Below, one piece after another: positions 1 through 64,000 of a stretch of 64,000 bases of DNA. Origin of the DNA: Kocuria sp. TGY1127_2 (GTDB lineage Bacteria; Actinomycetota; Actinomycetes; Actinomycetales; Micrococcaceae); the NCBI RefSeq assembly GCF_013394385.1, contig NZ_AP022834.1, positions 434,001 through 498,000 of the forward strand. Reading direction: 5' to 3'. Within the stretch, counting starts at the first letter, position 1. Each line of letters opens with the position of its first letter. Position numbers and translations under genes: made by a program. The notes below the pieces were generated by a model. It was not told the origin of the DNA, did no database searches, and worked only from the letters and a program-made list of their open reading frames with translations.

Positions 1-22
1 CGGCGTGGCCACGTGCGTACCG

Positions 23-838
23 TCAGGAGGTTTGGTTGATCTGCCTCAACGAATCGAACGGAGCATGGGAGCTGATTCGTGCCTCAATGCCTTGGCTGAC
101 GAAGCGTTTGGCATTCTCCGCCGCCTCGAGCGGCGTAGCACCCTTGGCAAGTTCGGCGGTCACGGCGGCCGCAAGTGAGCATCCGGCCCCGGCAACCGCG
201 ACCTCACCGATCTTGGGTGCGGACAACACTTTCAAGGTCTTGCCGTCATAGAACACGTCAACTGCATCCGGTCCCGCGAGCCTTACGCCGCCTTTGGCGA
301 GTACCGCAGCACCGGAACGTTCGTGAATCCGTTTGGCGGCCTCTTCCAAATCCTCGACGCTGGAAATCTCATCCATTCCTGACAGCGAGAGGGACTCGAA
401 GTGATTCGGGGTCACGAAGTCGGCCAAGGGAAGGATTTTGGCCTTGAGAGCCTCATCCGTGTCCAAGGCCGCACCGGGCTCCTGGCCCTTGCAGATCAGC
501 ACCGGGTCCAGCACGATGTTCCGGGGCTTGTTTTGCACCAAAGTCGAGGCGACGGTCTCAATGGTTGCGGGCGAACCGAGCATGCCGATCTTGACCGCGT
601 CCAGATCGTAGACGGCCGTGTTGACCTCCAACTGGTCTGCGAGGGTTTGCTGATCGATCGGGAAAACGCGATGCCCCCAGTCGTTTTTGGGGTCGAAAGA
701 CACAATGCAGGTCAAGGAGAGACACCCGGAGACGCCGAGGGCCTGGAACGTCTTGATGTCAGCCAGAGCCCCGGCGCCACCGGTGGCTTCGGAACCCGCG
801 ATGGTCATCGCAACAGGGGTTTGAGTAGTCGTAGTCAT
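23..838 (-). CDS. pdxK: Pyridoxine/pyridoxal kinase of the PdxK/ThiD family
   Basis: A ribokinase-fold kinase of 271 residues that should phosphorylate pyridoxine, pyridoxal or hydroxymethylpyrimidine in the cytoplasm (vitamin B6 salvage or thiamine synthesis). Near the N-terminus it has the substrate loop MTIAGSEATGGAGALADIKT, and near residue 218 a GAGC anion-hole motif followed by AAVTAELAKGA. Length and overall pattern are closer to the Bacillus-type PdxK than to the larger ThiD, so vitamin B6 kinase is preferred. There is no Shine-Dalgarno before the ATG. Instead a GATAAT box on the minus strand (845-850) ends 7 bases before it, which suggests a leaderless mRNA. It is divergent from the transporter gene at 984. 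Confidence 0.88.
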   Translation of the reverse strand: MTTTTQTPVAMTIAGSEATGGAGALADIKTFQALGVSGCLSLTCIVSFDPKNDWGHRVFPIDQQTLADQLEVNTAVYDLDAVKIGMLGSPATIETVASTLVQNKPRNIVLDPVLICKGQEPGAALDTDEALKAKILPLADFVTPNHFESLSLSGMDEISSVEDLEEAAKRIHERSGAAVLAKGGVRLAGPDAVDVFYDGKTLKVLSAPKIGEVAVAGAGCSLAAAVTAELAKGATPLEAAENAKRFVSQGIEARISSHAPFDSLRQINQTS

Positions 839-844
839 GTACCC

Positions 845-850
845 ATTATC
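845..850 (-). promoter_or_regulatory. -10 box for a leaderless pdxK mRNA
   Basis: The minus strand reads GATAAT, one mismatch from TATAAT. Its last base lies 7 bases before the A of the pdxK ATG, so transcription would begin at the start codon itself. No ribosome binding site is visible between the two. Confidence 0.5.
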
Positions 851-983
851 CAGCCGACAGGTAAGATTTTCACGGCTCGGGTGGCAGACGGGCCTCGAAG
901 GCTGAGAAGGCCTTCACTTCGGAACAGTCGAACCACGGTTTCTCGGAATCGAGAGGTCGCGTCAATACAGATTGGTGACCAGC

Positions 984-1733
984 ATGCAGTCCACCCCATC
1001 CGGACAGGGCAGACGGGCGAGGCCGTCAGCCCCGAGCCCCGAAGCCGGGACGCCTTGGCGACCGGCTCAGCCCCGATACGCGAAGCGCCCGCGGACTTAC
1101 TTCGACCTACTTCTCGCGTTGTACTGCGTATTGCTGATCCTGTCGAACATCGGCGCGACCAAGGGTGTCGCATTCGGGCCCATTCTGACCGACGGCGGTT
1201 TCTTCCTGTTCCCGCTCGCATACGTCTTGGGTGACGTGGTGACCGAGGTGTACGGATTCAAAGCGGCGCGTCGGGCGATCGTGACGAGCTTCTGCGCGGG
1301 GGCTTTCGCGTCCCTGTGTTTTTGGATCACGATCATGCTGCCCTCGGCTGATTTCTACGAGAACCAAGAGGCCTTCGAAGCCGTCCTCGGGCCGGTGCCC
1401 CGAATCATCGGTGGCTCGCTGCTCGGCTTCCTGGTCGGGCAGCTGCTGAATGCATGGATCATGGCGCTGATCAAGAAATGGACCCGTGAGCGGTTCATGT
1501 GGATTCGCCTGATCGGTTCCACTCTGGTGGGAGAGTTCGCCGATACCCTGATCTTCTGCACGATCGCGGCGCCGATCCTCGGCATCGAACAATTCGGTGA
1601 TTTCGCTAATTACGTCATCGTCGGCTACTTCTACAAGTGCCTCATCGAGGTTGTCCTGTTGCCCATCACGTACCCGACTATAGGTTGGTTCAAACGGCAC
1701 GAACCCACGTATCCGGGTGCGGTCAATCGGTAA
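984..1733 (+). CDS. Queuosine precursor transporter (YhhQ/QPTR family)
   Basis: An integral membrane protein of about 249 residues with roughly six hydrophobic segments after a basic, Pro-rich N-terminal tail of about 35 residues. Family-typical features are the LSNIGATKGVAFGPI stretch, the GDVVTEVYGFKAARR loop and GEFADTLIF. Members import queuine, preQ0 or preQ1 for tRNA queuosine. The ATG at 984 is preferred because the upstream TTG and GTG codons add no conserved sequence. Its last 11 bases overlap the tail of the convergent hydrolase gene. I looked for a preQ1 riboswitch in 839-983 and saw none. Confidence 0.85.
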   Translation: MQSTPSGQGRRARPSAPSPEAGTPWRPAQPRYAKRPRTYFDLLLALYCVLLILSNIGATKGVAFGPILTDGGFFLFPLAYVLGDVVTEVYGFKAARRAIVTSFCAGAFASLCFWITIMLPSADFYENQEAFEAVLGPVPRIIGGSLLGFLVGQLLNAWIMALIKKWTRERFMWIRLIGSTLVGEFADTLIFCTIAAPILGIEQFGDFANYVIVGYFYKCLIEVVLLPITYPTIGWFKRHEPTYPGAVNR

Positions 1734-2589
1734 ATCCGGCTATTTCTCCGATGTCCATGAGGTACGCGAGCTGGGCCTTGAGGGTTTTCACGGCCGGCCC
1801 GCGCACTTCCTCAGGGACATGCGCGTAGATATCGGAGGCCAGCGCCGATGCGGAGGGACCGAGGTCGTCGTTGGACGCCTTGAGACGGCGGCGCAGCTCG
1901 TGGATTCGATTGAGACGGTGGTCCAACAGGCGCTCGCAAGCTTCTTCGAGGAATTCGCCGTGCGGGCCGTGAGCAGGCAGTACCGTGAAGCCTGGCTCAT
2001 CTTTGAACACCCGCAGGGTATCGAGATAGTCCTCCAAATCGCCATTGGGGTAGTCGAGCATTGTGGTGCCGCGGCCCAGAATCGTATCCCCCGTCAGGAT
2101 CACGCCGTCGTCGAAAATGCTGAGACAGATCGAATCGGAGGTGTGCCCCGGCGCGTGCCATACGCTGATCTCGACGTCGACTTCCCGCAATACTTCTTCG
2201 TCCTGAAGCGGTCCGGCCCCAACACACAGCGATCGATCCCACGCACGGACGGGTGCGTCAGTGAGCTCGCGCAAGAATTGAACGTTGCCGATGTGGTCCT
2301 CGTGCCAGTGGGTCACCACGATCAGGGCGACATCCACGGCGGCGGTGACAGCGCGGGCATGCCCTTGGTCTCGGGGGCCGGGATCGACGACGACCGCCTG
2401 CGGCTTCGGCTGACCCGGAGCCGGTGGGAAGGTTTCTCCCAAGTCGCCGATGACGTAGGTATTCGTGCCCTCCAGCGTCATTGCGCTGGGATTGTCGACG
2501 GTCAGGTACGCAGTGTGGGCGCTCGTTCGAACCCAACCGTGCGATCCTGGCACGGGAGGCGTGGACGTATAGCTCGAAGAAGCACTCAT
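1723..2589 (-). CDS. Metallo-beta-lactamase-fold hydrolase (LACTB2/glyoxalase II-like)
   Basis: A cytosolic MBL-fold hydrolase of 288 residues. The metal site is clear: THWHEDHIGN near residue 118 gives the HxHxDH motif, WHAPGHTSDS supplies the next histidine, LTGDTILG the bridging aspartate, and LPAHGPHGE a late histidine. The C-terminal region resembles the winged-helix tail of LACTB2-like proteins. The substrate is not evident; thioesters or nucleic acid are both possible in this family. The gene is tail-to-tail with the queuosine-precursor transporter, overlapping by 11 bases, and divergent from the amino-acid permease. Confidence 0.82.
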   Translation of the reverse strand: MSASSSYTSTPPVPGSHGWVRTSAHTAYLTVDNPSAMTLEGTNTYVIGDLGETFPPAPGQPKPQAVVVDPGPRDQGHARAVTAAVDVALIVVTHWHEDHIGNVQFLRELTDAPVRAWDRSLCVGAGPLQDEEVLREVDVEISVWHAPGHTSDSICLSIFDDGVILTGDTILGRGTTMLDYPNGDLEDYLDTLRVFKDEPGFTVLPAHGPHGEFLEEACERLLDHRLNRIHELRRRLKASNDDLGPSASALASDIYAHVPEEVRGPAVKTLKAQLAYLMDIGEIAGFTD

Positions 2590-2743
2590 AGCACTAGTTC
2601 ATCACACCTCAGCAATGAGTACCTGCTTCCCTCCGGGTTCTTGCGTTGTTTGAAGTGTGGAATCCAGTGTGCGTAACCCGGTGCAATCGCGCGATAATAC
2701 GGGATATTCACTCGAATTCACGCGAAAGGCCCTGGGCAGCTCA

Positions 2744-4153
2744 ATGGAAAAGAATACGAAGGATGGCGCGCTCGCGCGCTCGCTGTCTCATGAGCAGATG
2801 ACCATGATCGCGTTGGGCTCCGCCCTGGGCACGGGACTTTTTCTGGGTTCGGGAGCGGCGATCGGCGTGGCCGGGCCTGCGGTCATCATCTGTTATGCGA
2901 TCGGCTCGTTGATTGCGGCGATCATCGCCTGCGCGGCCGGGGAAATGGCGGTCAAATTCCCCGTTCGGGGCGGTTTCGGAACCATGGCGGGCCGGTTTCT
3001 CGGTCCCTTTGGTGGCTTCGTGACCCGTTGGGCCTATTGGGCGACGACCGTGTGTGTTGCCGGCGCCGAACTGGTCGCCGTGGCCACTTATCTCAAGTTC
3101 TGGTGGCCGGAATTCCCGCTCTGGGCGGGCATCCTGGTCTTCGCCGTCGTCGTCATTTCCCTCAATGCATACAGTGTGAAGTCCTTCGGCCTGGTCGAAT
3201 TCTTCCTGTCTGGTATCAAAGTCATCGCCGTGATTGCGTTCATTGTGATCGGTCTGATCATCGTGTTCTTCGGTCTTCCAAGCCACCCAGCCGAGGGGAC
3301 GAGGCACCTGACCGAACATGGTTTCATGCCCAACGGTCCGAGCTCGATCTGGTTGGGCATGGCAGTGGTCATGTTCTCCTTCGGCGGTATTGAGCTCATC
3401 TCGATTTCCGCTGCGGAGGCCAAGGACCCTGTGCGCTCCGTCCGCAGCGCCGGCAAGGCAACGATCTGGCGTCTTGCGACGTTCTACGTATTGGCCCTAT
3501 TCGTGGTCATGGCGCTGATGCCGTGGTCCGCGGCCGCGGGCACCGGTGACCTGTCATCGAGTCCCTTCGTGATGGTCTTCTCCGAGGTCGGAATCCCGGC
3601 GGCAGCAGCGATTATCAATTTCATTGTTCTCGTCGCGGCGCTCTCCGCAGCCAACGCAAACGTCTATGCCGGGACGCGCCTCATTCATTCGCTGTCGTAC
3701 CAGGGCATGGCGCCTCGCGGACTGCAGCGAACGACCAAGCTGGGCAGCCCTGTACGGTCCTTGGCCATTTCATGTGTGGGCATTCTTCTGGTCATCGTCC
3801 TTGCCCTGGTCACCGAGAACGTTTTCCTGATCATGATGTCGGTGATCACCACGTTCATCCTCGTGGTGTGGACATTGATCCTGTTCTCCTACATCAGCTA
3901 CCGGCGCCGGAACGGGGCTTCCGCAGAATTCCGATTGATCGGGGGAGTACCAACGGCAATTATCGGCATCATCTGTTTGGTGGCCATTTTTGCCGCGGTG
4001 TTCTCGAGTCCTGATATGCGCCTGCCGGGCATTGTCGCGGTGTGTTTCTACGCTTTCCTGACGATTATTTACTACGCGTTTGTGCGCCGGTTTGTCGGCA
4101 GTGACAAAGACGCATTCGACGAGGCGGAACTCGCAACGAAAACTGACGTGTAG
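2744..4153 (+). CDS. Amino-acid permease, APC superfamily (AAT family)
   Basis: A 469-residue permease with about 12 transmembrane helices that should import an amino acid or GABA by proton symport. The start of helix 1 (MIALGSALGTGLFLGSG) is the substrate-binding signature of the AAT group (GabP, AnsP, ProY, CycA), and the following GEMAVKFPVRGGF stretch is also typical. A longer reading from 2657 is possible, but the ATG at 2744 places the usual short charged tail (SLSHEQMTM) ahead of helix 1 and has GAAAGG about 15 bases upstream. It stands alone; the exact substrate cannot be read from sequence. Confidence 0.85.
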   Translation: MEKNTKDGALARSLSHEQMTMIALGSALGTGLFLGSGAAIGVAGPAVIICYAIGSLIAAIIACAAGEMAVKFPVRGGFGTMAGRFLGPFGGFVTRWAYWATTVCVAGAELVAVATYLKFWWPEFPLWAGILVFAVVVISLNAYSVKSFGLVEFFLSGIKVIAVIAFIVIGLIIVFFGLPSHPAEGTRHLTEHGFMPNGPSSIWLGMAVVMFSFGGIELISISAAEAKDPVRSVRSAGKATIWRLATFYVLALFVVMALMPWSAAAGTGDLSSSPFVMVFSEVGIPAAAAIINFIVLVAALSAANANVYAGTRLIHSLSYQGMAPRGLQRTTKLGSPVRSLAISCVGILLVIVLALVTENVFLIMMSVITTFILVVWTLILFSYISYRRRNGASAEFRLIGGVPTAIIGIICLVAIFAAVFSSPDMRLPGIVAVCFYAFLTIIYYAFVRRFVGSDKDAFDEAELATKTDV

Positions 4154-4291
4154 TTCTACCGAGACGAGCGGTTGGTCGGCGCTAATCTTGATCCGTGGAA
4201 TACCCCACGATCATTCACCCGCGCCGATAGGGGAGGCAATTGCCTGTATCGACCCATATCGTGCCGGGCCGGCCTTAAGGGAATCAATCGC

Positions 4292-5953
4292 ATGACAATA
4301 ACTCTTCGTCCCCCTTCCGCATTAGGACTGAAAAGAACGGCCAAAGGGGCTCTGACACTGACCTTATGCATGGGGTTGTTGGGCATCCATGCGCCTGCTT
4401 TCGCGGTCGACGGTGTACCGGAGTCGACTTCGACCGGCACGTCGTCGCTGGCGAATGAAACCGATGGTACCGAAAACAAACAGGTCAGGAGCCTTGTCCC
4501 CGAGCGGGATGTCCTCAAATCACCGACCCTCGGTGCGAATCCCCCTATCACCGGTGGCGAGAATCCGGGTGCGACGATGGGGCAGACTCAGAAGCCCATG
4601 GACCAGATGGACCATCTGTCTCCGGCATCGGCGGAATCAGCTCACCAGGACATGCAGAAAGCACTCAAAGGCGAAGCGGTGACCAAGAACGCTGCTCCGG
4701 AAGTCGCGGGTGCAGCCGCATCGGCAGGGGTAGGGCAAACCGCGGCGACGTCGGGAATCCAGGGGATGGACGTTTCCGGGTGGCAGCCCAACGTCAACTG
4801 GAATTCCGAATACGCCAACGGGGCTCGTTTCGCTTACATCAAAGCCAGTGAGGGGACTGGTTACACCTCTCCCACTTTCTCTTCTCAGTACACCGGAGCC
4901 AGCAACGCGGGAATGTACCGTGGTGGCTACCATTTTGCTTTGCCCTCCCAGTCTTCCGGGGCGGCGCAGGCCGATTACTTCGTGAACAACGGCGGTGGCT
5001 GGACCGCGGACGGTCGAACGATGCCCGGAATGCTGGATATCGAGTTCAATCCGTATCCGAGTCTGGGCAACACCTGTTACAACATGTCCCAAGGCCAGAT
5101 GAACTCGTGGATCACATCATTCACGGAACAGTACAAGAACCGAACCGGACGGTATCCGGTGATTTACACGAACTACTCCTGGTGGGTTTCTTGCACCGGT
5201 AACACCAATCAGTTCAACTCTATGCCGCTGGATATCTCGTATTATTCGTCCACGGCGGGACCGATGCCCGCCGGGTGGAGTACCTACGACATCTGGCAAT
5301 ACAGCGCTTCCGGGCCCTATTCGGGGGATTCGAACGTTTTCAACGGCAACGCAGCTGGACTGTCCGACTTGGTCAGGAACGCGGGTTACAAGCCGGTCGG
5401 TGGCCGCTCCCCAGGAAATCCGGGTGGTGATACGGGGGGCTCGTATTACACGTCGGCGAATGGGAGAAGGGTCAATCTCTCCGGGGCGATCGGTGCCAAG
5501 TGGAACGCAAATCGCAGCAAATACGGCGAACCGGTCAATAACGAGACGTGCGGTTTGGTCCAGGGCGGCTGTTACCAGACTTTCTCGAATGGATACACCA
5601 TCTACTGGACCCCGAACGGCACGGGAACCCACGCGGTATATACGTGGGGTGCGATCGGGGATAAATGGATGGCTTCCGGGTATGAGCGGTTCTATGGGTA
5701 TCCGGTCAACGAGGAGACGTGCGGGTTGGTCGGAGGCGGCTGTTATCAAACCTTCTCCAACGGCTACACGGTGTACTGGACTCCATTCGGCACCGGAACC
5801 CATGCGGTGTACACCTGGGGCGAGATCGGCAAGGAATGGATGGCTGCCGGTTATGAGCGAGGGTACGGGTACCCGACAACGGAACGGATCTGGAACGGAA
5901 GCCAGTATTACCAGAAGTTCTCCAATGGCTGGACCGTAACCAATCCGAGCTGA
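4292..5953 (+). CDS. Secreted GH25 lysozyme with C-terminal LGFP repeats
   Basis: A cell-wall muramidase of 553 residues. Residues 1-38 form a signal peptide (basic start, hydrophobic core, AFA cleavage site). A low-complexity linker follows to about 155. The GH25 domain covers about 158-365, with the expected acids at D160 (GMDVSGWQ), D249 and E251 (MLDIEF), and the late DIWQYS motif. Residues 395-553 hold three LGFP-type repeats, two of them nearly identical and each with a TCGL/GGCY cysteine pair. LGFP repeats are linked to cell-wall association in actinobacteria. The ATG at 4292 has AAGGGA about 10 bases upstream, and earlier starts would bury the signal peptide. Confidence 0.92.
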   Translation: MTITLRPPSALGLKRTAKGALTLTLCMGLLGIHAPAFAVDGVPESTSTGTSSLANETDGTENKQVRSLVPERDVLKSPTLGANPPITGGENPGATMGQTQKPMDQMDHLSPASAESAHQDMQKALKGEAVTKNAAPEVAGAAASAGVGQTAATSGIQGMDVSGWQPNVNWNSEYANGARFAYIKASEGTGYTSPTFSSQYTGASNAGMYRGGYHFALPSQSSGAAQADYFVNNGGGWTADGRTMPGMLDIEFNPYPSLGNTCYNMSQGQMNSWITSFTEQYKNRTGRYPVIYTNYSWWVSCTGNTNQFNSMPLDISYYSSTAGPMPAGWSTYDIWQYSASGPYSGDSNVFNGNAAGLSDLVRNAGYKPVGGRSPGNPGGDTGGSYYTSANGRRVNLSGAIGAKWNANRSKYGEPVNNETCGLVQGGCYQTFSNGYTIYWTPNGTGTHAVYTWGAIGDKWMASGYERFYGYPVNEETCGLVGGGCYQTFSNGYTVYWTPFGTGTHAVYTWGEIGKEWMAAGYERGYGYPTTERIWNGSQYYQKFSNGWTVTNPS

Positions 5954-5968
5954 TGACCGATGTCGGTA

Positions 5969-6037
5969 CGTGCGAGAACGTACCGGTTCCGTTCCTGGGG
6001 CGCCGCCCGAGGGGCGGAATCGGTGCGTTCTCGCACG
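5969..6037 (+). terminator. Long hairpin after the lysozyme gene
   Basis: Arms 5969-5991 and 6015-6037 pair over 23 positions, 21 Watson-Crick and two G-U, around a 23-base GC-rich loop. It starts 16 bases after the lysozyme stop. No T-run follows, so it may act as a structural barrier or RNA stabiliser rather than a textbook intrinsic terminator. Confidence 0.55.
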
Positions 6038-6086
6038 CACGGCGGGATTGAAATCCAACCTTCCCTCCAATGGATAAGGTGGAAGG

Positions 6087-6545
6087 ATGAGTTCTCGAAT
6101 CCTCACCGTAAATGTGCCCCTTCGCTGGGGCGACATGGATGCGTACCACCACATCAACAACGTGCAGATCGCGCGCATCATGGAGGAAGCCCGCGTGGCA
6201 GCATTCGGCCCGCCACCGGCGGCTCCGGGAGCGGAAGAGTCGGACGCTCCCATTCCGCTTTTCACCCGGCTTCCCCGCGGAACGCAGGCGTTGATTGCTG
6301 AGAACCACATCAAGTACCGTGCCCCGCTTCCGTACAGCAGGACGCCTGCTCGGGTAGAGGTTTGGGTGGATAAGATCACTGCGGCAAGTTTGGCGATCGA
6401 ATACCGAATCTACGATGCTCGAACCGGTCAGCGTTGTGTAGATGCCTCTACCGTTTTGGCATTCTTCAACGAACCGGAAGGGAGGATCGTTCGCATCTCA
6501 GCCGAACAGCGTCAGCTCCTCGAGGGCTCCGCGTCCTCAGACTGA
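6087..6545 (+). CDS. Acyl-CoA thioesterase, 4HBT hot-dog fold
   Basis: A hot-dog-fold thioesterase of 152 residues, expected to hydrolyse acyl-CoA in the cytoplasm. The N-terminal RWGDMDAYHHINNVQIARIMEE block carries the catalytic aspartate (GDMD) and the HINN turn of the YbgC/FadM group. An AAGGTGG ribosome binding site lies a few bases before the ATG. A paralogue of similar length lies at 49242-49691. Neither neighbour suggests a pathway; a strong hairpin follows the stop. Confidence 0.82.
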   Translation: MSSRILTVNVPLRWGDMDAYHHINNVQIARIMEEARVAAFGPPPAAPGAEESDAPIPLFTRLPRGTQALIAENHIKYRAPLPYSRTPARVEVWVDKITAASLAIEYRIYDARTGQRCVDASTVLAFFNEPEGRIVRISAEQRQLLEGSASSD

Positions 6546-6559
6546 ATTTCACCCGTGCA

Positions 6560-6597
6560 GCAACGGCCCGGCGTCCCATGGGACGCCGGGCCGTTGC
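6560..6597 (+). terminator. Bidirectional terminator hairpin
   Basis: A perfect 17-bp stem (6560-6576 with 6581-6597) closes a CATG loop, between the stop codons of the convergent thioesterase and PTS genes. It can form in both transcripts; no clear T-run follows. Confidence 0.75.
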
Positions 6598-6612
6598 CGT
6601 ACCGTCAGAAGG

Positions 6613-8814
6613 CTACTTGGTGACGATCCGGATTACCGGGCTCCCCAAGGACGCGGCACCCGCAGGGATGCCTTCGACGCTCGCATACTTGGGCGTGTTG
6701 GTTACCAGCACGGGGGTGATGGACGAATACCCGGAGTCGGCGATGACCTCGCGGTCGAACGTCAGCAGCTTCTGCCCCGCCTCGACCCGGTCGCCTTTGG
6801 ACACCTCGGGTGTGAAGCCCTGGCCACCCAGGTTCACGGTATCGATGCCCACATGGATGAGCAGTTCGACCCCCGAATCCAACCGGATACCGAGTGCATG
6901 GCCGGAGGTAGGTGTCGCTATGATCTTGCCGGCCTCCGGAGCCACAACTGTTTCGGCGCTCGGCTTGATTGCCACGCCTTGACCCAACTTACCGGCGGCG
7001 AAAATCGGATCGGGGACTTCCGACAGGGAGACGGCTTCGCCTTCTAGTGGAGCGCCAACTGTCAGCTCAGTACCCGCCGCCGGTTGCGAGGTTGAGTGGC
7101 CCGTCTGCTCCGCTGATGCGGCTGACACCGGAGCCGAGGTCCCGGCGGAAGCAGCGGTCGACCCGGCCGCGGCAGCACCTACACCCGCGCCGACCGGAGT
7201 GCGTTCTTCGGAGCGCGCGACCTCGGAGTCTTGATGATCCTTCTCGATAACGTTCTCGGTTTTCTCGCTCGTGGGAACCTCATCCGAGGCGAGATTCTGT
7301 TTCGCGAGATCGGCTTCGCGTTGCTCGCGGGTGCGGAAACCGAAGATCAGCACTCCTGCCAAACCACCGAAGAATGCAATGGCCAGGCCGATCGCGAAGA
7401 GCGGTATCGGCTGCATTGCGGGAATCGACAGCAACGAGGTGAAGGCAAAAGCATAGGACCTGACGCCCATCCAGGAGATCAGGCCGCCGGCAATCATGGC
7501 CGGGACCAGAATCAGCGGAAAGACCCGCTTGTAGCGTAGGACCACACCGTAGAGTGATGGCTCTGAAATGCCTCCGAGAAGACCCGAGACCGCGGCTCCC
7601 GTGGCAACCTGACGCAGTTCCTTGTCACGAGCGGCACGAATGGCAACGCCGGTGACCACGCCGAAGACGGCGAAGTTGTACGCGGCCATGGGGGACTGGA
7701 TGAAGTCGTAGCCCAGGGTTGAGAGGTTGGAGATCATCACTGCGTTGAGGGGCCAGTGGAGTCCGAGCGGAACCATGAACAGATATGAACCGGCGACGAC
7801 GACGCCCACGATAGCGGGGTTGATGTCGTTGAGCCACTGGAACACGTTCGAGATGCCGAGTCCGAGGTTCACGCCAATCGGCCCGATGATGAGGGCAGTC
7901 AAGGGAACCATGATCAGAATCGAAATCATCGGGACGAAGACCATGTGAAGCATGTTCGGGATGATCTTCTTGAGGAATCTTTCCAGCGGCGCCAGAACCG
8001 CGACCGCGAACAGGGGAGGGAAAACCTGTCCCGTGTAATTGAACAGGTAGAGCGGAACGCCCCAACCGCCGATGTGGAAGAGGGTGATGTGGTCGGCGTT
8101 GCCGGCCATCTCTGCCAAGCCTCGGAAAGCATCCGTCATGAGGGCAGCGGGGATGGCCGCGCCCACCCACATATTGGCGCCAAGCCGCTTTGCCGCCGTC
8201 GCGCCGATGAAGATCGGCATGAAGTTCAAAACCGACATGGCCGCGCCCAGCAGAATGAACCAGAACGGGAACTGCGAGCGCCAGTCGTTGAGCAGGGCAT
8301 CGTTCGCGGCGTCGTCCCCGACCTTGGGGCCGTTGACGAGGTCGACATTGACCACCTGGCCGGCGAAGTTCGTGTAGTGGCCGAATACACCGAGCTGCTG
8401 AAGCAGCACGATGAGGGTGAGGATCATCGACGAACCAAGAAGCGCCCAGAGCACGGGCCGGAACGAATCCGAAAGAACATCGAACATGCGGGTGATGATT
8501 CCCGCTTTCTTCTCATTCCCTTGCCCCGCGGCCTTGGTCTTCGACGCGGTCGAACCGCTTTCCTTGTCCATGCCGGGCAGTTTGGACATTTCTCCATAGA
8601 CCTCGGCTACTTCATTGCCGATGACAACCTGGGTCTGGCCGGACTGCTCGATCACCGACAGAACACCGTCGGTCTTCTCGATCTGAGGCTTGTTGATTTT
8701 GCTCTTGTCGTTGATGGTGACCCGGAGACGGGTCGCGCAGTGGGTGAAGTAGTCGACGTTGTCGGCACCACCCAGTCCGTCCAGGACGGACTTCGCCGTT
8801 TTCTGATAGTCCAC
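6613..8814 (-). CDS. PTS permease EIIBCA, beta-glucoside (BglF) type
   Basis: A sugar phosphotransferase transporter of 733 residues in B-C-A order, as in BglF. The IIB domain is residues 1-90, with the phosphorylated cysteine at C26 in YFTHCATRLRV. The IIC membrane domain spans about 110-490. A Ser/Ala-rich linker separates it from the IIA domain (about 590-733), whose active histidine lies in LLIHVGID. It takes up and phosphorylates a glucoside; sucrose or trehalose remain possible, but the domain order and the BglG/LicT-type leader upstream favour beta-glucosides. No phospho-beta-glucosidase or antiterminator gene lies beside it, so those partners must be elsewhere. Confidence 0.87.
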   Translation of the reverse strand: MDYQKTAKSVLDGLGGADNVDYFTHCATRLRVTINDKSKINKPQIEKTDGVLSVIEQSGQTQVVIGNEVAEVYGEMSKLPGMDKESGSTASKTKAAGQGNEKKAGIITRMFDVLSDSFRPVLWALLGSSMILTLIVLLQQLGVFGHYTNFAGQVVNVDLVNGPKVGDDAANDALLNDWRSQFPFWFILLGAAMSVLNFMPIFIGATAAKRLGANMWVGAAIPAALMTDAFRGLAEMAGNADHITLFHIGGWGVPLYLFNYTGQVFPPLFAVAVLAPLERFLKKIIPNMLHMVFVPMISILIMVPLTALIIGPIGVNLGLGISNVFQWLNDINPAIVGVVVAGSYLFMVPLGLHWPLNAVMISNLSTLGYDFIQSPMAAYNFAVFGVVTGVAIRAARDKELRQVATGAAVSGLLGGISEPSLYGVVLRYKRVFPLILVPAMIAGGLISWMGVRSYAFAFTSLLSIPAMQPIPLFAIGLAIAFFGGLAGVLIFGFRTREQREADLAKQNLASDEVPTSEKTENVIEKDHQDSEVARSEERTPVGAGVGAAAAGSTAASAGTSAPVSAASAEQTGHSTSQPAAGTELTVGAPLEGEAVSLSEVPDPIFAAGKLGQGVAIKPSAETVVAPEAGKIIATPTSGHALGIRLDSGVELLIHVGIDTVNLGGQGFTPEVSKGDRVEAGQKLLTFDREVIADSGYSSITPVLVTNTPKYASVEGIPAGAASLGSPVIRIVTK

Positions 8815-8858
8815 GGATGACTCCTCGGTGAATCAACCGGCCGTGGGGCCGGCGTCTT

Positions 8859-9016
8859 AAAACACAAAAGACCCGAGCCGCACGGTGCTTACGACCTAGG
8901 TTCCGTAGTGAACGGTCCTGGGCGACGGGCGCGGGTACGAAGCATGGAATGCCTCGATGCCTTTGCGCCTCGCGATGAAGCCGCTGGTCCTGGGACCAGC
9001 AATGCGACTCAGGTCT
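8859..9016 (-). terminator. Conditional terminator in the PTS leader
   Basis: On the minus strand an AGACCTGAGTCGCA arm (9016-9003) can pair with TGCGGCTCGGGTCT (8882-8869), 14 bp with two G-U pairs. The second arm runs straight into TTTTGTGTTTT (8869-8859), a real intrinsic-terminator T-tract. The first arm shares its first five bases with the end of the antiterminator element at 9012-9040, so the two structures exclude each other. The loop of about 120 bases is long and contains further hairpins, including one at 8983-9000. Confidence 0.6.
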
Positions 9017-9040
9017 TGCCTGCTGTGTCAGTAACAACCC
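9012..9040 (-). promoter_or_regulatory. Ribonucleic antiterminator (RAT) site, BglG/LicT type
   Basis: Read on the minus strand, this 29-base element begins GGGTTGTTACTG and ends GCAGGCAAGACC. That matches the known RAT pattern GGATTGTTACTG-N5/6-GCAGGCAAAACC at nearly every position. BglG-family proteins bind this hairpin as dimers and block the overlapping terminator when their sugar is present. It lies about 200 bases upstream of the EIIBCA start codon. Confidence 0.8.
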
Positions 9041-9074
9041 TGATATTTCGGCGATGTCCGCCGAACCTGGAATT

Positions 9075-9103
9075 ACTTTACCCGTACGTCATAACCTGCG
9101 CAA
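9075..9103 (-). promoter_or_regulatory. Promoter of the PTS leader
   Basis: The minus strand shows TTGCGC (9103-9098), a 17-base spacer, and TAAAGT (9080-9075). Transcription would start near 9068, about 28 bases before the RAT element, giving a leader of about 250 nt. Confidence 0.5.
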
Positions 9104-9167
9104 CGGGTAAGTCACACGGACAAGGCGCAGCTCGCCCCGCTTGTTATAACGTGCGGTGCGCGGCCTT

Positions 9168-11645
9168 TTAGACCTCGCCCGATAAGACCCCCGCGCGGAA
9201 TGCCTCGGACTGGTGCCTCCGCATCCACCGTCGATGCAACCAGTAATTCAGCTCGACGAGTCCGCTGCCGACCACCGCGATGGAGAAAGAAGCCCACAGC
9301 AGGTTCGCTTCGGGCACCTGGAACTCGTGGTACATGAGCGACCACGGAATGACCAAGACCAGGACCAAAGCGACGTACATGCTGATCAGTAGCGCCCACC
9401 GCGCAGGCGTCAGGGGACGAGAGCCGACACAGAGGATCCACAAACCGACGAGGACCAGGACGATGAAGTTCGCCGTCTGGATCTGTTGCTGGACCTGCAT
9501 CCCGCTGGGATCCACGTACTTCGAATAGAAATTCACGGCCACAATGCACAGTGTGACCACCACGGCGCTGGGTAGCGCAAAATGCAGCGCCCGGCGCAAA
9601 AACCCTCCGACGTAACGGCGATTATTCGGCAACATAGTCAGGATGAAGGAAGGTCCACCGATGATGAGCAGGTCCGCCGTCGAATACTGCCGGGGCAGGA
9701 AGGGGAATTTCCACGCCAGCAACCCGAGGACCACACCCATCATGACTGCGAAGCTCGTCTTGGTCAGGAAAAGGTTGGTCACTCTCTCGATATTCGCAAT
9801 GATCTTTCGGCCTTCAGCGAGCACTGAAGGCAGCCGGGAGAATTTTCCGTCCAGGAGGACCAACCGGGAAACGGCCTTCGTCGCGGGGGCGGCGTTGCCC
9901 ATCGCGATGCCGAGATCGGCGTGTTTGAGTGCCAGCGCATCGTTGATCCCGTCCCCGGTCATCGCGACGACGCGGCCATGTTCCCGAAGCCCTACCACCA
10001 TGTTCTTCTTTTGATGAGGAGATACCCGGCCGAACACGTGGTGGGTGAGGGCCGCTTGGGCGAGGGCCGGTCCGTCGTCGGGAAGATCCGAGGCGTCGAT
10101 CGCGCCTTTTTCGACGTTCATGCCGGCCAACCGTGCCGCGGCGGCGACGGTTGCGGGGTTGTCCCCCGAGAAGACCTTCAGATCGATTCCCTGGCCGGTG
10201 AAATAGGAAAGGGTCTCCTTGGCGTCCGAGCGGACCTGTTCCCGAAACGTCAACAGCGCGACAGGATCCCAATGGTCGGGCAGCTTCTGTACCGGCCGGG
10301 CATCGTCGTCCCTGGTCAGCGCGTCGGCACGGGCCAGGACCATGGTCCGGAGCCCCTCGGATGCGAGCTGCGTGGCGCGATCCCGCGTTTCACCGGGGGA
10401 GATGAGAACCTCGGGGGCACCGAGCAGCCAGGCCCCTGAATCCGCGAATTCCACGCCGGAGAAGCGGTTGGCCGAGGAAAAACCCAGCACTCCGCTCGGC
10501 TCGTGCTGCGGAACGGAGTCGAAACTTTCCCCGAGAGCGGCCGCGGTCGGGTTGGCATTTTCATCATGGCCGAACCAGGCCAGGGCCGCGCGGGCTTGCT
10601 CCTCAAGATCAGCGGCCGAACCCAGGGGATATGCTCGGTCGAAAGTAACTCCACCCTCGGTAAGGGTTCCGGTCTTGTCGAAACACACCGTGTCCACCCG
10701 GGCAAGTACTTCCACTGCGGGCTGCTCCTGGATGAGGACCTCGTCGGCGGCAAGCTTGACCGCCGCAACGGCGAAGGAAATCGTGGTCATGAGCGCCAGG
10801 CCCTGGGGGACCATCGAGGCAACCGACGAGACCGCAACGACGAGAGCGTCCTCCCAGCTGCCGGTCGAGAGAGCGCGGTGCCAGCCGCCGACCGCTTGCA
10901 TCTGGCCGTTGAGCACCACCAGGATGATCGGGATCAACGCGATCGAGATCCATTTGACGACTCGCTCGGTTGCGGCGCGCAACTCGGAATTGATCGGCGC
11001 GAACTGCCGCGCCTCCTTGGCTAGCCGTGACGCGTGCGAGCGCTCGCCGACCGCCGTCACGCGGACCCGCCCGGAGCCCCCGACCACGGACGAGGCGGAA
11101 TAGACTTTATCGCCCGGTTTTTTGACGACCGGATCGTTCTCGCCAGTCAGGAGTGATTCGTCCAGATCCAAACCGTCCGCGGTCAGAACCTCGGCGTCGG
11201 CAGGAACCTGGTCGCCACGGGAGAGGAGGAGGACGTCGTCGAGAACTATCTCCTCGAGTTTGATCTGGGAAACCGCACCATTGCGCAGGACGCGGGCGGG
11301 ATCCTGGCGGAGCAAAGCAATCTTGTCGAGTTGGCGTTTGGCCGAGAACTCCTGAACGAATCCGATGATGATGTTGGCCAGGGCCGCAAGGGAGAAGAGG
11401 AGATCGAGCCAGCGTCCCAGGATGATGATGACGGCCGCGCACATGCCCAGCACGAGATTGAACAGCGTGAACAGGTGAGTGCGGACGATGGCCCACACAC
11501 TTCGCGAAGTGGTGTTGGGCTGATGATTCGTCAGGCCGAGCTCGGTGCGTTCGAGGACCTCCTCGGCGGATAAGCCCGTGTTCGCGAGCTCGGCGTCGTC
11601 GACGCGCGAGAGTCGCGGCTGGGCATCCTTGGTGCGAGTTGGCAT
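9168..11645 (-). CDS. Cation-transporting P-type ATPase (CtpE-like)
   Basis: A membrane ion pump of 825 residues. The actuator-domain TGEN motif is near 168-170, the membrane MVPQGL motif near 278-283, the phosphorylated aspartate D323 in CFDKTGTLTE, and the TGDGINDALALK hinge is in the C-terminal half. There is no N-terminal heavy-metal domain. The pattern resembles actinobacterial CtpE (calcium uptake in mycobacteria), so calcium or magnesium is more likely than copper or zinc; this is inference. GAGGAGATCG precedes the ATG. It is upstream of the PTS gene on the same strand, but that gene has its own promoter and leader. Confidence 0.87.
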   Translation of the reverse strand: MPTRTKDAQPRLSRVDDAELANTGLSAEEVLERTELGLTNHQPNTTSRSVWAIVRTHLFTLFNLVLGMCAAVIIILGRWLDLLFSLAALANIIIGFVQEFSAKRQLDKIALLRQDPARVLRNGAVSQIKLEEIVLDDVLLLSRGDQVPADAEVLTADGLDLDESLLTGENDPVVKKPGDKVYSASSVVGGSGRVRVTAVGERSHASRLAKEARQFAPINSELRAATERVVKWISIALIPIILVVLNGQMQAVGGWHRALSTGSWEDALVVAVSSVASMVPQGLALMTTISFAVAAVKLAADEVLIQEQPAVEVLARVDTVCFDKTGTLTEGGVTFDRAYPLGSAADLEEQARAALAWFGHDENANPTAAALGESFDSVPQHEPSGVLGFSSANRFSGVEFADSGAWLLGAPEVLISPGETRDRATQLASEGLRTMVLARADALTRDDDARPVQKLPDHWDPVALLTFREQVRSDAKETLSYFTGQGIDLKVFSGDNPATVAAAARLAGMNVEKGAIDASDLPDDGPALAQAALTHHVFGRVSPHQKKNMVVGLREHGRVVAMTGDGINDALALKHADLGIAMGNAAPATKAVSRLVLLDGKFSRLPSVLAEGRKIIANIERVTNLFLTKTSFAVMMGVVLGLLAWKFPFLPRQYSTADLLIIGGPSFILTMLPNNRRYVGGFLRRALHFALPSAVVVTLCIVAVNFYSKYVDPSGMQVQQQIQTANFIVLVLVGLWILCVGSRPLTPARWALLISMYVALVLVLVIPWSLMYHEFQVPEANLLWASFSIAVVGSGLVELNYWLHRRWMRRHQSEAFRAGVLSGEV

Positions 11646-11864
11646 CGATCTCCTCGTGGTTCACAACGTGCATTCATTAGTTTACGGGCGTGTCCCCTGT
11701 GGTCGGAGTAGACCTGCCTGTAATTCCGACGACCCGTCATCTGTGTGAAACGAGGAGGTGTTAGTGTCGGGCATACCGCGCCAGAAGGTGATGTAGATAA
11801 CATCCGTCGCCGTTCCGTTCGATTCAGCAATCCCTTCACAGCTCATGACAGATCGGAAAAACCC

Positions 11865-13052
11865 ATGGACACTATGTACGCCGCCGTGGTTCTCCTGGCC
11901 TGCGTCGCCTTGGGCGAGTTGATCTCGGCCGCGACTCGGGCTCGCATACCCGCACTCCTCGTCGCCATGATTGCAATGGCCGCGCTGACCCAGACTGGCT
12001 TATTTCCCGTCCAAATCGCCGAAGCTTCGCTATTCGTCGGCATGGGAACGATTTTGCAACCCGCGATCATGGTTCACATGGGAACCTTGCTTCCCATCGC
12101 GTCCTTGAAACAGCAGTGGCGTCCCATCATCATCTCCGTAGCGGGTATGGCGTGCGCAACAGGGTTGATTCTGCTGGTCGTGGGACTGCTCTTTGGGTAT
12201 GGCACGGCTGTTGCCGGGACAGGGCCTCTGGTGGGCGGAATCGTCTCGACATTGCTGACGACCGAGGGGCTTACATCCGCCGGGATGACCACCTTGGCGG
12301 CCATCCCACCCCTGGTTCTGATGCTCCAAGCCTTGCCCGCAATGCCCCTGACGGCTTTCTTCCTGAAAGGGCACGCTCGTCGTCTGATCGAAAGCGGCGA
12401 GGTCAAAGTCACCCGGGATCCCGATACCGGAGCGATTCAGCTGTCTCCCGAGGCACAAGCCGAGGCAAACCGTAAGACGCTGGTCAGGCTGCCGGCTTCC
12501 GTGCGCGAAAACCAGATCGTCCTGCTCTTCATGGTGGTCGCTGGTGGCGCACTGGCCATGTACATGCAAGGAATCACGGGTGTTTCCTACAGCCTCTGGG
12601 GCCTGGGACTCGGGATCTTGTGCGTGTGGTCGGGAGTCTTGCCGCGGGCTTCACTGGAGAAGGCCAACGCGTTCTCACTGGGCATGGTCGCGATCATCGT
12701 CATCGTTGCGGCGCCGTTGATGAGCGCCTCGCTATCGCAGATCGTGACGTCTCTCGGAGCTGTCGTATTGATTCTTCTGGTCGGAATGATCGGCATCGTG
12801 GTAGGAGGCGCGATAGCGACGAAGCTCCTGGGCTGGGACATACGTTTGGGCATGCCCGTGGCACTCACTGCGATGTTCGGCTTTCCCGCGGACTACCTCA
12901 TTACGACCGAGGTCGCCCGGTCCTCTTCGGAGGATCCTGAATTGCAGAAGGCGGTCCAGGATCGGATTCTTCCGCCTATGTTGATCGGCGGTTTCACCAG
13001 CGTCAGTGCCGGATCGATCGTGATCGCAACAATCCTCGTCAACACGCTGTGA
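11865..13052 (+). CDS. Multi-pass membrane protein, probable transporter of unknown family
   Basis: A protein of about 395 residues with roughly 10-11 hydrophobic helices and one hydrophilic cytoplasmic loop near residues 165-215 (KGHARRLIESGEV onward). Gly-rich helix breaks such as GPLVGGIVSTLLTTEGLTSA suggest two inverted halves, as in ion-coupled carriers of the GltS or CPA type, but I could not assign a family or substrate. The ATG at 11865 is chosen because the reading frame before it is polar and unlike a membrane protein start; only a weak GGAAA lies upstream. Convergent with purL. Confidence 0.7.
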   Translation: MDTMYAAVVLLACVALGELISAATRARIPALLVAMIAMAALTQTGLFPVQIAEASLFVGMGTILQPAIMVHMGTLLPIASLKQQWRPIIISVAGMACATGLILLVVGLLFGYGTAVAGTGPLVGGIVSTLLTTEGLTSAGMTTLAAIPPLVLMLQALPAMPLTAFFLKGHARRLIESGEVKVTRDPDTGAIQLSPEAQAEANRKTLVRLPASVRENQIVLLFMVVAGGALAMYMQGITGVSYSLWGLGLGILCVWSGVLPRASLEKANAFSLGMVAIIVIVAAPLMSASLSQIVTSLGAVVLILLVGMIGIVVGGAIATKLLGWDIRLGMPVALTAMFGFPADYLITTEVARSSSEDPELQKAVQDRILPPMLIGGFTSVSAGSIVIATILVNTL

Positions 13053-13075
13053 CCGATCGTAGCCCAGACAAGCGC

Positions 13076-13114
13076 CATGGCCCTGCCGAACACGGGATGT
13101 TCGACAGGGCCATG
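13076..13114 (+). terminator. Terminator hairpin between convergent genes
   Basis: CATGGCCCTG (13076-13085) pairs with CAGGGCCATG (13105-13114), with further pairing inside (CGAACA with TGTTCG). It separates the membrane protein gene from purL and can serve both directions. Confidence 0.65.
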
Positions 13115-13136
13115 CCGCAATGCCTTACCGGGGTGC

Positions 13137-15440
13137 TTAGCCGAAGTACTCTGGCAAAGTGTCGGACCATGCCTGGCGGAGTTCGGGAAGCCCGACGCTG
13201 GCGATGCCCTGCAAATCCAAGGCATCGTTGACGGCGTCCACGACACCGATGCGCGCGAACGCGTAACGGCGTGCGGTACACATGTCCTTGAATCGGACTT
13301 CCTCCGTGCGGGGCACGGAGCAGATCGCGCGTCCTTGGGATTCCGAGAACAACATCGTGAATTCGTCCACGCCGTCGCGTTCGGCGATCTCGCCCAATCC
13401 GATCCTTGCGCCTACGCCGAAACGAAGGCACGAGTCAGCCAAGGCGGCTGCCAACCCACCTTGGGAGAGATCGTGTGCGGCATCGATCATGCCATCGCGG
13501 GACATGTTCACGAGCATGTCCCCCAAGAGTTTCTCCTGTGCCAGGTCAACGCGGGGAGGCCGGCCACCGAGGTGTCCCTTCAACCGAGCCCATTCCGAGC
13601 CATCCAGCTCTTCATAGGTGGTTCCGAGCATGTAGATCGCATTGCCGTCCTCGGTCGGTGCCCAGCCCGACGGGGTGCGGCGAGCTACATCGTCCATGAC
13701 GCCCATCATCGCGACGACGGGGGTGGGGTTGATCGCGCGGCCGCCGGTCTGGTTGTACAGCGAGACGTTTCCTCCGGTCACAGGGACGCCCAGCTCCATG
13801 CAACCGTCCGCCAGACCGCGTACGGCCTCAGCGAACTGCCACATGATGGCCGGGTCCTCAGGGGAACCGAAGTTGAGGCAGTCGGATACGGCAACGGGTC
13901 TGGCGCCTGCGGTCGCCACGTTGCGGTAAGCCTCCGCCAAGGAGGCCTTGGCACCCTCATACGGGTCCAGATACGTGTATCGCGGATTTGCGTCCGTGGC
14001 CAGGGCGACGCCCAGTCCCGTTTCCTCGTCAATGCGAATCACGCCGGCATCGTCCGGCTGGGAGAGCGCGGTGTTGCCCTGGACGTAGCGGTCGTACTGG
14101 TTGGTGACCCATTCCTTGGAGCACAGATTGGGCGAGGCCATGAGATCGATGACGGCCTGGCCCAGAGCCGGACCCGAGGGACGATCCGAGCCGGCCTCAG
14201 AAGCGACGAAGTGGTCGCCTTGGGTCTCGTCCTGCCATGAAGGGCGCTCATAAGGGCGTTCGTACGTGGGGCCCTCATGGGCCACGGTCCGCGGATCGAC
14301 ATCCACGATGACCTCGCCGTTCCACTCGATGACCAGGCGGCCCGAGTCGGTGACCTCACCGAGCACCGAGTACTCGACGTCCCACTTGTCCATGATTTCT
14401 TCGAAGCGGGCCATATTCGTCGGGGTCACGACGGCCATCATGCGTTCCTGGGATTCCGACATCAGGATCTCGCCGGGAGTCAGAGTACTGTCTCGCAGCA
14501 GAACCTTGGTCAGGTCTACGTGCATACCGCCCTCGCCGTTGGAGGCGAGCTCCGACGTCGCGCAGGATATCCCTGCCGCGCCGAGATCCTGGATCCCCTC
14601 GACGACCGAGTCCTTGAACAGTTCCAGACAGCACTCGATGAGAACCTTCTCCGCGAAGGGGTCTCCGACCTGCACGGCCGGTCGCTTGGACGGCTTGGCG
14701 TCATCGAAGGATTCCGAAGCCAAAACCGACGCACCGCCGATGCCGTCACCGCCTGTTCGCGCACCGAACAGGATGACCTTATTGCCCACTCCGGAAGCGT
14801 TCGCGAGCCGAATGTCCTCATGCTTCATCACGCCTACGGCCAACGCGTTGACGAGCGGGTTGGCTTGGTAGCAGGGGTCGAACTCGACCTCGCCGCCGAT
14901 ATTCGGCAGGCCCAAGGAATTGCCGTATCCGCCGACGCCCGCGACGACGCCGTGCACTACGCGTTGGGTGTCCGGGTGGTCGATGGCTCCGAAGCGCAAC
15001 GGGTCCATGACGGCGACCGGGCGGGCACCCATCGAGATGATGTCGCGAACGATGCCGCCGACTCCGGTGGCGGCTCCTTGGTAAGGCTCAACATAGGAGG
15101 GGTGGTTGTGGGACTCGATCTTGAAGGTTACCGCCCACCCGTTGCCGATGTCGGTTACGCCGGCGTTCTCGCCGATACCGACCATGAGGTCCTTCTTCAT
15201 TTCTTCGGTGACTTTGGCGCCGAATTGCTTGAGGTGCACCTTGGACGATTTGTAGGAGCAGTGCTCGGACCACATGACCGAGTACATGGCCAACTCGGCG
15301 GCCGTGGGACGGCGCCCGAGGATCTTCTTGATGTCGTCGAACTCGTTTTCTTTCAGACCGAGCTCGGCCCAGGGAAGAATAGTCTCCGGGGTGGACTGTG
15401 CATGCTCGACGGTGTCCAGGTTGAACTGCTGTTCGTTCAT
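13137..15440 (-). CDS. purL: Phosphoribosylformylglycinamidine synthase subunit PurL
   Basis: The synthetase subunit (767 residues) of the small-type FGAM synthase, converting FGAR to FGAM with ATP and ammonia in purine synthesis. The conserved [10 protein letters not shown] motif is near residue 58, followed by [27 protein letters not shown], and the two PurM-like halves are complete. Its length is typical of PurL that works with separate PurQ and PurS. It is last in the purS-purQ-purL operon, 32 bases after purQ. Confidence 0.97.
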
Positions 15441-15472
15441 GTGAATGTGAATCCTTGTGTCGGCTCGGGAGA

Positions 15473-16282
15473 TTATGCGGCGACGATCTGGCGCAGAAGA
15501 GAAGTGAACAGATGGAGTCCGTCCGAGCCGTATCGCATCGCCACCTCATCCGTTCCGGACGATGACGGGCCGAAGCCCGGTTCCACGGCGTGCTCCGGGT
15601 GGGGCATGAGGCCGACGACGTTGCCGTGTTCATTGGCAACCCCCGCGATGTCCTGGCGTGAACCGTTCGGATTGCCGTCGACGTAGCGGAAGACCACACG
15701 ATTCTCTTCCTCGAGAAGGCGAAGCGTTTGCGCGTCGGCGACGTATTGGCCGTCCTGGTTCTTGAGCGGAACCACGATTTCGCTGCCTTGTTCCAGCTCG
15801 GCGGTCCACGGGGTAGACGTGGACTCGATACGGAGCCTTTGGTCCTTGCAGATGAACTTGAGATGATCGTTCTTGATCATCGATCCGGGCAACAGATGCA
15901 TCTCGGTGAGGATTTGGAAACCGTTGCAGATGCCCAGCACGGGCAGCGGGGAGGAACCCGAGGTGCCCCCGGCGGTTGCGGCTCGGTAAACCTCACGCAT
16001 CAAGGGAGCCTTGGCGGCGATTGACCCCGCGCGGAGGTAGTCACCGTAGGAGAAGCCGCCGGGGATGATCACGGCGTCCACGGATTGCAGGTCCGAGTCC
16101 TTGTACCAGAGCGGAATCGGCGTTCCACCCGCGAGTTTCACGGCGCGGGCGGCATCGCGATCATCGAGGGTCCCGGGAAAGGTGACGACGCCGACGCGAG
16201 CGTTCGCGAGACGATCGTCCGAAACCTCGGAAGAGAGATCGGCGATCAAAGGTACTTCTGTGGAAGACAGCGATTCGGGCAT
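15473..16282 (-). CDS. purQ: Phosphoribosylformylglycinamidine synthase subunit PurQ
   Basis: The glutaminase subunit that supplies ammonia to PurL. It is a class I glutamine amidotransferase: the nucleophile lies in [10 protein letters not shown] and the catalytic histidine and glutamate in [10 protein letters not shown] near residue 226. It is about 269 residues, slightly longer than usual because of about 25 extra N-terminal residues before [16 protein letters not shown]; an internal start could be the real one. The gene begins two bases after purS ends, so translation is probably coupled. Confidence 0.96.
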
Positions 16283-16284
16283 GG

Positions 16285-16536
16285 TCAGTCCTCCGCGATG
16301 GAAACGTTGACGACGTCCTCGATCACCGGGTTGGAGAGGAGCTCTTCCCCGGCTTGTCGAGCTTCCTCGAGGTGACGCTCGGTGATGTCGCCCTCGACGG
16401 TCAGTTCGAATCTCTTGCCCTGCCGAACCTCGGCGAAGCTGCTCAGTCCGATGTGGGGCAGTTCGCGGGCGATAGCCTTGCCCTGAGGGTCGAGAATTTC
16501 TGGCTTGGGCATGACATCAACAATGATCCGGGGCAT
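16285..16536 (-). CDS. purS: Phosphoribosylformylglycinamidine synthase subunit PurS
   Basis: The small structural subunit (83 residues) that bridges PurL and PurQ. The sequence has the PurS pattern [20 protein letters not shown] and ends in the usual [12 protein letters not shown] strand. AGGAGCGACGG precedes the ATG. It is first in the purSQL operon. Confidence 0.96.
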
Positions 16537-16641
16537 CCGTCGCTCCTGTACGCGGTTAGGGGTATTCAGGCGCGCGGAAACCGGTGCCGTCTCACGTCGG
16601 ACGCTAACATCCCGGACGCTCCGCGAGCTTGCCTCCCCAGT

Positions 16642-16899
16642 CTAACTGGTGAAAGGGGCGGTTGCGTCCGGACCGTTGTCGACCGGCATAATGATCAGTT
16701 CGTTGCACTGGGGCCGGTTGAGACGGGAAAAGCAAAAACCCGGTTCTTCCCGTTCGTCGTCCGAAAGAATGCCATCCCGGTGGTCGACAATCTCACTGAC
16801 CATTTTGATCTCACATGTCCCGCGGCTCCCGCGCTCGTAGGAGATTGGGGTATGAAATCCTGCCGCAAGCGCCAAGGCGTTTCGGGGAGTTGTGCGTGT
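16642..16899 (-). pseudogene. Decayed C-terminus of a VanB-type flavodoxin-like reductase
   Basis: The minus strand still reads as the C-terminal plant-type 2Fe-2S domain of phthalate/vanillate dioxygenase reductases: ALAAGFHTPIS, then GTCEIKMV, VDHRDGILSDDERE, and SRLNRPQC. In the family the first cluster cysteines form C-x4-C-x2-C. Here the pattern is Y-ERGS-R-GT-C, so two of these three ligands are lost. Nothing recognisable of the FMN and NAD domains remains upstream, and there is no good start codon. I read this as the relic of an oxygenase reductase gene next to the catabolic island. Confidence 0.55.
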
Positions 16900-17209
16900 G
16901 GGGCATGGATCGGAGAGAACCCAATATTCCCGGCGTCAGGAGGCGTGCCTCCGCATGGTCCAAGCTGATGAAATCTTGTGGATGCCAGTCGGTTCCGTGA
17001 AAAGCCCGTCACCGCAAGAGTGTCGAGAATTGGCCTCTGTCCGTAATTGAGAACGAGTAGAGCCAGGTGCAGGGCAATGAATACGGCCGCTGGGAGGGGG
17101 ACAGTGTCTGTGTCGCCAGGCTCGCGGGCCTCGGCGCGCCGGGGGCCACAGATCCGGTCGAGGAATGGTCGGACTGCGGTCATTCGACGACTGAGGACCG
17201 GACCGTTCA
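16900..17209. other. Non-coding stretch left of the catabolic island
   Basis: I see no convincing gene, RNA or repeat here. A reading frame on the minus strand over 16695-17210 lacks family features and shares its sequence with the reductase relic in another frame. Confidence 0.5.
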
Positions 17210-17221
17210 TTCATACATGAA
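17210..17221. promoter_or_regulatory. Candidate GntR operator, island left promoter
   Basis: TTCAT-AC-ATGAA is a perfect 5-bp dyad with a 2-bp centre, the form bound by FCD-type GntR regulators. A close copy (TTCAT-GT-ATGCA) lies on the regulator's own start site at 20823-20834. Other dyads here are GTTGT-GT-ACAAC at 17229-17240 and ATTCCCA/TGGGAAT at 17266-17294. Confidence 0.35.
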
Positions 17222-17315
17222 ACCTCATGTTGTGTACAACAAGACATCAACGGTCATGGCTAAAAATTCCCATCACCCCTGAAATAGTGGGAATAAAGCC
17301 GTTCTGCACAAGGTG

Positions 17316-17345
17316 TTGACTCCTATTGGTGACCCCGATTACAGT
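17316..17345 (+). promoter_or_regulatory. Promoter of the flavin reductase operon
   Basis: TTGACT (17316-17321), an 18-base spacer and TACAGT (17340-17345). The ATG at 17353 follows 8 bases after the -10 box, with no Shine-Dalgarno, so the mRNA is probably leaderless. The regulator promoter at 20794 has the same layout. Confidence 0.55.
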
Positions 17346-17352
17346 CTCTACC

Positions 17353-18300
17353 ATGCAACAGGAGATACAAGAAGCAATCTGCAAAGCGTGGGAAGCGGCA
17401 TGGGACCGTGGAGAAGTAGACCGCCTCGATGACATCATGGCGCCCGACTACAGACGCTCCAGCACCTCGAGCGACACATCCATGACAATGGATGGGCTCA
17501 AAGACGAGATCCGTAGCGTACGAGCAGCTTTCCCGGACCTGACCACCACAATCGACGAGTTCATAGCCAATGACTGCAAAGCCGTCATCTTCTGGACATC
17601 AAGGGGCACACATACGGGTGATAGCCTCGACGCCCCCTCCACGAATCTTCCCGTCGTAACGCGAGGATCCAATATTCTCGAAATCGAGAGCGACCTTGTC
17701 ACCCACGAGACCGTGACATGGGACCGCGCAGGGTTGTTGGCTGATACCGGGATCAAGCAACTTTCTGCTGCTCACGAACCGTCCCATTCCGAAATTGTGG
17801 TCGACACCATGGCCGAGGACCCCGACCACGAAGCCGTCAAAGGATTCAACCGGAAATTCATAACGGGCGTGACGGTCGTAACCACCGGCTCCGGGGATAT
17901 GGCGAAAGGCCTTGCCTGCAACGCCTATTGCTCGATTTCGTTCGAGCCCCCGCTGGTTCTCGTATGTGTCCAGAAGACATCTTCGACGCATCCGGACCTG
18001 TTCAAGTCCTCTCATCTCGGCATCAATATCATCGCCAACGATCAGAGCGAAACACTGGCAACGTTTGCGTCAAAAGGCGTCGACAAATTCGCGGGCGTCA
18101 CCTGGCACGAGGGCCCTCATGGTTCGCCACTTATCGACGGTTCATCCGCTGCACTTGAAGCCGAGATCAAAGAGCGCTTCCAGGCCAAGACCCACACGAT
18201 GTTCATCTGCCGCGTGCGACACGCAGAAGTAACTGACTCTGAACCAATGGTTTACAAGGCGGGCCGATTTTACGACGGCGCCGACCTTCATGCCCTTTAA
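17353..18300 (+). CDS. NTF2-like domain fused to a flavin reductase
   Basis: A 315-residue fusion. Residues 1-135 look like a SnoaL/NTF2-type small domain (ICKAWEAAWDRGEVDRLDDIMAPDYRR). Residues 155-315 are a flavin reductase of the RutF/HpaC class: FNRKFITGVTVVTT, then LACNAYCSISFEPPLVLVCV and a late HTMFICRVRHAEV. The reductase should supply reduced FMN to a partner monooxygenase, most likely the luciferase-like enzyme at 25291. The role of the N-terminal domain is unknown; it could bind substrate or act as an isomerase. The gene is first in a unit with the permease and amidase. Confidence 0.8.
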   Translation: MQQEIQEAICKAWEAAWDRGEVDRLDDIMAPDYRRSSTSSDTSMTMDGLKDEIRSVRAAFPDLTTTIDEFIANDCKAVIFWTSRGTHTGDSLDAPSTNLPVVTRGSNILEIESDLVTHETVTWDRAGLLADTGIKQLSAAHEPSHSEIVVDTMAEDPDHEAVKGFNRKFITGVTVVTTGSGDMAKGLACNAYCSISFEPPLVLVCVQKTSSTHPDLFKSSHLGINIIANDQSETLATFASKGVDKFAGVTWHEGPHGSPLIDGSSAALEAEIKERFQAKTHTMFICRVRHAEVTDSEPMVYKAGRFYDGADLHAL

Positions 18301-18344
18301 ACACGACGGCGAGACGTCTCCATAATGACCTGAAAGGATACGCA

Positions 18345-19796
18345 ATGGCGCGCATCGATGAAAACGGCACGGCCCCCGACCAGGGATATCGAGACAGCCT
18401 GACCAAAGTTGAACCGTACGGCATCGAACACATTCCCGAGGCCGAACGGCACGGAAAGCCCAGTTCCCAGTTTTTCATCTGGTTCGCCGCCGGTATGAAC
18501 TTCCCCATCATTGTTCTTGGATTCAGTGCAAGCAGTCTGGGCCTGTCTACGAGCGCCTCAATCACCGCGATCCTCATCGCCGCTTTCGTCGGATCCATGT
18601 TGATGGGAATCCTCTCCAAAATGGGGGTCCGCCTCGGGATACCGCAGCAAATGCAAGCCCGCGGCACGCTCGGTTTCATCGGCAATATGTTCCCGGTCGC
18701 CTACATTAACGTCTTCGCCGGCATAGGCTGGGCCGCCACGACGATCATCCTCGGCGGCAAGGCGATCGCCGAGCTGACCAATGTTCCGTTCTGGGCCTCA
18801 GCGCTCATCCTTGTTGTCCTGCAGCTCGCTGTCGGGTTCGTAGGCTACAACCTCATCCACTATCTTCAGCGCATCCTAGCCATCGTGCTGTTCTTTGCTT
18901 TCCTCGTCATCAGCATCGTCAGCCTGCAACGTGGAGGAACACAACTTCACACGAACCCGGAAGCTCCAGGATTCGCCGGCAGCGGTAGCTGGATCATATT
19001 CTTCGGTTTTTTCCTGTCATTTCTCATCGCCTGGTTCCCTTTCGCTTCGGACTACTCTCGCTATCTGCCAAATACGAAGGAGACGCGCCGCGGTGCAGGT
19101 ATCTTCACCGCGTTGGGCAGTTTCGTGACCATTGCTTGGATGGGCATCCTCGGAGTCATCCTTGCTGGCTCGGCGACATCCGAAGATCCAATCACGGCAC
19201 TGCACTCTCTGATGGGGCCGTGGGCCTTGCCGGGGCTTGGGGCAATTGCGCTCTCCTCGTTCTCGCAGAATTTCCTCAATGTGTACGGCGGCGCAATCTC
19301 GATCCAAACCTTGGGCATTCCCATTAAACGCCAGACCGGTGTTGTACTCATCTGCGTTGCCGCCTACCTTGTCGCGTTATGGGGTCAGACCAGCTTTTAC
19401 GACAGCTTCAAAGTCTTCCTCAACCTGACCGCGTATTTCATCGCGCCTTTCGCCGCGCTCCTGATGTGCGACTTCTACTTCGGCAAACGGGCCAGCAAAC
19501 AGGGTATCGCCGAGCTATTTGATAGGTCCCGCAAATTCGAATGGGGTTTCGTAGCCTGGGCGGTCGGCGTCATAGGATCATCGCCTTTCTGGATATCCTC
19601 CCTTTACACAGGGCCTGTGGCATCGGCATTCCCGCAAATCGGTGACGTGACCTATTACGTCGGAGCCGCGATCGCCATCGTCATTTATTTCCTCACCTAC
19701 CCGTTGCCGCGGCTATCGGGGCGGCGTATCACGCCACGTACCGCCGTCAGGTCAGAGAGAGAACAGCCGGAGACGGAACGAGTAACGACAAACTGA
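18345..19796 (+). CDS. NCS1-family nucleobase/heterocycle permease
   Basis: A 12-helix transporter of 483 residues of the nucleobase-cation-symport-1 family, which imports cytosine, uracil, allantoin, hydantoins or pyridoxine. Family features are the N-terminal KVEPYGIEHIPEAERHGKPSSQFFIWFAAGMN region and the GFVGYNLIHYLQR segment. GAAAGGA lies before the ATG. It sits between the flavin reductase and amidase genes, so its substrate is probably the nitrogen heterocycle that the island degrades. Confidence 0.87.
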   Translation: MARIDENGTAPDQGYRDSLTKVEPYGIEHIPEAERHGKPSSQFFIWFAAGMNFPIIVLGFSASSLGLSTSASITAILIAAFVGSMLMGILSKMGVRLGIPQQMQARGTLGFIGNMFPVAYINVFAGIGWAATTIILGGKAIAELTNVPFWASALILVVLQLAVGFVGYNLIHYLQRILAIVLFFAFLVISIVSLQRGGTQLHTNPEAPGFAGSGSWIIFFGFFLSFLIAWFPFASDYSRYLPNTKETRRGAGIFTALGSFVTIAWMGILGVILAGSATSEDPITALHSLMGPWALPGLGAIALSSFSQNFLNVYGGAISIQTLGIPIKRQTGVVLICVAAYLVALWGQTSFYDSFKVFLNLTAYFIAPFAALLMCDFYFGKRASKQGIAELFDRSRKFEWGFVAWAVGVIGSSPFWISSLYTGPVASAFPQIGDVTYYVGAAIAIVIYFLTYPLPRLSGRRITPRTAVRSEREQPETERVTTN

Positions 19797-19797
19797 C

Positions 19798-20334
19798 ATG
19801 CTCAAATTATCGCCGAGACTTGTCATCATCGACATGCAGCGGGCCTTCCGCGACGAGACCCAGTGGCGCATTCCGCGCTATGACAATATCGTTCCCGTCA
19901 TCAGTGACCTGATCGAGTCCACTTCAACACCACCGATTGCCACTCGATTCATCCGCGATCCAGCCGAACGCGGCACATGGCATAACTACTACGATTACTG
20001 GCACCAGATGAGGCTCGCGCCCGACGATAACCAATGGGAGATCACCCTCAGCCTGCCGGACAATGCCTCTGTCATTGACAAACCCACCTTTGGAAAATGG
20101 GGGCCTGAACTGGCTCGGCTCATTCCAGAAGGCCACGAAATGCTGCTCACCGGAGTCGCGACCGATTGTTGCGTGCTGGCAACGGCCATCGCAGCGGTCG
20201 ACGCCGGTCGTTCCGTCACGGTGGTCTCCGATGCGTGCGCAGCAGTCAGCGACGAGGTTCAAGACCAGACGCTAGCGATCCTCGGTCTACTGTCACCGAT
20301 GTGCCGCATCGTCAAAGCCTCAGAGTTGGGATAA
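19798..20334 (+). CDS. Isochorismatase-fold cysteine hydrolase (amidase)
   Basis: A cysteine hydrolase of 178 residues. The triad is visible: D12 in IIDMQRAF, K95 in SVIDKPTF, and C125 in LTGVATDCCVLAT. Relatives hydrolyse amides, ureido acids (RutB), nicotinamide or N-carbamoyl compounds. It begins one base after the permease stop, so the two are probably co-translated. In the island it is the best candidate for cutting an amide after ring opening. Confidence 0.85.
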   Translation: MLKLSPRLVIIDMQRAFRDETQWRIPRYDNIVPVISDLIESTSTPPIATRFIRDPAERGTWHNYYDYWHQMRLAPDDNQWEITLSLPDNASVIDKPTFGKWGPELARLIPEGHEMLLTGVATDCCVLATAIAAVDAGRSVTVVSDACAAVSDEVQDQTLAILGLLSPMCRIVKASELG

Positions 20335-20793
20335 GGAGCCAAAATCGCGGCCAGCTGTGCAGGTCCCGACAAGGGGACAGAAGATCATTCCCACGCTCTG
20401 CGCGGGGACCACCCGTGAAGGGCAAATACTTGCCCAGGGCGGGCAAGAGATTCCATGTGCAGGGTGAATCCGTACGTCACTTGCCGAAGTGCAGGAAGAG
20501 CCGACTGAATCCTTTCGCGGAAACATGTCCGGCCCGCTGACGAGACAAGCATTAATGCCGAGTCAGCTCGTCGGCGACTGGGTGTTCGACCAGAGAAGGG
20601 TAATCTCGCGTCGCTATGGGTGCCTCCGTCTGCGGGTGAACCTGATGACGCCACGATGAGCTACCTTGCCGAGGCTGATAAACCCTAAAGCTAGAGGATT
20701 ATCACCTGTTGCATGCCAGTAGCCCAGAGAATAAAAACTCGGATGGGTTAACCAAGGGTAAAAAGGCGGAATATCACGGTACATTGCTTCCCC
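20335..20793. other. Intergenic region between the two island operons
   Basis: About 460 bases without a convincing gene. A small hairpin, CTTGCCC (20429-20435) with GGGCAAG (20441-20447), may end the upstream transcript. GGTTAACC near 20744 is a perfect palindrome in front of the regulator promoter. Short open frames here show no family features. Confidence 0.5.
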
Positions 20794-20823
20794 TTGACAG
20801 CAACGTAACGCAAGTCATAGATT
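20794..20823 (+). promoter_or_regulatory. Promoter of the GntR-led operon
   Basis: A consensus TTGACA (20794-20799), an 18-base spacer and TAGATT (20818-20823). The regulator's ATG at 20830 is 7 bases after the -10 box, which again suggests a leaderless transcript. Confidence 0.6.
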
Positions 20824-20834
20824 TCATGTATGCA
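20823..20834. promoter_or_regulatory. Candidate GntR operator over its own start site
   Basis: TTCAT-GT-ATGCA matches the dyad at 17210-17221 (nine of ten arm positions). It covers the end of the -10 box, the predicted +1 and the start codon, a position suited to autorepression. Confidence 0.35.
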
Positions 20835-21579
20835 AGAAGCCATGGAAAACCCAACGCAAAGCACAGGTGTTGAGGTCCCTCTGCTGGAGAAGGTACGTCG
20901 TCAAGTTATCAACGGACGTTATGGGCCTGGAGACCTCATCCCCGAAATCGTGCTGGCGGAAGAATTTGGGGTCAGTCGCACCCCCATCCGCGAAGTCCTC
21001 AAGCAGTTGCAGAACGAAGGGCTGGTGGAGATTCGGCCCCGCGTAGGGACGTTCGTGCGAGAACCGACGCGTCGGGAGATCGTTGAACTATTCGAACTCA
21101 AGGAGTCCCTGGAAGGGTTAGCTGCCAGTCTCATGGCTCGACGCGGCCGGGTCCCTGAGCTCGAGACACTTGAACGCAACCTAGAGGCCTCAGACGTGGC
21201 CGCGTCTGAAGGAAACAGCCAATCGTATGCAGAGCTAGTCCACGAATTCCATTGGACTCTGGTACGTGGTGCCGATAACCGGAAGTTGTACGAGACCTAC
21301 GAGCGACTGATGAACCAGTTGGCATACCACCGCATTGTTGTTGACACGGTGACTCGGCCCGGTCGGCTCAAAGCTTCCGATAATGAGCACCATGCCGTGG
21401 TCGAGGCCATCAACCGCAAAGACGCTTTGGACGCAGAGTTCACCATGCGCAATCACGTTCGTGCTTCGAGCCAAGCAGCGTTGGCTCCGACGGACTACCC
21501 GCGTCTCACCGAAGCTGGTGCCTTGGACAACACGGAAGAACACTCGCCTACCGTCAGGAGTAGCCGCCATGGCTGTTAA
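20830..21579 (+). CDS. GntR-family regulator with FCD ligand domain
   Basis: A DNA-binding regulator of 249 residues. The winged helix is residues 15-80 (LAEEFGVSRTPIREVLKQLQNEGLV, then RPRVGTFV). The FCD domain follows, with histidines suited to metal or acid binding in VHEFHW, NEHHAVVEAI and MRNHVRAS. It is first in the longer operon and probably controls both island units through the paired TTCATnnATGAA-like dyads. Its 3' end overlaps the next gene by 11 bases. Confidence 0.88.
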   Translation: MQEAMENPTQSTGVEVPLLEKVRRQVINGRYGPGDLIPEIVLAEEFGVSRTPIREVLKQLQNEGLVEIRPRVGTFVREPTRREIVELFELKESLEGLAASLMARRGRVPELETLERNLEASDVAASEGNSQSYAELVHEFHWTLVRGADNRKLYETYERLMNQLAYHRIVVDTVTRPGRLKASDNEHHAVVEAINRKDALDAEFTMRNHVRASSQAALAPTDYPRLTEAGALDNTEEHSPTVRSSRHGC

Positions 21580-22213
21580 CACGGCACCGACAGCTATTGG
21601 TGGGGAGGTAGCGACTCGGATCGGTCTCCGCTCGCTCACGACCGTTTGCGATGAATTGCGTCTCGAAGCCGGAAGTCCCCTTCAACGCCCCTTGAGTCAG
21701 GCCGCGGCGATCGCGGTCGTGAAAAACCCGTGGCTCGAACAAGGGACCCAAAACGATCTCGGAGCAGCGTCGGAGTTCATCGCGCCTGTCTTGGGCAAGA
21801 TACTCACGGACCAGCTCATCTCATCGTTGGGCGACGTCGAAACCATTGAAGCCTTCGGTAAAGCCGCTCTGGTGGGAATCGATGGCGAGCTCGAGCATGC
21901 AGGAGCGCTGATTCATACTCCGTACTTCGGCAACATTGTCCGCGAATTGTTACAGGGTACCTCGGTACTTTGTTTCACCGACGGACGTTCTGCCCCAGGT
22001 TCTGATCTGCGGGTTCCCTTGTGGCACAAGACTCGGGCGACGTCCAGGAACCACTATCAGACGATGGAAATCCACCTGCCTGACGCTCCTCGGGCAGATG
22101 AAATTTGCGTCATTGCTGCAGCGGCCAATGGCCCGCGCCCGTTCCCGCGCCTGGGCGACCGGCAAACTGATCGTCCGATTACCGCCGAAATTCTGAAAGG
22201 AATCCTGCCATGA
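21569..22213 (+). CDS. AA_synth-family (DUF1185) protein, first paralogue
   Basis: A 214-residue member of the family named Amino acid synthesis (DUF1185), whose biochemical role is not established. The shared core is AVVKNPWLEQG near residue 48, then GKAALVGIDGELEHAGALIHTPYFGN, with a late HYQTMEIHLPDAPRADEI stretch. CAGGAG precedes the ATG at 21569, inside the end of the regulator gene. The neighbouring gene is a shorter paralogue, so the pair may act as a hetero-oligomer. Its N-terminus is about 30 residues longer than that of the second copy. Confidence 0.75.
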   Translation: MAVNTAPTAIGGEVATRIGLRSLTTVCDELRLEAGSPLQRPLSQAAAIAVVKNPWLEQGTQNDLGAASEFIAPVLGKILTDQLISSLGDVETIEAFGKAALVGIDGELEHAGALIHTPYFGNIVRELLQGTSVLCFTDGRSAPGSDLRVPLWHKTRATSRNHYQTMEIHLPDAPRADEICVIAAAANGPRPFPRLGDRQTDRPITAEILKGILP

Positions 22214-22761
22214 ACATTCGAAAAATCACTACTATCACCGAAGAGATCACCAGTGAGGGAGGACGAACTGTCGATCCTCCGGCTCGTCTGGCCGTGGTCG
22301 CTGCAGTTATCGAAAACCCATGGAAAGGTCAGGGATTCGTCGAAGACCTTACCGACGGGATCGAAGCTGTCGCTTCCGATCTCGGAGCGGAATTGGCACC
22401 GCGAGTGATGAAGGCACTCGGTGCAGATCTGGAGGCTTATGGCAAAGCTGCCATCGTGGGGCTCAACGGCGAGATCGAACACGGGTCGGCCCTGATCCAT
22501 ACTTTGCAGTTCGGCAATCATTTTCGCGATGCTGCTCAAGCGAGCACCTTGCTGCCCGCAGTCGAAAAACGAGCCCCTTCCGGGGCCGTCTTCGATATCC
22601 CCCTGAAGCACTTCACTGACGCCAGCATTCGGTCGCATCACCAGACGACCGAGGTACGCATCGCGGATGCTCCGCACCCGGATGAAATCTTGATCGCGTT
22701 GGCCGGTGCTGCCCAAGGACGCCCGCAGCAACGACTGGCGCCACTGAAATCCGAGCAGTGA
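22210..22761 (+). CDS. AA_synth-family (DUF1185) protein, second paralogue
   Basis: A 183-residue paralogue of the preceding protein. It keeps the same landmarks: AAVIENPWKGQG, GKAAIVGLNGEIEHGSALIHTLQFGNHFR and SHHQTTEVRIADAPHPDEI. The start overlaps the previous stop by four bases (ATGA), a sign of translational coupling. The EHGSALIHT and SHHQT motifs are the most conserved blocks between the copies and are likely active-site positions. The reaction is unknown; operon context ties it to the heterocycle catabolic enzymes. Confidence 0.75.
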   Translation: MNIRKITTITEEITSEGGRTVDPPARLAVVAAVIENPWKGQGFVEDLTDGIEAVASDLGAELAPRVMKALGADLEAYGKAAIVGLNGEIEHGSALIHTLQFGNHFRDAAQASTLLPAVEKRAPSGAVFDIPLKHFTDASIRSHHQTTEVRIADAPHPDEILIALAGAAQGRPQQRLAPLKSEQ

Positions 22762-23522
22762 TCCGGATGGCTGAGCCCGCTAACGGCACCTCGGTGGTTC
22801 TCCTGCACGGAGTGGGCCTTGACCGGACAGTCTGGTCCGCCGTTGAAGAACAGATGGGTAGACGCCCGACTTTGGCGCTTGACCTTCCAGGTCACGGGGC
22901 TCAGCCACCGTTGAGGTCATCAATGACGTTGGCAGAGCTGGCCGATGACGTTCTTGAACGTATGCCCGACGAGCCGGTCCACCTCGTCGGTTTTTCCTTG
23001 GGGGCGCTGATCGCCCAGTTGATCGCAGCACGAGACCCTGAACGCCTGGTGACACTGACCTGCGTGAGTGCGGTTTGTTCCAGGACCCAGGGGGAGGCGG
23101 CTGCAGTCCAGAACAGACTCACTACAGCTCGGAACGACTTCCGGGCCAGCATGGAACAAGCGGTCCAACGTTGGTTTCCGGGCAATACCGAGATCAGCTC
23201 TCTGCGCCGGGACAGGACCTTCAAAGTGCTGATGGCAAATGACGTCGAGTCCTATCTTCATGCATACGCCGTTTTTGCCGGTGGGGACCGAAGCGTCGCA
23301 CCAGAACTGCCCAAAATTACCGTGCCCACTCTGGCTATCACCGGGGAGCTAGACACCGGTTCCACCCCGGAAATGACCACCCGGTTGGCAGAAGTCGTAC
23401 CCGATGCCCGGCGTCGCATCGTTGCCGGAGTCCGACACATGCTTCCCGCGGAGGCCCCTGAAGAACTTGTCGCGGAATTAAACGATTTCATCAACGAAGC
23501 GGAAGGAGCTCATCATGGCTGA
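22758..23522 (+). CDS. Alpha/beta hydrolase (RutD/enol-lactonase-like)
   Basis: A 254-residue alpha/beta hydrolase. The oxyanion region is LLHGVGLDRTVW, the nucleophile elbow GFSLG near residue 77, the acid TGELD, and the histidine in VRHMLPAEAPE. Relatives include PcaD-type enol-lactonases and RutD-type aminoacrylate hydrolases. It starts with GTG in a GTGA overlap with the AA_synth stop; an ATG nine bases later is an alternative. In the island it could hydrolyse an enamine, lactone or amide product of ring cleavage. Confidence 0.82.
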   Translation: MIRMAEPANGTSVVLLHGVGLDRTVWSAVEEQMGRRPTLALDLPGHGAQPPLRSSMTLAELADDVLERMPDEPVHLVGFSLGALIAQLIAARDPERLVTLTCVSAVCSRTQGEAAAVQNRLTTARNDFRASMEQAVQRWFPGNTEISSLRRDRTFKVLMANDVESYLHAYAVFAGGDRSVAPELPKITVPTLAITGELDTGSTPEMTTRLAEVVPDARRRIVAGVRHMLPAEAPEELVAELNDFINEAEGAHHG

Positions 23523-24996
23523 GCGTCTCGATCACTTTATCGGGGGAGAACACCACTCTCCATCCAGCGGGACATGGTTTCCCAGTACCAACCCCGCAAC
23601 CCTGGAAACACTCTACGAGGCAGCACGCGGCGACGAGGCCGATGTCCGAGCCGCTGTAGAGGCAGCCCACAAAACGTTTAACTCCCCTGAATGGACTCGG
23701 AAAACCCCCACTCAGCGGGGGCACCTCTTGCGACGATTGGGCGATGTGATCGGCGAACACGCTGATGAGCTGGCCCGGTTGGAGAGCGTAGATAACGGCA
23801 AGCTGTACCGCGAGATGCGTGGCCAGCTCAGAAGCTTACCGGAGTACCTGTACTACTACGGCGGCCTGGCCGATAAGGTTCAGGGTTCTCAGATCCCGAC
23901 CAATTCTCCTGAAGTATTGAACTTCACACAGCGGGAGCCGCTGGGGGTCGTGGGAGCAATCACGCCCTGGAACTCGCCGCTGACTCTTACGGTCTCCAAG
24001 TTGGCTCCGGCGCTGGCCGCTGGAAACACGCTGGTGATCAAGCCCAGCGAGCACACGTCTAGAACCATCCTGCGACTAGGTGAACTGGCCGACGAAGCGG
24101 GTTTCCCCGCCGGGGCCGTCAACGTCGTAACAGGTTTCGGCGCGGAAGCCGGAGCCGCACTGGTGAATGATCCAAGGCTGGCCAAAATCTCTTTTACGGG
24201 CTCCACCCGGACTGGCTCTGCGATCGCTTCGTCGGCTGCAGCTCGATTTATCGGCTGCACACTGGAGCTGGGCGGGAAGAGTCCCAATATTGTCTTTGAG
24301 GACGCCGATGTTTCTAATGCTGCCATGGGTGTGATCGCCGGGATATTTGCCGCCGGGGGCCAGACCTGTATCGCTGGTAGCCGGGTTCTTGCGCACAGAA
24401 GCATCTACGACGAGTTGGTCGAACGCGTCACCGAACGGGCATCAACAATCAAAATCGGTGATCCTTTAGAAGATGAAACCGAATTGGGGCCGTTGGCCTT
24501 TGAGGATCAGCTCAAGAAGGTGCGTTCATATATCGATATCGGGTCGGATGAAGGGGCCACAGTTCATTACGGTGGCCAAGACCCCGAGGTGGACCTGCCC
24601 GGTTACTTCATTACTCCGACGGTTCTCACCGGTGCAACAAACGACATGCGGATCTGCCGTGAGGAAATCTTTGGCCCAGTCGCGGCGATCATGCCTTTTG
24701 AGACCGAGGAAGAGGCCCTGCGTCTTGCTAATGACACCGACTACGGGCTGGCCGCAGGGGTGTGGACCTCGAACCTGCAACGAGCAATGCGGATGTCGCA
24801 AAGACTCGATGCCGGAACAGTTTGGCTGAACACCTACAGGGCCATGTCACCGATGTCTCCCCGAGAAGGATTCAAACAATCTGGCGTCGGAGTCGAGCAC
24901 GGTCTCGAATCGATGAATGAATACACCCGGCTGAAGAGTATCTGGATCAACACCGATGAGGGCCCTGTCGCGGACCCGTTCGTGATGAGGGGGTAA
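23515..24996 (+). CDS. NAD(P)-dependent aldehyde dehydrogenase
   Basis: A 493-residue aldehyde dehydrogenase. The general-base glutamate is E251 in LELGGKSPN and the catalytic cysteine C285 in GGQTCIAGS; the cofactor-binding ITPWNSP motif lies near 149-155. It resembles the semialdehyde dehydrogenases of aromatic catabolism (HpaE type). It overlaps the hydrolase gene by 8 bases and has GGAGC just before the ATG. It should oxidise the semialdehyde formed after ring opening to an acid. Confidence 0.88.
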   Translation: MAERLDHFIGGEHHSPSSGTWFPSTNPATLETLYEAARGDEADVRAAVEAAHKTFNSPEWTRKTPTQRGHLLRRLGDVIGEHADELARLESVDNGKLYREMRGQLRSLPEYLYYYGGLADKVQGSQIPTNSPEVLNFTQREPLGVVGAITPWNSPLTLTVSKLAPALAAGNTLVIKPSEHTSRTILRLGELADEAGFPAGAVNVVTGFGAEAGAALVNDPRLAKISFTGSTRTGSAIASSAAARFIGCTLELGGKSPNIVFEDADVSNAAMGVIAGIFAAGGQTCIAGSRVLAHRSIYDELVERVTERASTIKIGDPLEDETELGPLAFEDQLKKVRSYIDIGSDEGATVHYGGQDPEVDLPGYFITPTVLTGATNDMRICREEIFGPVAAIMPFETEEEALRLANDTDYGLAAGVWTSNLQRAMRMSQRLDAGTVWLNTYRAMSPMSPREGFKQSGVGVEHGLESMNEYTRLKSIWINTDEGPVADPFVMRG

Positions 24997-25000
24997 AGGA

Positions 25001-25240
25001 ATGCCGCTGATCGATATTTCCATCGCCGAAGGGCGCAGTCGGAAACAACTGCGGGAACTGATGGAAGGTGTGCACCGCGTTGCTGAGTCAACAGTCGGCG
25101 CCGCGCCGGAAAACATCACCGTCATTGTTCGCGAGGTGTCCCACGAGCTCTGGTCTCGCAACAACCAAACTATCGCGGAACGGACGGCAAGCACCGACCT
25201 GACGGTATCGCCTGCCGAAGTCGAGACCAAGAATCGCTGA
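25001..25240 (+). CDS. 4-oxalocrotonate tautomerase-family protein
   Basis: A 79-residue tautomerase-superfamily protein. The catalytic proline follows the initiator methionine (MPLIDISIAEGRS), as the family requires, and IVREVSHELW supplies the usual basic loop. It should isomerise enol and keto forms of an unsaturated acid in the pathway. It lies four bases after the dehydrogenase stop. The Arg/Lys-rich C-terminal tail is slightly longer than in classical 62-residue 4-OT. Confidence 0.82.
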   Translation: MPLIDISIAEGRSRKQLRELMEGVHRVAESTVGAAPENITVIVREVSHELWSRNNQTIAERTASTDLTVSPAEVETKNR

Positions 25241-25290
25241 TGTCCAGGAACAGTGACGTTCCTGGAACCGAGAAGAAGAGGAGGAGAAAG

Positions 25291-26337
25291 ATGCGTTTTT
25301 CGCTGTTCATCCATATGGAGCGGTGGGACGAATCGCTGAGCCACGAAGAACACTGGAAGAACTTGGTGGAACTGGTGCGAATCGCCGAGGAGGGAGGATT
25401 CGAAACTGTATGGATCGGAGAACACCATTCCACGGAATACACCATCTCACCCAGCCCGATGCCCCAACTGGCATACCTGGCCGCAAAGACTTCGAAAATT
25501 CGACTTGGAGCTGGGACCATCGTTGCTCCCTTCTGGAATCCCATTCGGGCTGCTGGGGAAACCGCTCTGCTTGATGTCATCAGCGGCGGGCGAGCTGAGA
25601 TCGGGATCGCCCGTGGGGCCTACCAGTTCGAGTTCAACCGTTTAGCTGGCGGTATGGCCGGGGCAGAAGGGGGTAAATATCTTCGTGAGCTTGTTCCGGC
25701 GGTGCGTAAACTCTGGGAGGGCGACTATGTCCATGACGGCGAACTATGGCAGTTCCCAGTCTCGACCAGCGTTCCGAAACCTGTTCAGAAGCCCACTCCT
25801 CCGATCTGGGTCGCTGCGCGCAGCCCTGAGACACACGACTTCGCTGTGGCCAACGGCTGCAATATCCAAGTCACCCCCTTGATGAAGGGGGATGAAGAAG
25901 TCAAAGACCTCAAGGACAAGTTCGACGCTGCAGTAGCCAATCACCCCGAGGTGGAGAAGAAGCCGGAAATCATGGTGCTCAAGCACACCTACGTCCACCC
26001 CTCCGAGGAACCCGATGGATGGCGGCCGGCCGCGGAAGCGGTCAACCGGTTTTACCGGACATTTTCCGCCTGGTCTTTCGGGAAAAAGGATCCGGTGAAC
26101 GGATTCCTGGAACCAATGCCAGAGGAAGATTTCGCCGAGCGTCCTGAGTTCGACCCAGAGGCCCTTCATCATACTGCGATGATTGGTACGCCTGATGAGA
26201 TCACAGGACGGATTCGTTCCTATGAAGATATGGGCTACGACGAATACAGCTTCTGGACGGATAACTCAATGCCCCATGAGGACAAGAAGCGTTCTCTGCA
26301 ACTGTTTATAGACGAAGTGATGCCGAACTTCCATTAG
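25291..26337 (+). CDS. Luciferase-like flavin-dependent monooxygenase
   Basis: A 348-residue FMN-dependent oxidoreductase of the bacterial luciferase class, with an (alpha/beta)8 barrel. Typical blocks are GGFETVWIGEHHSTEY near residue 35, IRLGAGTIVAPFWNPIR, and ISGGRAEIGIARG. The ATG at 25291 has a strong AGGAGGAG site and is preferred over the ATG at 25240 that overlaps the tautomerase stop. It needs reduced flavin from a separate reductase, probably the fusion at 17353. It is the likely ring-oxygenating enzyme, as RutA is for uracil. Confidence 0.85.
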   Translation: MRFSLFIHMERWDESLSHEEHWKNLVELVRIAEEGGFETVWIGEHHSTEYTISPSPMPQLAYLAAKTSKIRLGAGTIVAPFWNPIRAAGETALLDVISGGRAEIGIARGAYQFEFNRLAGGMAGAEGGKYLRELVPAVRKLWEGDYVHDGELWQFPVSTSVPKPVQKPTPPIWVAARSPETHDFAVANGCNIQVTPLMKGDEEVKDLKDKFDAAVANHPEVEKKPEIMVLKHTYVHPSEEPDGWRPAAEAVNRFYRTFSAWSFGKKDPVNGFLEPMPEEDFAERPEFDPEALHHTAMIGTPDEITGRIRSYEDMGYDEYSFWTDNSMPHEDKKRSLQLFIDEVMPNFH

Positions 26338-26360
26338 TCAATAAATCGCGTGATGTTTTT

Positions 26361-26398
26361 ATAGGGCCTCTCGAGCGATTGCGCTCGAGGGGCCCTAT
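26361..26398 (+). terminator. Hairpin ending the island operon
   Basis: Arms 26361-26377 and 26382-26398 pair over 17 positions (one G-U) around an ATTG loop, 23 bases after the monooxygenase stop and before the convergent GH15 gene. No T-run follows the stem. Confidence 0.65.
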
Positions 26399-26534
26399 GG
26401 TGGCGAGATGTGTCCCGGCTTGCGGGGCACTGACTCAACAGGTTCACTCCGGTCGGGTGGGACCCCGCACAGTCGGTTTTCATCTTGATGATCTGTGGAG
26501 CCACGTCCTGGGCTTTCTCAAGGCACCATGGTCG

Positions 26535-28361
26535 TTAACGGGATGCCTCTCGAGTAATGAGAGGATCGCTCTGGCCGCTTAGAGTCTGGGCGCTGTTGAT
26601 CAGCCCGACAAGACTAAACGCTTGCGGGGTATTTCCCATGTGCCGATGTGCTTGGGTGTCGTATTCTTCCGATAACAGTCCCAGGTCGTTGCGCAATGCC
26701 AGAAGACGTTCGAACAGATGCTCGGCTCGCTGGTGCTCACCGATCCCGTGCCAAGCATCTACCAGCCAGAAGCTACAGACCAGGAACGCATTTTCTCTGC
26801 CGGATAATCCATCGGCGTTCCCATCCGCGGTGTTGTCATAACGAAGCAAAAACCCATCGCTGTCGAGTTCTTGGGCCACGGCTTCAACCGTTCCGATAAT
26901 ACGAGGGTCATCCCAGGGCAAGAACCCAACTCGTGGCAGAAGCAACAAGGAAGCATCGAGCCCGTGGGAACCGTAGAACTGGGTGAAAGTATTGCGTTTC
27001 GGGTCGAAGCCATGCGCGCAAATATCGGCATGAATGGCTTGCGCCAACTGTTTCCAGGTGGCAACGTCTCCGGGCAGTCCTTGCTGTTCGACGGCCCGAA
27101 TGGCACGGTCGACTCCGACCCAAGCCATAACTTTGGAATGAACGAAATGTTGCTTGGGCCCCCGCATCTCCCAGAGCCCATTGTCGGGTTCTTGCCAGTG
27201 CTGTTGAATCCAGTCGACGAGCGAACGTTGTAGATCCCAGGCGGAATCGTTGGCCTGAAGCCCCGCTTCGCGGGCGAGATGTAGACCATCGAGGGTCTCT
27301 CCCCACACATCGAGCTGATGCTGTCCCGCAGCTGCGTTGCCGACTCGTACCGGTCGTGAACCCTGGTACCCGTTGAGCCAGTCCAATGTCATTTCCGGTA
27401 TGCGTTGGGTTCCGTCCAACCCGTACATAATCTGCAGTTTTGACGGGTCACCGGCTACTGCTCGAACCAACCATGCCCGCCAGGCCAGCGCCTCGTCGGT
27501 GTAGCCCGTGTTGATCAAAGCCTCGAGGGTAAATGTCGCATCACGGAGCCAGCCGTACCGGTAGTCCCAATTCCGACTACCTCCCAGCTGTTCAGGTAGC
27601 GAGGTGGTCACCGCCGCAACAATTCCGCCGGTGGGTGCGTAGGTCAGAGCCTTGAGCAGCATCAGCGAACGATGTACCTCCCGGCTCCAGGGGCCGTTGT
27701 ATGTGCACTGATCAATCCACCGAGACCAGAAACGAGTGGTCTCCTTCAGCGCGTGGCGGGCGTTGATGGCAGCAGGTGGAGGCAAATAGGAGGGCTTATG
27801 AGTGAGAACGAAGGCTATCTGCTTACCTGATGAGACATCGAAGGTTGCATTCAGGGTCCCGGCCTCGTGGCGCAACGGCACATCCGTGCGAACCCAGACT
27901 GCGTCTGGCCCGGCAACCGCCGCGAATTCTTCTGAGCACGGGGTTCCGGGTGCGTCGTTGCCCGCGTGTATCCACGGGGTGATGCGGCCGTAGTCAAACC
28001 GCAAACACAGCGAGGTACTCATCTGAACGCGTCCTTCGACACCTTCGACAATACGAACTACATTGGCGGCCTCGTCTCGCGGTGGCATGAAGTCGATGAC
28101 ATCTACGATCCCATCTGTAGATTCCCAGCGTGTGCGCAGCACAAGACTGTGAGCATCGTAATCACGTCTGCTCAGGCGCGCGTGCCCGGTCGGGGCAAGA
28201 CTCCAATACCCTGCCGATTCGTCGTCTAAGAGTGCGGCCAAGCAGGCCCGATCATCGAAATGAGGCAGGCACAACCAGTCTATGGAACCATCAAGTCCTA
28301 CCAGGGCGGCGGTGTGCAGGTCACCGATCAGTCCATAGTCCTCGATACGTTTATCGCTCAC
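26535..28361 (-). CDS. Glycoside hydrolase family 15 (glucoamylase/trehalase-like)
   Basis: A 608-residue cytoplasmic enzyme with no signal peptide. The start MSDKRIEDYGLIGDLHTAAL and the DGSIDWLCLPHFD segment are typical of the actinobacterial GH15 group, which includes the mycobacterial trehalases. GWLRDATFTLEALINTGY holds the region of a catalytic glutamate in the (alpha/alpha)6 barrel. It should release glucose from trehalose or short alpha-glucans. Its ATG overlaps the stop of the glucose dehydrogenase gene by four bases, so glucose release and oxidation are probably coupled. Confidence 0.87.
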   Translation of the reverse strand: MSDKRIEDYGLIGDLHTAALVGLDGSIDWLCLPHFDDRACLAALLDDESAGYWSLAPTGHARLSRRDYDAHSLVLRTRWESTDGIVDVIDFMPPRDEAANVVRIVEGVEGRVQMSTSLCLRFDYGRITPWIHAGNDAPGTPCSEEFAAVAGPDAVWVRTDVPLRHEAGTLNATFDVSSGKQIAFVLTHKPSYLPPPAAINARHALKETTRFWSRWIDQCTYNGPWSREVHRSLMLLKALTYAPTGGIVAAVTTSLPEQLGGSRNWDYRYGWLRDATFTLEALINTGYTDEALAWRAWLVRAVAGDPSKLQIMYGLDGTQRIPEMTLDWLNGYQGSRPVRVGNAAAGQHQLDVWGETLDGLHLAREAGLQANDSAWDLQRSLVDWIQQHWQEPDNGLWEMRGPKQHFVHSKVMAWVGVDRAIRAVEQQGLPGDVATWKQLAQAIHADICAHGFDPKRNTFTQFYGSHGLDASLLLLPRVGFLPWDDPRIIGTVEAVAQELDSDGFLLRYDNTADGNADGLSGRENAFLVCSFWLVDAWHGIGEHQRAEHLFERLLALRNDLGLLSEEYDTQAHRHMGNTPQAFSLVGLINSAQTLSGQSDPLITREASR

Positions 28362-29419
28362 AACCCCTCCTCATCGAGCAAAACCACGGTCTTGACCTCG
28401 TGATCGCCAGAGGTAAAGGCCTCGGGAGCCTTCTTGAGCGGAATTCTTCTGGTGATAAGACGCTCCAGCCAACCTAAGTCTGCCTTGGCGAGGATCTGGG
28501 CAGCCTGCTTGTAGTGACCAAGGTTGGCGTTGACAGACCCGACAATCGCATCGTTGTCCAACACGATCTCACGGTTGATGCGGCCAGCATCAATTTTCAA
28601 TGGAGTGCCCGTTCCAGAAACTCCTGTCAGGCAGACGATGCCGTACGGGCCGGTTTCTGCGATGGCATCGAAAATGACTTGCCCGGCTCCGGTCGCTTCA
28701 ATCACCACATCGGGTTTATGGTGTTTGCCGACCTCCGTGACACTACCGGTGTGGTAAGTCGCACCAAGGGCCTGAACGAGATCCGGTTTCGGTCCTTCCG
28801 TGAGTTGATCCAAAACATGGACATCCAAGCCTTGCTGAACGCCGATCATCGCCGCCAACAATCCCACTGGACCAGCCCCGGTCACCAACACCGTCTGCGG
28901 GGCAAACCAGCTGCGCTGGCCAATGCGCTCAACTTGTTCCCAGGCCTTGGCAACAATTGTTGTTGGTTCCAGCAGAACCCCAGCTAGCCCCAGCCGCGGA
29001 TCTAGACGGACCGCGAACTCGGGTTCTACAGTCCACTGTTGGCTTCCGTACCCATTGAGTTGCTTAATCCCTCGCTCGGTGTACCGTCCGTTGCGGCACA
29101 TATCCCATTGCCCGCGTGCACAAGCTCCACAAGGTACCGGATCCGGGCGGCGTACGACTCCGGCTACAAGGTCTCCCACCGAAAACCCGCTTCCGGTGGG
29201 TGCTTGTTCTACCCGTCCCAGTGACTCGTGACCCAAAACAAGATGTTGCTCCCCATCAGGAGCCCAGCCATATTTCCCGTCCGCGATCTCTTTGTCAGTC
29301 CCGCAGATACCGATCGCGAGACCACGGACCAATAACTCGTTATCAGCAGGACGTGGCTCGGGTATTTCCTCGACACTGGTTGAATCTGATTCACCGGGCT
29401 TGACGGTTAGGGCGTACAT
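28358..29419 (-). CDS. Zinc-dependent glucose 1-dehydrogenase
   Basis: A medium-chain dehydrogenase of 353 residues that should oxidise glucose to gluconolactone with NAD(P). The zinc-binding region is ICGTDKEIADGKYGWAP with GHESLGRVE; structural cysteines lie in VPCGACARGQWDMC. The Rossmann motif is VTGAGPVGLLAAMIG. The pattern matches the glucose dehydrogenase branch rather than alcohol dehydrogenase. It comes first in a two-gene operon with GH15. Confidence 0.85.
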   Translation of the reverse strand: MYALTVKPGESDSTSVEEIPEPRPADNELLVRGLAIGICGTDKEIADGKYGWAPDGEQHLVLGHESLGRVEQAPTGSGFSVGDLVAGVVRRPDPVPCGACARGQWDMCRNGRYTERGIKQLNGYGSQQWTVEPEFAVRLDPRLGLAGVLLEPTTIVAKAWEQVERIGQRSWFAPQTVLVTGAGPVGLLAAMIGVQQGLDVHVLDQLTEGPKPDLVQALGATYHTGSVTEVGKHHKPDVVIEATGAGQVIFDAIAETGPYGIVCLTGVSGTGTPLKIDAGRINREIVLDNDAIVGSVNANLGHYKQAAQILAKADLGWLERLITRRIPLKKAPEAFTSGDHEVKTVVLLDEEGL

Positions 29420-29715
29420 AGTTCAGTGGTACCCGACTCTGTCCATTCCGTCCAGCAGGTGGAGAACTTATCAGATCATCGGTAATCCGTCCGTGGCGGG
29501 CTGGTTTGCATGTGCGTCAGAAGCAGACGGGGCCATACGTCCCCTCTGACCTGAACGAGTCACGTCGTCGGAACACTCGGGATATACCAGGTGTAGCGTC
29601 GCGAAATCGGTGCCACCTAACCAGTCAGGTCACATCATGGTCCCGGCTGGAGGGAAGCGGGGTGCCCCGGTCAGGGGCCTCGACCGGTACGGACTATCCG
29701 GTGTATACGTGGGAT

Positions 29716-30066
29716 ATGAACATTGTCGTCAAACGCATCTATGACCGATCTGGCCACAATGATGGGACGCGGGTGCTCGTCGACAGAGTCTGGCCGCGCG
29801 GTATTCGCAAGGAGGACGCCGAACTCGATGACTGGAATAAGGATGTGGCCCCCTCCACGGAACTGCGCAAATGGTACGGGCACGATCCGGACAAGTTTGA
29901 CGAATTCTCCCGTCGCTACCGCGATGAGCTGGCCACCGAGATCGGCCAGCAGGCTCTCAAGAACCTACGCGAGAGTGTCAAAGGAAAACGCCTGACGCTA
30001 CTGACTGCCACCAAGGACATCGAGTACAGCCAGGCGACGGTGCTGGCGCGGATTCTCTCCGACTGA
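29716..30066 (+). CDS. DUF488-family protein
   Basis: A small conserved protein of 116 residues of the DUF488 family, whose function is not established. Landmarks are DGTRVLVDRVWPRGIRKEDA near the N-terminus and LTLLTATKDIEYSQA near the end. The ATG at 29716 is the conserved start. TATACG ends 7 bases before it and no Shine-Dalgarno is seen, so the mRNA may be leaderless. Confidence 0.82.
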   Translation: MNIVVKRIYDRSGHNDGTRVLVDRVWPRGIRKEDAELDDWNKDVAPSTELRKWYGHDPDKFDEFSRRYRDELATEIGQQALKNLRESVKGKRLTLLTATKDIEYSQATVLARILSD

Positions 30067-30186
30067 CCAGTCAGCCGCCAAGCTCGGACACGGCGGCAGT
30101 CTCACCCCTCCTGCCGGGACGGGAACCATCCGGGCCGCAGCCACACAGTGATAGCAGATTCGATGAGAACGACGGAAGATGAGCTC

Positions 30187-30477
30187 ATGTCAGTTGAGGA
30201 GATCTGGATAGAGCCTCGAGGAGACGGCGCTTACCAGGCCACCATGCAATCGTTCGACGGCGAGGCCTCATGCACGCTCAACATTGGCGCCGCGCCCCGT
30301 CTGACCAACGGCATGCTGCCCGATGACGACGTCACGGCACGAGCCGTACTGCAGTTCCTGATGACCCACCAGGACCCATCGCAACTTCCTGCCGATGTGG
30401 AGCTTGAAGACGTTCTGGCCGCTTACGATGATGCCGAACAACAGATCGACTCATATGCCCAAAACCTGCGCTCCTAG
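30187..30477 (+). CDS. Small acidic conserved hypothetical protein
   Basis: A soluble acidic protein of about 96 residues that I do not recognise. It opens with MSVEEIWIEPRGDGAYQATM and ends with an Asp/Glu-rich helix (ELEDVLAAYDDAEQQIDSYA). GGAAGA lies about 10 bases before the ATG at 30187; ATG 30163 or GTG 30148 are possible earlier starts. Codon usage is typical of real genes here. It follows the DUF488 gene on the same strand by about 120 bases, and no function can be inferred. Confidence 0.6.
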   Translation: MSVEEIWIEPRGDGAYQATMQSFDGEASCTLNIGAAPRLTNGMLPDDDVTARAVLQFLMTHQDPSQLPADVELEDVLAAYDDAEQQIDSYAQNLRS

Positions 30478-30713
30478 ACCCCGCTGATCCCAGAAAGCCA
30501 CCATCGGCGTGATCCCGATACCGGCGGAGATCAAATACAGTGGCGGATCCTCATCCGTTCGACCGCATCTAGAGCAGAATGTCCTTCTGTTTCAGAGCTT
30601 TCGAGCGGATTCTTGCCTGTGCCTCTGACGGTATTCTCAATGTGTCCCGCTGGCGCGCATTCCCTAGATCCGCCCAAGACAAGTGGCAGCAGTCTCTTGG
30701 TCGGCTGCCCAGG

Positions 30714-31886
30714 TCAGCTGGAGGCTCCGGAGATTGATTTCGGGCGTGCGGGGTCGATGACGGAATTCGGGTCGAAGAACTCGCGCAACGTATCGGATGT
30801 TCCCTTGATCGCGTGCTTGAGCGAAATCCCATCCACATTGATCCGGGCTTCGCGAAGATAATTCGGTCCGGCCTGCCCCCATGCCGGGGTGGAGGCATCG
30901 ACATTGAAGTAAGAATTGAATCCTTGGCCCTTGAGGTATTGGAACTTGTCGTTACCGTATTCCTCAATGCCGCAAATATCCGCCCCGAAGGGGTAGATGA
31001 GCATATCGGTATTGCCCACGATCGGTGCGACCTCGGCTTGCCACTTCTCGTTGTCCTCCTGGATGTGCGATAGAGGAGATTTGGTGAAGTTGATGTGCCC
31101 CCACGAGTGGCTTGCGAATTCCCAGCCGTTTTTCTTGATGGCATCCGCGACCGATTTTGCGGTCTTCTTGTCCTTTTCGATGTTCTTGTTCTCGTCCTTG
31201 TAGGAGATATCGGAGGTCCGATACCCGAGTACACCGTTGTATCCGGTGATTGCGATGACGCCTTTGGCCCCGTCGTGGGAGAAGTCGGGGTGTTCTTCGA
31301 TGAATTCCTCGACGATCGGCAGGTGATCGTAAGCGCCGATTTTTTTGTTCCCGTCAGCATCACGGTATTCGTTGAGGACTTTCCCGTCCTGGACGATCAG
31401 TCGATCACTGAATCCGTCGCCGTCCATGTATTCGTAGTAGGACAAGTCGTCGAAGGACAGGACCAGGGGTTTCTTGCCTTCCGGAAGGTCCAAGGGTTTG
31501 AGTTCGACGCTGCCGCCGGGGCGGGTTGTGTAGAGCTGGTGGGGGCTGACCAGGACGTAATTGCGGTCGTAGACCTGTTGGATGATCTTCCTGAATTCGT
31601 TGATCGTGACCATGTAATCCAGGTAGCCGTTTGCCTCATCGTCGCCGTCGAATGCTCGGTTCGGATCCACGACCAGCGAGTGGAAGAACAAGTGTGAAAC
31701 CTCGGTGTTGTCTTTCCACGTGATGTTGTGCTGGGTCGGTGTGACCGAGGGGGAATTCGATGTGGGGGCCGATGTGGTGGAGGAGTCGGTCGCGGGTTCG
31801 GTGTCCTGGGAGCTGCAGGCGCTAAGCAAGGCAGCCCCTACCAGCGCCGATGAAGAGATGACTGCGGTCCGGCGGGTGATCTTCAC
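30714..31886 (-). CDS. Polysaccharide deacetylase-like lipoprotein
   Basis: A secreted, lipid-anchored protein of 390 residues. The signal peptide ends in the lipobox LLSAC near residue 24, followed by a Ser/Thr-rich linker to about 52. The NodB-type domain shows the metal aspartates in LVLSFDDLSYYEY and the histidine pair in SHSWGHIN. LIYPFGADICG corresponds to the later substrate loop. It probably removes acetyl groups from a cell-wall or surface polysaccharide. It stands alone. Confidence 0.82.
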   Translation of the reverse strand: MKITRRTAVISSSALVGAALLSACSSQDTEPATDSSTTSAPTSNSPSVTPTQHNITWKDNTEVSHLFFHSLVVDPNRAFDGDDEANGYLDYMVTINEFRKIIQQVYDRNYVLVSPHQLYTTRPGGSVELKPLDLPEGKKPLVLSFDDLSYYEYMDGDGFSDRLIVQDGKVLNEYRDADGNKKIGAYDHLPIVEEFIEEHPDFSHDGAKGVIAITGYNGVLGYRTSDISYKDENKNIEKDKKTAKSVADAIKKNGWEFASHSWGHINFTKSPLSHIQEDNEKWQAEVAPIVGNTDMLIYPFGADICGIEEYGNDKFQYLKGQGFNSYFNVDASTPAWGQAGPNYLREARINVDGISLKHAIKGTSDTLREFFDPNSVIDPARPKSISGASS

Positions 31887-32083
31887 GGGGGAGCTCCAGA
31901 TGGGCGTTTTGAGGGGATTTACGGAAGCATCACCAGGTTTTCACAGGAAGTGAGGATTGTGACTGAGGGTGTCGCGGGGCACGCCAGGTCGATCGAATCC
32001 GAAGGGCCATCGGGCCGTGACAGACGGAACGGGGAAGCGGCGCCATTGAACCCTGAACCCGTGTGCGGACGGTAACCGCGGCC

Positions 32084-33046
32084 TCAGGACATCAAAGTGG
32101 AGTCTGCGCGATCCAAGGTCGACATGAGCCGCTGTCGCAGGATTATTGAGCGCTCAGCGAACTCTCTCTGGAGTGTCGCGTATTGCTTTTTTCCTCGTGC
32201 GGTTTCGACCGGAATGGGCTCGTACCCCCATGATTTCAGATCGTAGGGTGCTGCTCTCATGTCCATTTCACGGACTTGCCAGGCGAGGTCGAAGCAATCC
32301 ATCAGGAGAGCGGAGTCCACGAAGGGGAGCAGTTTGTAAGCCCACTTGTACACGTCCATGTTGGCGTGCAGACACCCTGGCTGTTCCAGGGATCGTTGTT
32401 GCTCGCGTGTCGGCTGTATTTCATTGCGTGGTACGGCTTGCGGCTGGAAAAACCGAAAGGCGTCGAAGTGTGTGCAGTGGATGCGATGGGTTTCGACCAC
32501 GGAATCGGTGCCGTCCGCGCCCAGGCGAAGGTCCAGGTACTCGTGGCGGATATCGTTTTCTTCGGAGCGATAGGCCATGGCCCACTCATGCATGCCGAAG
32601 CACCCGAAATTTCCGGGCTTGGACACCGTACGGGAGAGAATTTCCTGTGTGAATACAACAGCCGTGGAGCGAGCTTCCAAGAAAGCCTCGACATCGACCG
32701 TCGCCGCCGTCGGACGCTGGATCCGTGCTTCTTCCGGGGAGAGCCCTGTTTTTTGCAGTTCCGTGATACTGGGGCGGCGGTAGAACTTCCATTCAAGACG
32801 GTCGGCGGCGTCCAGGAGTATGACCCAGGGGCCGGGATGCCAGCGAGTCAGCTGGCCAGGTTTGAGCGTGTAGTACGTGAAGAGGAAATCTTCCACGGGG
32901 TGTTTCCGGCCGTGATGACGGCGTTCGAGGAACGGCTCGGTGTAGATCGCGGCGCGCTCTCGATGATCCTCGGCGAGGTCACGCCAAACCGGCCCGGTCA
33001 GGTGAACCGGGCCGGGATGCGGCGTGGTGGAAGACGTGAAACTCAC
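32084..33046 (-). CDS. Conserved actinobacterial protein, often labelled 3-methyladenine DNA glycosylase
   Basis: A 320-residue protein of a family common in actinobacteria. Conserved blocks are ERRHHGRKHPVEDFLFTYY near residue 43, RWHPGPWV, and GCFGMHEWAMAYR near 150. Databases often name this family 3-methyladenine DNA glycosylase, but I see neither the helix-hairpin-helix of AlkA nor the Tag or Mpg pattern. The many Trp, His and Tyr residues suggest a nucleotide or cofactor site, but the function should be treated as unknown. It ends the lysC transcript, starting four bases after the lysC stop. Confidence 0.65.
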   Translation of the reverse strand: MSFTSSTTPHPGPVHLTGPVWRDLAEDHRERAAIYTEPFLERRHHGRKHPVEDFLFTYYTLKPGQLTRWHPGPWVILLDAADRLEWKFYRRPSITELQKTGLSPEEARIQRPTAATVDVEAFLEARSTAVVFTQEILSRTVSKPGNFGCFGMHEWAMAYRSEENDIRHEYLDLRLGADGTDSVVETHRIHCTHFDAFRFFQPQAVPRNEIQPTREQQRSLEQPGCLHANMDVYKWAYKLLPFVDSALLMDCFDLAWQVREMDMRAAPYDLKSWGYEPIPVETARGKKQYATLQREFAERSIILRQRLMSTLDRADSTLMS

Positions 33047-33049
33047 CGG

Positions 33050-34345
33050 TTAGCGGCCGGTGCCTCCGTACACCGTGGCCTCGCCGTCTGCGTCGAGGCT
33101 GAACGCGGTGTGGACGGCGCGTACGGCGTCGTCGAGCAGGTCCGCTCGGGTGATCACCGAAATGCGGATCTCTGAGGTCGAGATCATGTCGATGTTCACG
33201 CCGGCCCTGGAGAGTGCGTCGAAGAAATGGAACGATACGCCGGGGTTGGACTTCATCCCAGCTCCCACGAGAGAGAGCTTGCCGATCGCGTCGTTGTATT
33301 CGATGTCCGCGAACCCAATCTCGGCCTGAACGCCCTTGAGAACTTCGATCGCGGTATCGCCCTGATCCTGGGGAAGGGTGAAAGAAATGTCGGTGCGAGC
33401 TTCGGAACGTGTCGAGACGTTCTGCACGATCATGTCCAGGTTGATCTTGGCGTCGTTGAGGGAACCGAAGATCTTGGCGGCGTAACCGGGCACGTCTGGG
33501 ACGTCGACGATGGTGACCTTCGCCTGGGTTCGGTCGTGGGCCACACCGGAGATGAGGGGCTGTTCCAAGGGGATCTCCTTAGTCAGGTCGGGGGCGTCTG
33601 CATCCGATTCGGTGGGTATGACCCACGTGCCTTCGAGGTCGCTGAACGAGGAGCGGACGTGCAATTTTATTTTGAATCGGCGAGCGTACTCGACGCAACG
33701 CAGGTGAAGGATCTTGGCTCCGTTGGCGGCCATTTCGAGCATCTCTTCGCTGGAGACCCCGTTGAGCTTGTGCGCGGTCGATACAATCCGCGGATCAGCG
33801 GTGAAGACTCCGTCGACATCTGAATAGATCTCGCAATAGTCGGCTCCGAGGGCGGATGCGAGGGCGACGGCAGTGGTGTCCGAGCCTCCACGCCCCAAGG
33901 TTGTGATATCCCGTGTCTGACGGTTCATCCCTTGGAATCCGGCGACGATGGCGATGTTTCCCTCCTCAAGGGAGTCCCGGATTCGGTCCGGGTGGACCTC
34001 GACGAGGCGGGCCGATCCGTGTACGCCGTCGGTGATGATTCCGGCTTGAGAACCGGTGAACGACTGGGCCGGTGCCCCGAGCTCGTGGACGGCCATGGCC
34101 AGCACGGCCATGGAAATGCGTTCGCCGGCGGTGAGGAGCATGTCTAGTTCGCGGCTGGGGCCGGGCCTGGACGAAACTTCGTTGGCGAGGTCGAGGAGAT
34201 CATCGGTCGTGTCGCCCATGGCGGAGACCACGACGACGACGTCGTTGCCTCGGTTTTTGGTTTCGACGACGCGTTGGGCGACCCGTTTGACACCTTCGGC
34301 GTCTGAAACAGACGAACCGCCGAATTTCTGAACGATAAGGCTCAT
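33050..34345 (-). CDS. lysC: Aspartate kinase
   Basis: Aspartokinase of 431 residues, the first step towards lysine, methionine, threonine and diaminopimelate. The N-terminal [13 protein letters not shown] motif binds ATP. The kinase domain extends to about 245, and two ACT domains follow ([17 protein letters not shown], later [14 protein letters not shown]), the site of feedback control by lysine and threonine. The ATG at 34345 has an AGGGAG site; a longer frame upstream is not conserved. As in other actinobacteria an internal start for a beta subunit is likely. The usual asd partner is not adjacent. Confidence 0.96.
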
Positions 34346-34571
34346 GGTGTCTCCCTTGGTGATAGGAGTCTGACAAAAGTTAAGGTCTGGCGTTGTGGCC
34401 GGGCGCAACTGGAAGCGTGGAACTCGGGCCGCCTATCAGACTATCCGGTGCCTTGGTCCCGCGCTCAAATGAGTCGGGTATTCCACTATGTGACACATCA
34501 AGGCGCGATTGAGTAGGTCATCACGTCACATATGCGTCGCGGATCACCTTTTGGTCGGTTCCTGAGCGGTG

Positions 34572-35387
34572 TCAGTCGGCCCAGGGGTTGGCGAACTTCT
34601 CTCCTCGCCGGGGCGTTGGATACCGACGGTTGGGGTCTGCTTGTTCCGCGGGTGCCTCGATTTTTCCTTCGTTGGTCCTCGGTGATTCCTCGACCGGCTC
34701 GTCGCTGGTCACGGCGGTTTCCTCGGCGTCGTTTCCCGGAAGAGAATCGTCCGTCTCCGGAGTTTCGGGCGATGCGGTTTGACGCTGGCCCGCGGTCAGT
34801 ATCCTGCGGCCTTCCATAGCCCGTCCGAGCGTAATTTCGTCGGCGTACTCGAGGTCACCGCCGACGGGGAGGCCGGATGCGAGTCTGGAGACGGTGATGC
34901 CAATGGGCGTGAGCATGCGGGAAAGGTAGGTCGCCGTGGCTTCGCCTTCGAGGTTGGGGTCCATGGCCAGAATGATCTCTTGGACCTCCTCGTCGGCCAG
35001 CCGTGTCACGAGTTCGCGAATGCGCAGTCGCTCCGGCCCGATGCCCTGCATAGGGTTAATCGAGCCTCCCAGGACGTGATAGCGACCTGTGAAGCTGCCA
35101 GTTCGTTCAATGGCGGAAACATCCTTGGGCTCTTCGACGACGCAAATGAGCGACGAGTCCCGGCGGGCGTCCCGACAGATCGAGCATTTCGGTGCCTCGG
35201 AAATGTTGCCGCAGATTTCGCAGAAGGAAACCTTGGCCTTGACAGTGGTGATGGCCGCGGAAAGTTTCTCCATCTCGTCCGCGGGCGAATTGAGGATGTA
35301 AAAGGCGATGCGCTGAGCGGACTTGGGCCCGACGCCGGGCAGACGCCCAAGTTCATCGATCAAGTCCTGAACTGCTCCTTGGTACAA
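34572..35387 (-). CDS. recR: Recombination mediator RecR with C-terminal extension
   Basis: Works with RecF and RecO to load RecA on gaps. Residues 1-200 are a full RecR: helix-hairpin-helix [18 protein letters not shown], a zinc finger with C56, C59, C68 and C71, and a Toprim domain ending in [18 protein letters not shown]. About 70 extra residues follow, rich in Pro, Glu, Thr and Arg and probably disordered. The gene lies 60 bases after dnaX on the same strand, the usual order without the ybaB gene between them. Confidence 0.94.
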
Positions 35388-35447
35388 GAATCCTCACTCT
35401 TCCGGAGGGTCTTCACGACCCACCCAATGTGTTGTTGACCAGGGGAC

Positions 35448-38400
35448 TTACCCCCGGTGATGCGGCCGTTCTTCGAGCACACGGCCACCCAGGATGGTTT
35501 CGATCGCTGCCTGTCCGAAGACTGAGGAGTCCTCGATGTCTTCATCGTGAGGCGAGGGAACGAAGTCGTCCCATTCGTCGTCCGGAGGCTCTGGGGCGTT
35601 CGGATCGATGGGGACATTGCCGTTTCTGCCACGAACCACCGCGGGTCCCGACGGGCTGCCGGAACCCGCCTCAATGGCATCCGCGTGCCGTTCTCGGAAC
35701 GGTGCGGACTGCTCCCCGGGTGCGTCGCCTGAGTCGGTCTGCTCAGCCTGGCTTGAGGCCGGGCCTTGAGGCCTACCCGGCTGAGCCTCTTCATCATCCC
35801 GCACGGCGTGCAGGTGACGTGATTTCTCTCCGCCGGGGATAGGGGAATTCTGGTTCGTGGTCGCAGTCGTTTGGGTCCCGCGCTCTGGTGCGCCGCCGTC
35901 GACTTCGGTGAGATGCGGCATGCGCTGCCCCCACTTGGAGGGATGTTCGCTGGCGCTTTCCTCCGACTCAGGGCCCGAATAACGCCAACCGCACTCCCTG
36001 CCGTCGACAGCCTTTCCGGGAGCCCCGGCTTGTCGCGCGGCTACGGACCAGTCGTGCGACGATAGACGTTCTTCTGCCGCCGGTGCCGATGGGTGCCCCG
36101 CGCGCGCTTCGGCCTCGGCGGACCCGTCGCTACTCGCGTCAGACCCCTGAGGCCCGTCCTCCACGGGGGCGGCGATGGCTTCGCTCTCCCCGGACGGCTG
36201 CGTGCCCAAAGAGTCTGAGTCCCTAGAAGGCTGACCATTGTGGTTTGTGTCTTCGTCTTCTTTGACAACGTGCAGGTGGGTAGAAGAATTCCCCGTTGGG
36301 ACGGTCGAAGATTCCGTGGATTCCGGGCCCGCTGAGCCAGCAGTCTCCGAAGCCGATACCTCTCGTCTGCCACCATCGGGCTGAGGGGCCTCATCGCTGG
36401 GTATCGGAGCGACTTTCCAGCCGGTGAAGGACTCACCCGAGGAGTCCTCGGACCATTCAGGCTCATCGGAATCTTCATCAGGGGAGAGCGGAATGCCGTG
36501 TTTTTGCCAGGCTTCTTCCCCGCCTCGACTGCCTTCCGGGATGATCGGGGAAGGATCGCCGGCTCCTGTTGACGGGGATTGTACGGTTCCCCGCGACGAG
36601 AGCGGGGAATCGGTGGTCTCAGCGGCGGGGTGGTCCTTCGATTGCGCCTGACGGACGGCTGGATTCCAAGCTTCTTCTCCGGGCCAGTCGTCCGCCTCGG
36701 TTGCGGCAGCCTGTGGGGTCCGGGCCGGCGCATTCTCAGGTCGGCGGCCTTGGGCAACGTGGGAATTCTGGTCCCTGGTGGACGAGCCTTGACCGCTGGG
36801 GCCGCTGCCGTTGGGCTCGGAACTGCCGCGGCCGGGCCCGCCGCCGGGGCGACCGTCGTCGAGTGAAACGGCGCATTCAAGGCCCAAAGTGTCTTTGAGT
36901 GCACCGCTCAGCGCGGAGGCAAAGCGTTCGACGCGGCTCTGAATACCCGGCCCGCTCGAGGTCACATACAGTACGCCGTTGTCGAAGCGTGTTGGCCTGC
37001 ACTCGCGGAAAGTGGCCTGGCCGACCTTGGAGTACTTTCCGACTGCGGCCACGACGTCGGCCCATGAACGTTCGATCATGTTCACCTGGCCCGAGTCGGG
37101 AGCGGAAGTCTCCTGTGCGGGGGCGGCGGCAGGCTGCTCTTGGTCTGCCGGGGAGAGTGGTGCTTGCTCGGTCTCGTCGTTCGGACGCGGTTGTGGTGCT
37201 TCAGCGGCCTCGGCGTGGTCCTCCGAAGGCTCTTCCGCGGTTCGCTCGACCGACAATTCCGCTTCCTCCGTTGCGGACTCGCGGCTCTTGCGAGCCAAAG
37301 ACAGGGCCGCTTCACGTGCGCTCGCGCCGGATGCGGGGACTTCTTCGGTGGGCTCCGGGGCCTGGCTGACAGCCTCGGCGGCAATATGTTGGGCCGGGGT
37401 CTCCGGTGTGGTGGCCGCCGCCGGGTCCGACTGCAGGGGAGCCTGTACGGCTCCGACGGAACCGAAGTTGATGCGCCGCTCGAGACGGTCCACTCGCGCG
37501 TTGACGCCACGTGACGTGTCGTCCGCAGTGGGAAGGAGGATTCTGGCGCAGAGAAGTTCGAGGTGCAGTTGCGGGCTGGTGGCCCCGGTCATTTCCGTCA
37601 GAGCGGTATTGGCGATGTCGGCCGCACGGGACAGCTCCGAGGCGCCCAGCTGAGTGGCCTGGCCGCGCATTCGATCGATCTGATCCTCGGGCATGCCGTG
37701 CAAAATCTGTGCCGCGGATTCGGGAACGGCCTTGACGATGATCAGGTCACGGAAACGCTCCAGGAGGTCTTCGACGAAACGACGTGGATCCTGGCCGGTC
37801 TGAACAACGCGGTCCACCGCGTGGAATACGGCAGGGGAGTCTCCGGCCGCAAATGCATCCACGACCCCGTCGAGCAATTCGGCGTGGGTGAAGCCGAGAA
37901 GGGCGACGGCAAGGTCATACGTGATTCCGCTTTCGGAGGCTCCGGCCATGAGCTGATCGAGGACCGACAGCGAATCCCGCACTGATCCGCCACCGGCTCG
38001 CACGACTAAGGGCAGAACTCCCTGTTCGACCTGGATGCTTTCCTTGTCGCACAGGTGGTTGAGATAGCCCCGCAGTACTTCGGGAGCCACGAGGCGGAAC
38101 GGGTAGTGGTGCGTGCGTGACCGAATGGTTCCGAGGACCTTATTCGGTTCGGTGGTCGCAAAGATGAATTTGATGTGCTCGGGGGGCTCTTCGACGATCT
38201 TGAGCAGGGCGTTGAAACCCTCCCGAGTGACCATATGGGCCTCGTCGATGATGAAGATCTTGTAGCGATCTCGAACAGGGGCGAACGTTGCTCGTTCGCG
38301 AAGGTCGCGGGCGTGGTCGACGCCGCCGTGGGATGCGGCGTCCATCTCGATGACGTCCAGCGACCCCGCGCCGTCGCGAGCGAGATCGACGCAGGACTCG

Positions 38401-38624
38401 CATTTGCCACAAGGACGTGCGGTAGGGCCTTCGGCGCAGTTGAGGCAGCGGGCGAGGATCCGCGCGGAGGTGGTTTTTCCGCATCCGCGAGGGCCGGAGA
38501 AGAGATAAGCGTGGTTCACGCGATTCTTCTGCAACGCTGTCATGAGGGGGTTGGTCACGTGCTCTTGCCCGATGACGTCTTCGAACGTCTCGGGTCGATA
38601 ACGGCGGTACAGGGCTGTGCTCAC
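35448..38624 (-). CDS. dnaX: DNA polymerase III subunit gamma/tau
   Basis: The clamp-loader ATPase, unusually long at 1058 residues. The AAA+ module has Walker A GPRGCGKT (44-51), a zinc site with C63, C72, C75 and C78, and Walker B IIDEAH (125-130). Domain III ends near 370. Residues 520-600 resemble the tau-type region that binds the polymerase (SWADVVAAVGKYSK). The remaining 450 residues are Glu, Ser, Pro and Gly rich and probably disordered. No slippery frameshift site was recognised. It is upstream of recR. Confidence 0.95.
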   Translation of the reverse strand: MSTALYRRYRPETFEDVIGQEHVTNPLMTALQKNRVNHAYLFSGPRGCGKTTSARILARCLNCAEGPTARPCGKCESCVDLARDGAGSLDVIEMDAASHGGVDHARDLRERATFAPVRDRYKIFIIDEAHMVTREGFNALLKIVEEPPEHIKFIFATTEPNKVLGTIRSRTHHYPFRLVAPEVLRGYLNHLCDKESIQVEQGVLPLVVRAGGGSVRDSLSVLDQLMAGASESGITYDLAVALLGFTHAELLDGVVDAFAAGDSPAVFHAVDRVVQTGQDPRRFVEDLLERFRDLIIVKAVPESAAQILHGMPEDQIDRMRGQATQLGASELSRAADIANTALTEMTGATSPQLHLELLCARILLPTADDTSRGVNARVDRLERRINFGSVGAVQAPLQSDPAAATTPETPAQHIAAEAVSQAPEPTEEVPASGASAREAALSLARKSRESATEEAELSVERTAEEPSEDHAEAAEAPQPRPNDETEQAPLSPADQEQPAAAPAQETSAPDSGQVNMIERSWADVVAAVGKYSKVGQATFRECRPTRFDNGVLYVTSSGPGIQSRVERFASALSGALKDTLGLECAVSLDDGRPGGGPGRGSSEPNGSGPSGQGSSTRDQNSHVAQGRRPENAPARTPQAAATEADDWPGEEAWNPAVRQAQSKDHPAAETTDSPLSSRGTVQSPSTGAGDPSPIIPEGSRGGEEAWQKHGIPLSPDEDSDEPEWSEDSSGESFTGWKVAPIPSDEAPQPDGGRREVSASETAGSAGPESTESSTVPTGNSSTHLHVVKEDEDTNHNGQPSRDSDSLGTQPSGESEAIAAPVEDGPQGSDASSDGSAEAEARAGHPSAPAAEERLSSHDWSVAARQAGAPGKAVDGRECGWRYSGPESEESASEHPSKWGQRMPHLTEVDGGAPERGTQTTATTNQNSPIPGGEKSRHLHAVRDDEEAQPGRPQGPASSQAEQTDSGDAPGEQSAPFRERHADAIEAGSGSPSGPAVVRGRNGNVPIDPNAPEPPDDEWDDFVPSPHDEDIEDSSVFGQAAIETILGGRVLEERPHHRG

Positions 38625-38754
38625 ATAGGAAACACTACTGGTTCCGACCGACAGTTTAAGCAGTGAGGCCGGACCTGTGGACGAAACCGGTTGGCGTACG
38701 TTGCAGTAACCCTTGAACGGTGCGGGATATGCCGATGTAGTGGGGCTTTAATGT

Positions 38755-38848
38755 GAAGACCCCTCGCGCACCCGTCAGAGCCCGAATACCCTTGCTACCT
38801 TCCGGTCCTGGGGGAGTTTTTCAAGATGACGCCACGCGAGGGGCTTCC
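38755..38848 (-). ncRNA. ffs: Small signal recognition particle RNA (4.5S type)
   Basis: A 94-nt bacterial SRP RNA. The conserved tip of helix 8 is seen on the minus strand as CCAGGACCGGAAGGTAGCAAGG (split as CCAGGACCGG and AAGGTAGCAAGG), carrying the GGAA tetraloop and the AGCA asymmetric loop bound by Ffh. The ends pair as GAAGCCCCTCGC with GCGAGGGGTCTTC, with a single bulged T. It lies about 130 bases upstream of dnaX, the usual actinobacterial neighbourhood. Confidence 0.92.
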
Positions 38849-39005
38849 GATAGCTTAGCTCAGCCGCCGTTCACCTGTCACACCAGCTGATCGTGTTCTG
38901 TGCCACCTTTGGGGAAAGCGAGTTGTCACTGTCGGTCCCGCTTGTGTAAGCTCGAATCCGTTCGCTTTCGTGAGGTTCCGGTTTAGCCGGGATCGAGCAA
39001 CACCT

Positions 39006-39093
39006 GGAGGATTCGCCTAGCGGCCTATGGCGCACGCCTGGAACGCGTGTTGGGTTCACGCCCTCGGGGGTTCAAATCCCCCATCCTCCGCCA
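39006..39093 (+). tRNA. tRNA-Ser (GGA anticodon)
   Basis: A class II tRNA with acceptor arms GGAGGAT (39006-39012) and ATCCTCC (39083-39089), discriminator G and an encoded CCA. The anticodon stem CACGC/GCGTG encloses CTGGAAC, giving anticodon GGA at 39040-39042, which reads UCC and UCU. The T loop is GGTTCAAATCC, and the long variable arm expected for serine is present. Confidence 0.96.
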
Positions 39094-39160
39094 GTCAAGC
39101 CCCTGTGCTTTTGATTCGTCAAAGGTTCAGGGGTTTTTGCATTCCGGATCTCGGCACGGT

Positions 39161-39673
39161 TCAGGGAGCCACGGACTGTGGCGTCCTGATCATTCTGATC
39201 TCGCTGATGTGGAATCTCTCGTCGAATACCCGTGTTCCGTCGGCCACGAAACCATGCTTGGTGTAGAAGGCTTGAGCCCGCGGGTTCGGGTCCGCCACCC
39301 ACAGCGAGGTTTCTTCGTCGAGCCTCGTCACGGCTGAGAGCAGTTTTGCCCCCGCCCCGGCTCCATGCACCACGTTGTATGTGTAAAGGACGTAGAGAAC
39401 GGCATCGCCGCTGGAGTCGTTGTCTCTCGGCGAACCCACCATCGCTCCGCCCACGATGCGGCCTTCGAGCTCGGCGACCGAAATCCTGCGCTCGCGCCAT
39501 CGAGCCTCCGTGAGAGAGGCTTTCCACATCTCAAGGCGACGATTCAGCAGATCCGGGGCGTCAAGGATTTCATCTGGCATCAACCCACGATAGGTTTCCC
39601 GCCAAGATCCGACATGCACTTGGGCTATGCCGGGTGCATCTCGCACGGTCGCGGGGCGCACGGTAATGGTCAT
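39161..39673 (-). CDS. GNAT-family N-acetyltransferase
   Basis: A 170-residue acetyltransferase of the GNAT fold. Blocks visible are the first strand TVRPATVRDAPGIAQVHVGSW, a central LYVLYTYNVVHGAGAGAKLL segment that corresponds to acetyl-CoA motif A, and a late ADPNPRAQAFYTKHGFVADG. The substrate is unknown; small amines or protein N-termini are options. It is divergent from a second GNAT gene with only 42 bases between the start codons. A TAGAAT box ends 7 bases before the ATG, so the mRNA is probably leaderless. Confidence 0.85.
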   Translation of the reverse strand: MTITVRPATVRDAPGIAQVHVGSWRETYRGLMPDEILDAPDLLNRRLEMWKASLTEARWRERRISVAELEGRIVGGAMVGSPRDNDSSGDAVLYVLYTYNVVHGAGAGAKLLSAVTRLDEETSLWVADPNPRAQAFYTKHGFVADGTRVFDERFHISEIRMIRTPQSVAP

Positions 39674-39679
39674 GCGGCA

Positions 39680-39709
39680 ATTCTATGGTTCTGCTGCTCG
39701 ACCTATAGT
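39680..39709. promoter_or_regulatory. Interlocked divergent leaderless promoters
   Basis: TAGAAT on the minus strand (39685-39680) and TATAGT on the plus strand (39704-39709) each end 7 bases before an ATG (39673 and 39716). With an 18-base spacer, each -10 box falls exactly on the -35 position of the other promoter, so polymerase should be able to occupy only one direction at a time. Confidence 0.5.
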
Positions 39710-39715
39710 CGGACC

Positions 39716-40264
39716 ATGATCGAAACTTCCCGGCTCAGGTTGCGACTGCCCCGCGCAGAAGACGTTGAAGACGTGCTGTCTTACCGCTCTCGACCTGATG
39801 TGGCACGGTACCTTCGCGGGGGAATCTGGACGCGCCAGAAGACGCGACGGGAGATCGCCTCATACTCATCCGTCGATTTCATGAGGTCGGGAGATGAGCT
39901 GGTCCTCTTCGTCGAGCTGCGGAGTCCAGCCGTCGTCGTGGGTGAGGTCGGTCTGGTCCGCGGGAAGGATCCTCGGGAGGCTGAACTCGGATTCGTGTTC
40001 AATCCAGATTTCGGATCGCAGGGATATGCGACCGAGGCGGTTGGTGTTGTCCTGGCCGAGGCGCCTCGGCGATGGGAGATCGACCGCGTCATTGCCGTTG
40101 CCGACGAGGCCAACTCGGCATCCCGTGCGCTGTGCGAGCGGATAGGCATGCACCTGGAATCTATTGCCGCGAGCCAAGATGGCCGGCGGGTCAGCGAGTG
40201 CACGTACTCCTTGGGGCTGTCGGGAAACGAGAAATACTCACGCCGAAACAAAAATTTGAAGTGA
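39716..40264 (+). CDS. GNAT-family acetyltransferase, RimJ/RimL type
   Basis: A 182-residue acetyltransferase. It opens with IETSRLRLRLPRAEDVEDVL, typical of the RimJ/RimL group, and has the motif ELGFVFNPDFGSQGYATEAV for acetyl-CoA binding and SRALCERIGMHLE near the end. The ATG at 39716 is chosen because it begins the conserved first strand and lies 7 bases after TATAGT. The last ten residues are Lys, Arg and Asn rich. Substrate unknown. Confidence 0.85.
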   Translation: MIETSRLRLRLPRAEDVEDVLSYRSRPDVARYLRGGIWTRQKTRREIASYSSVDFMRSGDELVLFVELRSPAVVVGEVGLVRGKDPREAELGFVFNPDFGSQGYATEAVGVVLAEAPRRWEIDRVIAVADEANSASRALCERIGMHLESIAASQDGRRVSECTYSLGLSGNEKYSRRNKNLK

Positions 40265-40590
40265 TTTTAGTCACTCGTGCAATGGTTGGTCGACGAGGAG
40301 TGCGGTCGGCCCGGAGCTGCCGCCTCACCTGGGGCTGTGCCGCTTGAATAGGCCCGTGCGGTCGGCATATCAACGTCGGAAGGCCTGGTCACGGACGTAC
40401 CAGAGTGCCGGTATCCTCTGAGGACACATCGCGCACTCACATGAGCTCGGGCCATACGTGACGCGGCGGCAGCGCGCTGGCTCCTTCGCCTTCGGCCACA
40501 AGCCGGGGAAGCCTCCGGGGAGGTGTCCCTCCGAGGTCCTCAGGCATTCGTCTCAACGTTGAGCAACGAAGCCGACTTTCGCGGAGGCCG
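40265..40590. other. Gene-free stretch between convergent genes
   Basis: About 325 bases between the RimJ-like gene and the niaP terminator. I see no gene with family features, no RNA and no clear repeat. Confidence 0.5.
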
Positions 40591-40632
40591 GGTGGGGTGG
40601 CGTCGTATATCTTGGCCCGACGCCGCCCCACC
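40591..40632 (-). terminator. Terminator hairpin after the NiaP-like gene
   Basis: GGTGGGGTGGCGTCG (40591-40605) pairs with CGACGCCGCCCCACC (40618-40632), 15 positions with one G-U, 24 bases beyond the transporter stop. Confidence 0.6.
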
Positions 40633-40655
40633 TTTGCTGCCCGGAGTGCGACGGC

Positions 40656-42002
40656 TTACTCCAGAGCGCGACCTCTCAGCTCGGGGAGGGCGAGCGCGGC
40701 GAAAGCGGCGGCGAGGAACGCGGCCGCGAAGAGGCTGAAGAGGGCCAATGGTCCACCGAGGAGAAGTATCGGGGGAGCGATGAGTGGGGCAATGATGGAA
40801 GCGATGCGTCCGAATCCCGCCGCGGCTCCGGTTCCTGTGCCGCGGATGGCCGTGGGGTACAGCTCCGGACCGATGGCATACAAGGCGCCCCATGCTCCGA
40901 GATTGAAGAAGGATAGGAGGCATCCCGTGAAGATGATGGACCAGTCGCTCGTCGAGACGCCGAACAGGGCCGCGGCGCCTGCGGATCCAATCAGGAAGGT
41001 TGCAAGGGTTGAGCGCCGCCCCCATCTCTCGATCAGGAGTGCCGACAGTGCATAGCCGGGGATCTGGGCGAGAGTCATGACCAGCGTGAAGCTGAAAGAC
41101 TTGACCAATGTGTATCCCTGGGCGTGGAGAAGCGACGGAATCCAAATGAAGGCTCCGTAGTAGGACAGGTTGATGCAAAACCAAATGATCCAGAAGGCCA
41201 GGGTTCTCTGACGCAGGCGCGGGGACCAGACAGACTCTGCCCCTGAAGACTTGCTCGGTTCTGCGGTCCTGGCCGGTTGGGTAGAGTGCTCCGATTCCGA
41301 ACGCCAGTCCTGTCCCGAGGCCTCCTCAAAGGAGCGGACGATGGTCTCGGCCTCTTGGTGTCGACCCCTGGATTCCAAAAATCGCACGGACTCGGGGAAG
41401 CCGAAGCGGACCGCCAATGCGTAGAGCGCCGGGATGCATCCCAGGGCGAGGGCCCACCTCCACCCGTCGGGCGAGGCTGTGACGACGAAAGTGCCGATCA
41501 ACGCTGCGGCAATCCAGCCGATGGCCCAAAATGCCTCGAGAATCACGACCATGCGGCCCCGGATCGAGCGCGGCGAGAATTCGGATACGAGGGTCGAGGC
41601 GACCGGCAACTCGGCTCCGAGACCCAGGCCCACGATAAACCGCAAGGCCAATAACGTACCCAATCCGGCCGAAAGGGCCGATGCTCCCGTGGCCAAGCCG
41701 TAGACCAACAGTGTCAGAGCGAAGACCTTGCGTCTGCCGAATTTGTCGGCCAGTAGGCCACCGAGTGCGGCTCCGAGCGCCATGCCGACGAATCCGATGG
41801 AACCCAGCCACGACGTCTGGGTAGCGTTCAACCCCCAATGCGCCGCGAGTGCGGCCATGATGAAGGAAATGAGTCCGACGTCCATGGCGTCGAGCGCCCA
41901 ACCGATTCCTGAACCGCCGAGGAGGCGCAGGTGCTTTCGCGACAGCGGCAAATGGTCGAGCCGTTCGGTGCGGGATGCCGTGGTTGAGGTGGTAGCGGTC
42001 AT
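40656..42002 (-). CDS. niaP: MFS transporter, niacin transporter NiaP-like
   Basis: A 448-residue, 12-helix major facilitator protein. It resembles Bacillus NiaP (YceI) strongly in the first half: WALDAMDVGLISFIMAALA, GLLADKFGRRKVF, and LGAELPVASTLVSEFSP, and in helix 8-10 FFNLGAWGALYA. NiaP proteins import nicotinate or nicotinamide for NAD synthesis. A Ser/Glu-rich central loop divides the two halves. A TAGT-N6-ACTA dyad lies about 50 bases upstream. Other aromatic-acid symporters of the same branch are possible. Confidence 0.72.
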   Translation of the reverse strand: MTATTSTTASRTERLDHLPLSRKHLRLLGGSGIGWALDAMDVGLISFIMAALAAHWGLNATQTSWLGSIGFVGMALGAALGGLLADKFGRRKVFALTLLVYGLATGASALSAGLGTLLALRFIVGLGLGAELPVASTLVSEFSPRSIRGRMVVILEAFWAIGWIAAALIGTFVVTASPDGWRWALALGCIPALYALAVRFGFPESVRFLESRGRHQEAETIVRSFEEASGQDWRSESEHSTQPARTAEPSKSSGAESVWSPRLRQRTLAFWIIWFCINLSYYGAFIWIPSLLHAQGYTLVKSFSFTLVMTLAQIPGYALSALLIERWGRRSTLATFLIGSAGAAALFGVSTSDWSIIFTGCLLSFFNLGAWGALYAIGPELYPTAIRGTGTGAAAGFGRIASIIAPLIAPPILLLGGPLALFSLFAAAFLAAAFAALALPELRGRALE

Positions 42003-42050
42003 AGCGAACTTTCAAGGCCAGGGGCACCTGGGCCCATGAGTTTTTGTCAA

Positions 42051-42064
42051 TAGTACCTTAACTA
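42051..42064. promoter_or_regulatory. Candidate operator upstream of niaP
   Basis: TAGT-ACCTTA-ACTA is a 4-bp dyad with a 6-bp centre, flanked by A/T bases, and stands out in GC-rich surroundings. It could bind a niacin/NAD regulator such as NrtR. That link is only inference from the neighbouring gene. Confidence 0.3.
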
Positions 42065-42132
42065 AATTCCCGCATGACCTGGGGGTACATCAGGGCGGAA
42101 GGTGACTTCGGCTGATTCTCGACCGTGTCGAA

Positions 42133-42570
42133 CTACTGTCCCTTGGGCGCCTCCAAGTTGATCATCCAACGAATGCCGAATTGGTCCGTGAAGGACCCGA
42201 ATACGTCACCCCAGGGGGCTTTTTCCAGGGGCATCGTGACTTCTCCGCCTTGGGAGAGGCCTTCGAACCAGCCTCGAGCGGCGTTCTCGTCTTCCGATGC
42301 GCTGCCCAGGAGGGCCACTTCGACCTGCGGGTTGCCCAGTCCGGGAGTCGCCTGGTCCATGATCCCTCCGTCCGAGGCGAGAATGGTGATTCCGGTTCGG
42401 GTCACCAATTGGCCGTGCATGACCAGGTTGGCGGCGTCCTCGGGGACTGGGGCCTCGAAGTCGGCGAATGTGGCGACCGTCAGTTCGCCACCGAGGGCTT
42501 CGTGATAGAAGTTCAGAGCCGCACGGGCGTCACCAGAGAACGTCAAATAGGGATTCAGGGTCAGGGACAT
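42133..42570 (-). CDS. VOC-family protein, PhnB-like
   Basis: A 145-residue protein of the vicinal oxygen chelate superfamily, PhnB/YjdN branch. It starts SLTLNPYLTFSGDARAALNFYHEALGGE and ends with FGSFTDQFGIRWMINLE, both family signatures. Members include glyoxalase- and resistance-like proteins, but most PhnB-like ones have no known substrate. It stands between unrelated genes. Confidence 0.83.
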   Translation of the reverse strand: MSLTLNPYLTFSGDARAALNFYHEALGGELTVATFADFEAPVPEDAANLVMHGQLVTRTGITILASDGGIMDQATPGLGNPQVEVALLGSASEDENAARGWFEGLSQGGEVTMPLEKAPWGDVFGSFTDQFGIRWMINLEAPKGQ

Positions 42571-42692
42571 GGGGACTCCTCGTCATGCTTGCGGGCCGGT
42601 CCTGCCATCGGATCGGGCTGATGCGCTCACGCTATGCGCCCGATGAGCGCACGGGAAGAGCGGTCAGCCACAAATGTCCTAAAAGGCGTACG

Positions 42693-42878
42693 TCACTGCG
42701 GGCCGTCCCGTCGGTTTCTCCACCTCACCAGCAGGATGGAAGCAGGAATCGCGAGGAGGACGATGACCACGAGGATCCATGGGCTGATTCCGCCTATGTA
42801 GGACATGATGAGCTCCGCGACGAGAGCTATACCGAATACGCAGAGGCACACGAGGAATACGTCGGACATGTTTTTCAT
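42693..42878 (-). CDS. Small two-helix membrane protein
   Basis: A 61-residue protein with two hydrophobic helices (about 6-29 and 32-51) and a basic tail RWRNRRDGPQ, so the C-terminus should face the cytoplasm. AGGAGATAGCC precedes the ATG, a strong ribosome binding site that supports a real gene. It has no recognisable family. Confidence 0.65.
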   Translation of the reverse strand: MKNMSDVFLVCLCVFGIALVAELIMSYIGGISPWILVVIVLLAIPASILLVRWRNRRDGPQ

Positions 42879-43097
42879 GGCTATCTCCTGACGGTGATCG
42901 GGGTGGACTGCTGAAGACCCGAAGCTACGGACGGGGGAGCAAGGTCGCCCCCTCCCGGAGCCAGCCTATCTTCCGGGGAACTTGCGATGTGCCTCGTCAG
43001 CAATCAGTGACGGAGTGGATGGAGAGCATCAAATTGGATATCCACAATTTGTTTCCGAGACGCTCCAGTGGCCCGCTGAATGGGTAACGTATGTGAC

Positions 43098-44678
43098 ATG
43101 GCTAATGACGAACAGCTCGAAAAAATCGCGAACGGATATAGATTCGCAGGAGAAACCGTAAGCCTCGGTGTGGCGATGAGCGGCGGCGAACCGCAACCGG
43201 ATGTTCCGGTGGCCCTTCCCCTGTCCATGATGAACCGTCACGGGTTGGTGGCAGGGGCGACCGGCACCGGAAAGACCAAAACGCTTCAGTCGATGGCCGA
43301 GCAACTCTCTGCGAATGGTGTTCCAGTTTTCTTGGCCGACGTCAAAGGTGATCTGTCAGGTCTGGCGGAGCCTGGCGATTCCAGTGAAAAGCTGAAAAGT
43401 CGGAGCTCGGCCATCGGGCAGCAATGGGAGGCGCAGTCTTACCCCACGGAGTTCTACTCACTCGGCGGAGACGGCAAGGGAGTCCCTGTTCGTTCCACGA
43501 TTCATTCCTTCGGCCCAATCCTGCTCTCGCGCGTGATGGACCTCAACGAAACCCAGGAATCCAGTCTTCAGCTGATCTTTCACTACGCGGACCAACACGA
43601 ACTCGAGCTGTACAACCTTGCCGACCTCCGGGCAGTGATTCAATTCCTGACCTCTGACGAGGGAAAGCAGGCACTCGGAGAGCTGGGAGGATTGTCCAAG
43701 GCAACGGCAGGCGTGATCCTTCGGAAGATCGTGGGCCTTGAGTCCGACGGGATGGACAAGTTCTTCGGCGAACCTCAGTTCGACACGGAAGAGCTGCTCC
43801 GCACGGCTCAAGACGGCCGAGGGATCATCTCGGCGCTCGAATTGGCCAACCTGCAGTCCAAGCCTCAGCTTTTCTCCACGTTCCTCATGTGGTTGCTGGC
43901 GGACCTCTTCGAACACCTGCCGGAAGTCGGCGACGTCGACAAACCGAAGCTCGTGTTCTTTCTCGATGAGGCCCATCTACTCTTCAACGGAGCCTCCAAA
44001 GCGTTCCTCGAATCCATCACTCAGACCGTGCGGCTCATCCGCTCCAAAGGCGTCGGCATTTTCTTCATCACGCAGACGCCCAAGGATGTTCCGGGAGATG
44101 TCTTGGGGCAGCTGGCCAACAGGGTTCAGCATGCGTTGCGCGCATTCACTCCGGAAGATGCCAAAGCACTCAAAGCAACGGTCTCGACTTTCCCCAAGTC
44201 CGCCTACGATCTCGAGTCACTGCTGACTTCTGCAGGGATCGGCGAGGCGATCGTGACAGTCATGACCGATACGGGAGCGCCCTCGCCCGTGGCGTGGACG
44301 CGTATGTACGCGCCGCAGTCGCGAATGGCGCCAGCCTCACCGGAAAAAGTGGATGAAGTGGTGCAGAACAGCGAGCTCGCCCCCAAGTACTCCAAGGTCG
44401 TCGACTCCTATTCCGCTTTCGAGAAACTCAATGAGAAGGACCAAGCGGCGCAGCCGCGGGAGAAGGAACCGGACGCGGGAAAAGCCGATCAGTCCGACCG
44501 GGCACAGTCCACGAAAGAGCCACAACAGGACGAGGGCCGCGATCGTCGCAAACGCAACGACGCCATCATGCGGGTCGGCACGAATGTCGCTTCCCAGGTC
44601 GGGCGCGAGCTTGTCCGGGGGCTGTTCGGTACCTCTCGCCGAGGCGGCGGGCGTCGCGGAGGCGGGCTGTTCGGCTAG
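43098..44678 (+). CDS. HerA-like ATPase (DUF853)
   Basis: A 526-residue P-loop ATPase of the HerA/FtsK type with the DUF853 pattern. Walker A is GATGTGKT (53-60), followed by the family motif FLADVKGDLSGLA; Walker B is LVFFLDEAHLLF. The C-terminal 100 residues are charged and end in an Arg/Gly-rich tail (RRGGGRRGGGLFG). A role in DNA translocation or repair is presumed but untested. The ATG at 43098 is preferred over 43080, with TAACGT about 8 bases upstream as a possible leaderless -10 box. Confidence 0.82.
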   Translation: MANDEQLEKIANGYRFAGETVSLGVAMSGGEPQPDVPVALPLSMMNRHGLVAGATGTGKTKTLQSMAEQLSANGVPVFLADVKGDLSGLAEPGDSSEKLKSRSSAIGQQWEAQSYPTEFYSLGGDGKGVPVRSTIHSFGPILLSRVMDLNETQESSLQLIFHYADQHELELYNLADLRAVIQFLTSDEGKQALGELGGLSKATAGVILRKIVGLESDGMDKFFGEPQFDTEELLRTAQDGRGIISALELANLQSKPQLFSTFLMWLLADLFEHLPEVGDVDKPKLVFFLDEAHLLFNGASKAFLESITQTVRLIRSKGVGIFFITQTPKDVPGDVLGQLANRVQHALRAFTPEDAKALKATVSTFPKSAYDLESLLTSAGIGEAIVTVMTDTGAPSPVAWTRMYAPQSRMAPASPEKVDEVVQNSELAPKYSKVVDSYSAFEKLNEKDQAAQPREKEPDAGKADQSDRAQSTKEPQQDEGRDRRKRNDAIMRVGTNVASQVGRELVRGLFGTSRRGGGRRGGGLFG

Positions 44679-44716
44679 GGCACCCGTGCAAGACGGCACC
44701 GCTTCGAGCACACGAA

Positions 44717-44777
44717 AAACGGCCCCCGGTTTCAAACCGGGGGCCGTTTCTCGTCAATCACTCGCACCTATGAGGCA
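44717..44777 (-). terminator. Terminator with a conserved 3' flank, copy 1
   Basis: A GC-rich stem (ACGGCCCCCGG with CCGGGGGCCGT) lies in 44719-44748. On the minus strand it is followed by TTTTT, so it is a true terminator for the NmrA-like gene, and it can also serve the HerA-like gene. The flank GTCAATCACTCGCACCT (from 44753) recurs beside the terminator at 47337. Confidence 0.75.
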
Positions 44778-44878
44778 CTCCCCAATATAGGGATCCGAAC
44801 TGAACATGAACTGCTAAGAGCCTTGTCGCCGGCGGGCAAAACTCTGCCAGAGACCTCAGAACGGGTTCGCAAACAGTC

Positions 44879-45625
44879 CTATCGCTGCTCGGCAAGCCAT
44901 TCGTCGAGAGATGGGGTAACGATATCCGAGTCCGCCGGGGCCAGCAGCTTCCCATCTCCCAGGCCTGGAAGCGGTGGTTCCTCAACGTTAACCGGTCGGT
45001 TGTCACCACGGTGACGCAGTACGGCTTCCGTGAGCTCAGGGAGCCGAAGCGCGTCAGGGCCGCAAACCGTGACCACGCCCTCGCCGTGTTCTCCGAGTGC
45101 CGCTCGGACCAAGTATCGGGCTACACTGCGAGCCGCCGCGGGCTGGATGTACCAGTTTTGGGCCACCACGGCGTCTTCCTCCTCGACGATGGCCGCTGGG
45201 TTGAGGGCGAATTCGAACCACTGGGAGCTTCTCACGATCGTGTGCACCAGACCGGATTCAGCGACAGCCTCCTCCTGCCGCGCGCGGGCGTCGTAGAACG
45301 GAAACTGCCGCAGTCCCTCATCCTGAACACCATTGATCGACAGCATCACGAGGCGTCCCACGCTAGAGGACCGGCACGCCTCGATCAGATTCCGTGCTGC
45401 GGCCAGGATAGGGGTCACCGGGTCCTGCGTCGTCGGGTCCCCTACTTGAGAGGCGTCAATCACCGCGGTGACGCCTTCGAGCTTCCCCGCGAGGCCCTCT
45501 GCCGACAACAAATCGACGCCGTGATACCGGCTCAGGGGGACAACCTCCACATCATTCTGCTCGGCTGCTTCCACGATGAGCCGTCCGATGGATCCCGTGG
45601 CTCCTGCTACTGCGATCCGGATCAT
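44879..45625 (-). CDS. NAD(P)-binding atypical SDR (NmrA-like)
   Basis: A 248-residue Rossmann-fold protein. The N-terminal VAGATGSIGRLIVEAAEQ carries the GxxGxxG nucleotide motif of atypical SDR/NmrA proteins. VMLSINGVQ and FPFYDARARQEEAVAESGL correspond to the strand 5 and YxxxR/K region. The family includes redox sensors and isomerases; no substrate can be named. It is not in an operon. Confidence 0.8.
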   Translation of the reverse strand: MIRIAVAGATGSIGRLIVEAAEQNDVEVVPLSRYHGVDLLSAEGLAGKLEGVTAVIDASQVGDPTTQDPVTPILAAARNLIEACRSSSVGRLVMLSINGVQDEGLRQFPFYDARARQEEAVAESGLVHTIVRSSQWFEFALNPAAIVEEEDAVVAQNWYIQPAAARSVARYLVRAALGEHGEGVVTVCGPDALRLPELTEAVLRHRGDNRPVNVEEPPLPGLGDGKLLAPADSDIVTPSLDEWLAEQR

Positions 45626-45847
45626 GATCTCTTCCTCCCTTAGCTGAGATGCATCAACTTTCAGCCTAGTCCCGACCTCGTTTCGGAAGTCGATGCACCG
45701 TGCCGACCTTCGAATTCAAGACGTGAGACGGGTCTTGGGCCTCCTCGAGGATTCGCGGCAACACAGAGTAACCTGTCACCTGAGCCTGAGGGCGGACACG
45801 CCCTCCCTGACCGACCAATCGATCGCACAAAGGAAACCACGCCGCAC

Positions 45848-47257
45848 ATGGCACAGAAAGCGCCGCACAAGAGCCGGAATGGGGTCGTCATCGTCATCGC
45901 AGCGATGATGCTTTTCTCCATGTTTTTCGGGGCAGGCAACCTCATTATTCCTCCCATCACGGGGGTCGAATCCGGAGAGAACTTCTTGCCCGCAATCCTG
46001 GGATTCATCAGTACGGGGGTCCTGCTCCCCGTCCTCGCGGTCATCGCCGTGGCCATCACCGGCAATGACGTCCAGGACCTCGCGCGACGAGGAGGTCGAA
46101 TCTTCGGGTTGGTCTTCCCGATTCTGGCGTATCTGTCCATTGGAGCGTTCTACGCCTTGCCCAGGACCGCGACCGTAAGCTTTTCTTCGGCGGCAACGCC
46201 GATATTCGGATGGCATTCCACGTGGGCCGCCGCTGGATTCTCCGCGGCGTTCTTCATCGTCGCGTTCCTGATGTCGCTGAATCCCAACGGTTTGGCGGAC
46301 AAACTCGGCAAGTACCTCACCCCGGCGCTGTTGCTCCTGCTGGTCCTGTTGATCGTCCTGGGTATTTTCACGATCGATCACCAAACCGGGTCCGCCGTCG
46401 ACGACTACGCGTCACATCCCGCGGCCACGGGCTTCGTCAACGGGTATCTGACCATGGACTCGATTGCGGCCCTTGCGTTCGGCATTCTCGTCGTCTCCGC
46501 TCTCCGGTACAAAGGCTTGCCGACCGGCCCGAAATTGGTGCGCGGCGTCGGACTGTCCGCGATCGTGGCCGGCATCTTCCTTGCGGTGATCTATTTGGGC
46601 CTCGGATACATCGGTAATTTCATTCCTCATGGAGCAGAATATTCCGACGGTGCCGCACTCCTTGCCGCCGCGGCCAATCAGACCATGGGCATGCCGGGAG
46701 GAATCGTTTTCGGGCTGATCGTGGTGCTCGCATGCTTGTCGACGGCGGTCGGCCTTCTGGGGGCAACCTCCGAATTCTTCAACAAGCTCGTGCCCAGCGT
46801 GTCCTACCGGGCGTGGCTTGTCATCTTCTGCCTCATCTCTTTTGCGGTATCGACCACCGGGCTCGAGACGGTCTTGGCAATTGCCGCCCCGATCGTTGGG
46901 TTCTTGTACCCTCCGGCTATCACTTTGATCCTGTTGACCTTGATCGAGCCGCTGATTCGGCGTCGTCTCCAGTGGACGTTCGTCTTCGCACTGACCATCG
47001 CCAGCATCTGGGCGGCACTCATGACGTTGGAATCCCTCAATGTGGGCGCCTCGGTCATCTCGCCGCTGATCGGGTGGTCCCCAGGACACTCGCAGGACCT
47101 CGGCTGGTTCGTGCCGACCTTCGTGGCGGCGATCGTCGGCGTGATAGTGGATCTGACCGGTGGGGCGAAGAAGGGCGTGCCGCTGGGCGGCGAATCCGTC
47201 GCCGACGCCGAGGTGCGTACCGGAGCCGTCTCGCAGTCCAGAGCAGATACCCTGTAG
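45848..47257 (+). CDS. brnQ: Branched-chain amino acid carrier BrnQ
   Basis: A 469-residue, about 12-helix Na+ or H+ symporter for leucine, isoleucine and valine of the LIVCS family. Helix 1 shows MMLFSMFFGAGNLIIPP, the family signature, and GAFYALPRTATVSFS follows near residue 98. It ends in a hydrophilic tail. The gene stands alone; a short GGAAA-type site lies upstream of the ATG. Confidence 0.92.
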   Translation: MAQKAPHKSRNGVVIVIAAMMLFSMFFGAGNLIIPPITGVESGENFLPAILGFISTGVLLPVLAVIAVAITGNDVQDLARRGGRIFGLVFPILAYLSIGAFYALPRTATVSFSSAATPIFGWHSTWAAAGFSAAFFIVAFLMSLNPNGLADKLGKYLTPALLLLLVLLIVLGIFTIDHQTGSAVDDYASHPAATGFVNGYLTMDSIAALAFGILVVSALRYKGLPTGPKLVRGVGLSAIVAGIFLAVIYLGLGYIGNFIPHGAEYSDGAALLAAAANQTMGMPGGIVFGLIVVLACLSTAVGLLGATSEFFNKLVPSVSYRAWLVIFCLISFAVSTTGLETVLAIAAPIVGFLYPPAITLILLTLIEPLIRRRLQWTFVFALTIASIWAALMTLESLNVGASVISPLIGWSPGHSQDLGWFVPTFVAAIVGVIVDLTGGAKKGVPLGGESVADAEVRTGAVSQSRADTL

Positions 47258-47336
47258 CGTCATCGCTGCGTGGCCGCATCGGCGCCGACGGCACCCGCGG
47301 GGCCAACTGGTGAGCGGACCACAACGGTTATTAAGA

Positions 47337-47400
47337 AGAGCGGCCCCCGGAATAAATCCGGGGGCCGCTCTCCGTCAATCACTCGCACCTTTGAGGTACT
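47337..47400 (-). terminator. Terminator with a conserved 3' flank, copy 2
   Basis: A perfect 15-bp stem (47337-47351 with 47357-47371) has the loop ATAAA. The flank GTCAATCACTCGCACCT (from 47374) is the same as at 44753, and the next bases TTGAGGTACT differ at two positions from that copy. It lies between brnQ and the convergent acyl-CoA ligase gene. Confidence 0.75.
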
Positions 47401-47476
47401 TTCGACTCTAGAGTTCGAGACTGTGATCCAGCTGTGGAACAAGTCTTAAAGAACTCGGAGTCAGGGCAGAAAAGCC

Positions 47477-49120
47477 TCAGTTGGCTTGGTTGGACGTGTA
47501 ATCCGCGCGCATCTGACGCTTGTTGAGCTTGCCCACCGACGTGCGGGGCAGCTGAGAGGAAACGATGACTTTTTCCGGCAGTTGCCACTTGGCGAACCGC
47601 TGGGACAACAGATCGATGACGCTGTCTTCCGTGACGGTCTGTCCCTCTTTGGGAACGACATAAGCCACGGGTCGCTCCTGCCACTTGGGGTCGGGAACGC
47701 CGATCACCGCGGCTTCCGCGACCCTCGGATTGTCCAGAATCGAATTCTCCATATCGATGGAAGAAATCCATTCGCCGCCTGACTTGATCACGTCTTTGAG
47801 CCGGTCCGTCAACTTGAGATACCCGTTTTCGTTGATGACACCGACGTCTCCAGAACGCCACCAACCGTCCTCGAAGTTGTCCGCCGAATCCGGGCGATTG
47901 TAGTACGACGTCGCAATCCAAGGCCCCCGGATCAATAGCTCTCCGGCCGATTCGCCGTCGTGCGGCTGGGGCTGACCGTCGAGGGCCTCGATCTTGATCT
48001 CGACGCCCAGCATCGGTACACCCTGATAGCGCCTGATGTCCCATCCGTCCTCGTCGGACAGGTCGGAGAGGGCAGGCGGCAGGTCCCCGTTGGTCGTGAC
48101 CAACGGCGAGGTTTCGGAAGCTCCGTAAGCGTGGATGATCTCCCCGCCGGTCAGTTCCTTGAAACCTTGCATCAGCGACAGGGGAGGCTCGCTGGCACCG
48201 CACACTATGCTCAGGCCGGTGAGATCCGGAGGCTCAGGCAGTGAACGGTAGTACTCCAGCATCGGGGTGAGGATCGAGGGTGCCCCATTGGCGAGTGTGA
48301 CGTGCTCATCGCTGAGGGCTTGCGCGAGAACGGCAATGTCCTGCGCCTGCCATCGTCCCGGAAGAACGACCTTGGCCGCAGCTGCGACCGCGGCCTGAGG
48401 GAAACCCCAGCACATCACGTGGAACATGGGTGTCACCAGCATTATGGTCGCGTTGTAGTCAACCGCTTGGGAAGAAACCACGGCGAGCGAGTGCAGGTAC
48501 ATGGACCGGTGCGAATAGAGGATGCCTTTGGGTCGGCCCGTGGTGCCGGTCGTGTACCCGGCGTAAGCGGCCGTTTGCTCCGCGATCCACTCAAAGGGGT
48601 AGTCTTCCGGTTCGTCCCTCATCAGGTCTTCCAGGAAAACCGGGTTGGGCAACGTGGTCTCCACCTGATCGCTGGGTCGGTCCGACATGACGATCCACCC
48701 CTTGATGCCCGGCGCATCGCGGTGGGCCTCAGCGACGGGCAAGAGCGATTCGTCAACGCAGACCCAGGAGGCGCCCGAGTGTTCGATCACGTATCCCAGA
48801 TCCTCCGAGGCGAGACGTAGGTTGAGCTGCAGCATGGTGGCGGCCAATCCGGGAACCGCGAAGTAGAGCTCGAAGTGACGCTGGGAATTCCAGTCCAGCA
48901 CTCCGACCATGTCTCCAGGGCCGATCCCCACACGGGAGAGTGCTCCGGCCATCTTGCCGACTCGAGCGAATTCACGACGGTAATTCGTTCTGTTCCACGA
49001 GCCGTTCAAATCCCGGTACACCACCTCATTCTGGGGGAAGGTGGTTGCGGCGTAGCGCAAGAGCGAAATCATGTTGAGGGGATAATTGTCGCCTGTGGTG
49101 GCAGGGAGTCCTTCGAGCAT
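47477..49120 (-). CDS. AMP-binding acyl-CoA ligase
   Basis: A 547-residue ANL-superfamily ligase that activates a fatty acid with ATP and CoA. The phosphate loop is YTTGTTGRPKGILYSHRSM near residue 185, followed by YGASETSPL and the C-terminal hinge LTDRLKDVIKSGGEWIS. This pattern fits medium- or long-chain acyl-CoA synthetases. The ATG at 49120 has GAGGA five bases upstream; the frame upstream of it is not conserved. A thioesterase gene lies upstream on the same strand. Confidence 0.85.
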   Translation of the reverse strand: MLEGLPATTGDNYPLNMISLLRYAATTFPQNEVVYRDLNGSWNRTNYRREFARVGKMAGALSRVGIGPGDMVGVLDWNSQRHFELYFAVPGLAATMLQLNLRLASEDLGYVIEHSGASWVCVDESLLPVAEAHRDAPGIKGWIVMSDRPSDQVETTLPNPVFLEDLMRDEPEDYPFEWIAEQTAAYAGYTTGTTGRPKGILYSHRSMYLHSLAVVSSQAVDYNATIMLVTPMFHVMCWGFPQAAVAAAAKVVLPGRWQAQDIAVLAQALSDEHVTLANGAPSILTPMLEYYRSLPEPPDLTGLSIVCGASEPPLSLMQGFKELTGGEIIHAYGASETSPLVTTNGDLPPALSDLSDEDGWDIRRYQGVPMLGVEIKIEALDGQPQPHDGESAGELLIRGPWIATSYYNRPDSADNFEDGWWRSGDVGVINENGYLKLTDRLKDVIKSGGEWISSIDMENSILDNPRVAEAAVIGVPDPKWQERPVAYVVPKEGQTVTEDSVIDLLSQRFAKWQLPEKVIVSSQLPRTSVGKLNKRQMRADYTSNQAN

Positions 49121-49241
49121 GGGGTCCTCGTCACTGTTGTCGTGGGCATCGTTGCCGCCTGGTTTCCGTAGCAAAACCCTACGCTTCAGTGATCCAGGAC
49201 ACAATTGGACGTGCGGGCCATCGCGGCGCCGACCTCGTCCG

Positions 49242-49691
49242 TCAGTGACTCACCGGAGCCGCCGAGAGGTCGGTCGGGTCCTCGGGGTCAAAAGTTCCGT
49301 ATCGACCGAGAAGTTGCCGCTCTTGGCCGCCGAGCGTGCGCGGGGTGAGGTTCTCAGGATCCACGCCAACCAATACGTTCAGCCCGTCGAAGACCACGGC
49401 GTTCTCCTGGATCCCGCGGAACGTCACGGTGTAGGAGGTGCCGCCCACGTGACCGATGCCAAGTTCGATCACGAGTTCGGGCCCGTAATGGACTGGACGA
49501 CGGTAATTGATTTCGGTGCGGACGACGACGGTGGGGTTGACGTCGCGGTCCCATCCGTTGAGCGATCGCAGCCACATGACGCGGGCTTCCTCGATAAGGG
49601 TCAGCACGCGCGCATTATTGACATGACCCATGAGGTCTTGATCGGACCAACGGATTTCGAGAGGTCGGGCGAAGGCGGGATATTCGGTCAT
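49242..49691 (-). CDS. Acyl-CoA thioesterase, 4HBT hot-dog fold
   Basis: A 149-residue thioesterase. RWSDQDLMGHVNNARVLTLIEE carries the catalytic aspartate and HVNN turn of the YbgC group, and VVVRTEINYRRPVHYGPEL is the second family block. It is a paralogue of the enzyme at 6087. It sits upstream of the acyl-CoA ligase on the same strand, so the pair may balance acyl-CoA levels. Confidence 0.85.
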   Translation of the reverse strand: MTEYPAFARPLEIRWSDQDLMGHVNNARVLTLIEEARVMWLRSLNGWDRDVNPTVVVRTEINYRRPVHYGPELVIELGIGHVGGTSYTVTFRGIQENAVVFDGLNVLVGVDPENLTPRTLGGQERQLLGRYGTFDPEDPTDLSAAPVSH

Positions 49692-49880
49692 GGGTGGGGG
49701 TCCTTCCGGTTTATTGCCTCATCGATACTAGCCAGTCTTGAGGCGAAAACTCCTTGCGGCGTAATCCTCCTCGGTATGGTGGATCATTCGGCAAGCTCGT
49801 CCAGCGCGCATCCGAGAGTGAACCTGTAGAAATAATCATGAGGGAATGCGGGTTATGCCCGGTAACGAAAGGAGAACACC

Positions 49881-50339
49881 ATGGGCCTGAAAATCGTCGT
49901 CGGTGGAGACAACGCAGGATTCAACTACAAAGAGGCTCTCAAAGCCGATCTCGAGGCTGACGAGCGGGTCGAGGAAGTGAATGACGTCGGTGTGACCGGT
50001 ACGGATGACGAGACGTACTACCCCAACGTGGCCACCGCGGCCGGCGAGAAAATTGCCGCGGGTGAGGCGGATCGGGCCTTGCTCATCTGCGGAACCGGCC
50101 TCGGGGTTGCAATTTCCGCGAACAAGGTCAAGGGAATTCGTGCCGTCACGGCTCACGACATCTACTCGGTCCAGAGATCCGTGCTGTCCAATAACGCTCA
50201 GGTTCTGTGCATGGGAGAACGCGTCGTCGGACTCGAGCTGGCACGCACCCTCGTCAAAGAATGGTTGGGGCTGGAATTCGACCCGAATTCCTCCTCGGCG
50301 GCAAAGGTTGACGCGATCTGTGCCTACGAGGGCGACTAG
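49881..50339 (+). CDS. RpiB/LacAB-family sugar-phosphate isomerase
   Basis: A 152-residue isomerase. It starts [20 protein letters not shown] and has the active cysteine in [17 protein letters not shown], followed by [16 protein letters not shown] and [14 protein letters not shown]. Compared with ribose-5-phosphate isomerase B, this subgroup resembles the tetrose-phosphate (D-erythrulose-4-phosphate) isomerases often found with dihydroxyacetone kinases. No such kinase is adjacent, so the sugar is uncertain. AAAGGAG precedes the ATG. Confidence 0.82.
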
Positions 50340-50453
50340 AGCCCTCTGGGTCGGGCTGGAAAATACTCGCTCAAGAAGACGCCCCTGTGTTGCACGACAC
50401 ATAAAAGTGTATGGTGACTAGTGAATACGCCATATCTCTCAGGGGAGTTGGAC

Positions 50454-50684
50454 ATGAATCAGTCAGAGTATCAAAGAGGCCATAAACAGCTCGTACTTGT
50501 CTTGTTGCTGGCCACGAGCGCGGCTGCGGCAGTGATCATTATCGGCTCGACGGTTCTGGTCCCGAAATTTTCTTTCTTCGCCCCATGGGTCGCCGGAATA
50601 TGGGCCGTGATAGTGATCTGGACCCTGATTCTCGAGCGCGGCACGCTGTTTCATCGTGATCAACACCGTACGTCGGAACGGTAA
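50454..50684 (+). CDS. Small two-helix membrane protein
   Basis: A 76-residue protein with two hydrophobic helices (about 14-34 and 39-58) and a His/Arg-rich tail. GGGGAG lies 7 bases before the ATG at 50454; an in-frame GTG at 50421 would add 11 residues and lacks such a site. No known family. Confidence 0.6.
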   Translation: MNQSEYQRGHKQLVLVLLLATSAAAAVIIIGSTVLVPKFSFFAPWVAGIWAVIVIWTLILERGTLFHRDQHRTSER

Positions 50685-50718
50685 CGCCCCAGCTGACGTG
50701 CAGTCGTCAGGAAAGACT

Positions 50719-50754
50719 GCAATGGGCCCCTGGCGAGTGCCAGGGGCCCATTGC
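50719..50754 (+). terminator. Bidirectional terminator hairpin
   Basis: A perfect 16-bp stem (50719-50734 with 50739-50754) with loop GAGT lies between the small membrane protein gene and the convergent SDR-TspO gene. Confidence 0.75.
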
Positions 50755-50759
50755 CGCAC

Positions 50760-52220
50760 TTAGTGCTTATTTGGTCGGTTCAGTCGGGCGATCGCGCCGT
50801 TGAGGACCGTGGCAAAACCGGACCACGCCGCATAAGGAGCCAGGAGGACGCCCCGTTCGGGAGACGAGCGGTGTGCGCGCCGCACCAGGTCGATTGAGCT
50901 TGCCGTGAGGGCGGCGGCCCACACCGTCGAGAACGCAGGCTTCTTGCTCCGAAAGAACATTCCCGGCCAGCCGGCATTGAGCGCAAGATTCACGCCCAGC
51001 GCCGCAGCATGCCGACGGGCCCCGGGGCGATCGTCGTTCTCCAGGAGGTCTGCAATGGTCAGCGCATTGATTGCCGCAATATCCGCGTACAAAGTGGTCC
51101 AGACCCAGGGGAAAATCACAGCCGGCGGTTGCCACGAAGGCAGCTCCAGAGTCTTGTACCAAGAATTCTTCGGGTCGGTGAGGGTCGAGCCGAGGACGGC
51201 GCACGCGCCGACTGCCAGGGACACCCCCGTGAAAACCTTGGTCCACCGGCGTGTTTGCGGGCGGTCGAGAGCATCATGAACCGCGTCTTCGAAGGACTGG
51301 TTCCCTCCGGGAGGTCTGCCGACCATTGTCTCGAGGTCACGCTCCTTGAGAACGGTGTCGTGCAGAAGACTCGATATCAACGGGCTGATCAAAGAATGGT
51401 CGACCGTCGTGACCAGAGAAATCCAGTACGAGGCGAGCTGGGGAGTGGTTACGGGGGCGGTGATCACCACACGCGGGATCTTGCCCCAGGTTCTGGCGTA
51501 GCGTTTCATCATGTCGATATACGGCAAAGTGTCCGGTCCGCCTATGTCAAAGGTCCGGTTCATGTCTTCGGGCAGATCGGCAGCGCTCGCCAAATAAAAC
51601 ACCGCATCCCGGACGGAGATCGGAGTGATCTCGTGTTGGATCCACGCGGGGCCAATCGCCCCCGGCAGACGTTCCGACAGATGACGAAGCATCTGAAATG
51701 ACGAGGACTGCGCGCCCAGAACTACTCCCGCCTGCAAAGCCGCCGTCGGGACTCCCGTATCCATGAGAATCTCGCCCACTGCCACGCGAGAAGCCAGATG
51801 CTCCGAGAGCTCCTCGTCGTCGGGATGAAGTCCGCCGAGGAAGACGATCCGTCGGATGCCCGCCGCGCGGGCTGCCGCACCGAAGGTCTCGGCCATCTGC
51901 TTCTCGTCACGCATGAAGTCATCGCCGGAGGACATCGAATGCAGGAGGTACCAGGCCGTGTGCGCACCGGAGAGGGCGCGTTTCACGTCTTCCGCCGCGG
52001 ACGCATCGCCCTGCACAACTTCCACCTGCCCCGCCCGGGCGCTCGTGCCCTCGGGCACAATCCGTTCACCCCATGGCATGGACAAAGCTTTGTCCCGGCT
52101 TCGGGAAAGAGTCCTAATTGCCCATCCCCGGTCCAGCAGCTCGGTCACGACATTGCTTCCGACATATCCCGTCGCGCCCGTGACCAGACCGAGTCGGGTC
52201 TCCTGGTGTTCGACAGTCAT
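50760..52220 (-). CDS. SDR (NmrA-like) domain fused to TspO
   Basis: A 486-residue fusion. Residues 1-330 are an atypical SDR with the nucleotide motif LVTGATGYVGSNVVTEL, a middle LGGLHPDDEEL and a late DIGGPDTLPYIDMM segment. Residues 335-486 are a TspO/MBR membrane protein with five helices, recognised by LELPSWQPPAVIFPWVWTTL near 370 and ALGVNLALNAGWPGMFF. TspO binds porphyrins and modulates carotenoid and photosynthesis genes in Rhodobacter. The gene is divergent from the CPBP gene ahead of crtB. Confidence 0.83.
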   Translation of the reverse strand: MTVEHQETRLGLVTGATGYVGSNVVTELLDRGWAIRTLSRSRDKALSMPWGERIVPEGTSARAGQVEVVQGDASAAEDVKRALSGAHTAWYLLHSMSSGDDFMRDEKQMAETFGAAARAAGIRRIVFLGGLHPDDEELSEHLASRVAVGEILMDTGVPTAALQAGVVLGAQSSSFQMLRHLSERLPGAIGPAWIQHEITPISVRDAVFYLASAADLPEDMNRTFDIGGPDTLPYIDMMKRYARTWGKIPRVVITAPVTTPQLASYWISLVTTVDHSLISPLISSLLHDTVLKERDLETMVGRPPGGNQSFEDAVHDALDRPQTRRWTKVFTGVSLAVGACAVLGSTLTDPKNSWYKTLELPSWQPPAVIFPWVWTTLYADIAAINALTIADLLENDDRPGARRHAAALGVNLALNAGWPGMFFRSKKPAFSTVWAAALTASSIDLVRRAHRSSPERGVLLAPYAAWSGFATVLNGAIARLNRPNKH

Positions 52221-52284
52221 ATGCTCTCCTTTCGTGGTTCACCCTGAGTCTAAACTGTTTCTCCTAGCCAGCCGTGGAATACTG

Positions 52285-52935
52285 ATGCATATGCCCACTG
52301 CATCCGTATCGGTGATCCCGCGAGTGCTCGTCGTCCTGGTTCCTGCCCTTGTGGGCGCTGGTGGACTCCTGACTGCGTCAACTGCGGACAGGGGATCGGT
52401 GCTCTTCTACGTCGCGACTTTCTTCACCGCGGCGGTATACGTCCTCGCTTGGTGGTTCGAAGGACGCGGTCGAGAAAGTTTCTCCCGAACCGCGTGGGGC
52501 AGAGATCTTGCCCGAGGCGCAGCCCTAGGTCTCATTTTCCTGGCAGTCTTCGCCCTCGGAGCATTGGTGGTCCGACCTTTCCCGGTTTTGGCCGATCCGG
52601 TCGTTTCCCTCCTCGAGAACGTTCGGCAAGGTGCGTTGTGGCTGACGGTCCTGACAACGGCGGTCAACGGTGTTGCCGAAGAGCTGTTTTTCCGAGATGT
52701 GGTTCCGCGCAATATCACGGGCCGCCCGAGCGTCGTCGCCGTGTGCTCGGTCGGTCTCTACACCGCGGTCACGATCGCGATGGGCGTGCCCCTCCTGGTA
52801 TTCGCCGCGGTGATCATCGGCGGGGCGACCTACTTCGAGGCCCGCTCGACGCGCCGTTTGTTCTCGCCCATAGCCCTCCACCTGGTCTGGAGCCTGGGCA
52901 TGCTGGTTGTCTTGCCTCCACTCATGGGGTCGTGA
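52285..52935 (+). CDS. CPBP-family intramembrane metalloprotease
   Basis: A membrane protein of 216 residues with about six helices of the CPBP (CAAX protease/bacteriocin-processing) family. The catalytic EELFFRDVVPR gives the EExxxR motif near residue 134, and LHLVWS near 201 supplies the last histidine. Its substrate is unknown; it could process a peptide or immunity factor. It is upstream of crtB by 67 bases on the same strand. The start is uncertain: ATG at 52285 or two codons later. Confidence 0.75.
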   Translation: MHMPTASVSVIPRVLVVLVPALVGAGGLLTASTADRGSVLFYVATFFTAAVYVLAWWFEGRGRESFSRTAWGRDLARGAALGLIFLAVFALGALVVRPFPVLADPVVSLLENVRQGALWLTVLTTAVNGVAEELFFRDVVPRNITGRPSVVAVCSVGLYTAVTIAMGVPLLVFAAVIIGGATYFEARSTRRLFSPIALHLVWSLGMLVVLPPLMGS

Positions 52936-53002
52936 GCAATGCTCCCAGACATCCAATCGACCTCGGGGCGGCGGCCGCGCCGTTGTATGGAAGGAATTGA
53001 CC

Positions 53003-53911
53003 ATGGGTGACCTCAGCAGATACTCAGCGACCTGCCATGCCGTATCGACCGGGGTGATCGGCCGCTATTCGACGTCCTTCGGCAACGCCACGCGTCTTCT
53101 CAGGGAACCCGTGAAATCTCGGGTTCGGGATCTTTACGCCGTAGTTCGTCTGGCCGATGAGATCGTTGACGGACCTGCGGCCGAAGCCGGCCTCAGCATC
53201 GAGCAGATATCCGGAGAACTCAATCGTTTCGAAGCCGACATCATGCAGACCATCGATACTGGGTTCTCCTCCAACCCCGTGGTGCACGCCTTCAGCGATA
53301 CTGTCCGCACGTGCGCGATCCAGGAGAAACACATCCGTGCATTCTTCAGGTCCATGCGCGCCGATACGGATACGAGCTCGTACGCCGGCCGCGAGCTCGA
53401 CGAATACATTTACGGTTCGGCTGAGGTCATTGGGCTCATGTGCCTGGATATCTTCTTGGCCGAACGGTCCAAGCAAGGTCCGGACCATAAGGTCCTTGTC
53501 GACGGTGCCCGGCATCTGGGGGCTGCCTTCCAGAAAATCAATTTTCTGAGGGACCTCGCGGAGGATCAGGAAGAGCTCGGGCGTGACTATCTGGGCCTGG
53601 AAACCGAAGGAGATAAAGACGAAGCCCTCGCCGATATCCGGCGCGATCTCAGCATTGCCCGAAGGTCTCTACCGGCTCTTCCCGCATCGTCCCGGACTGG
53701 CGTGACGGCGGCCTACTTGCTCTTCGGTGAACTCGTCCGTCGTCTCGAAAGGACTCCCCTTGCGCTCTTGCGGCATCAACGCGTACGGGTCCCCGACGCC
53801 GTGAAGGCAAAGATCCTGGTCCAAGCGGTCGTGGGCGCCCGTACCGCGAGGTTCACATCGTTCCGACCCGGTCCGGTGGATGGGATCTCACCTGTGAAGG
53901 AAAAACGATGA
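53003..53911 (+). CDS. crtB: Phytoene synthase
   Basis: A 302-residue squalene/phytoene synthase that condenses two geranylgeranyl diphosphates. The first Asp motif is RLADEIVDG near residue 50 and the second NFLRDLAEDQEELGRDYL near 180; YSTSFGNATRLL opens the active site. AAGGAATTGACC precedes the ATG. It overlaps crtI by four bases (ATGA), so the two are co-translated. No crtE is seen, so geranylgeranyl diphosphate must come from elsewhere. Confidence 0.93.
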   Translation: MGDLSRYSATCHAVSTGVIGRYSTSFGNATRLLREPVKSRVRDLYAVVRLADEIVDGPAAEAGLSIEQISGELNRFEADIMQTIDTGFSSNPVVHAFSDTVRTCAIQEKHIRAFFRSMRADTDTSSYAGRELDEYIYGSAEVIGLMCLDIFLAERSKQGPDHKVLVDGARHLGAAFQKINFLRDLAEDQEELGRDYLGLETEGDKDEALADIRRDLSIARRSLPALPASSRTGVTAAYLLFGELVRRLERTPLALLRHQRVRVPDAVKAKILVQAVVGARTARFTSFRPGPVDGISPVKEKR

Positions 53912-55539
53912 CTGAACCTCGGAGAGGTCAAGAGGGGCCCAGTGCGTCGGCTCGGGCCGTGGTCATCGGTGCCGGTGTCGCGGGACTGGCGACGGCGATC
54001 CTGCTCTCACGAGAGGGCTACTCCGTTACCGTCCTGGAGAAGAACCCCGAGGTCGGCGGCCGCGCCGGAACGTTGGCCGAAGGCGGCTTTCGATGGGACC
54101 GAGGGCCTTCCTGGTACCTGATGCCGGATGCCTTCGAGCATTTCTACCGGCTGATCGGCACTTCGACTGAACGTGAGTTGAACCTGGTTCCTCTCAACGA
54201 TCCCGCGTACCGCGTGTACTCGGGTGCCCACGAGCCGTTGGACGTGGTCTCGGGGGAGGATGCCGCCGCCGAGCTCTTCGAACGCATCGAGCCGGGGGCC
54301 GGCGAGAAGCTCCGTCGCTACCTCGCCGAGGCGGCGGATACGTATCGCCTCGCGGTAGCGAACTTTTTGTACACCACTTTTTCCTCCCCTCGATCCGTGC
54401 TGACTCCGGAGATTCTTCGGAAGGTTCCTCGCCTGATCAAGCTGCTCCTGGGCTCGATGGAAGGCGCCGTCTCGCGGCGATTCGAGGATTCCCGACTTCG
54501 CCAGATCCTGAATTATCCCGCGGTTTTCCTCTCGAACCAGCCCAGGAAAACGCCCGCGATGTACGGGCTCATGAGTCATACCGACCTGGTCCAGGGCGTG
54601 ATGTATCCGCAGGGCGGCTTCGGCACGTTCGTCGACTCCTTGGTGCGTTTGGCCGAAGAGGCCGGCGTCGAGATTCGGACTGGCTCCGAAGTGCTAGCCA
54701 TCGACACGGGGCCCTTGGGCCGGTCAAGGGGCGCGAAAGGCCAGGTCTGCGGTACCCGGTACCGGAGCCCGGACGGCTCCCTGGAAACGGTTTCAACGGA
54801 CGTGGTCGTCTCCGCCGCAGATCTGCACCATACCGAGACTGCCCTGTTGCCTCGGGGACTGCGCTCTTATCCCGAAGCTGTCTGGAAGCACAGGAACCCG
54901 GGCATCGGATGCGTTCTGGCCTATCTCGGGGTCGAGGGCGAGTTGCCCGAACTGGCCCACCACACTCTGGTCTTCAGCCAGGACTGGGACCCGGATTTCC
55001 GGGCGATCTTTCGACCGAGCAAAGGACGGGGGGACGGCTCGGATGCTCCCGAGGGTCGGTATTCCGAGTCGATCTACGTGTGTCGTCCGTCGGCGACCGA
55101 TCCCTCGGTCGCGCCGGAGGGGAAGGAGAACCTCTTCGTCCTCATTCCGGTTCCGGCTATCGCGGACGGCATCGTTTCCGGGGACGAATCCCTGGAAACT
55201 ATCGTGGACGCGGTGATCGGGTTGATTGGACGAAGAGCGGGGATTCCCGACCTCGCCGGCAGGATCGTCATCCGCCACACGGCCGGTCCCGGCGACTTCG
55301 AACACGAATACAATGCCTGGCGGGGCAACGCACTGGGACTTGCTCACACCCTGGGACAATCTGCTTTCCTGCGCGGATCGAATGCTTCCCGCAAGGTCAA
55401 GGGCCTCTATTATGCCGGGTCGACGACGGCTCCGGGCGTGGGATTGCCCATGTGTCTGATCTCGGCAGAGAACGTGATCAAAAGATTGCGCCACGACACC
55501 ACGCCGGGACCGTTGCCCGAAGTGCCTGATGATTCCTGA
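53908..55539 (+). CDS. crtI: Phytoene desaturase
   Basis: A 543-residue FAD-dependent desaturase converting phytoene to lycopene. The dinucleotide motif is VVIGAGVAGLATAILLSREG near residue 18, then LEKNPEVGGRAGTLAEGGF and WDRGPSWYLMPDAF. The carotenoid-enzyme C-terminal signature is LYYAGSTTAPGVGLPMCLIS. It ends 17 bases before the convergent galK stop, so the crt unit ends here. Confidence 0.94.
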   Translation: MTEPRRGQEGPSASARAVVIGAGVAGLATAILLSREGYSVTVLEKNPEVGGRAGTLAEGGFRWDRGPSWYLMPDAFEHFYRLIGTSTERELNLVPLNDPAYRVYSGAHEPLDVVSGEDAAAELFERIEPGAGEKLRRYLAEAADTYRLAVANFLYTTFSSPRSVLTPEILRKVPRLIKLLLGSMEGAVSRRFEDSRLRQILNYPAVFLSNQPRKTPAMYGLMSHTDLVQGVMYPQGGFGTFVDSLVRLAEEAGVEIRTGSEVLAIDTGPLGRSRGAKGQVCGTRYRSPDGSLETVSTDVVVSAADLHHTETALLPRGLRSYPEAVWKHRNPGIGCVLAYLGVEGELPELAHHTLVFSQDWDPDFRAIFRPSKGRGDGSDAPEGRYSESIYVCRPSATDPSVAPEGKENLFVLIPVPAIADGIVSGDESLETIVDAVIGLIGRRAGIPDLAGRIVIRHTAGPGDFEHEYNAWRGNALGLAHTLGQSAFLRGSNASRKVKGLYYAGSTTAPGVGLPMCLISAENVIKRLRHDTTPGPLPEVPDDS

Positions 55540-55556
55540 CCCGGCCTACGAACGGG

Positions 55557-56882
55557 TTAGAGATCCCGCCGCGCCGCGGGCGAGGGAACAGCCTCGAGGA
55601 AGACTGGAGAACGGAACCGGGACTTCTCGAACGCCTCGGCAACCGACGAGGCCACGGCTTGGACGTCATCGTTTCGGACCAACGCGATCGCTGAGCCGCC
55701 GAAACCGCCACCCGTCATCCGGGCGCCCAACGCGCCCGCGGTCCGGGCAGCGTCGACCGCGACGTCCAGTTCGGCACAACTGACGCGGTAGTCGTCCCGC
55801 AACGAGTCGTGGGAACCATTCAGGATATCGCCCAGCGACGCCCATGCCTCGTCCCCGGCCTGAGGGGCGGAGCCGTCGAAGAGCCTCACGCATCGGTCCA
55901 CGCGGAGAATTTCGGTCCAGATGTGCCTGACCAGGCCCCGCATCGACGAATCATCATGCCCTTCCGGGAAGCTGATCGATCCCTCCGCGGCTATCGCATC
56001 CCATTCCTTCAGACGACGATCGACGTCTTCCTGGCTTGGACGTTCGCCGAGCGCATCGCGAAGTGTTGGAACGTCGAGAGCTTCGGCCGCGGCCTCGCAC
56101 CCTTTTCTCCGTTTGGCATACTGGCCATCGACCAGACGGTGCGGCGCCTGAGTGTCGATCACCAGCAGTGAGAGACCGGCCTGAGCCACATCGATCTTGA
56201 GGGGACTCGATGAAAAATCGCGGCAATCAATGGTCAGGACGGAGCCTTGACGGGCCCGAAGGGAAATGGACTGGTCCATGCCGCCCGTGCTGGCTCCCGC
56301 GATCTCATTCTCAGCGCGGATACAAGCCGTGGCGAGCCGAGCCCTGCCCTCCTCCGAATCCGCGAGCAAGGCCCTGGACTCATCGGCCTCGGAGGCCAAC
56401 GCGTCAAAGGCCAAGGCCACCGAGCACTCCAGCGCGGCCGACGAGGACAATCCCGCACCCACGGGCACGGAGGACCGGATAGCGAGGTCCGCGCCCGTAA
56501 TATCCTTGCCATCAGGGCCCCCGGCAAGAGATTCCTCGACCATGGCCCAGGGGACCCCGGCCACGTAGGCCAGCCAACTGTTCAACCGTCCGGGGCCGAC
56601 CTCGTCGAGATCGATGACCAAAGAGTCACCGGGCTCCTCCGCCGAGACGGCTCGGACCAGGTGGTCCTGACGAGGGGACACGGCAACATACGTGCGGTGG
56701 GGCAGCGCGAGCGGAACCACCGTTCCGCCGTTGTAGTCCACGTGCTCTCCGATCAGATTGACCCTTCCGGGGGCCGAGAAGACAGCCCATGGCTGCGCCT
56801 CGTAAGCCTCGGTGAAGAGAGCACGCACGCCCTCGATCTGTTGCTTGCGGTCCGGAGCCGAATTCCATGCGAGCGTGTTCAC
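55557..56882 (-). CDS. galK: Galactokinase
   Basis: A 441-residue GHMP kinase that phosphorylates galactose. It has the galactokinase signature PGRVNLIGEHVDYNGG near residue 39 and the GHMP motif VPVGAGLSSSAALE near 140, and the late ARMTGGGFGGSAIAL motif. It is last in the operon deoR-galT-galK and overlaps galT by four bases. The N-terminus is slightly longer than in E. coli GalK. Confidence 0.95.
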   Translation of the reverse strand: MNTLAWNSAPDRKQQIEGVRALFTEAYEAQPWAVFSAPGRVNLIGEHVDYNGGTVVPLALPHRTYVAVSPRQDHLVRAVSAEEPGDSLVIDLDEVGPGRLNSWLAYVAGVPWAMVEESLAGGPDGKDITGADLAIRSSVPVGAGLSSSAALECSVALAFDALASEADESRALLADSEEGRARLATACIRAENEIAGASTGGMDQSISLRARQGSVLTIDCRDFSSSPLKIDVAQAGLSLLVIDTQAPHRLVDGQYAKRRKGCEAAAEALDVPTLRDALGERPSQEDVDRRLKEWDAIAAEGSISFPEGHDDSSMRGLVRHIWTEILRVDRCVRLFDGSAPQAGDEAWASLGDILNGSHDSLRDDYRVSCAELDVAVDAARTAGALGARMTGGGFGGSAIALVRNDDVQAVASSVAEAFEKSRFRSPVFLEAVPSPAARRDL

Positions 56883-58006
56883 TGGGCAACTTCCTGCAAT
56901 CGGAGGGCAATGCGTTCGGGGGTTGTGTCACTGATCCACGCGGCCATCGCAGACTCCGAGCCGGCCAGGTATTTCAACTTTCCAGGAGACCTGAGCAACG
57001 AGAACACATGCAGCCACATGCGGGAAATGTCATCCCCTCCGGCCACGGGAACCTGATGCCAGGCCGAAATATATGGAAGTTGTTCGATGCCTTCGAAGAA
57101 GCGGTTGAGTCGACCCAAGAGATCCAAATAGAGGTCCGCGAGTTCGTCCTTCTCCTGTCCGGTCAATTCCGTGAAGTCCTTCGCCGGGCGACGGGGAACG
57201 ACCATGAATTCGACCGGCCACTTGGCTGCGAAGGGAACATAAGCAACCCAATGCTCCGTCTCCGAGATGACCCGGACCTTCTCTTCGAGCTCTGCGGCCA
57301 ATACGTCGCCGATCAGGTCACCGCCCGTGGACTGATGCCATTCGTGGGCCTGCCTCTGAACGGCCGCCGTATGCGGAGGCAAATAGGAATAGGCATAGAT
57401 CTGACCGTGCGGGTGGTGCAGGGTCACCCCGATCTCTTCGCCTCGGTTCTCGAACGGAACCACCTGAACCACGCCCTCGATCGCGGACAGGTCGCGCGTG
57501 CGGTGCGCCCATGCTTCGATTACCGTGCGAGCGCGTTGGTGTCCCAGATCGGCGAAGGAGCCTTCCTGATGGGAAGTGAAGCAGACGACTTCACACCGTC
57601 CCGCGGGGGAGGTCTCCTGGAACAAGGGTTCGTCACGGTACTGCTCGAAGGGGCCCTGCAGTGAAGGAAACCGATTCTCGAACACGACGACGTCGTACTC
57701 CGGCTCAGGAACCTCGGACGGGACGGTTCCCTGTCCGGCGGGCGCGAGCGGATCTTCGTCCGCCGGTGGCAGGAACGTGCGGTTCATGCGGTGGGCGGCC
57801 AGTGCAACGTGTTCACCGGTGAGGGGGTCCATGCGAATGCTTGCCGACTCGCGCGGAGGAACCTGGCGAGGCTCGAGGGGACGCGGATCGTGAATCGATC
57901 GAGTTCTGGTCCCTGAAATATAGGGTTCCGAGTCATCGAAGAAGATGATTTCCCGACCGTCGGCGAGTTCCCCCCGCGTGACGCGGGGTAGGGCGTTCTC
58001 CGTCAT
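56879..58006 (-). CDS. galT: Galactose-1-phosphate uridylyltransferase
   Basis: A 375-residue nucleotidyltransferase of the Leloir pathway, exchanging UMP between UDP-glucose and galactose-1-phosphate. The active motif is HHPHGQIYAYSYLPP, and VAYVPFAAKWPVEFMVVPRR is the second conserved block. RMNRTFLPPADEDPLAP fits the N-terminal region. It overlaps both the regulator and galK by four bases. Confidence 0.94.
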   Translation of the reverse strand: MTENALPRVTRGELADGREIIFFDDSEPYISGTRTRSIHDPRPLEPRQVPPRESASIRMDPLTGEHVALAAHRMNRTFLPPADEDPLAPAGQGTVPSEVPEPEYDVVVFENRFPSLQGPFEQYRDEPLFQETSPAGRCEVVCFTSHQEGSFADLGHQRARTVIEAWAHRTRDLSAIEGVVQVVPFENRGEEIGVTLHHPHGQIYAYSYLPPHTAAVQRQAHEWHQSTGGDLIGDVLAAELEEKVRVISETEHWVAYVPFAAKWPVEFMVVPRRPAKDFTELTGQEKDELADLYLDLLGRLNRFFEGIEQLPYISAWHQVPVAGGDDISRMWLHVFSLLRSPGKLKYLAGSESAMAAWISDTTPERIALRLQEVAQ

Positions 58007-58803
58007 GATGCAATGACCACCTTGTCAATTTTTTCTTCCAAGAATTCCAGCGCGTCCTCCGGCAGGTCTGGGCTGGTCACCACGACGTCGACCTCAGGCC
58101 AGTCGGCGAATCCCGCGAGGCCGGTGATGCCCCACTTGGTGTGATCGAATACCGCGACGACGGTGCGAGCCGAATGGACCAGGACCTTGTTGGTGCGGGC
58201 CTCCGCGAGGTTCGGAGTCGTCAGCCCGGAGCGCCCGACGCCATGTGCTCCGATGAAGAGGGTGTCCACGTGCAGATACCCCAGCGTCGCGTCGGCCAGC
58301 GGACCCACGAGCGCGTCCGAGGGGGTGCGTTCTCCACCTGTCAGAAGCACTTGGTGCGGGGTCGAATGTTTTCTGCCGTCCGCTTCCTGGACGTCCTGGG
58401 CCTTGAAGAATTCGTCTGCTACCGGCAATGAGTTGGTCACCACCGTCAGATTCGCGAGGTCGTGCCTCCCCGTGATTTCTTGGGCAAGCCGTGTGCACGT
58501 CGTTCCGGCGGAGAACCCTATGGATTGATTCGAGCCGACCATGTCGGCCGCCGTTCGGGCGATTGCGGATTTGGCCTCGGCGTTCAAGGTCATTTTCTCT
58601 GCATACGCGGGTTCGAGGGTTGAGGCCGTGGATTCGGCTCCGCCGTGAATTCTGGTCAGGAAGCCCTGGTCGTCCAGTTCAGCGAGATCCCTCCGGACCG
58701 TCATGGGGGACACATCCAGCAGTTTGGCGAGGTCCTGCACGTGAACCGCGCCGTTTTTCTGGACCTCTTGGACTATGCGCTTCTTGCGTTGTTCGGCGAG
58801 CAT
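58003..58803 (-). CDS. DeoR-family regulator of the galactose locus
   Basis: A 266-residue DeoR/GlpR repressor. The helix-turn-helix is residues 16-45 (VQDLAKLLDVSPMTVRRDLAEL) with the wing GFLTRIHGGAES; the sugar-phosphate domain shows SIGFSAGTTCTRLA and the late FDHTKWGITGLAGF. It is first in the operon with galT and galK and faces the symporter gene. The ATG at 58803 is the usual family start; a longer frame is not conserved. The effector is probably a galactose phosphate. Confidence 0.88.
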   Translation of the reverse strand: MLAEQRKKRIVQEVQKNGAVHVQDLAKLLDVSPMTVRRDLAELDDQGFLTRIHGGAESTASTLEPAYAEKMTLNAEAKSAIARTAADMVGSNQSIGFSAGTTCTRLAQEITGRHDLANLTVVTNSLPVADEFFKAQDVQEADGRKHSTPHQVLLTGGERTPSDALVGPLADATLGYLHVDTLFIGAHGVGRSGLTTPNLAEARTNKVLVHSARTVVAVFDHTKWGITGLAGFADWPEVDVVVTSPDLPEDALEFLEEKIDKVVIAS

Positions 58804-58853
58804 CGTCACCCTTCCGCTGACACGACGGGACTGTGGATCAGCAACAGTATGGC

Positions 58854-58887
58854 ACAAAACGAACAAAAAGGAACATGGTCGTTTTGT
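58854..58887. promoter_or_regulatory. Candidate DeoR operator between the gal operons
   Basis: ACAAAACGA (58854-58862) and TCGTTTTGT (58879-58887) form a perfect 9-bp inverted repeat with a 16-base centre. A third related half-site (AACAAAAAGGAAC) follows the first arm. It is in the 216-base gap between the regulator and symporter starts, so one protein could control both operons. Confidence 0.5.
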
Positions 58888-59019
58888 TGGATTCTTGGGG
58901 TTTCCCTCCGTCAATAGTTGACAGCATCACACTCGCGTGTAGGCTAAGCTCCAGAAATCAACATTTCTGAACAGCAGCGCACATTTTTGTGCGCTCCCGA
59001 GCACTCCAGGAGGCAAGCG

Positions 59020-60696
59020 ATGATGCTTGCAGACGCCAGTTCCGGCATCCGGTTGTCCCTCTCATGGGTCGACTACCTGATGCTTTTCCTCTACTTCGCG
59101 ACGGTCCTCGGGATCGGCATCGCGGCTAAGCGCAAGGTCAAGACCAGTATGGACTTCTTCCTTTCGGGAAGATCGATGCCAGCGTGGATTACCGGCCTCG
59201 CCTTCGTCTCCGCAAACCTCGGAGCTACCGAGATTCTGGGCATGGCGGCCAACGGCGCGGAGATCGGCATGGCGACGTTGCACTATTACATCGTCGGTGC
59301 CGTGCCGGCCATGGTATTCCTCGGCCTGGTCATGATGCCGTTCTACTACGGGTCCAAGGTCCGGTCGGTTCCGCAATTCATGCTGCGACGCTTCGGAAAG
59401 CCCGCGCACGTAGTCAATTCCATTGCTTTTGCGATATCCAACGTTCTGATCGCCGGAATCAACCTCTACGCGATGGCGATCATCATCGAAGCGATGCTGG
59501 GCTGGCCCCAGTGGGTCGCGATCATCATCTCCGCCGGTTTCGTACTCCTGTACATCACCCTCGGCGGCTTGTCCGGTGCGATCTACAACGAGGTCATGCA
59601 GTTCTTCGTGATCATCGCGGGTTTGGTCCCGTTGACCATCGTCGGACTGCACCGGGTGCATGGCTGGTCCGGTTTGAAAGAAGCTCTCATGAACACCGAG
59701 GGTGTGAGTCGCCTTCACTTGTCGGCTTGGCAGGGAACCGGAATCGGTGACGTCACCAATCCCATCGGAGCCAACTGGCTCGCTATCGTCCTCGGGCTCG
59801 GTTTCGTTCTCGGCTTCGGTTACTGGACCACCAACTTCACCGAGGTTCAGCGAGCGTTTTCGGCCAAGAACATGTCAGCAGCACGGCGTACGCCCCTGAT
59901 CGGTGCATTCCCGAAGCTCTTCATCCCGTTCATCGTGGTGGTTCCCGGCCTGATCGCCGCGGCAACGGTTGGCAATCAGTTCGCTGACGGAAGTCTGACG
60001 TACAACGAGGCGATCCCCAAGCTGATTCAGATGTACCTGCCCTCCGGCGTCCTCGGTGTGGCCGTTACGGGGCTCATGGCCTCGTTCATGGCCGGTATGG
60101 CGGCCAACGTGTCCAGCTTCAATACCGTGTTCACCTATGACATCTGGCAGGAATACATCAAGCCGAAGATGCCCGATCACTACTACCTCTCCGTCGGACG
60201 TTGGGTCACGGTCATCGGCGTCATCGTCGGAATCGGAACCGCGTTCCTTGCCGCTCAGTTCGGGAACATCATGACGTACATGCAAACGTTGTTCTCGTTC
60301 TTCAACGCGCCGCTGTTCGCGGTCTTCATCCTGGGCCTCTTGTGGAAGCGGATGTCGCCGGCAGCCGGCCTGTGGGGCTACCTTGCGGGAATCGTTGCGC
60401 CGACGATCGTCTGGATCGCGTATCTGAATGACGAGTCGCTCTTCGGCTCGGCGACGGCGGAAACCATGTACGGAGCGATCTACTCTTTCGTGGCCGTCAT
60501 TGTGGTCTCGGTGATTGTCACATTCTTCACCCGAGCCAAGCCCATCGAGGAACTCAAGGGGCTCGTCTACGGTGTCGGATCCATTGACGTGAAATCCGAT
60601 GTCGTCGCCGGCGATGCTGCGTGGTACCGGTCGCCTGCCTTGCTGGGCACCGTAGCCTTGGTCCTATGCGTCCTGCTCTATCTGCCCTTCCTGTAA
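59020..60696 (+). CDS. Sodium/solute symporter (SSS), galactose-type
   Basis: A 558-residue symporter of the SSS family with about 14 helices. It has TSMDFFLSGRSMPAWITGLAFVSANLG near residue 40, with the family motif SGRS, and TTNFTEVQRAFSAKN near 285. Closest in kind are the SGLT-type Na+/glucose-galactose carriers. CCAGGAGG precedes the ATG at 59020. It opens the operon with a small membrane protein and galM, so galactose is the likely substrate. Confidence 0.88.
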   Translation: MMLADASSGIRLSLSWVDYLMLFLYFATVLGIGIAAKRKVKTSMDFFLSGRSMPAWITGLAFVSANLGATEILGMAANGAEIGMATLHYYIVGAVPAMVFLGLVMMPFYYGSKVRSVPQFMLRRFGKPAHVVNSIAFAISNVLIAGINLYAMAIIIEAMLGWPQWVAIIISAGFVLLYITLGGLSGAIYNEVMQFFVIIAGLVPLTIVGLHRVHGWSGLKEALMNTEGVSRLHLSAWQGTGIGDVTNPIGANWLAIVLGLGFVLGFGYWTTNFTEVQRAFSAKNMSAARRTPLIGAFPKLFIPFIVVVPGLIAAATVGNQFADGSLTYNEAIPKLIQMYLPSGVLGVAVTGLMASFMAGMAANVSSFNTVFTYDIWQEYIKPKMPDHYYLSVGRWVTVIGVIVGIGTAFLAAQFGNIMTYMQTLFSFFNAPLFAVFILGLLWKRMSPAAGLWGYLAGIVAPTIVWIAYLNDESLFGSATAETMYGAIYSFVAVIVVSVIVTFFTRAKPIEELKGLVYGVGSIDVKSDVVAGDAAWYRSPALLGTVALVLCVLLYLPFL

Positions 60697-60723
60697 GAAT
60701 TCGCACTGACGAGGAGAATCAAA

Positions 60724-61068
60724 ATGAATGAGAACTCAGAGGAGACTCCGGGCCTCGTGCAGCTGAGCGAGGCGGAAAAGAAGGACCTGATCCGCTCAAC
60801 CCGTCGCACGGACCTTCGCCGCATCATCGGTGGCTTGTTCCTGATCTACGGCATCCTGGTGACGATCATGGGGATCGCGGATCCGGTTGCCGATGCGGCC
60901 AAGACGGGCGGTATCCATATCAATCTGTGGACCGGTATCTCGATGCTTGTGGTCTCGGGCCTGTTCTTCCTGTGGGACCGGCTCGCGCCGGTGCCCGCAG
61001 AAGACATCGTGGCCAGCGCCGAATACGTCGAGGTCAAAAAGGCGGAAGGCGAAGGGAAGCTGGGCTAG
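60724..61068 (+). CDS. Small membrane protein next to the symporter
   Basis: A 114-residue protein with two hydrophobic helices (about 36-52 and 68-86) and acidic or mixed tails. AGGAGA precedes the ATG, 27 bases after the symporter stop. Many SSS permeases have a small partner of this size, so an accessory subunit is likely. Its stop shares one base with the GTG start of galM (TAGTG). Confidence 0.7.
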   Translation: MNENSEETPGLVQLSEAEKKDLIRSTRRTDLRRIIGGLFLIYGILVTIMGIADPVADAAKTGGIHINLWTGISMLVVSGLFFLWDRLAPVPAEDIVASAEYVEVKKAEGEGKLG

Positions 61069-62006
61069 TGTCCGGACCGCAAGGAAAGCGTTGTGCGATC
61101 TCCGCCGGGGGCTACTCGGCGGAGATCGCCGTGGTCGGGGCGAGTCTCGCCTCGTTGCGGGGTCCGAGGGGACACCTGGTCAGATCGACACCGCCCGAGG
61201 GCCTGCGTCCGGGGTGCAGCGGGGCGATCCTGGCTCCGTGGCCCAATCGCATTCAAGATGGACGTTATGAATTCGCTGGCACGTCCCATCACCTGCCCCT
61301 GACCGAGCCCGAGCGCAATAATGCTGCTCACGGACTTGTCCTCTGGGAACGGTGGGAGATTCTGTCCCATACCGCGGCGGAGGTGATTCTGGGACTGGAT
61401 CTGGTTCCCCAACCCGGTTATCCCTTCGAACTGAGGCTCAAGGCGGTCTACTCCTTGACGTCCAATGGACTCGAATGGCGGGTATCTGCGACCAATCTCG
61501 GCGACCAGTCCGTCCCGTACGCGGTCGCCGGGCACCCTTACCTTGTCGCCGATGGCTCTGACGGCCAGAAATCCGGTGCACTGAATGACTGGAGCCTGAA
61601 AGTTCCCGCATCGGTATATATCGATGCCGATATGGACAGGTTGCTGCCCCTCGGAACCTACCCGGTGGACAACACCCACTTCGATTTCCGGTCGGGTCGG
61701 CGCCTGGACGATTTCTCCTACGACGTAGCCCTCGGCGGGCTGGGGCGCAACGAGGATGGACGGACGGCCTGCGAACTCACGTCGCCGAATGGCGGCGGCG
61801 TCGTTCTGGAATGCGGGCCCGAGGTCAACTGGATTCAGGTGTACACCGACGATCAGGCCACGGGAGAGCCGGGGCGGCGGGCCGTCGCGGTCGAGCCTAT
61901 GACGGCGCCGGCCGACGCTTTTCGCTCGGGCCAAGACCTGACGGTCATCGAGCCGGGGCAAACGCACAGCGCTTGGTGGCGTCTTGCCGCATTATCCGAC
62001 GTGTGA
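61068..62006 (+). CDS. galM: Aldose 1-epimerase (galactose mutarotase)
   Basis: A 312-residue epimerase that converts beta- to alpha-galactose for GalK. Visible blocks are ILAPWPNRIQDGRYEFAG (substrate arginine), NNAAHGLVLWERWE (first histidine), AVAGHPYLVAD (second histidine) and the acid in the AVAVEPMTAPADAF loop. It starts with GTG in a TAGTG overlap with the preceding stop, which shows coupled translation. Confidence 0.9.
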   Translation: MSGPQGKRCAISAGGYSAEIAVVGASLASLRGPRGHLVRSTPPEGLRPGCSGAILAPWPNRIQDGRYEFAGTSHHLPLTEPERNNAAHGLVLWERWEILSHTAAEVILGLDLVPQPGYPFELRLKAVYSLTSNGLEWRVSATNLGDQSVPYAVAGHPYLVADGSDGQKSGALNDWSLKVPASVYIDADMDRLLPLGTYPVDNTHFDFRSGRRLDDFSYDVALGGLGRNEDGRTACELTSPNGGGVVLECGPEVNWIQVYTDDQATGEPGRRAVAVEPMTAPADAFRSGQDLTVIEPGQTHSAWWRLAALSDV

Positions 62007-62165
62007 CCCCTCCTTTCACTCGTTCTCATTGTTCCCTGCTGATACCTTGGTGAGTGAATGAGGTCACCGCTGGTGTTTGTTGCGATGCGGAGGACTCCCG
62101 ACGCCTATTCTCGTCCCGAAATCGTGAAGGATCGAAAAACAGGCTTCTGACTAGGAGCTATTTGG

Positions 62166-62171
62166 TACGGT
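62166..62171 (+). promoter_or_regulatory. -10 box for a leaderless leader peptide
   Basis: TACGGT fits the TANNNT form, and its last base is 7 bases before the ATG at 62178. No clear -35 box or Shine-Dalgarno is seen. Confidence 0.35.
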
Positions 62172-62177
62172 GTTGTT

Positions 62178-62252
62178 ATGTTTGACGCCAGCCAGTTCGA
62201 GGGGGAGCTTGTCGCGTCGTCGTCATGCGAAGAACTTGACGGACGCGCCTAA
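62178..62252 (+). CDS. Candidate 24-residue leader peptide before crtYc
   Basis: A short open frame, MFDASQFEGELVASSSCEEL and four more residues. Its TAA stop overlaps the crtYc ATG by one base (TAATG). The crtYc start has no ribosome binding site, so ribosomes that finish this peptide could reinitiate on crtYc. The peptide resembles nothing I know and may have only a coupling role. Confidence rests on position and start-stop overlap, not on composition. Confidence 0.4.
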   Translation: MFDASQFEGELVASSSCEELDGRA

Positions 62253-62608
62253 TGGCCGAGTGGACTTACGTCGTCGTCCTGGTGCTGTGCCTCGCGCTCA
62301 CGTTTCCCTTGGAATTCGTTTTCCGACTCAAGGTCTACCGAAGTCCGCTTCGATTGATCCTCTCGTTGCTTCCGGTCGTCATCATCTTTTCCATCTGGGA
62401 CGCCGTGGCAGTCGCCCGGGGGTATTGGACCTATGACCCTGTGCAGACATTGGGAATCGACCTCTTGGGTGCCCTGCCGCTTGAGGAAGTTGCCTTCTTC
62501 GTTGCCATTCCCATTTGTGCGATTCTCACCTTTGAAGCGATCGGGAGAGTCCTTGAACTCATCCGTCGGCTGATAGCCCGCCGGAAAGGTGGCGGCGACC
62601 GTGCTTGA
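62252..62608 (+). CDS. crtYc: Lycopene cyclase subunit CrtYc
   Basis: A 118-residue membrane subunit of the heterodimeric lycopene cyclase, with three hydrophobic helices. Family features are FPLEFVFRLKVYRSPLRLIL, IFSIWDAVAVARGYWTYDP and LPLEEVAFFVAIP. It works with CrtYd to make beta-carotene from lycopene. It is the first protein of crtYc-crtYd-crtU, after the candidate leader peptide. The 3' end overlaps crtYd. Confidence 0.9.
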   Translation: MAEWTYVVVLVLCLALTFPLEFVFRLKVYRSPLRLILSLLPVVIIFSIWDAVAVARGYWTYDPVQTLGIDLLGALPLEEVAFFVAIPICAILTFEAIGRVLELIRRLIARRKGGGDRA

Positions 62609-62966
62609 ATACACCATCGGAACCGTTCTGACGATGTTGGTCGTCGTCGCTCTTGAGCTGTTTTGGCTCAGAACGGGCATCTTCCGCACCGTGAAGTACT
62701 GGCTCTCGATCATCGTGATGGTTTCTTTCCAGATCCCGATGGATGGTTTCCTGACCCGTCTGTCGAATCCGATCGTGCGGTATGCACCGGACGAATTCTT
62801 GGGGATTCGCTGGCCGTTCGACATTCCGATCGAGGATTTCGGTTTCGGATTCGCCGTCATCACATTGACCCTGATGCTATGGACCTCTCGGAGCGGCTCA
62901 TCTCGCTCAGCACGCCCAGGCTCACGAGAAGAGGAAGCGGCACATGACCCCCACCATTCGCGATAA
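62601..62966 (+). CDS. crtYd: Lycopene cyclase subunit CrtYd
   Basis: The second cyclase subunit, about 121 residues with three helices. VRYAPDEFLGIRWPFDIPIEDFGFGF is the conserved block (split as VRYAPDEFLGIRW and PFDIPIEDFGFGF). The GTG at 62601 has AAAGGTGG about 10 bases upstream; a GTG at 62589 would add four residues. It overlaps crtYc by 8 bases and crtU by 23 bases. The polar C-terminal 25 residues are low in conservation. Confidence 0.87.
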   Translation: MLEYTIGTVLTMLVVVALELFWLRTGIFRTVKYWLSIIVMVSFQIPMDGFLTRLSNPIVRYAPDEFLGIRWPFDIPIEDFGFGFAVITLTLMLWTSRSGSSRSARPGSREEEAAHDPHHSR

Positions 62967-64000
62967 GCACGCACAACGAATTGAGGCGACCCCCGGAACC
63001 CTGGGTCCCGACGCCGAGCGGCATGTCCTGGTCATTGGCGGAGGGATAGCCGGCTTGTCCGCCGCGACGGGCTTGGCCGAAAGAGGCATCCACGTCACTG
63101 TGGCCGAGCCGCAGCTCCAGCTCGGCGGTCGCGTGAGGTCGTGGACTGTCGAGGGGGCCTCGGGCACGGTCACCATGAGCCGGGGCTTCCACGCGTTCTT
63201 CCGGCAGTACTACAACTTGCGTTCCCTCTTGGAACGGATACCGTCCAAGAGCCCGAGTCCGTTGCGTGCCGTTCCCGACTACCCTCTGCGTTCCTCGGAC
63301 GGACTGGCCGATTCCTTCGCGAAGATCCCCCGCACTCCTCCCTGGAGTTTCATCGGATTCGTGGTGCAGAGTCCGAGCTTTCGCGCCCGAGATCTGCTCG
63401 GGGTGGATCTGGACGCCGCTCTGTCACTTCTGGACGTCGATTTCCCGGAAACCTACCGTCAACATGATGGCCAGAGCGCCCAGGATTTCCTGGACCGCCT
63501 GGGCTTTCCTGAGCGAGCCCGTCATCTTGCCCTAGAAGTCTTTGCGCGCAGTTTCTTCGCCAAGCCCACGGAATTCGCGGCGGGGGAAATGCTGGCCATG
63601 TTCCACACCTATTTCCTGGGATCATCCGAAGGGCTGCTTTTCGACACGGCTTCCGACGATTTCGATACGGCACTCTGGTCACCGCTGCGGGATTATTTGT
63701 CCGGGCTGGGCGTTCAATGGCGCGGGACCAGCGTCGAATCCTTGGACATGAAGTCCCAGGGGGCGAGGGCTCTGATGGGCGACGGTACGAGCGAGGACTA
63801 CGACGCCGTCGTGCTCGCGGCAGGCCCTGCCGCGACGCGTCGCTTGGGCACGGAGACCACGGGGATCGATGCCCCTCAATGGTTCGATCGGATGCGCGGT
63901 ATTCGACAGGCGCCGCCCTTTGCCGTGTGGAGGTTATGGCTGGACCGGCCGGTCGGGTCGAATCGTCCCGCGTTCCTCGGAACGACCGGGTTCGGGCCGC
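62944..64000 (+). CDS. crtU: Isorenieratene synthase-like CrtU, partial
   Basis: The first 352 residues of a carotenoid FAD-dependent enzyme that stays open to the right edge of the window. The dinucleotide motif is VLVIGGGIAGLSAATGLAERG near residue 28, then LGGRVRSW. SRGFHAFFRQYYNLRSLLER and HLALEVFARSFFAKP are signatures of beta-carotene desaturase/methyltransferase. It should turn beta-carotene into beta-isorenieratene and isorenieratene. It overlaps crtYd by 23 bases, and AGAGGAAG precedes the ATG. Confidence 0.85.
   Translation, partial: MTPTIRDKHAQRIEATPGTLGPDAERHVLVIGGGIAGLSAATGLAERGIHVTVAEPQLQLGGRVRSWTVEGASGTVTMSRGFHAFFRQYYNLRSLLERIPSKSPSPLRAVPDYPLRSSDGLADSFAKIPRTPPWSFIGFVVQSPSFRARDLLGVDLDAALSLLDVDFPETYRQHDGQSAQDFLDRLGFPERARHLALEVFARSFFAKPTEFAAGEMLAMFHTYFLGSSEGLLFDTASDDFDTALWSPLRDYLSGLGVQWRGTSVESLDMKSQGARALMGDGTSEDYDAVVLAAGPAATRRLGTETTGIDAPQWFDRMRGIRQAPPFAVWRLWLDRPVGSNRPAFLGTTGFGP

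Follow-up and report, generated by a model that had tools for sequence, protein, structure and literature searches.

Ten genes in two adjacent units lie in the window (the whole 64-kb stretch of DNA that was analyzed), and the compound that they degrade is the question raised by this locus. The earlier note proposed an "island" whose products take up an N-heterocycle, open its ring with a flavin monooxygenase, hydrolyze an amide, and oxidize a semialdehyde, and found no known pathway to fit the set. The cluster is probably an actinobacterial form of the degradation pathway of trigonelline (N-methylnicotinate), located on a chromosomal insertion, as suggested by what was observed directly: homology, co-conservation, an operator-like site common to both units, and the insertion itself. 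Trigonelline is a betaine, a common plant compound related to vitamin B3.

All ten genes of the block are present and span 17,353-26,337 (Table 1). Nine of them were assigned by Pfam (SnoaL + Flavin_Reduct fusion, Transp_cyt_pur/NCS1, Isochorismatase, GntR+FCD, two AA_synth, Abhydrolase, Aldedh, and Bac_luciferase), and the tautomerase matches PF01361 (E 4.5e-12). Both AA_synth proteins belong to PF06684. The start codon of the reductase gene and the bounds of the tautomerase gene were corrected from the sequence to the ATG at 17,353 and to 25,001-25,240, respectively. Judging from the sequence, the AA_synth-1 gene most likely starts at 21,569, within the 3′ end of the GntR gene, and the monooxygenase gene most likely at 25,291.

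Table 1 Positions in the window of the genes, sites, and inserted stretch discussed in the text
Feature	Position	Strand	Basis
SnoaL-flavin reductase fusion, TgnA-like	17353..18300	+	Pfam; homology
NCS1 permease, presumed importer	18345..19796	+	Pfam; 64% to A. dokdonellae, 26% to A. venetianus
Isochorismatase-fold cysteine hydrolase, presumed amidase	19798..20334	+	Pfam; sequence alignment; nearest structures
GntR/FCD regulator, presumed repressor	20830..21579	+	Pfam
AA_synth (DUF1185) protein 1, TgnF-like	21569..22213	+	Pfam; identity; family link to TgnF
AA_synth (DUF1185) protein 2, TgnF-like	22210..22761	+	Pfam; identity
Alpha/beta hydrolase, TgnD-like	22758..23522	+	Pfam; 30-33% to proteobacterial ones
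Aldehyde dehydrogenase, TgnC-like	23515..24996	+	Pfam; identity
4-OT-family tautomerase, accessory	25001..25240	+	PF01361; matched in 54/69 loci
Luciferase-like monooxygenase, TgnB-like	25291..26337	+	Pfam; identity; trees
Weaker operator-like site upstream of reductase	17222..17247		matrix hit 5 in 64 kb
Operator-like site over reductase start codon	17341..17366		matrix hit 3 in 64 kb
Sigma-70-like promoter just before reductase-start site	17,316-17,345		
Operator-like site upstream of regulator	20701..20726		matrix hit 1 in 64 kb
Operator-like site over regulator start codon	20818..20843		matrix hit 2 in 64 kb
Sigma-70-like promoter just before regulator-start site	20,794-20,823		
Stretch of ~14 kb with the cluster, a GH15 gene, a glucose-dehydrogenase-like gene, and a DUF488 gene	16671..30723		absent at site in 4/5 genus genomes

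In Acinetobacter baylyi ADP1, trigonelline is degraded by the TgnABCDEF pathway, which was reportedly described by Perchat in 2018. Tgn functions were assigned here through proxies, the proteins of S. meliloti pSymA and A. venetianus, in place of A. baylyi TgnA-F. Homologues of the monooxygenase, reductase, aldehyde dehydrogenase, hydrolase, and AA_synth proteins sit side by side in Acinetobacter and S. meliloti. The monooxygenase is 51% and 46% identical over its full length to the S. meliloti and A. venetianus proteins, respectively. The corresponding values are 46% and 44% for the aldehyde dehydrogenase, a member of a general family, and 31% and 36% for the reductase domain, while the AA_synth proteins are 42-46% identical to their counterparts. 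The identity of the hydrolase is weak (33% and 30%), and BioH, an esterase, and an enol-lactonase rank ahead for it among solved structures. Among the 120 monooxygenase homologues listed out of 1100, two bear the JGI name "trigonelline monooxygenase" and eight "alkanesulfonate monooxygenase SsuD-like", and A. baylyi TgnB is not named.

The AA_synth (DUF1185) proteins, the odd item of the earlier note, belong to the family of TgnF, a helper of TgnE (PMC7913881). The trigonelline ring is opened by TgnA/TgnB (PMC8269262), and S. meliloti lacking pSymA fails to grow on trigonelline (PMC4207669). At E 1e-40, the matched S. meliloti locus is the only one that this record yields, and it is located between noeA/noeB and nifB/nifA in the nod-nif region of pSymA. 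The family link to TgnF and the five protein types with homologous neighbors in Acinetobacter and S. meliloti speak against the statement that no known pathway matches, whereas the trigonelline pathway does use the proposed class of chemistry, and both units carry the operator-like site.

The correspondence is partial when close orthologues of all ten proteins are sought in one characterized pathway, the outcome that the earlier note had set against itself. Five protein types correspond at 30-51% identity, but the NCS1 permease shares only 26% identity with that of Acinetobacter, and the isochorismatase-fold protein and the tautomerase have no counterpart in the Acinetobacter and S. meliloti clusters. 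The tgn cluster of ADP1, as seen through A. venetianus, likewise unites a two-component flavin monooxygenase, an aldehyde dehydrogenase, an alpha/beta hydrolase, and a DUF1185 protein. Beyond what is known of the tgn pathway, the present cluster has SnoaL fused to the reductase, a pair of DUF1185 genes, a tautomerase, and, in association with NCS1, an amidase of the isochorismatase fold; the gene order differs, and the semialdehyde dehydrogenase lies outside the cluster. The pSymA locus shares GntR, AA_synth, hydrolase, reductase, monooxygenase, and aldehyde dehydrogenase genes, but has one AA_synth gene, an ABC transporter, a NIPSNAP protein, and a semialdehyde dehydrogenase, and no tautomerase, NCS1, or amidase is annotated there. 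A closer relative is the pDCT5 cluster of Arthrobacter dokdonellae (NCS1 64%, fused reductase 58%, aldehyde dehydrogenase 73%, and monooxygenase 70% identical), which also has GntR, two AA_synth, hydrolase, and tautomerase genes. It differs in that its reductase and NCS1 are divergent from the rest and no amidase is annotated, and next to it lie genes for a semialdehyde dehydrogenase, a riboflavin kinase, and a NUDIX protein.

No TgnE-type succinate semialdehyde dehydrogenase is found in the ten-gene cluster. A TgnE-like dehydrogenase is encoded elsewhere in the genome (G000:C1:2757820-2759160) and is 70% identical to the dehydrogenase beside the A. dokdonellae cluster and 47% to the S. meliloti one. 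This candidate scores 592 bits, below the TIGR01780 cut-off of 646, as does the A. dokdonellae enzyme (545 of 646 bits).

The gene grouping recurs across actinobacteria. Loci were found with AA_synth-2 as the best 80 of 92 relatives, which include Rothia, Arthrobacter, Brevibacterium, Streptomyces, Nocardia, and other genera. The actinobacterial set comprises L011-L079 (n = 69, with the distant L076, L077, and L079 kept in), and L080-L090 (n = 11, mixed phyla) were excluded from its counts. SnoaL, reductase, GntR (scored without an identity floor), both AA_synth proteins, hydrolase, aldehyde dehydrogenase, and a monooxygenase more than 55% identical occur together in 58 of the 69 loci, indicating that the grouping is not due to chance. 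The tautomerase is matched in 54 of the 69. In other genomes, another monooxygenase accompanies this core, and the substrate can therefore not be read from the core alone.

The two units also share a palindrome, which was obtained from the promoters of relatives and is present at both promoters of the cluster. The operator-like motif TTGCATGCAA was derived from a dyad count. It replaced a first guess, TTCATNNATGAA, which has 5 matches in the window versus 1.08 expected and only 42 matches in 1.31 Mb of relatives, 17 of them near scored starts. An inverted pair (17,206-17,225 / 20,819-20,838) was dropped as extra support for the motif, its left arm scoring −2.5 on the matrix. As for a wider regulon, no exact TTGCATGCAA occurs anywhere in the genome, the window included. 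The count of sigma-70-like sites is at chance level (5 found versus 3.2 expected).

The word "island" is borne out by the chromosome: four of the five genus genomes examined lack the stretch at 16.67-30.72 kb at this site. The GH15 gene was unsuitable as an anchor, being present in only 2 of 35 genus genomes, and the site was therefore located in relatives by purQ. In the empty sites (L166-L169), matches to both edges are 34-122 bp apart, and L170 has other DNA there. Site-specific integration was rejected: no direct repeat of at least 18 bases was found at both insertion ends, and no Rfam match at 16-31 kb.

The uracil (Rut) and pyridine (pyr) pathways, with which the gene set had been compared, are very unlikely here. 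The likeness to Rut lies in enzyme classes only, with weak matches to the RutF and RutD models far below the curated cut-offs (72 versus 255 bits and 30 versus 239 bits). RutB is absent from the 4 matches of the amidase, and RutA from the 25 listed of the 29 matches of the monooxygenase; within this scope, no RutA, RutB, RutD, or RutF equivalog was recognized. The pyr pathway of actinobacteria is defined by an amidohydrolase, which performs the hydrolytic step, and a pyr-type monooxygenase. It shares a two-component monooxygenase and an aldehyde dehydrogenase with the present cluster, and a tautomerase occurs in the R. aetherivorans pN1 locus, which we take to be pyr-like. However, that locus has an amidohydrolase, for which no Pfam match is found among our ten proteins, and its monooxygenase is only 28.5% identical. 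Tgn is a better match than either. It is also quite improbable that the two units are unrelated neighbors, the left one (reductase, NCS1, and amidase) serving something else. Grouping of the reductase domain with its counterparts in other Rothia is rejected (p-AU 0.0045; the group was picked after the identities were known), whereas the monooxygenase does group with its own counterparts there in a tree rebuilt without outgroups, whose branches were very long in the first one. This difference suggests that the left unit has another history. However, a related reductase is found in 58 of the 60 loci with the monooxygenase, the sequence ending there in the exceptions (L014 and L048), and the operator-like site stands at both promoters.

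The importer and the amidase bear on a less remote, though unlikely, alternative, in which a tgn-like pathway acts on a related compound, e.g., 1-methylnicotinamide or a different pyridine amide: NCS1 would import the amide, the amidase would convert it to the acid, and the tgn core would continue. Amidases are found in 12 of 19 rows with NCS1 and in 0 of 41 without it, at a 35% identity cut-off that excludes one match of 27% (the entries for A. dokdonellae and the present window come from manual scoring). The NCS1-amidase pair also exists without the core (L206 and L208). In the family genomes (two draws of 295 genomes each, taken as identical samples), 27 of 40 with the monooxygenase lack the amidase, indicating that the tgn core does not need it. 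The fold and the nearest structures are those of amidases, nicotinamidase first, and Asp12, Lys100, and Cys125 are invariant in 26 sequences. Contrarily, the kinship-aware test is not significant (7 pairs on starred branches, of which a mean of 4.4 agreed in direction; median p 0.125), 7 of the 19 NCS1 rows lack the amidase, and A. venetianus has an NCS1-type permease with no amidase nearby. The stretch of 1ilw that presumably holds the metal-binding histidine motif of nicotinamidase has no counterpart in the alignment, and the score is 30.9 bits versus the PRK11609 cut-off of 174. Nicotinamidase identity was thus rejected in spite of the Asp-Lys-Cys triad. The neighbors of the amidase outside the core, in family genomes with the amidase but without the present monooxygenase, were too varied to indicate its function (10 of the 16 genomes read). 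For trigonelline itself speaks BCCT, a betaine-carrier family: a BCCT transporter is in 45 of 58 actinobacterial loci, an NCS1 permease like the present one in 12, and both in 1, which supports a betaine as the substrate. The present cluster has NCS1 and no BCCT.

For trigonelline degradation, we infer the substrate, each reaction step, and the repression along a chemistry that reportedly goes back to the 2018 work of Perchat. NCS1 would import the substrate, and the SnoaL-reductase fusion (TgnA) would supply reduced flavin to the luciferase-like monooxygenase (TgnB), which would open the pyridinium ring between C5 and C6. The aldehyde dehydrogenase (TgnC) would convert the ring-opened lactol to a diacid, and the hydrolase (TgnD) would release succinate semialdehyde, formate, methylamine, and CO2 from it. 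The TgnE-like dehydrogenase encoded elsewhere, presumably helped by the AA_synth proteins (TgnF), would then form succinate for the TCA cycle. The GntR/FCD protein may control both units through one operator. It is a tentative and rather doubtful thought that the NCS1-isochorismatase pair is a plug-in letting the ring-opening pathway take another pyridine compound, e.g., 1-methylnicotinamide, beside or instead of trigonelline.

On that doubtful reading, the tgn core would serve pyridine-type rings in general as a back end, since relatives swap BCCT for NCS1 or the reverse as importer and sometimes even the monooxygenase while the rest is kept. If the trigonelline assignment is right, trigonelline is food for actinobacteria of many genera, and the DUF1185/AA_synth family gains a role in ring-cleavage pathways of those genomes. 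The swap of importers, amidase, and even monooxygenase around a fixed core would then become directly testable.

Ten genes, all on the plus strand, form the cluster in the window and are arranged in two units (Table), with overlaps or short gaps between neighboring genes in unit 2. The source genome consists of two contigs (3.0 Mb), and the closest named sequences are those of Kocuria sp. 36, Rothia koreensis, R. halotolerans, and R. santali.

Features of the cluster, its surroundings, and the compared loci (bare coordinates refer to the window)
Feature	Coordinates	Strand
Ten-gene cluster	17,353–26,337	+
Unit 1: SnoaL–flavin reductase fusion, NCS1 permease, isochorismatase-fold protein		+
Unit 2: GntR/FCD regulator, two AA_synth (DUF1185) proteins, alpha/beta hydrolase, aldehyde dehydrogenase, 4-OT tautomerase, luciferase-like monooxygenase		+
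GH15/trehalase-like, glucose-dehydrogenase-like, and DUF488 genes of the same insertion	26535–30066	
Matrix matches ranked 1, 2, 3, and 5	20,701; 20,818; 17,341; 17,222	
Matrix match ranked 4	45,978	
L081 (Shinella yambaruensis), two gene sets within a 20-kb stretch	L081 3482–19098	
L092 (Arthrobacter dokdonellae pDCT5), riboflavin kinase and NUDIX genes	L092 4342–6830	
L095 (Rhodococcus aetherivorans pN1), putative pyr-like locus	L095 6487–21852	
purQ match with one in-frame TAG	G016:C3:258333-259067	

The gene set resembles two proteobacterial loci. Between noeA/noeB and nifB/nifA of S. meliloti pSymA, GntR, AA_synth, hydrolase, reductase, monooxygenase, and aldehyde dehydrogenase genes are found as in the window, together with NIPSNAP, ABC transporter, and succinate semialdehyde dehydrogenase genes. 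In A. venetianus (Acinetobacter), AA_synth, hydrolase, flavin reductase, monooxygenase, aldehyde dehydrogenase, and NCS1-type permease genes are consecutive. Identities of the window proteins to those of S. meliloti and A. venetianus, respectively, are 51% and 46% for the monooxygenase, 46% and 44% for the aldehyde dehydrogenase, 33% and 30% for the hydrolase, and 31% and 36% for the reductase domain, while those for AA_synth are 42–46%. The stepwise chemistry of the trigonelline pathway was reportedly described by Perchat in 2018. S. meliloti lacking pSymA fails to grow on trigonelline (PMC4207669), and the ring of this compound is opened by TgnA and TgnB (PMC8269262). Another paper calls the DUF1185-type protein HcdD a TgnF homologue and states that TgnF stimulates TgnE-dependent oxidation of succinate semialdehyde, an effect that its authors failed to show for HcdD (PMC7913881). 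Among the 120 monooxygenase homologues listed, the JGI names are trigonelline monooxygenase for two and SsuD-like alkanesulfonate monooxygenase for eight, the others having mostly general names or none. The gene set is probably a variant of the trigonelline pathway carried on a chromosomal insertion, with trigonelline as the substrate that we infer. Our literature search, which did not reach the main pathway paper, turned up no publication describing a trigonelline cluster in actinobacteria, and novelty is not claimed.

The SnoaL, reductase, GntR, both AA_synth, hydrolase, aldehyde dehydrogenase, and monooxygenase proteins are all present in 58 of the 69 actinobacterial loci among the best 80 of 92 relatives of the second AA_synth protein, and a tautomerase match is found in 54. 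Of 62 loci, 40 encode SnoaL and the reductase in a single open frame and 22 do not, which links the SnoaL protein to the reductase. Five loci (L200, L201, L202, L204, and L209) combine NCS1 and isochorismatase with the same core (AA_synth pair, hydrolase, aldehyde dehydrogenase, tautomerase, GntR, and reductase), but their luciferase-like monooxygenase is a different one, with approximately 28% identity to that of the window and 25% to that of pN1. The S. yambaruensis stretch holds two sets of four genes (monooxygenase, reductase, aldehyde dehydrogenase, and hydrolase), and its two monooxygenases fall in different clades. Riboflavin kinase and NUDIX genes adjoin the A. dokdonellae cluster, and a riboflavin kinase match is also found in L020 and L068; such neighbors perhaps supply flavin for the monooxygenase. 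The pN1 locus, which we take to be pyr-like, encodes monooxygenase, flavin reductase, aldehyde dehydrogenase, amidohydrolase, tautomerase, succinate semialdehyde dehydrogenase, and formate dehydrogenase, intermixed with nicotinate phosphoribosyltransferase, ribose-phosphate pyrophosphokinase, and PfkB kinase genes; the phosphoribosyl genes would not be expected in a ring-cleavage locus.

The model of the isochorismatase-fold protein is confident (pLDDT 94), and its closest structures include nicotinamidase, biuret hydrolase, maleamate amidase, and N-carbamoylsarcosine amidase (16–23% identity). Asp12, Lys100, and Cys125 do not vary among 26 relatives, and the same holds for Trp61, Tyr64, Tyr65, Trp68, and Trp80. 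The histidine-bearing stretch of the nicotinamidase 1ilw has no counterpart in this protein. Among 295 family genomes, the monooxygenase occurs in 40, the isochorismatase in 29, and both in 13, lying within 10 kb of each other in 12 of these. Ten of the 16 genomes with the isochorismatase and without this monooxygenase were read (stretches of 17.5–20 kb): five carry the cluster in the form noted above, with a different luciferase-like monooxygenase (approximately 28% identity to the window's), two NCS1 and isochorismatase without the core, one NCS1, isochorismatase, and tautomerase, and two isochorismatase without NCS1. On this distribution, the isochorismatase is dispensable to the core and tends to accompany NCS1.

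Among the 58 loci encoding both reductase and monooxygenase, a BCCT transporter (family assigned by Pfam on one representative) is found in 45, an NCS1 permease (>50% identity) in 12, and both in one; the BCCT proteins of L020, L027, L049, L050, and L068 show just 34–37% identity and mostly do not adjoin the reductase. Of the 60 rows obtained by including the window and A. dokdonellae, one has both NCS1 (>50% identity) and BCCT, 13 NCS1 only, 44 BCCT only, and two neither (Fisher p = 3e-10, kinship ignored). Any NCS1 and isochorismatase are both present in 12 rows, NCS1 only in seven, isochorismatase only in none, and neither in 41 (p = 4e-8, kinship ignored). On starred branches, four independent NCS1–BCCT pairs (mean 3.7 the same way) and seven NCS1–isochorismatase pairs (mean 4.4) were obtained, with approximately none opposite and the rest showing no difference; since the median p is 0.125 for each pairing, the link is suggestive only.

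The window monooxygenase is closest to other Rothia. For the reductase domain, the nearest rows are Kocuria sp. 36 and then Arthrobacter, and the five Rothia/Kocuria rows as one group were rejected (p-AU 0.0045, in a quick tree with the group picked after the identities were seen). BCCT is present in the R. santali and R. halotolerans loci, and the R. koreensis contig stops short of that region. The left unit (reductase, NCS1, and isochorismatase-fold protein) was apparently swapped as a cassette.

The dyad TTGCATGCAA is exact in 24 of 123 promoter regions, the window's two counted (best dyad per shuffle in 2–3 regions, 20 shuffles). When up to one mismatch is allowed, the window and 55 of the 68 other loci contain it (mean 0.6 and maximum 3 loci in 100 single-letter shuffles). 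When a 26-base matrix built from exact sites, none from the window, was scanned over the 64 kb, four of the top five matches fell in the cluster's two promoters. The sites at 17,341 and 20,818 span the start codon a few bases after a sigma-70-like promoter, a layout that would suit a repressor. Since the right half overlaps the start and second codons (ATGCAA), protein conservation may contribute to that of the motif.

Four of five genus genomes examined (G005, G012, G031, and G018) match the window to 16.63–16.67 kb and, 34–122 bp on, match from 30.72 kb onward, so that approximately 14 kb was either gained in the window genome or lost in the relatives; the fifth (G006) is more diverged, with different DNA at the corresponding site. 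Besides the cluster, this stretch holds the GH15, glucose-dehydrogenase-like, and DUF488 genes. The GH15 gene is found in two of 35 genus genomes and AA_synth in five, the window genome counted. The interrupted purQ match in genome G016 is a pseudogene or an assembly error. In G005 and G018, the cluster is not on the contig with purQ, where the corresponding site is empty, indicating that the cluster has more than one location within the genus.
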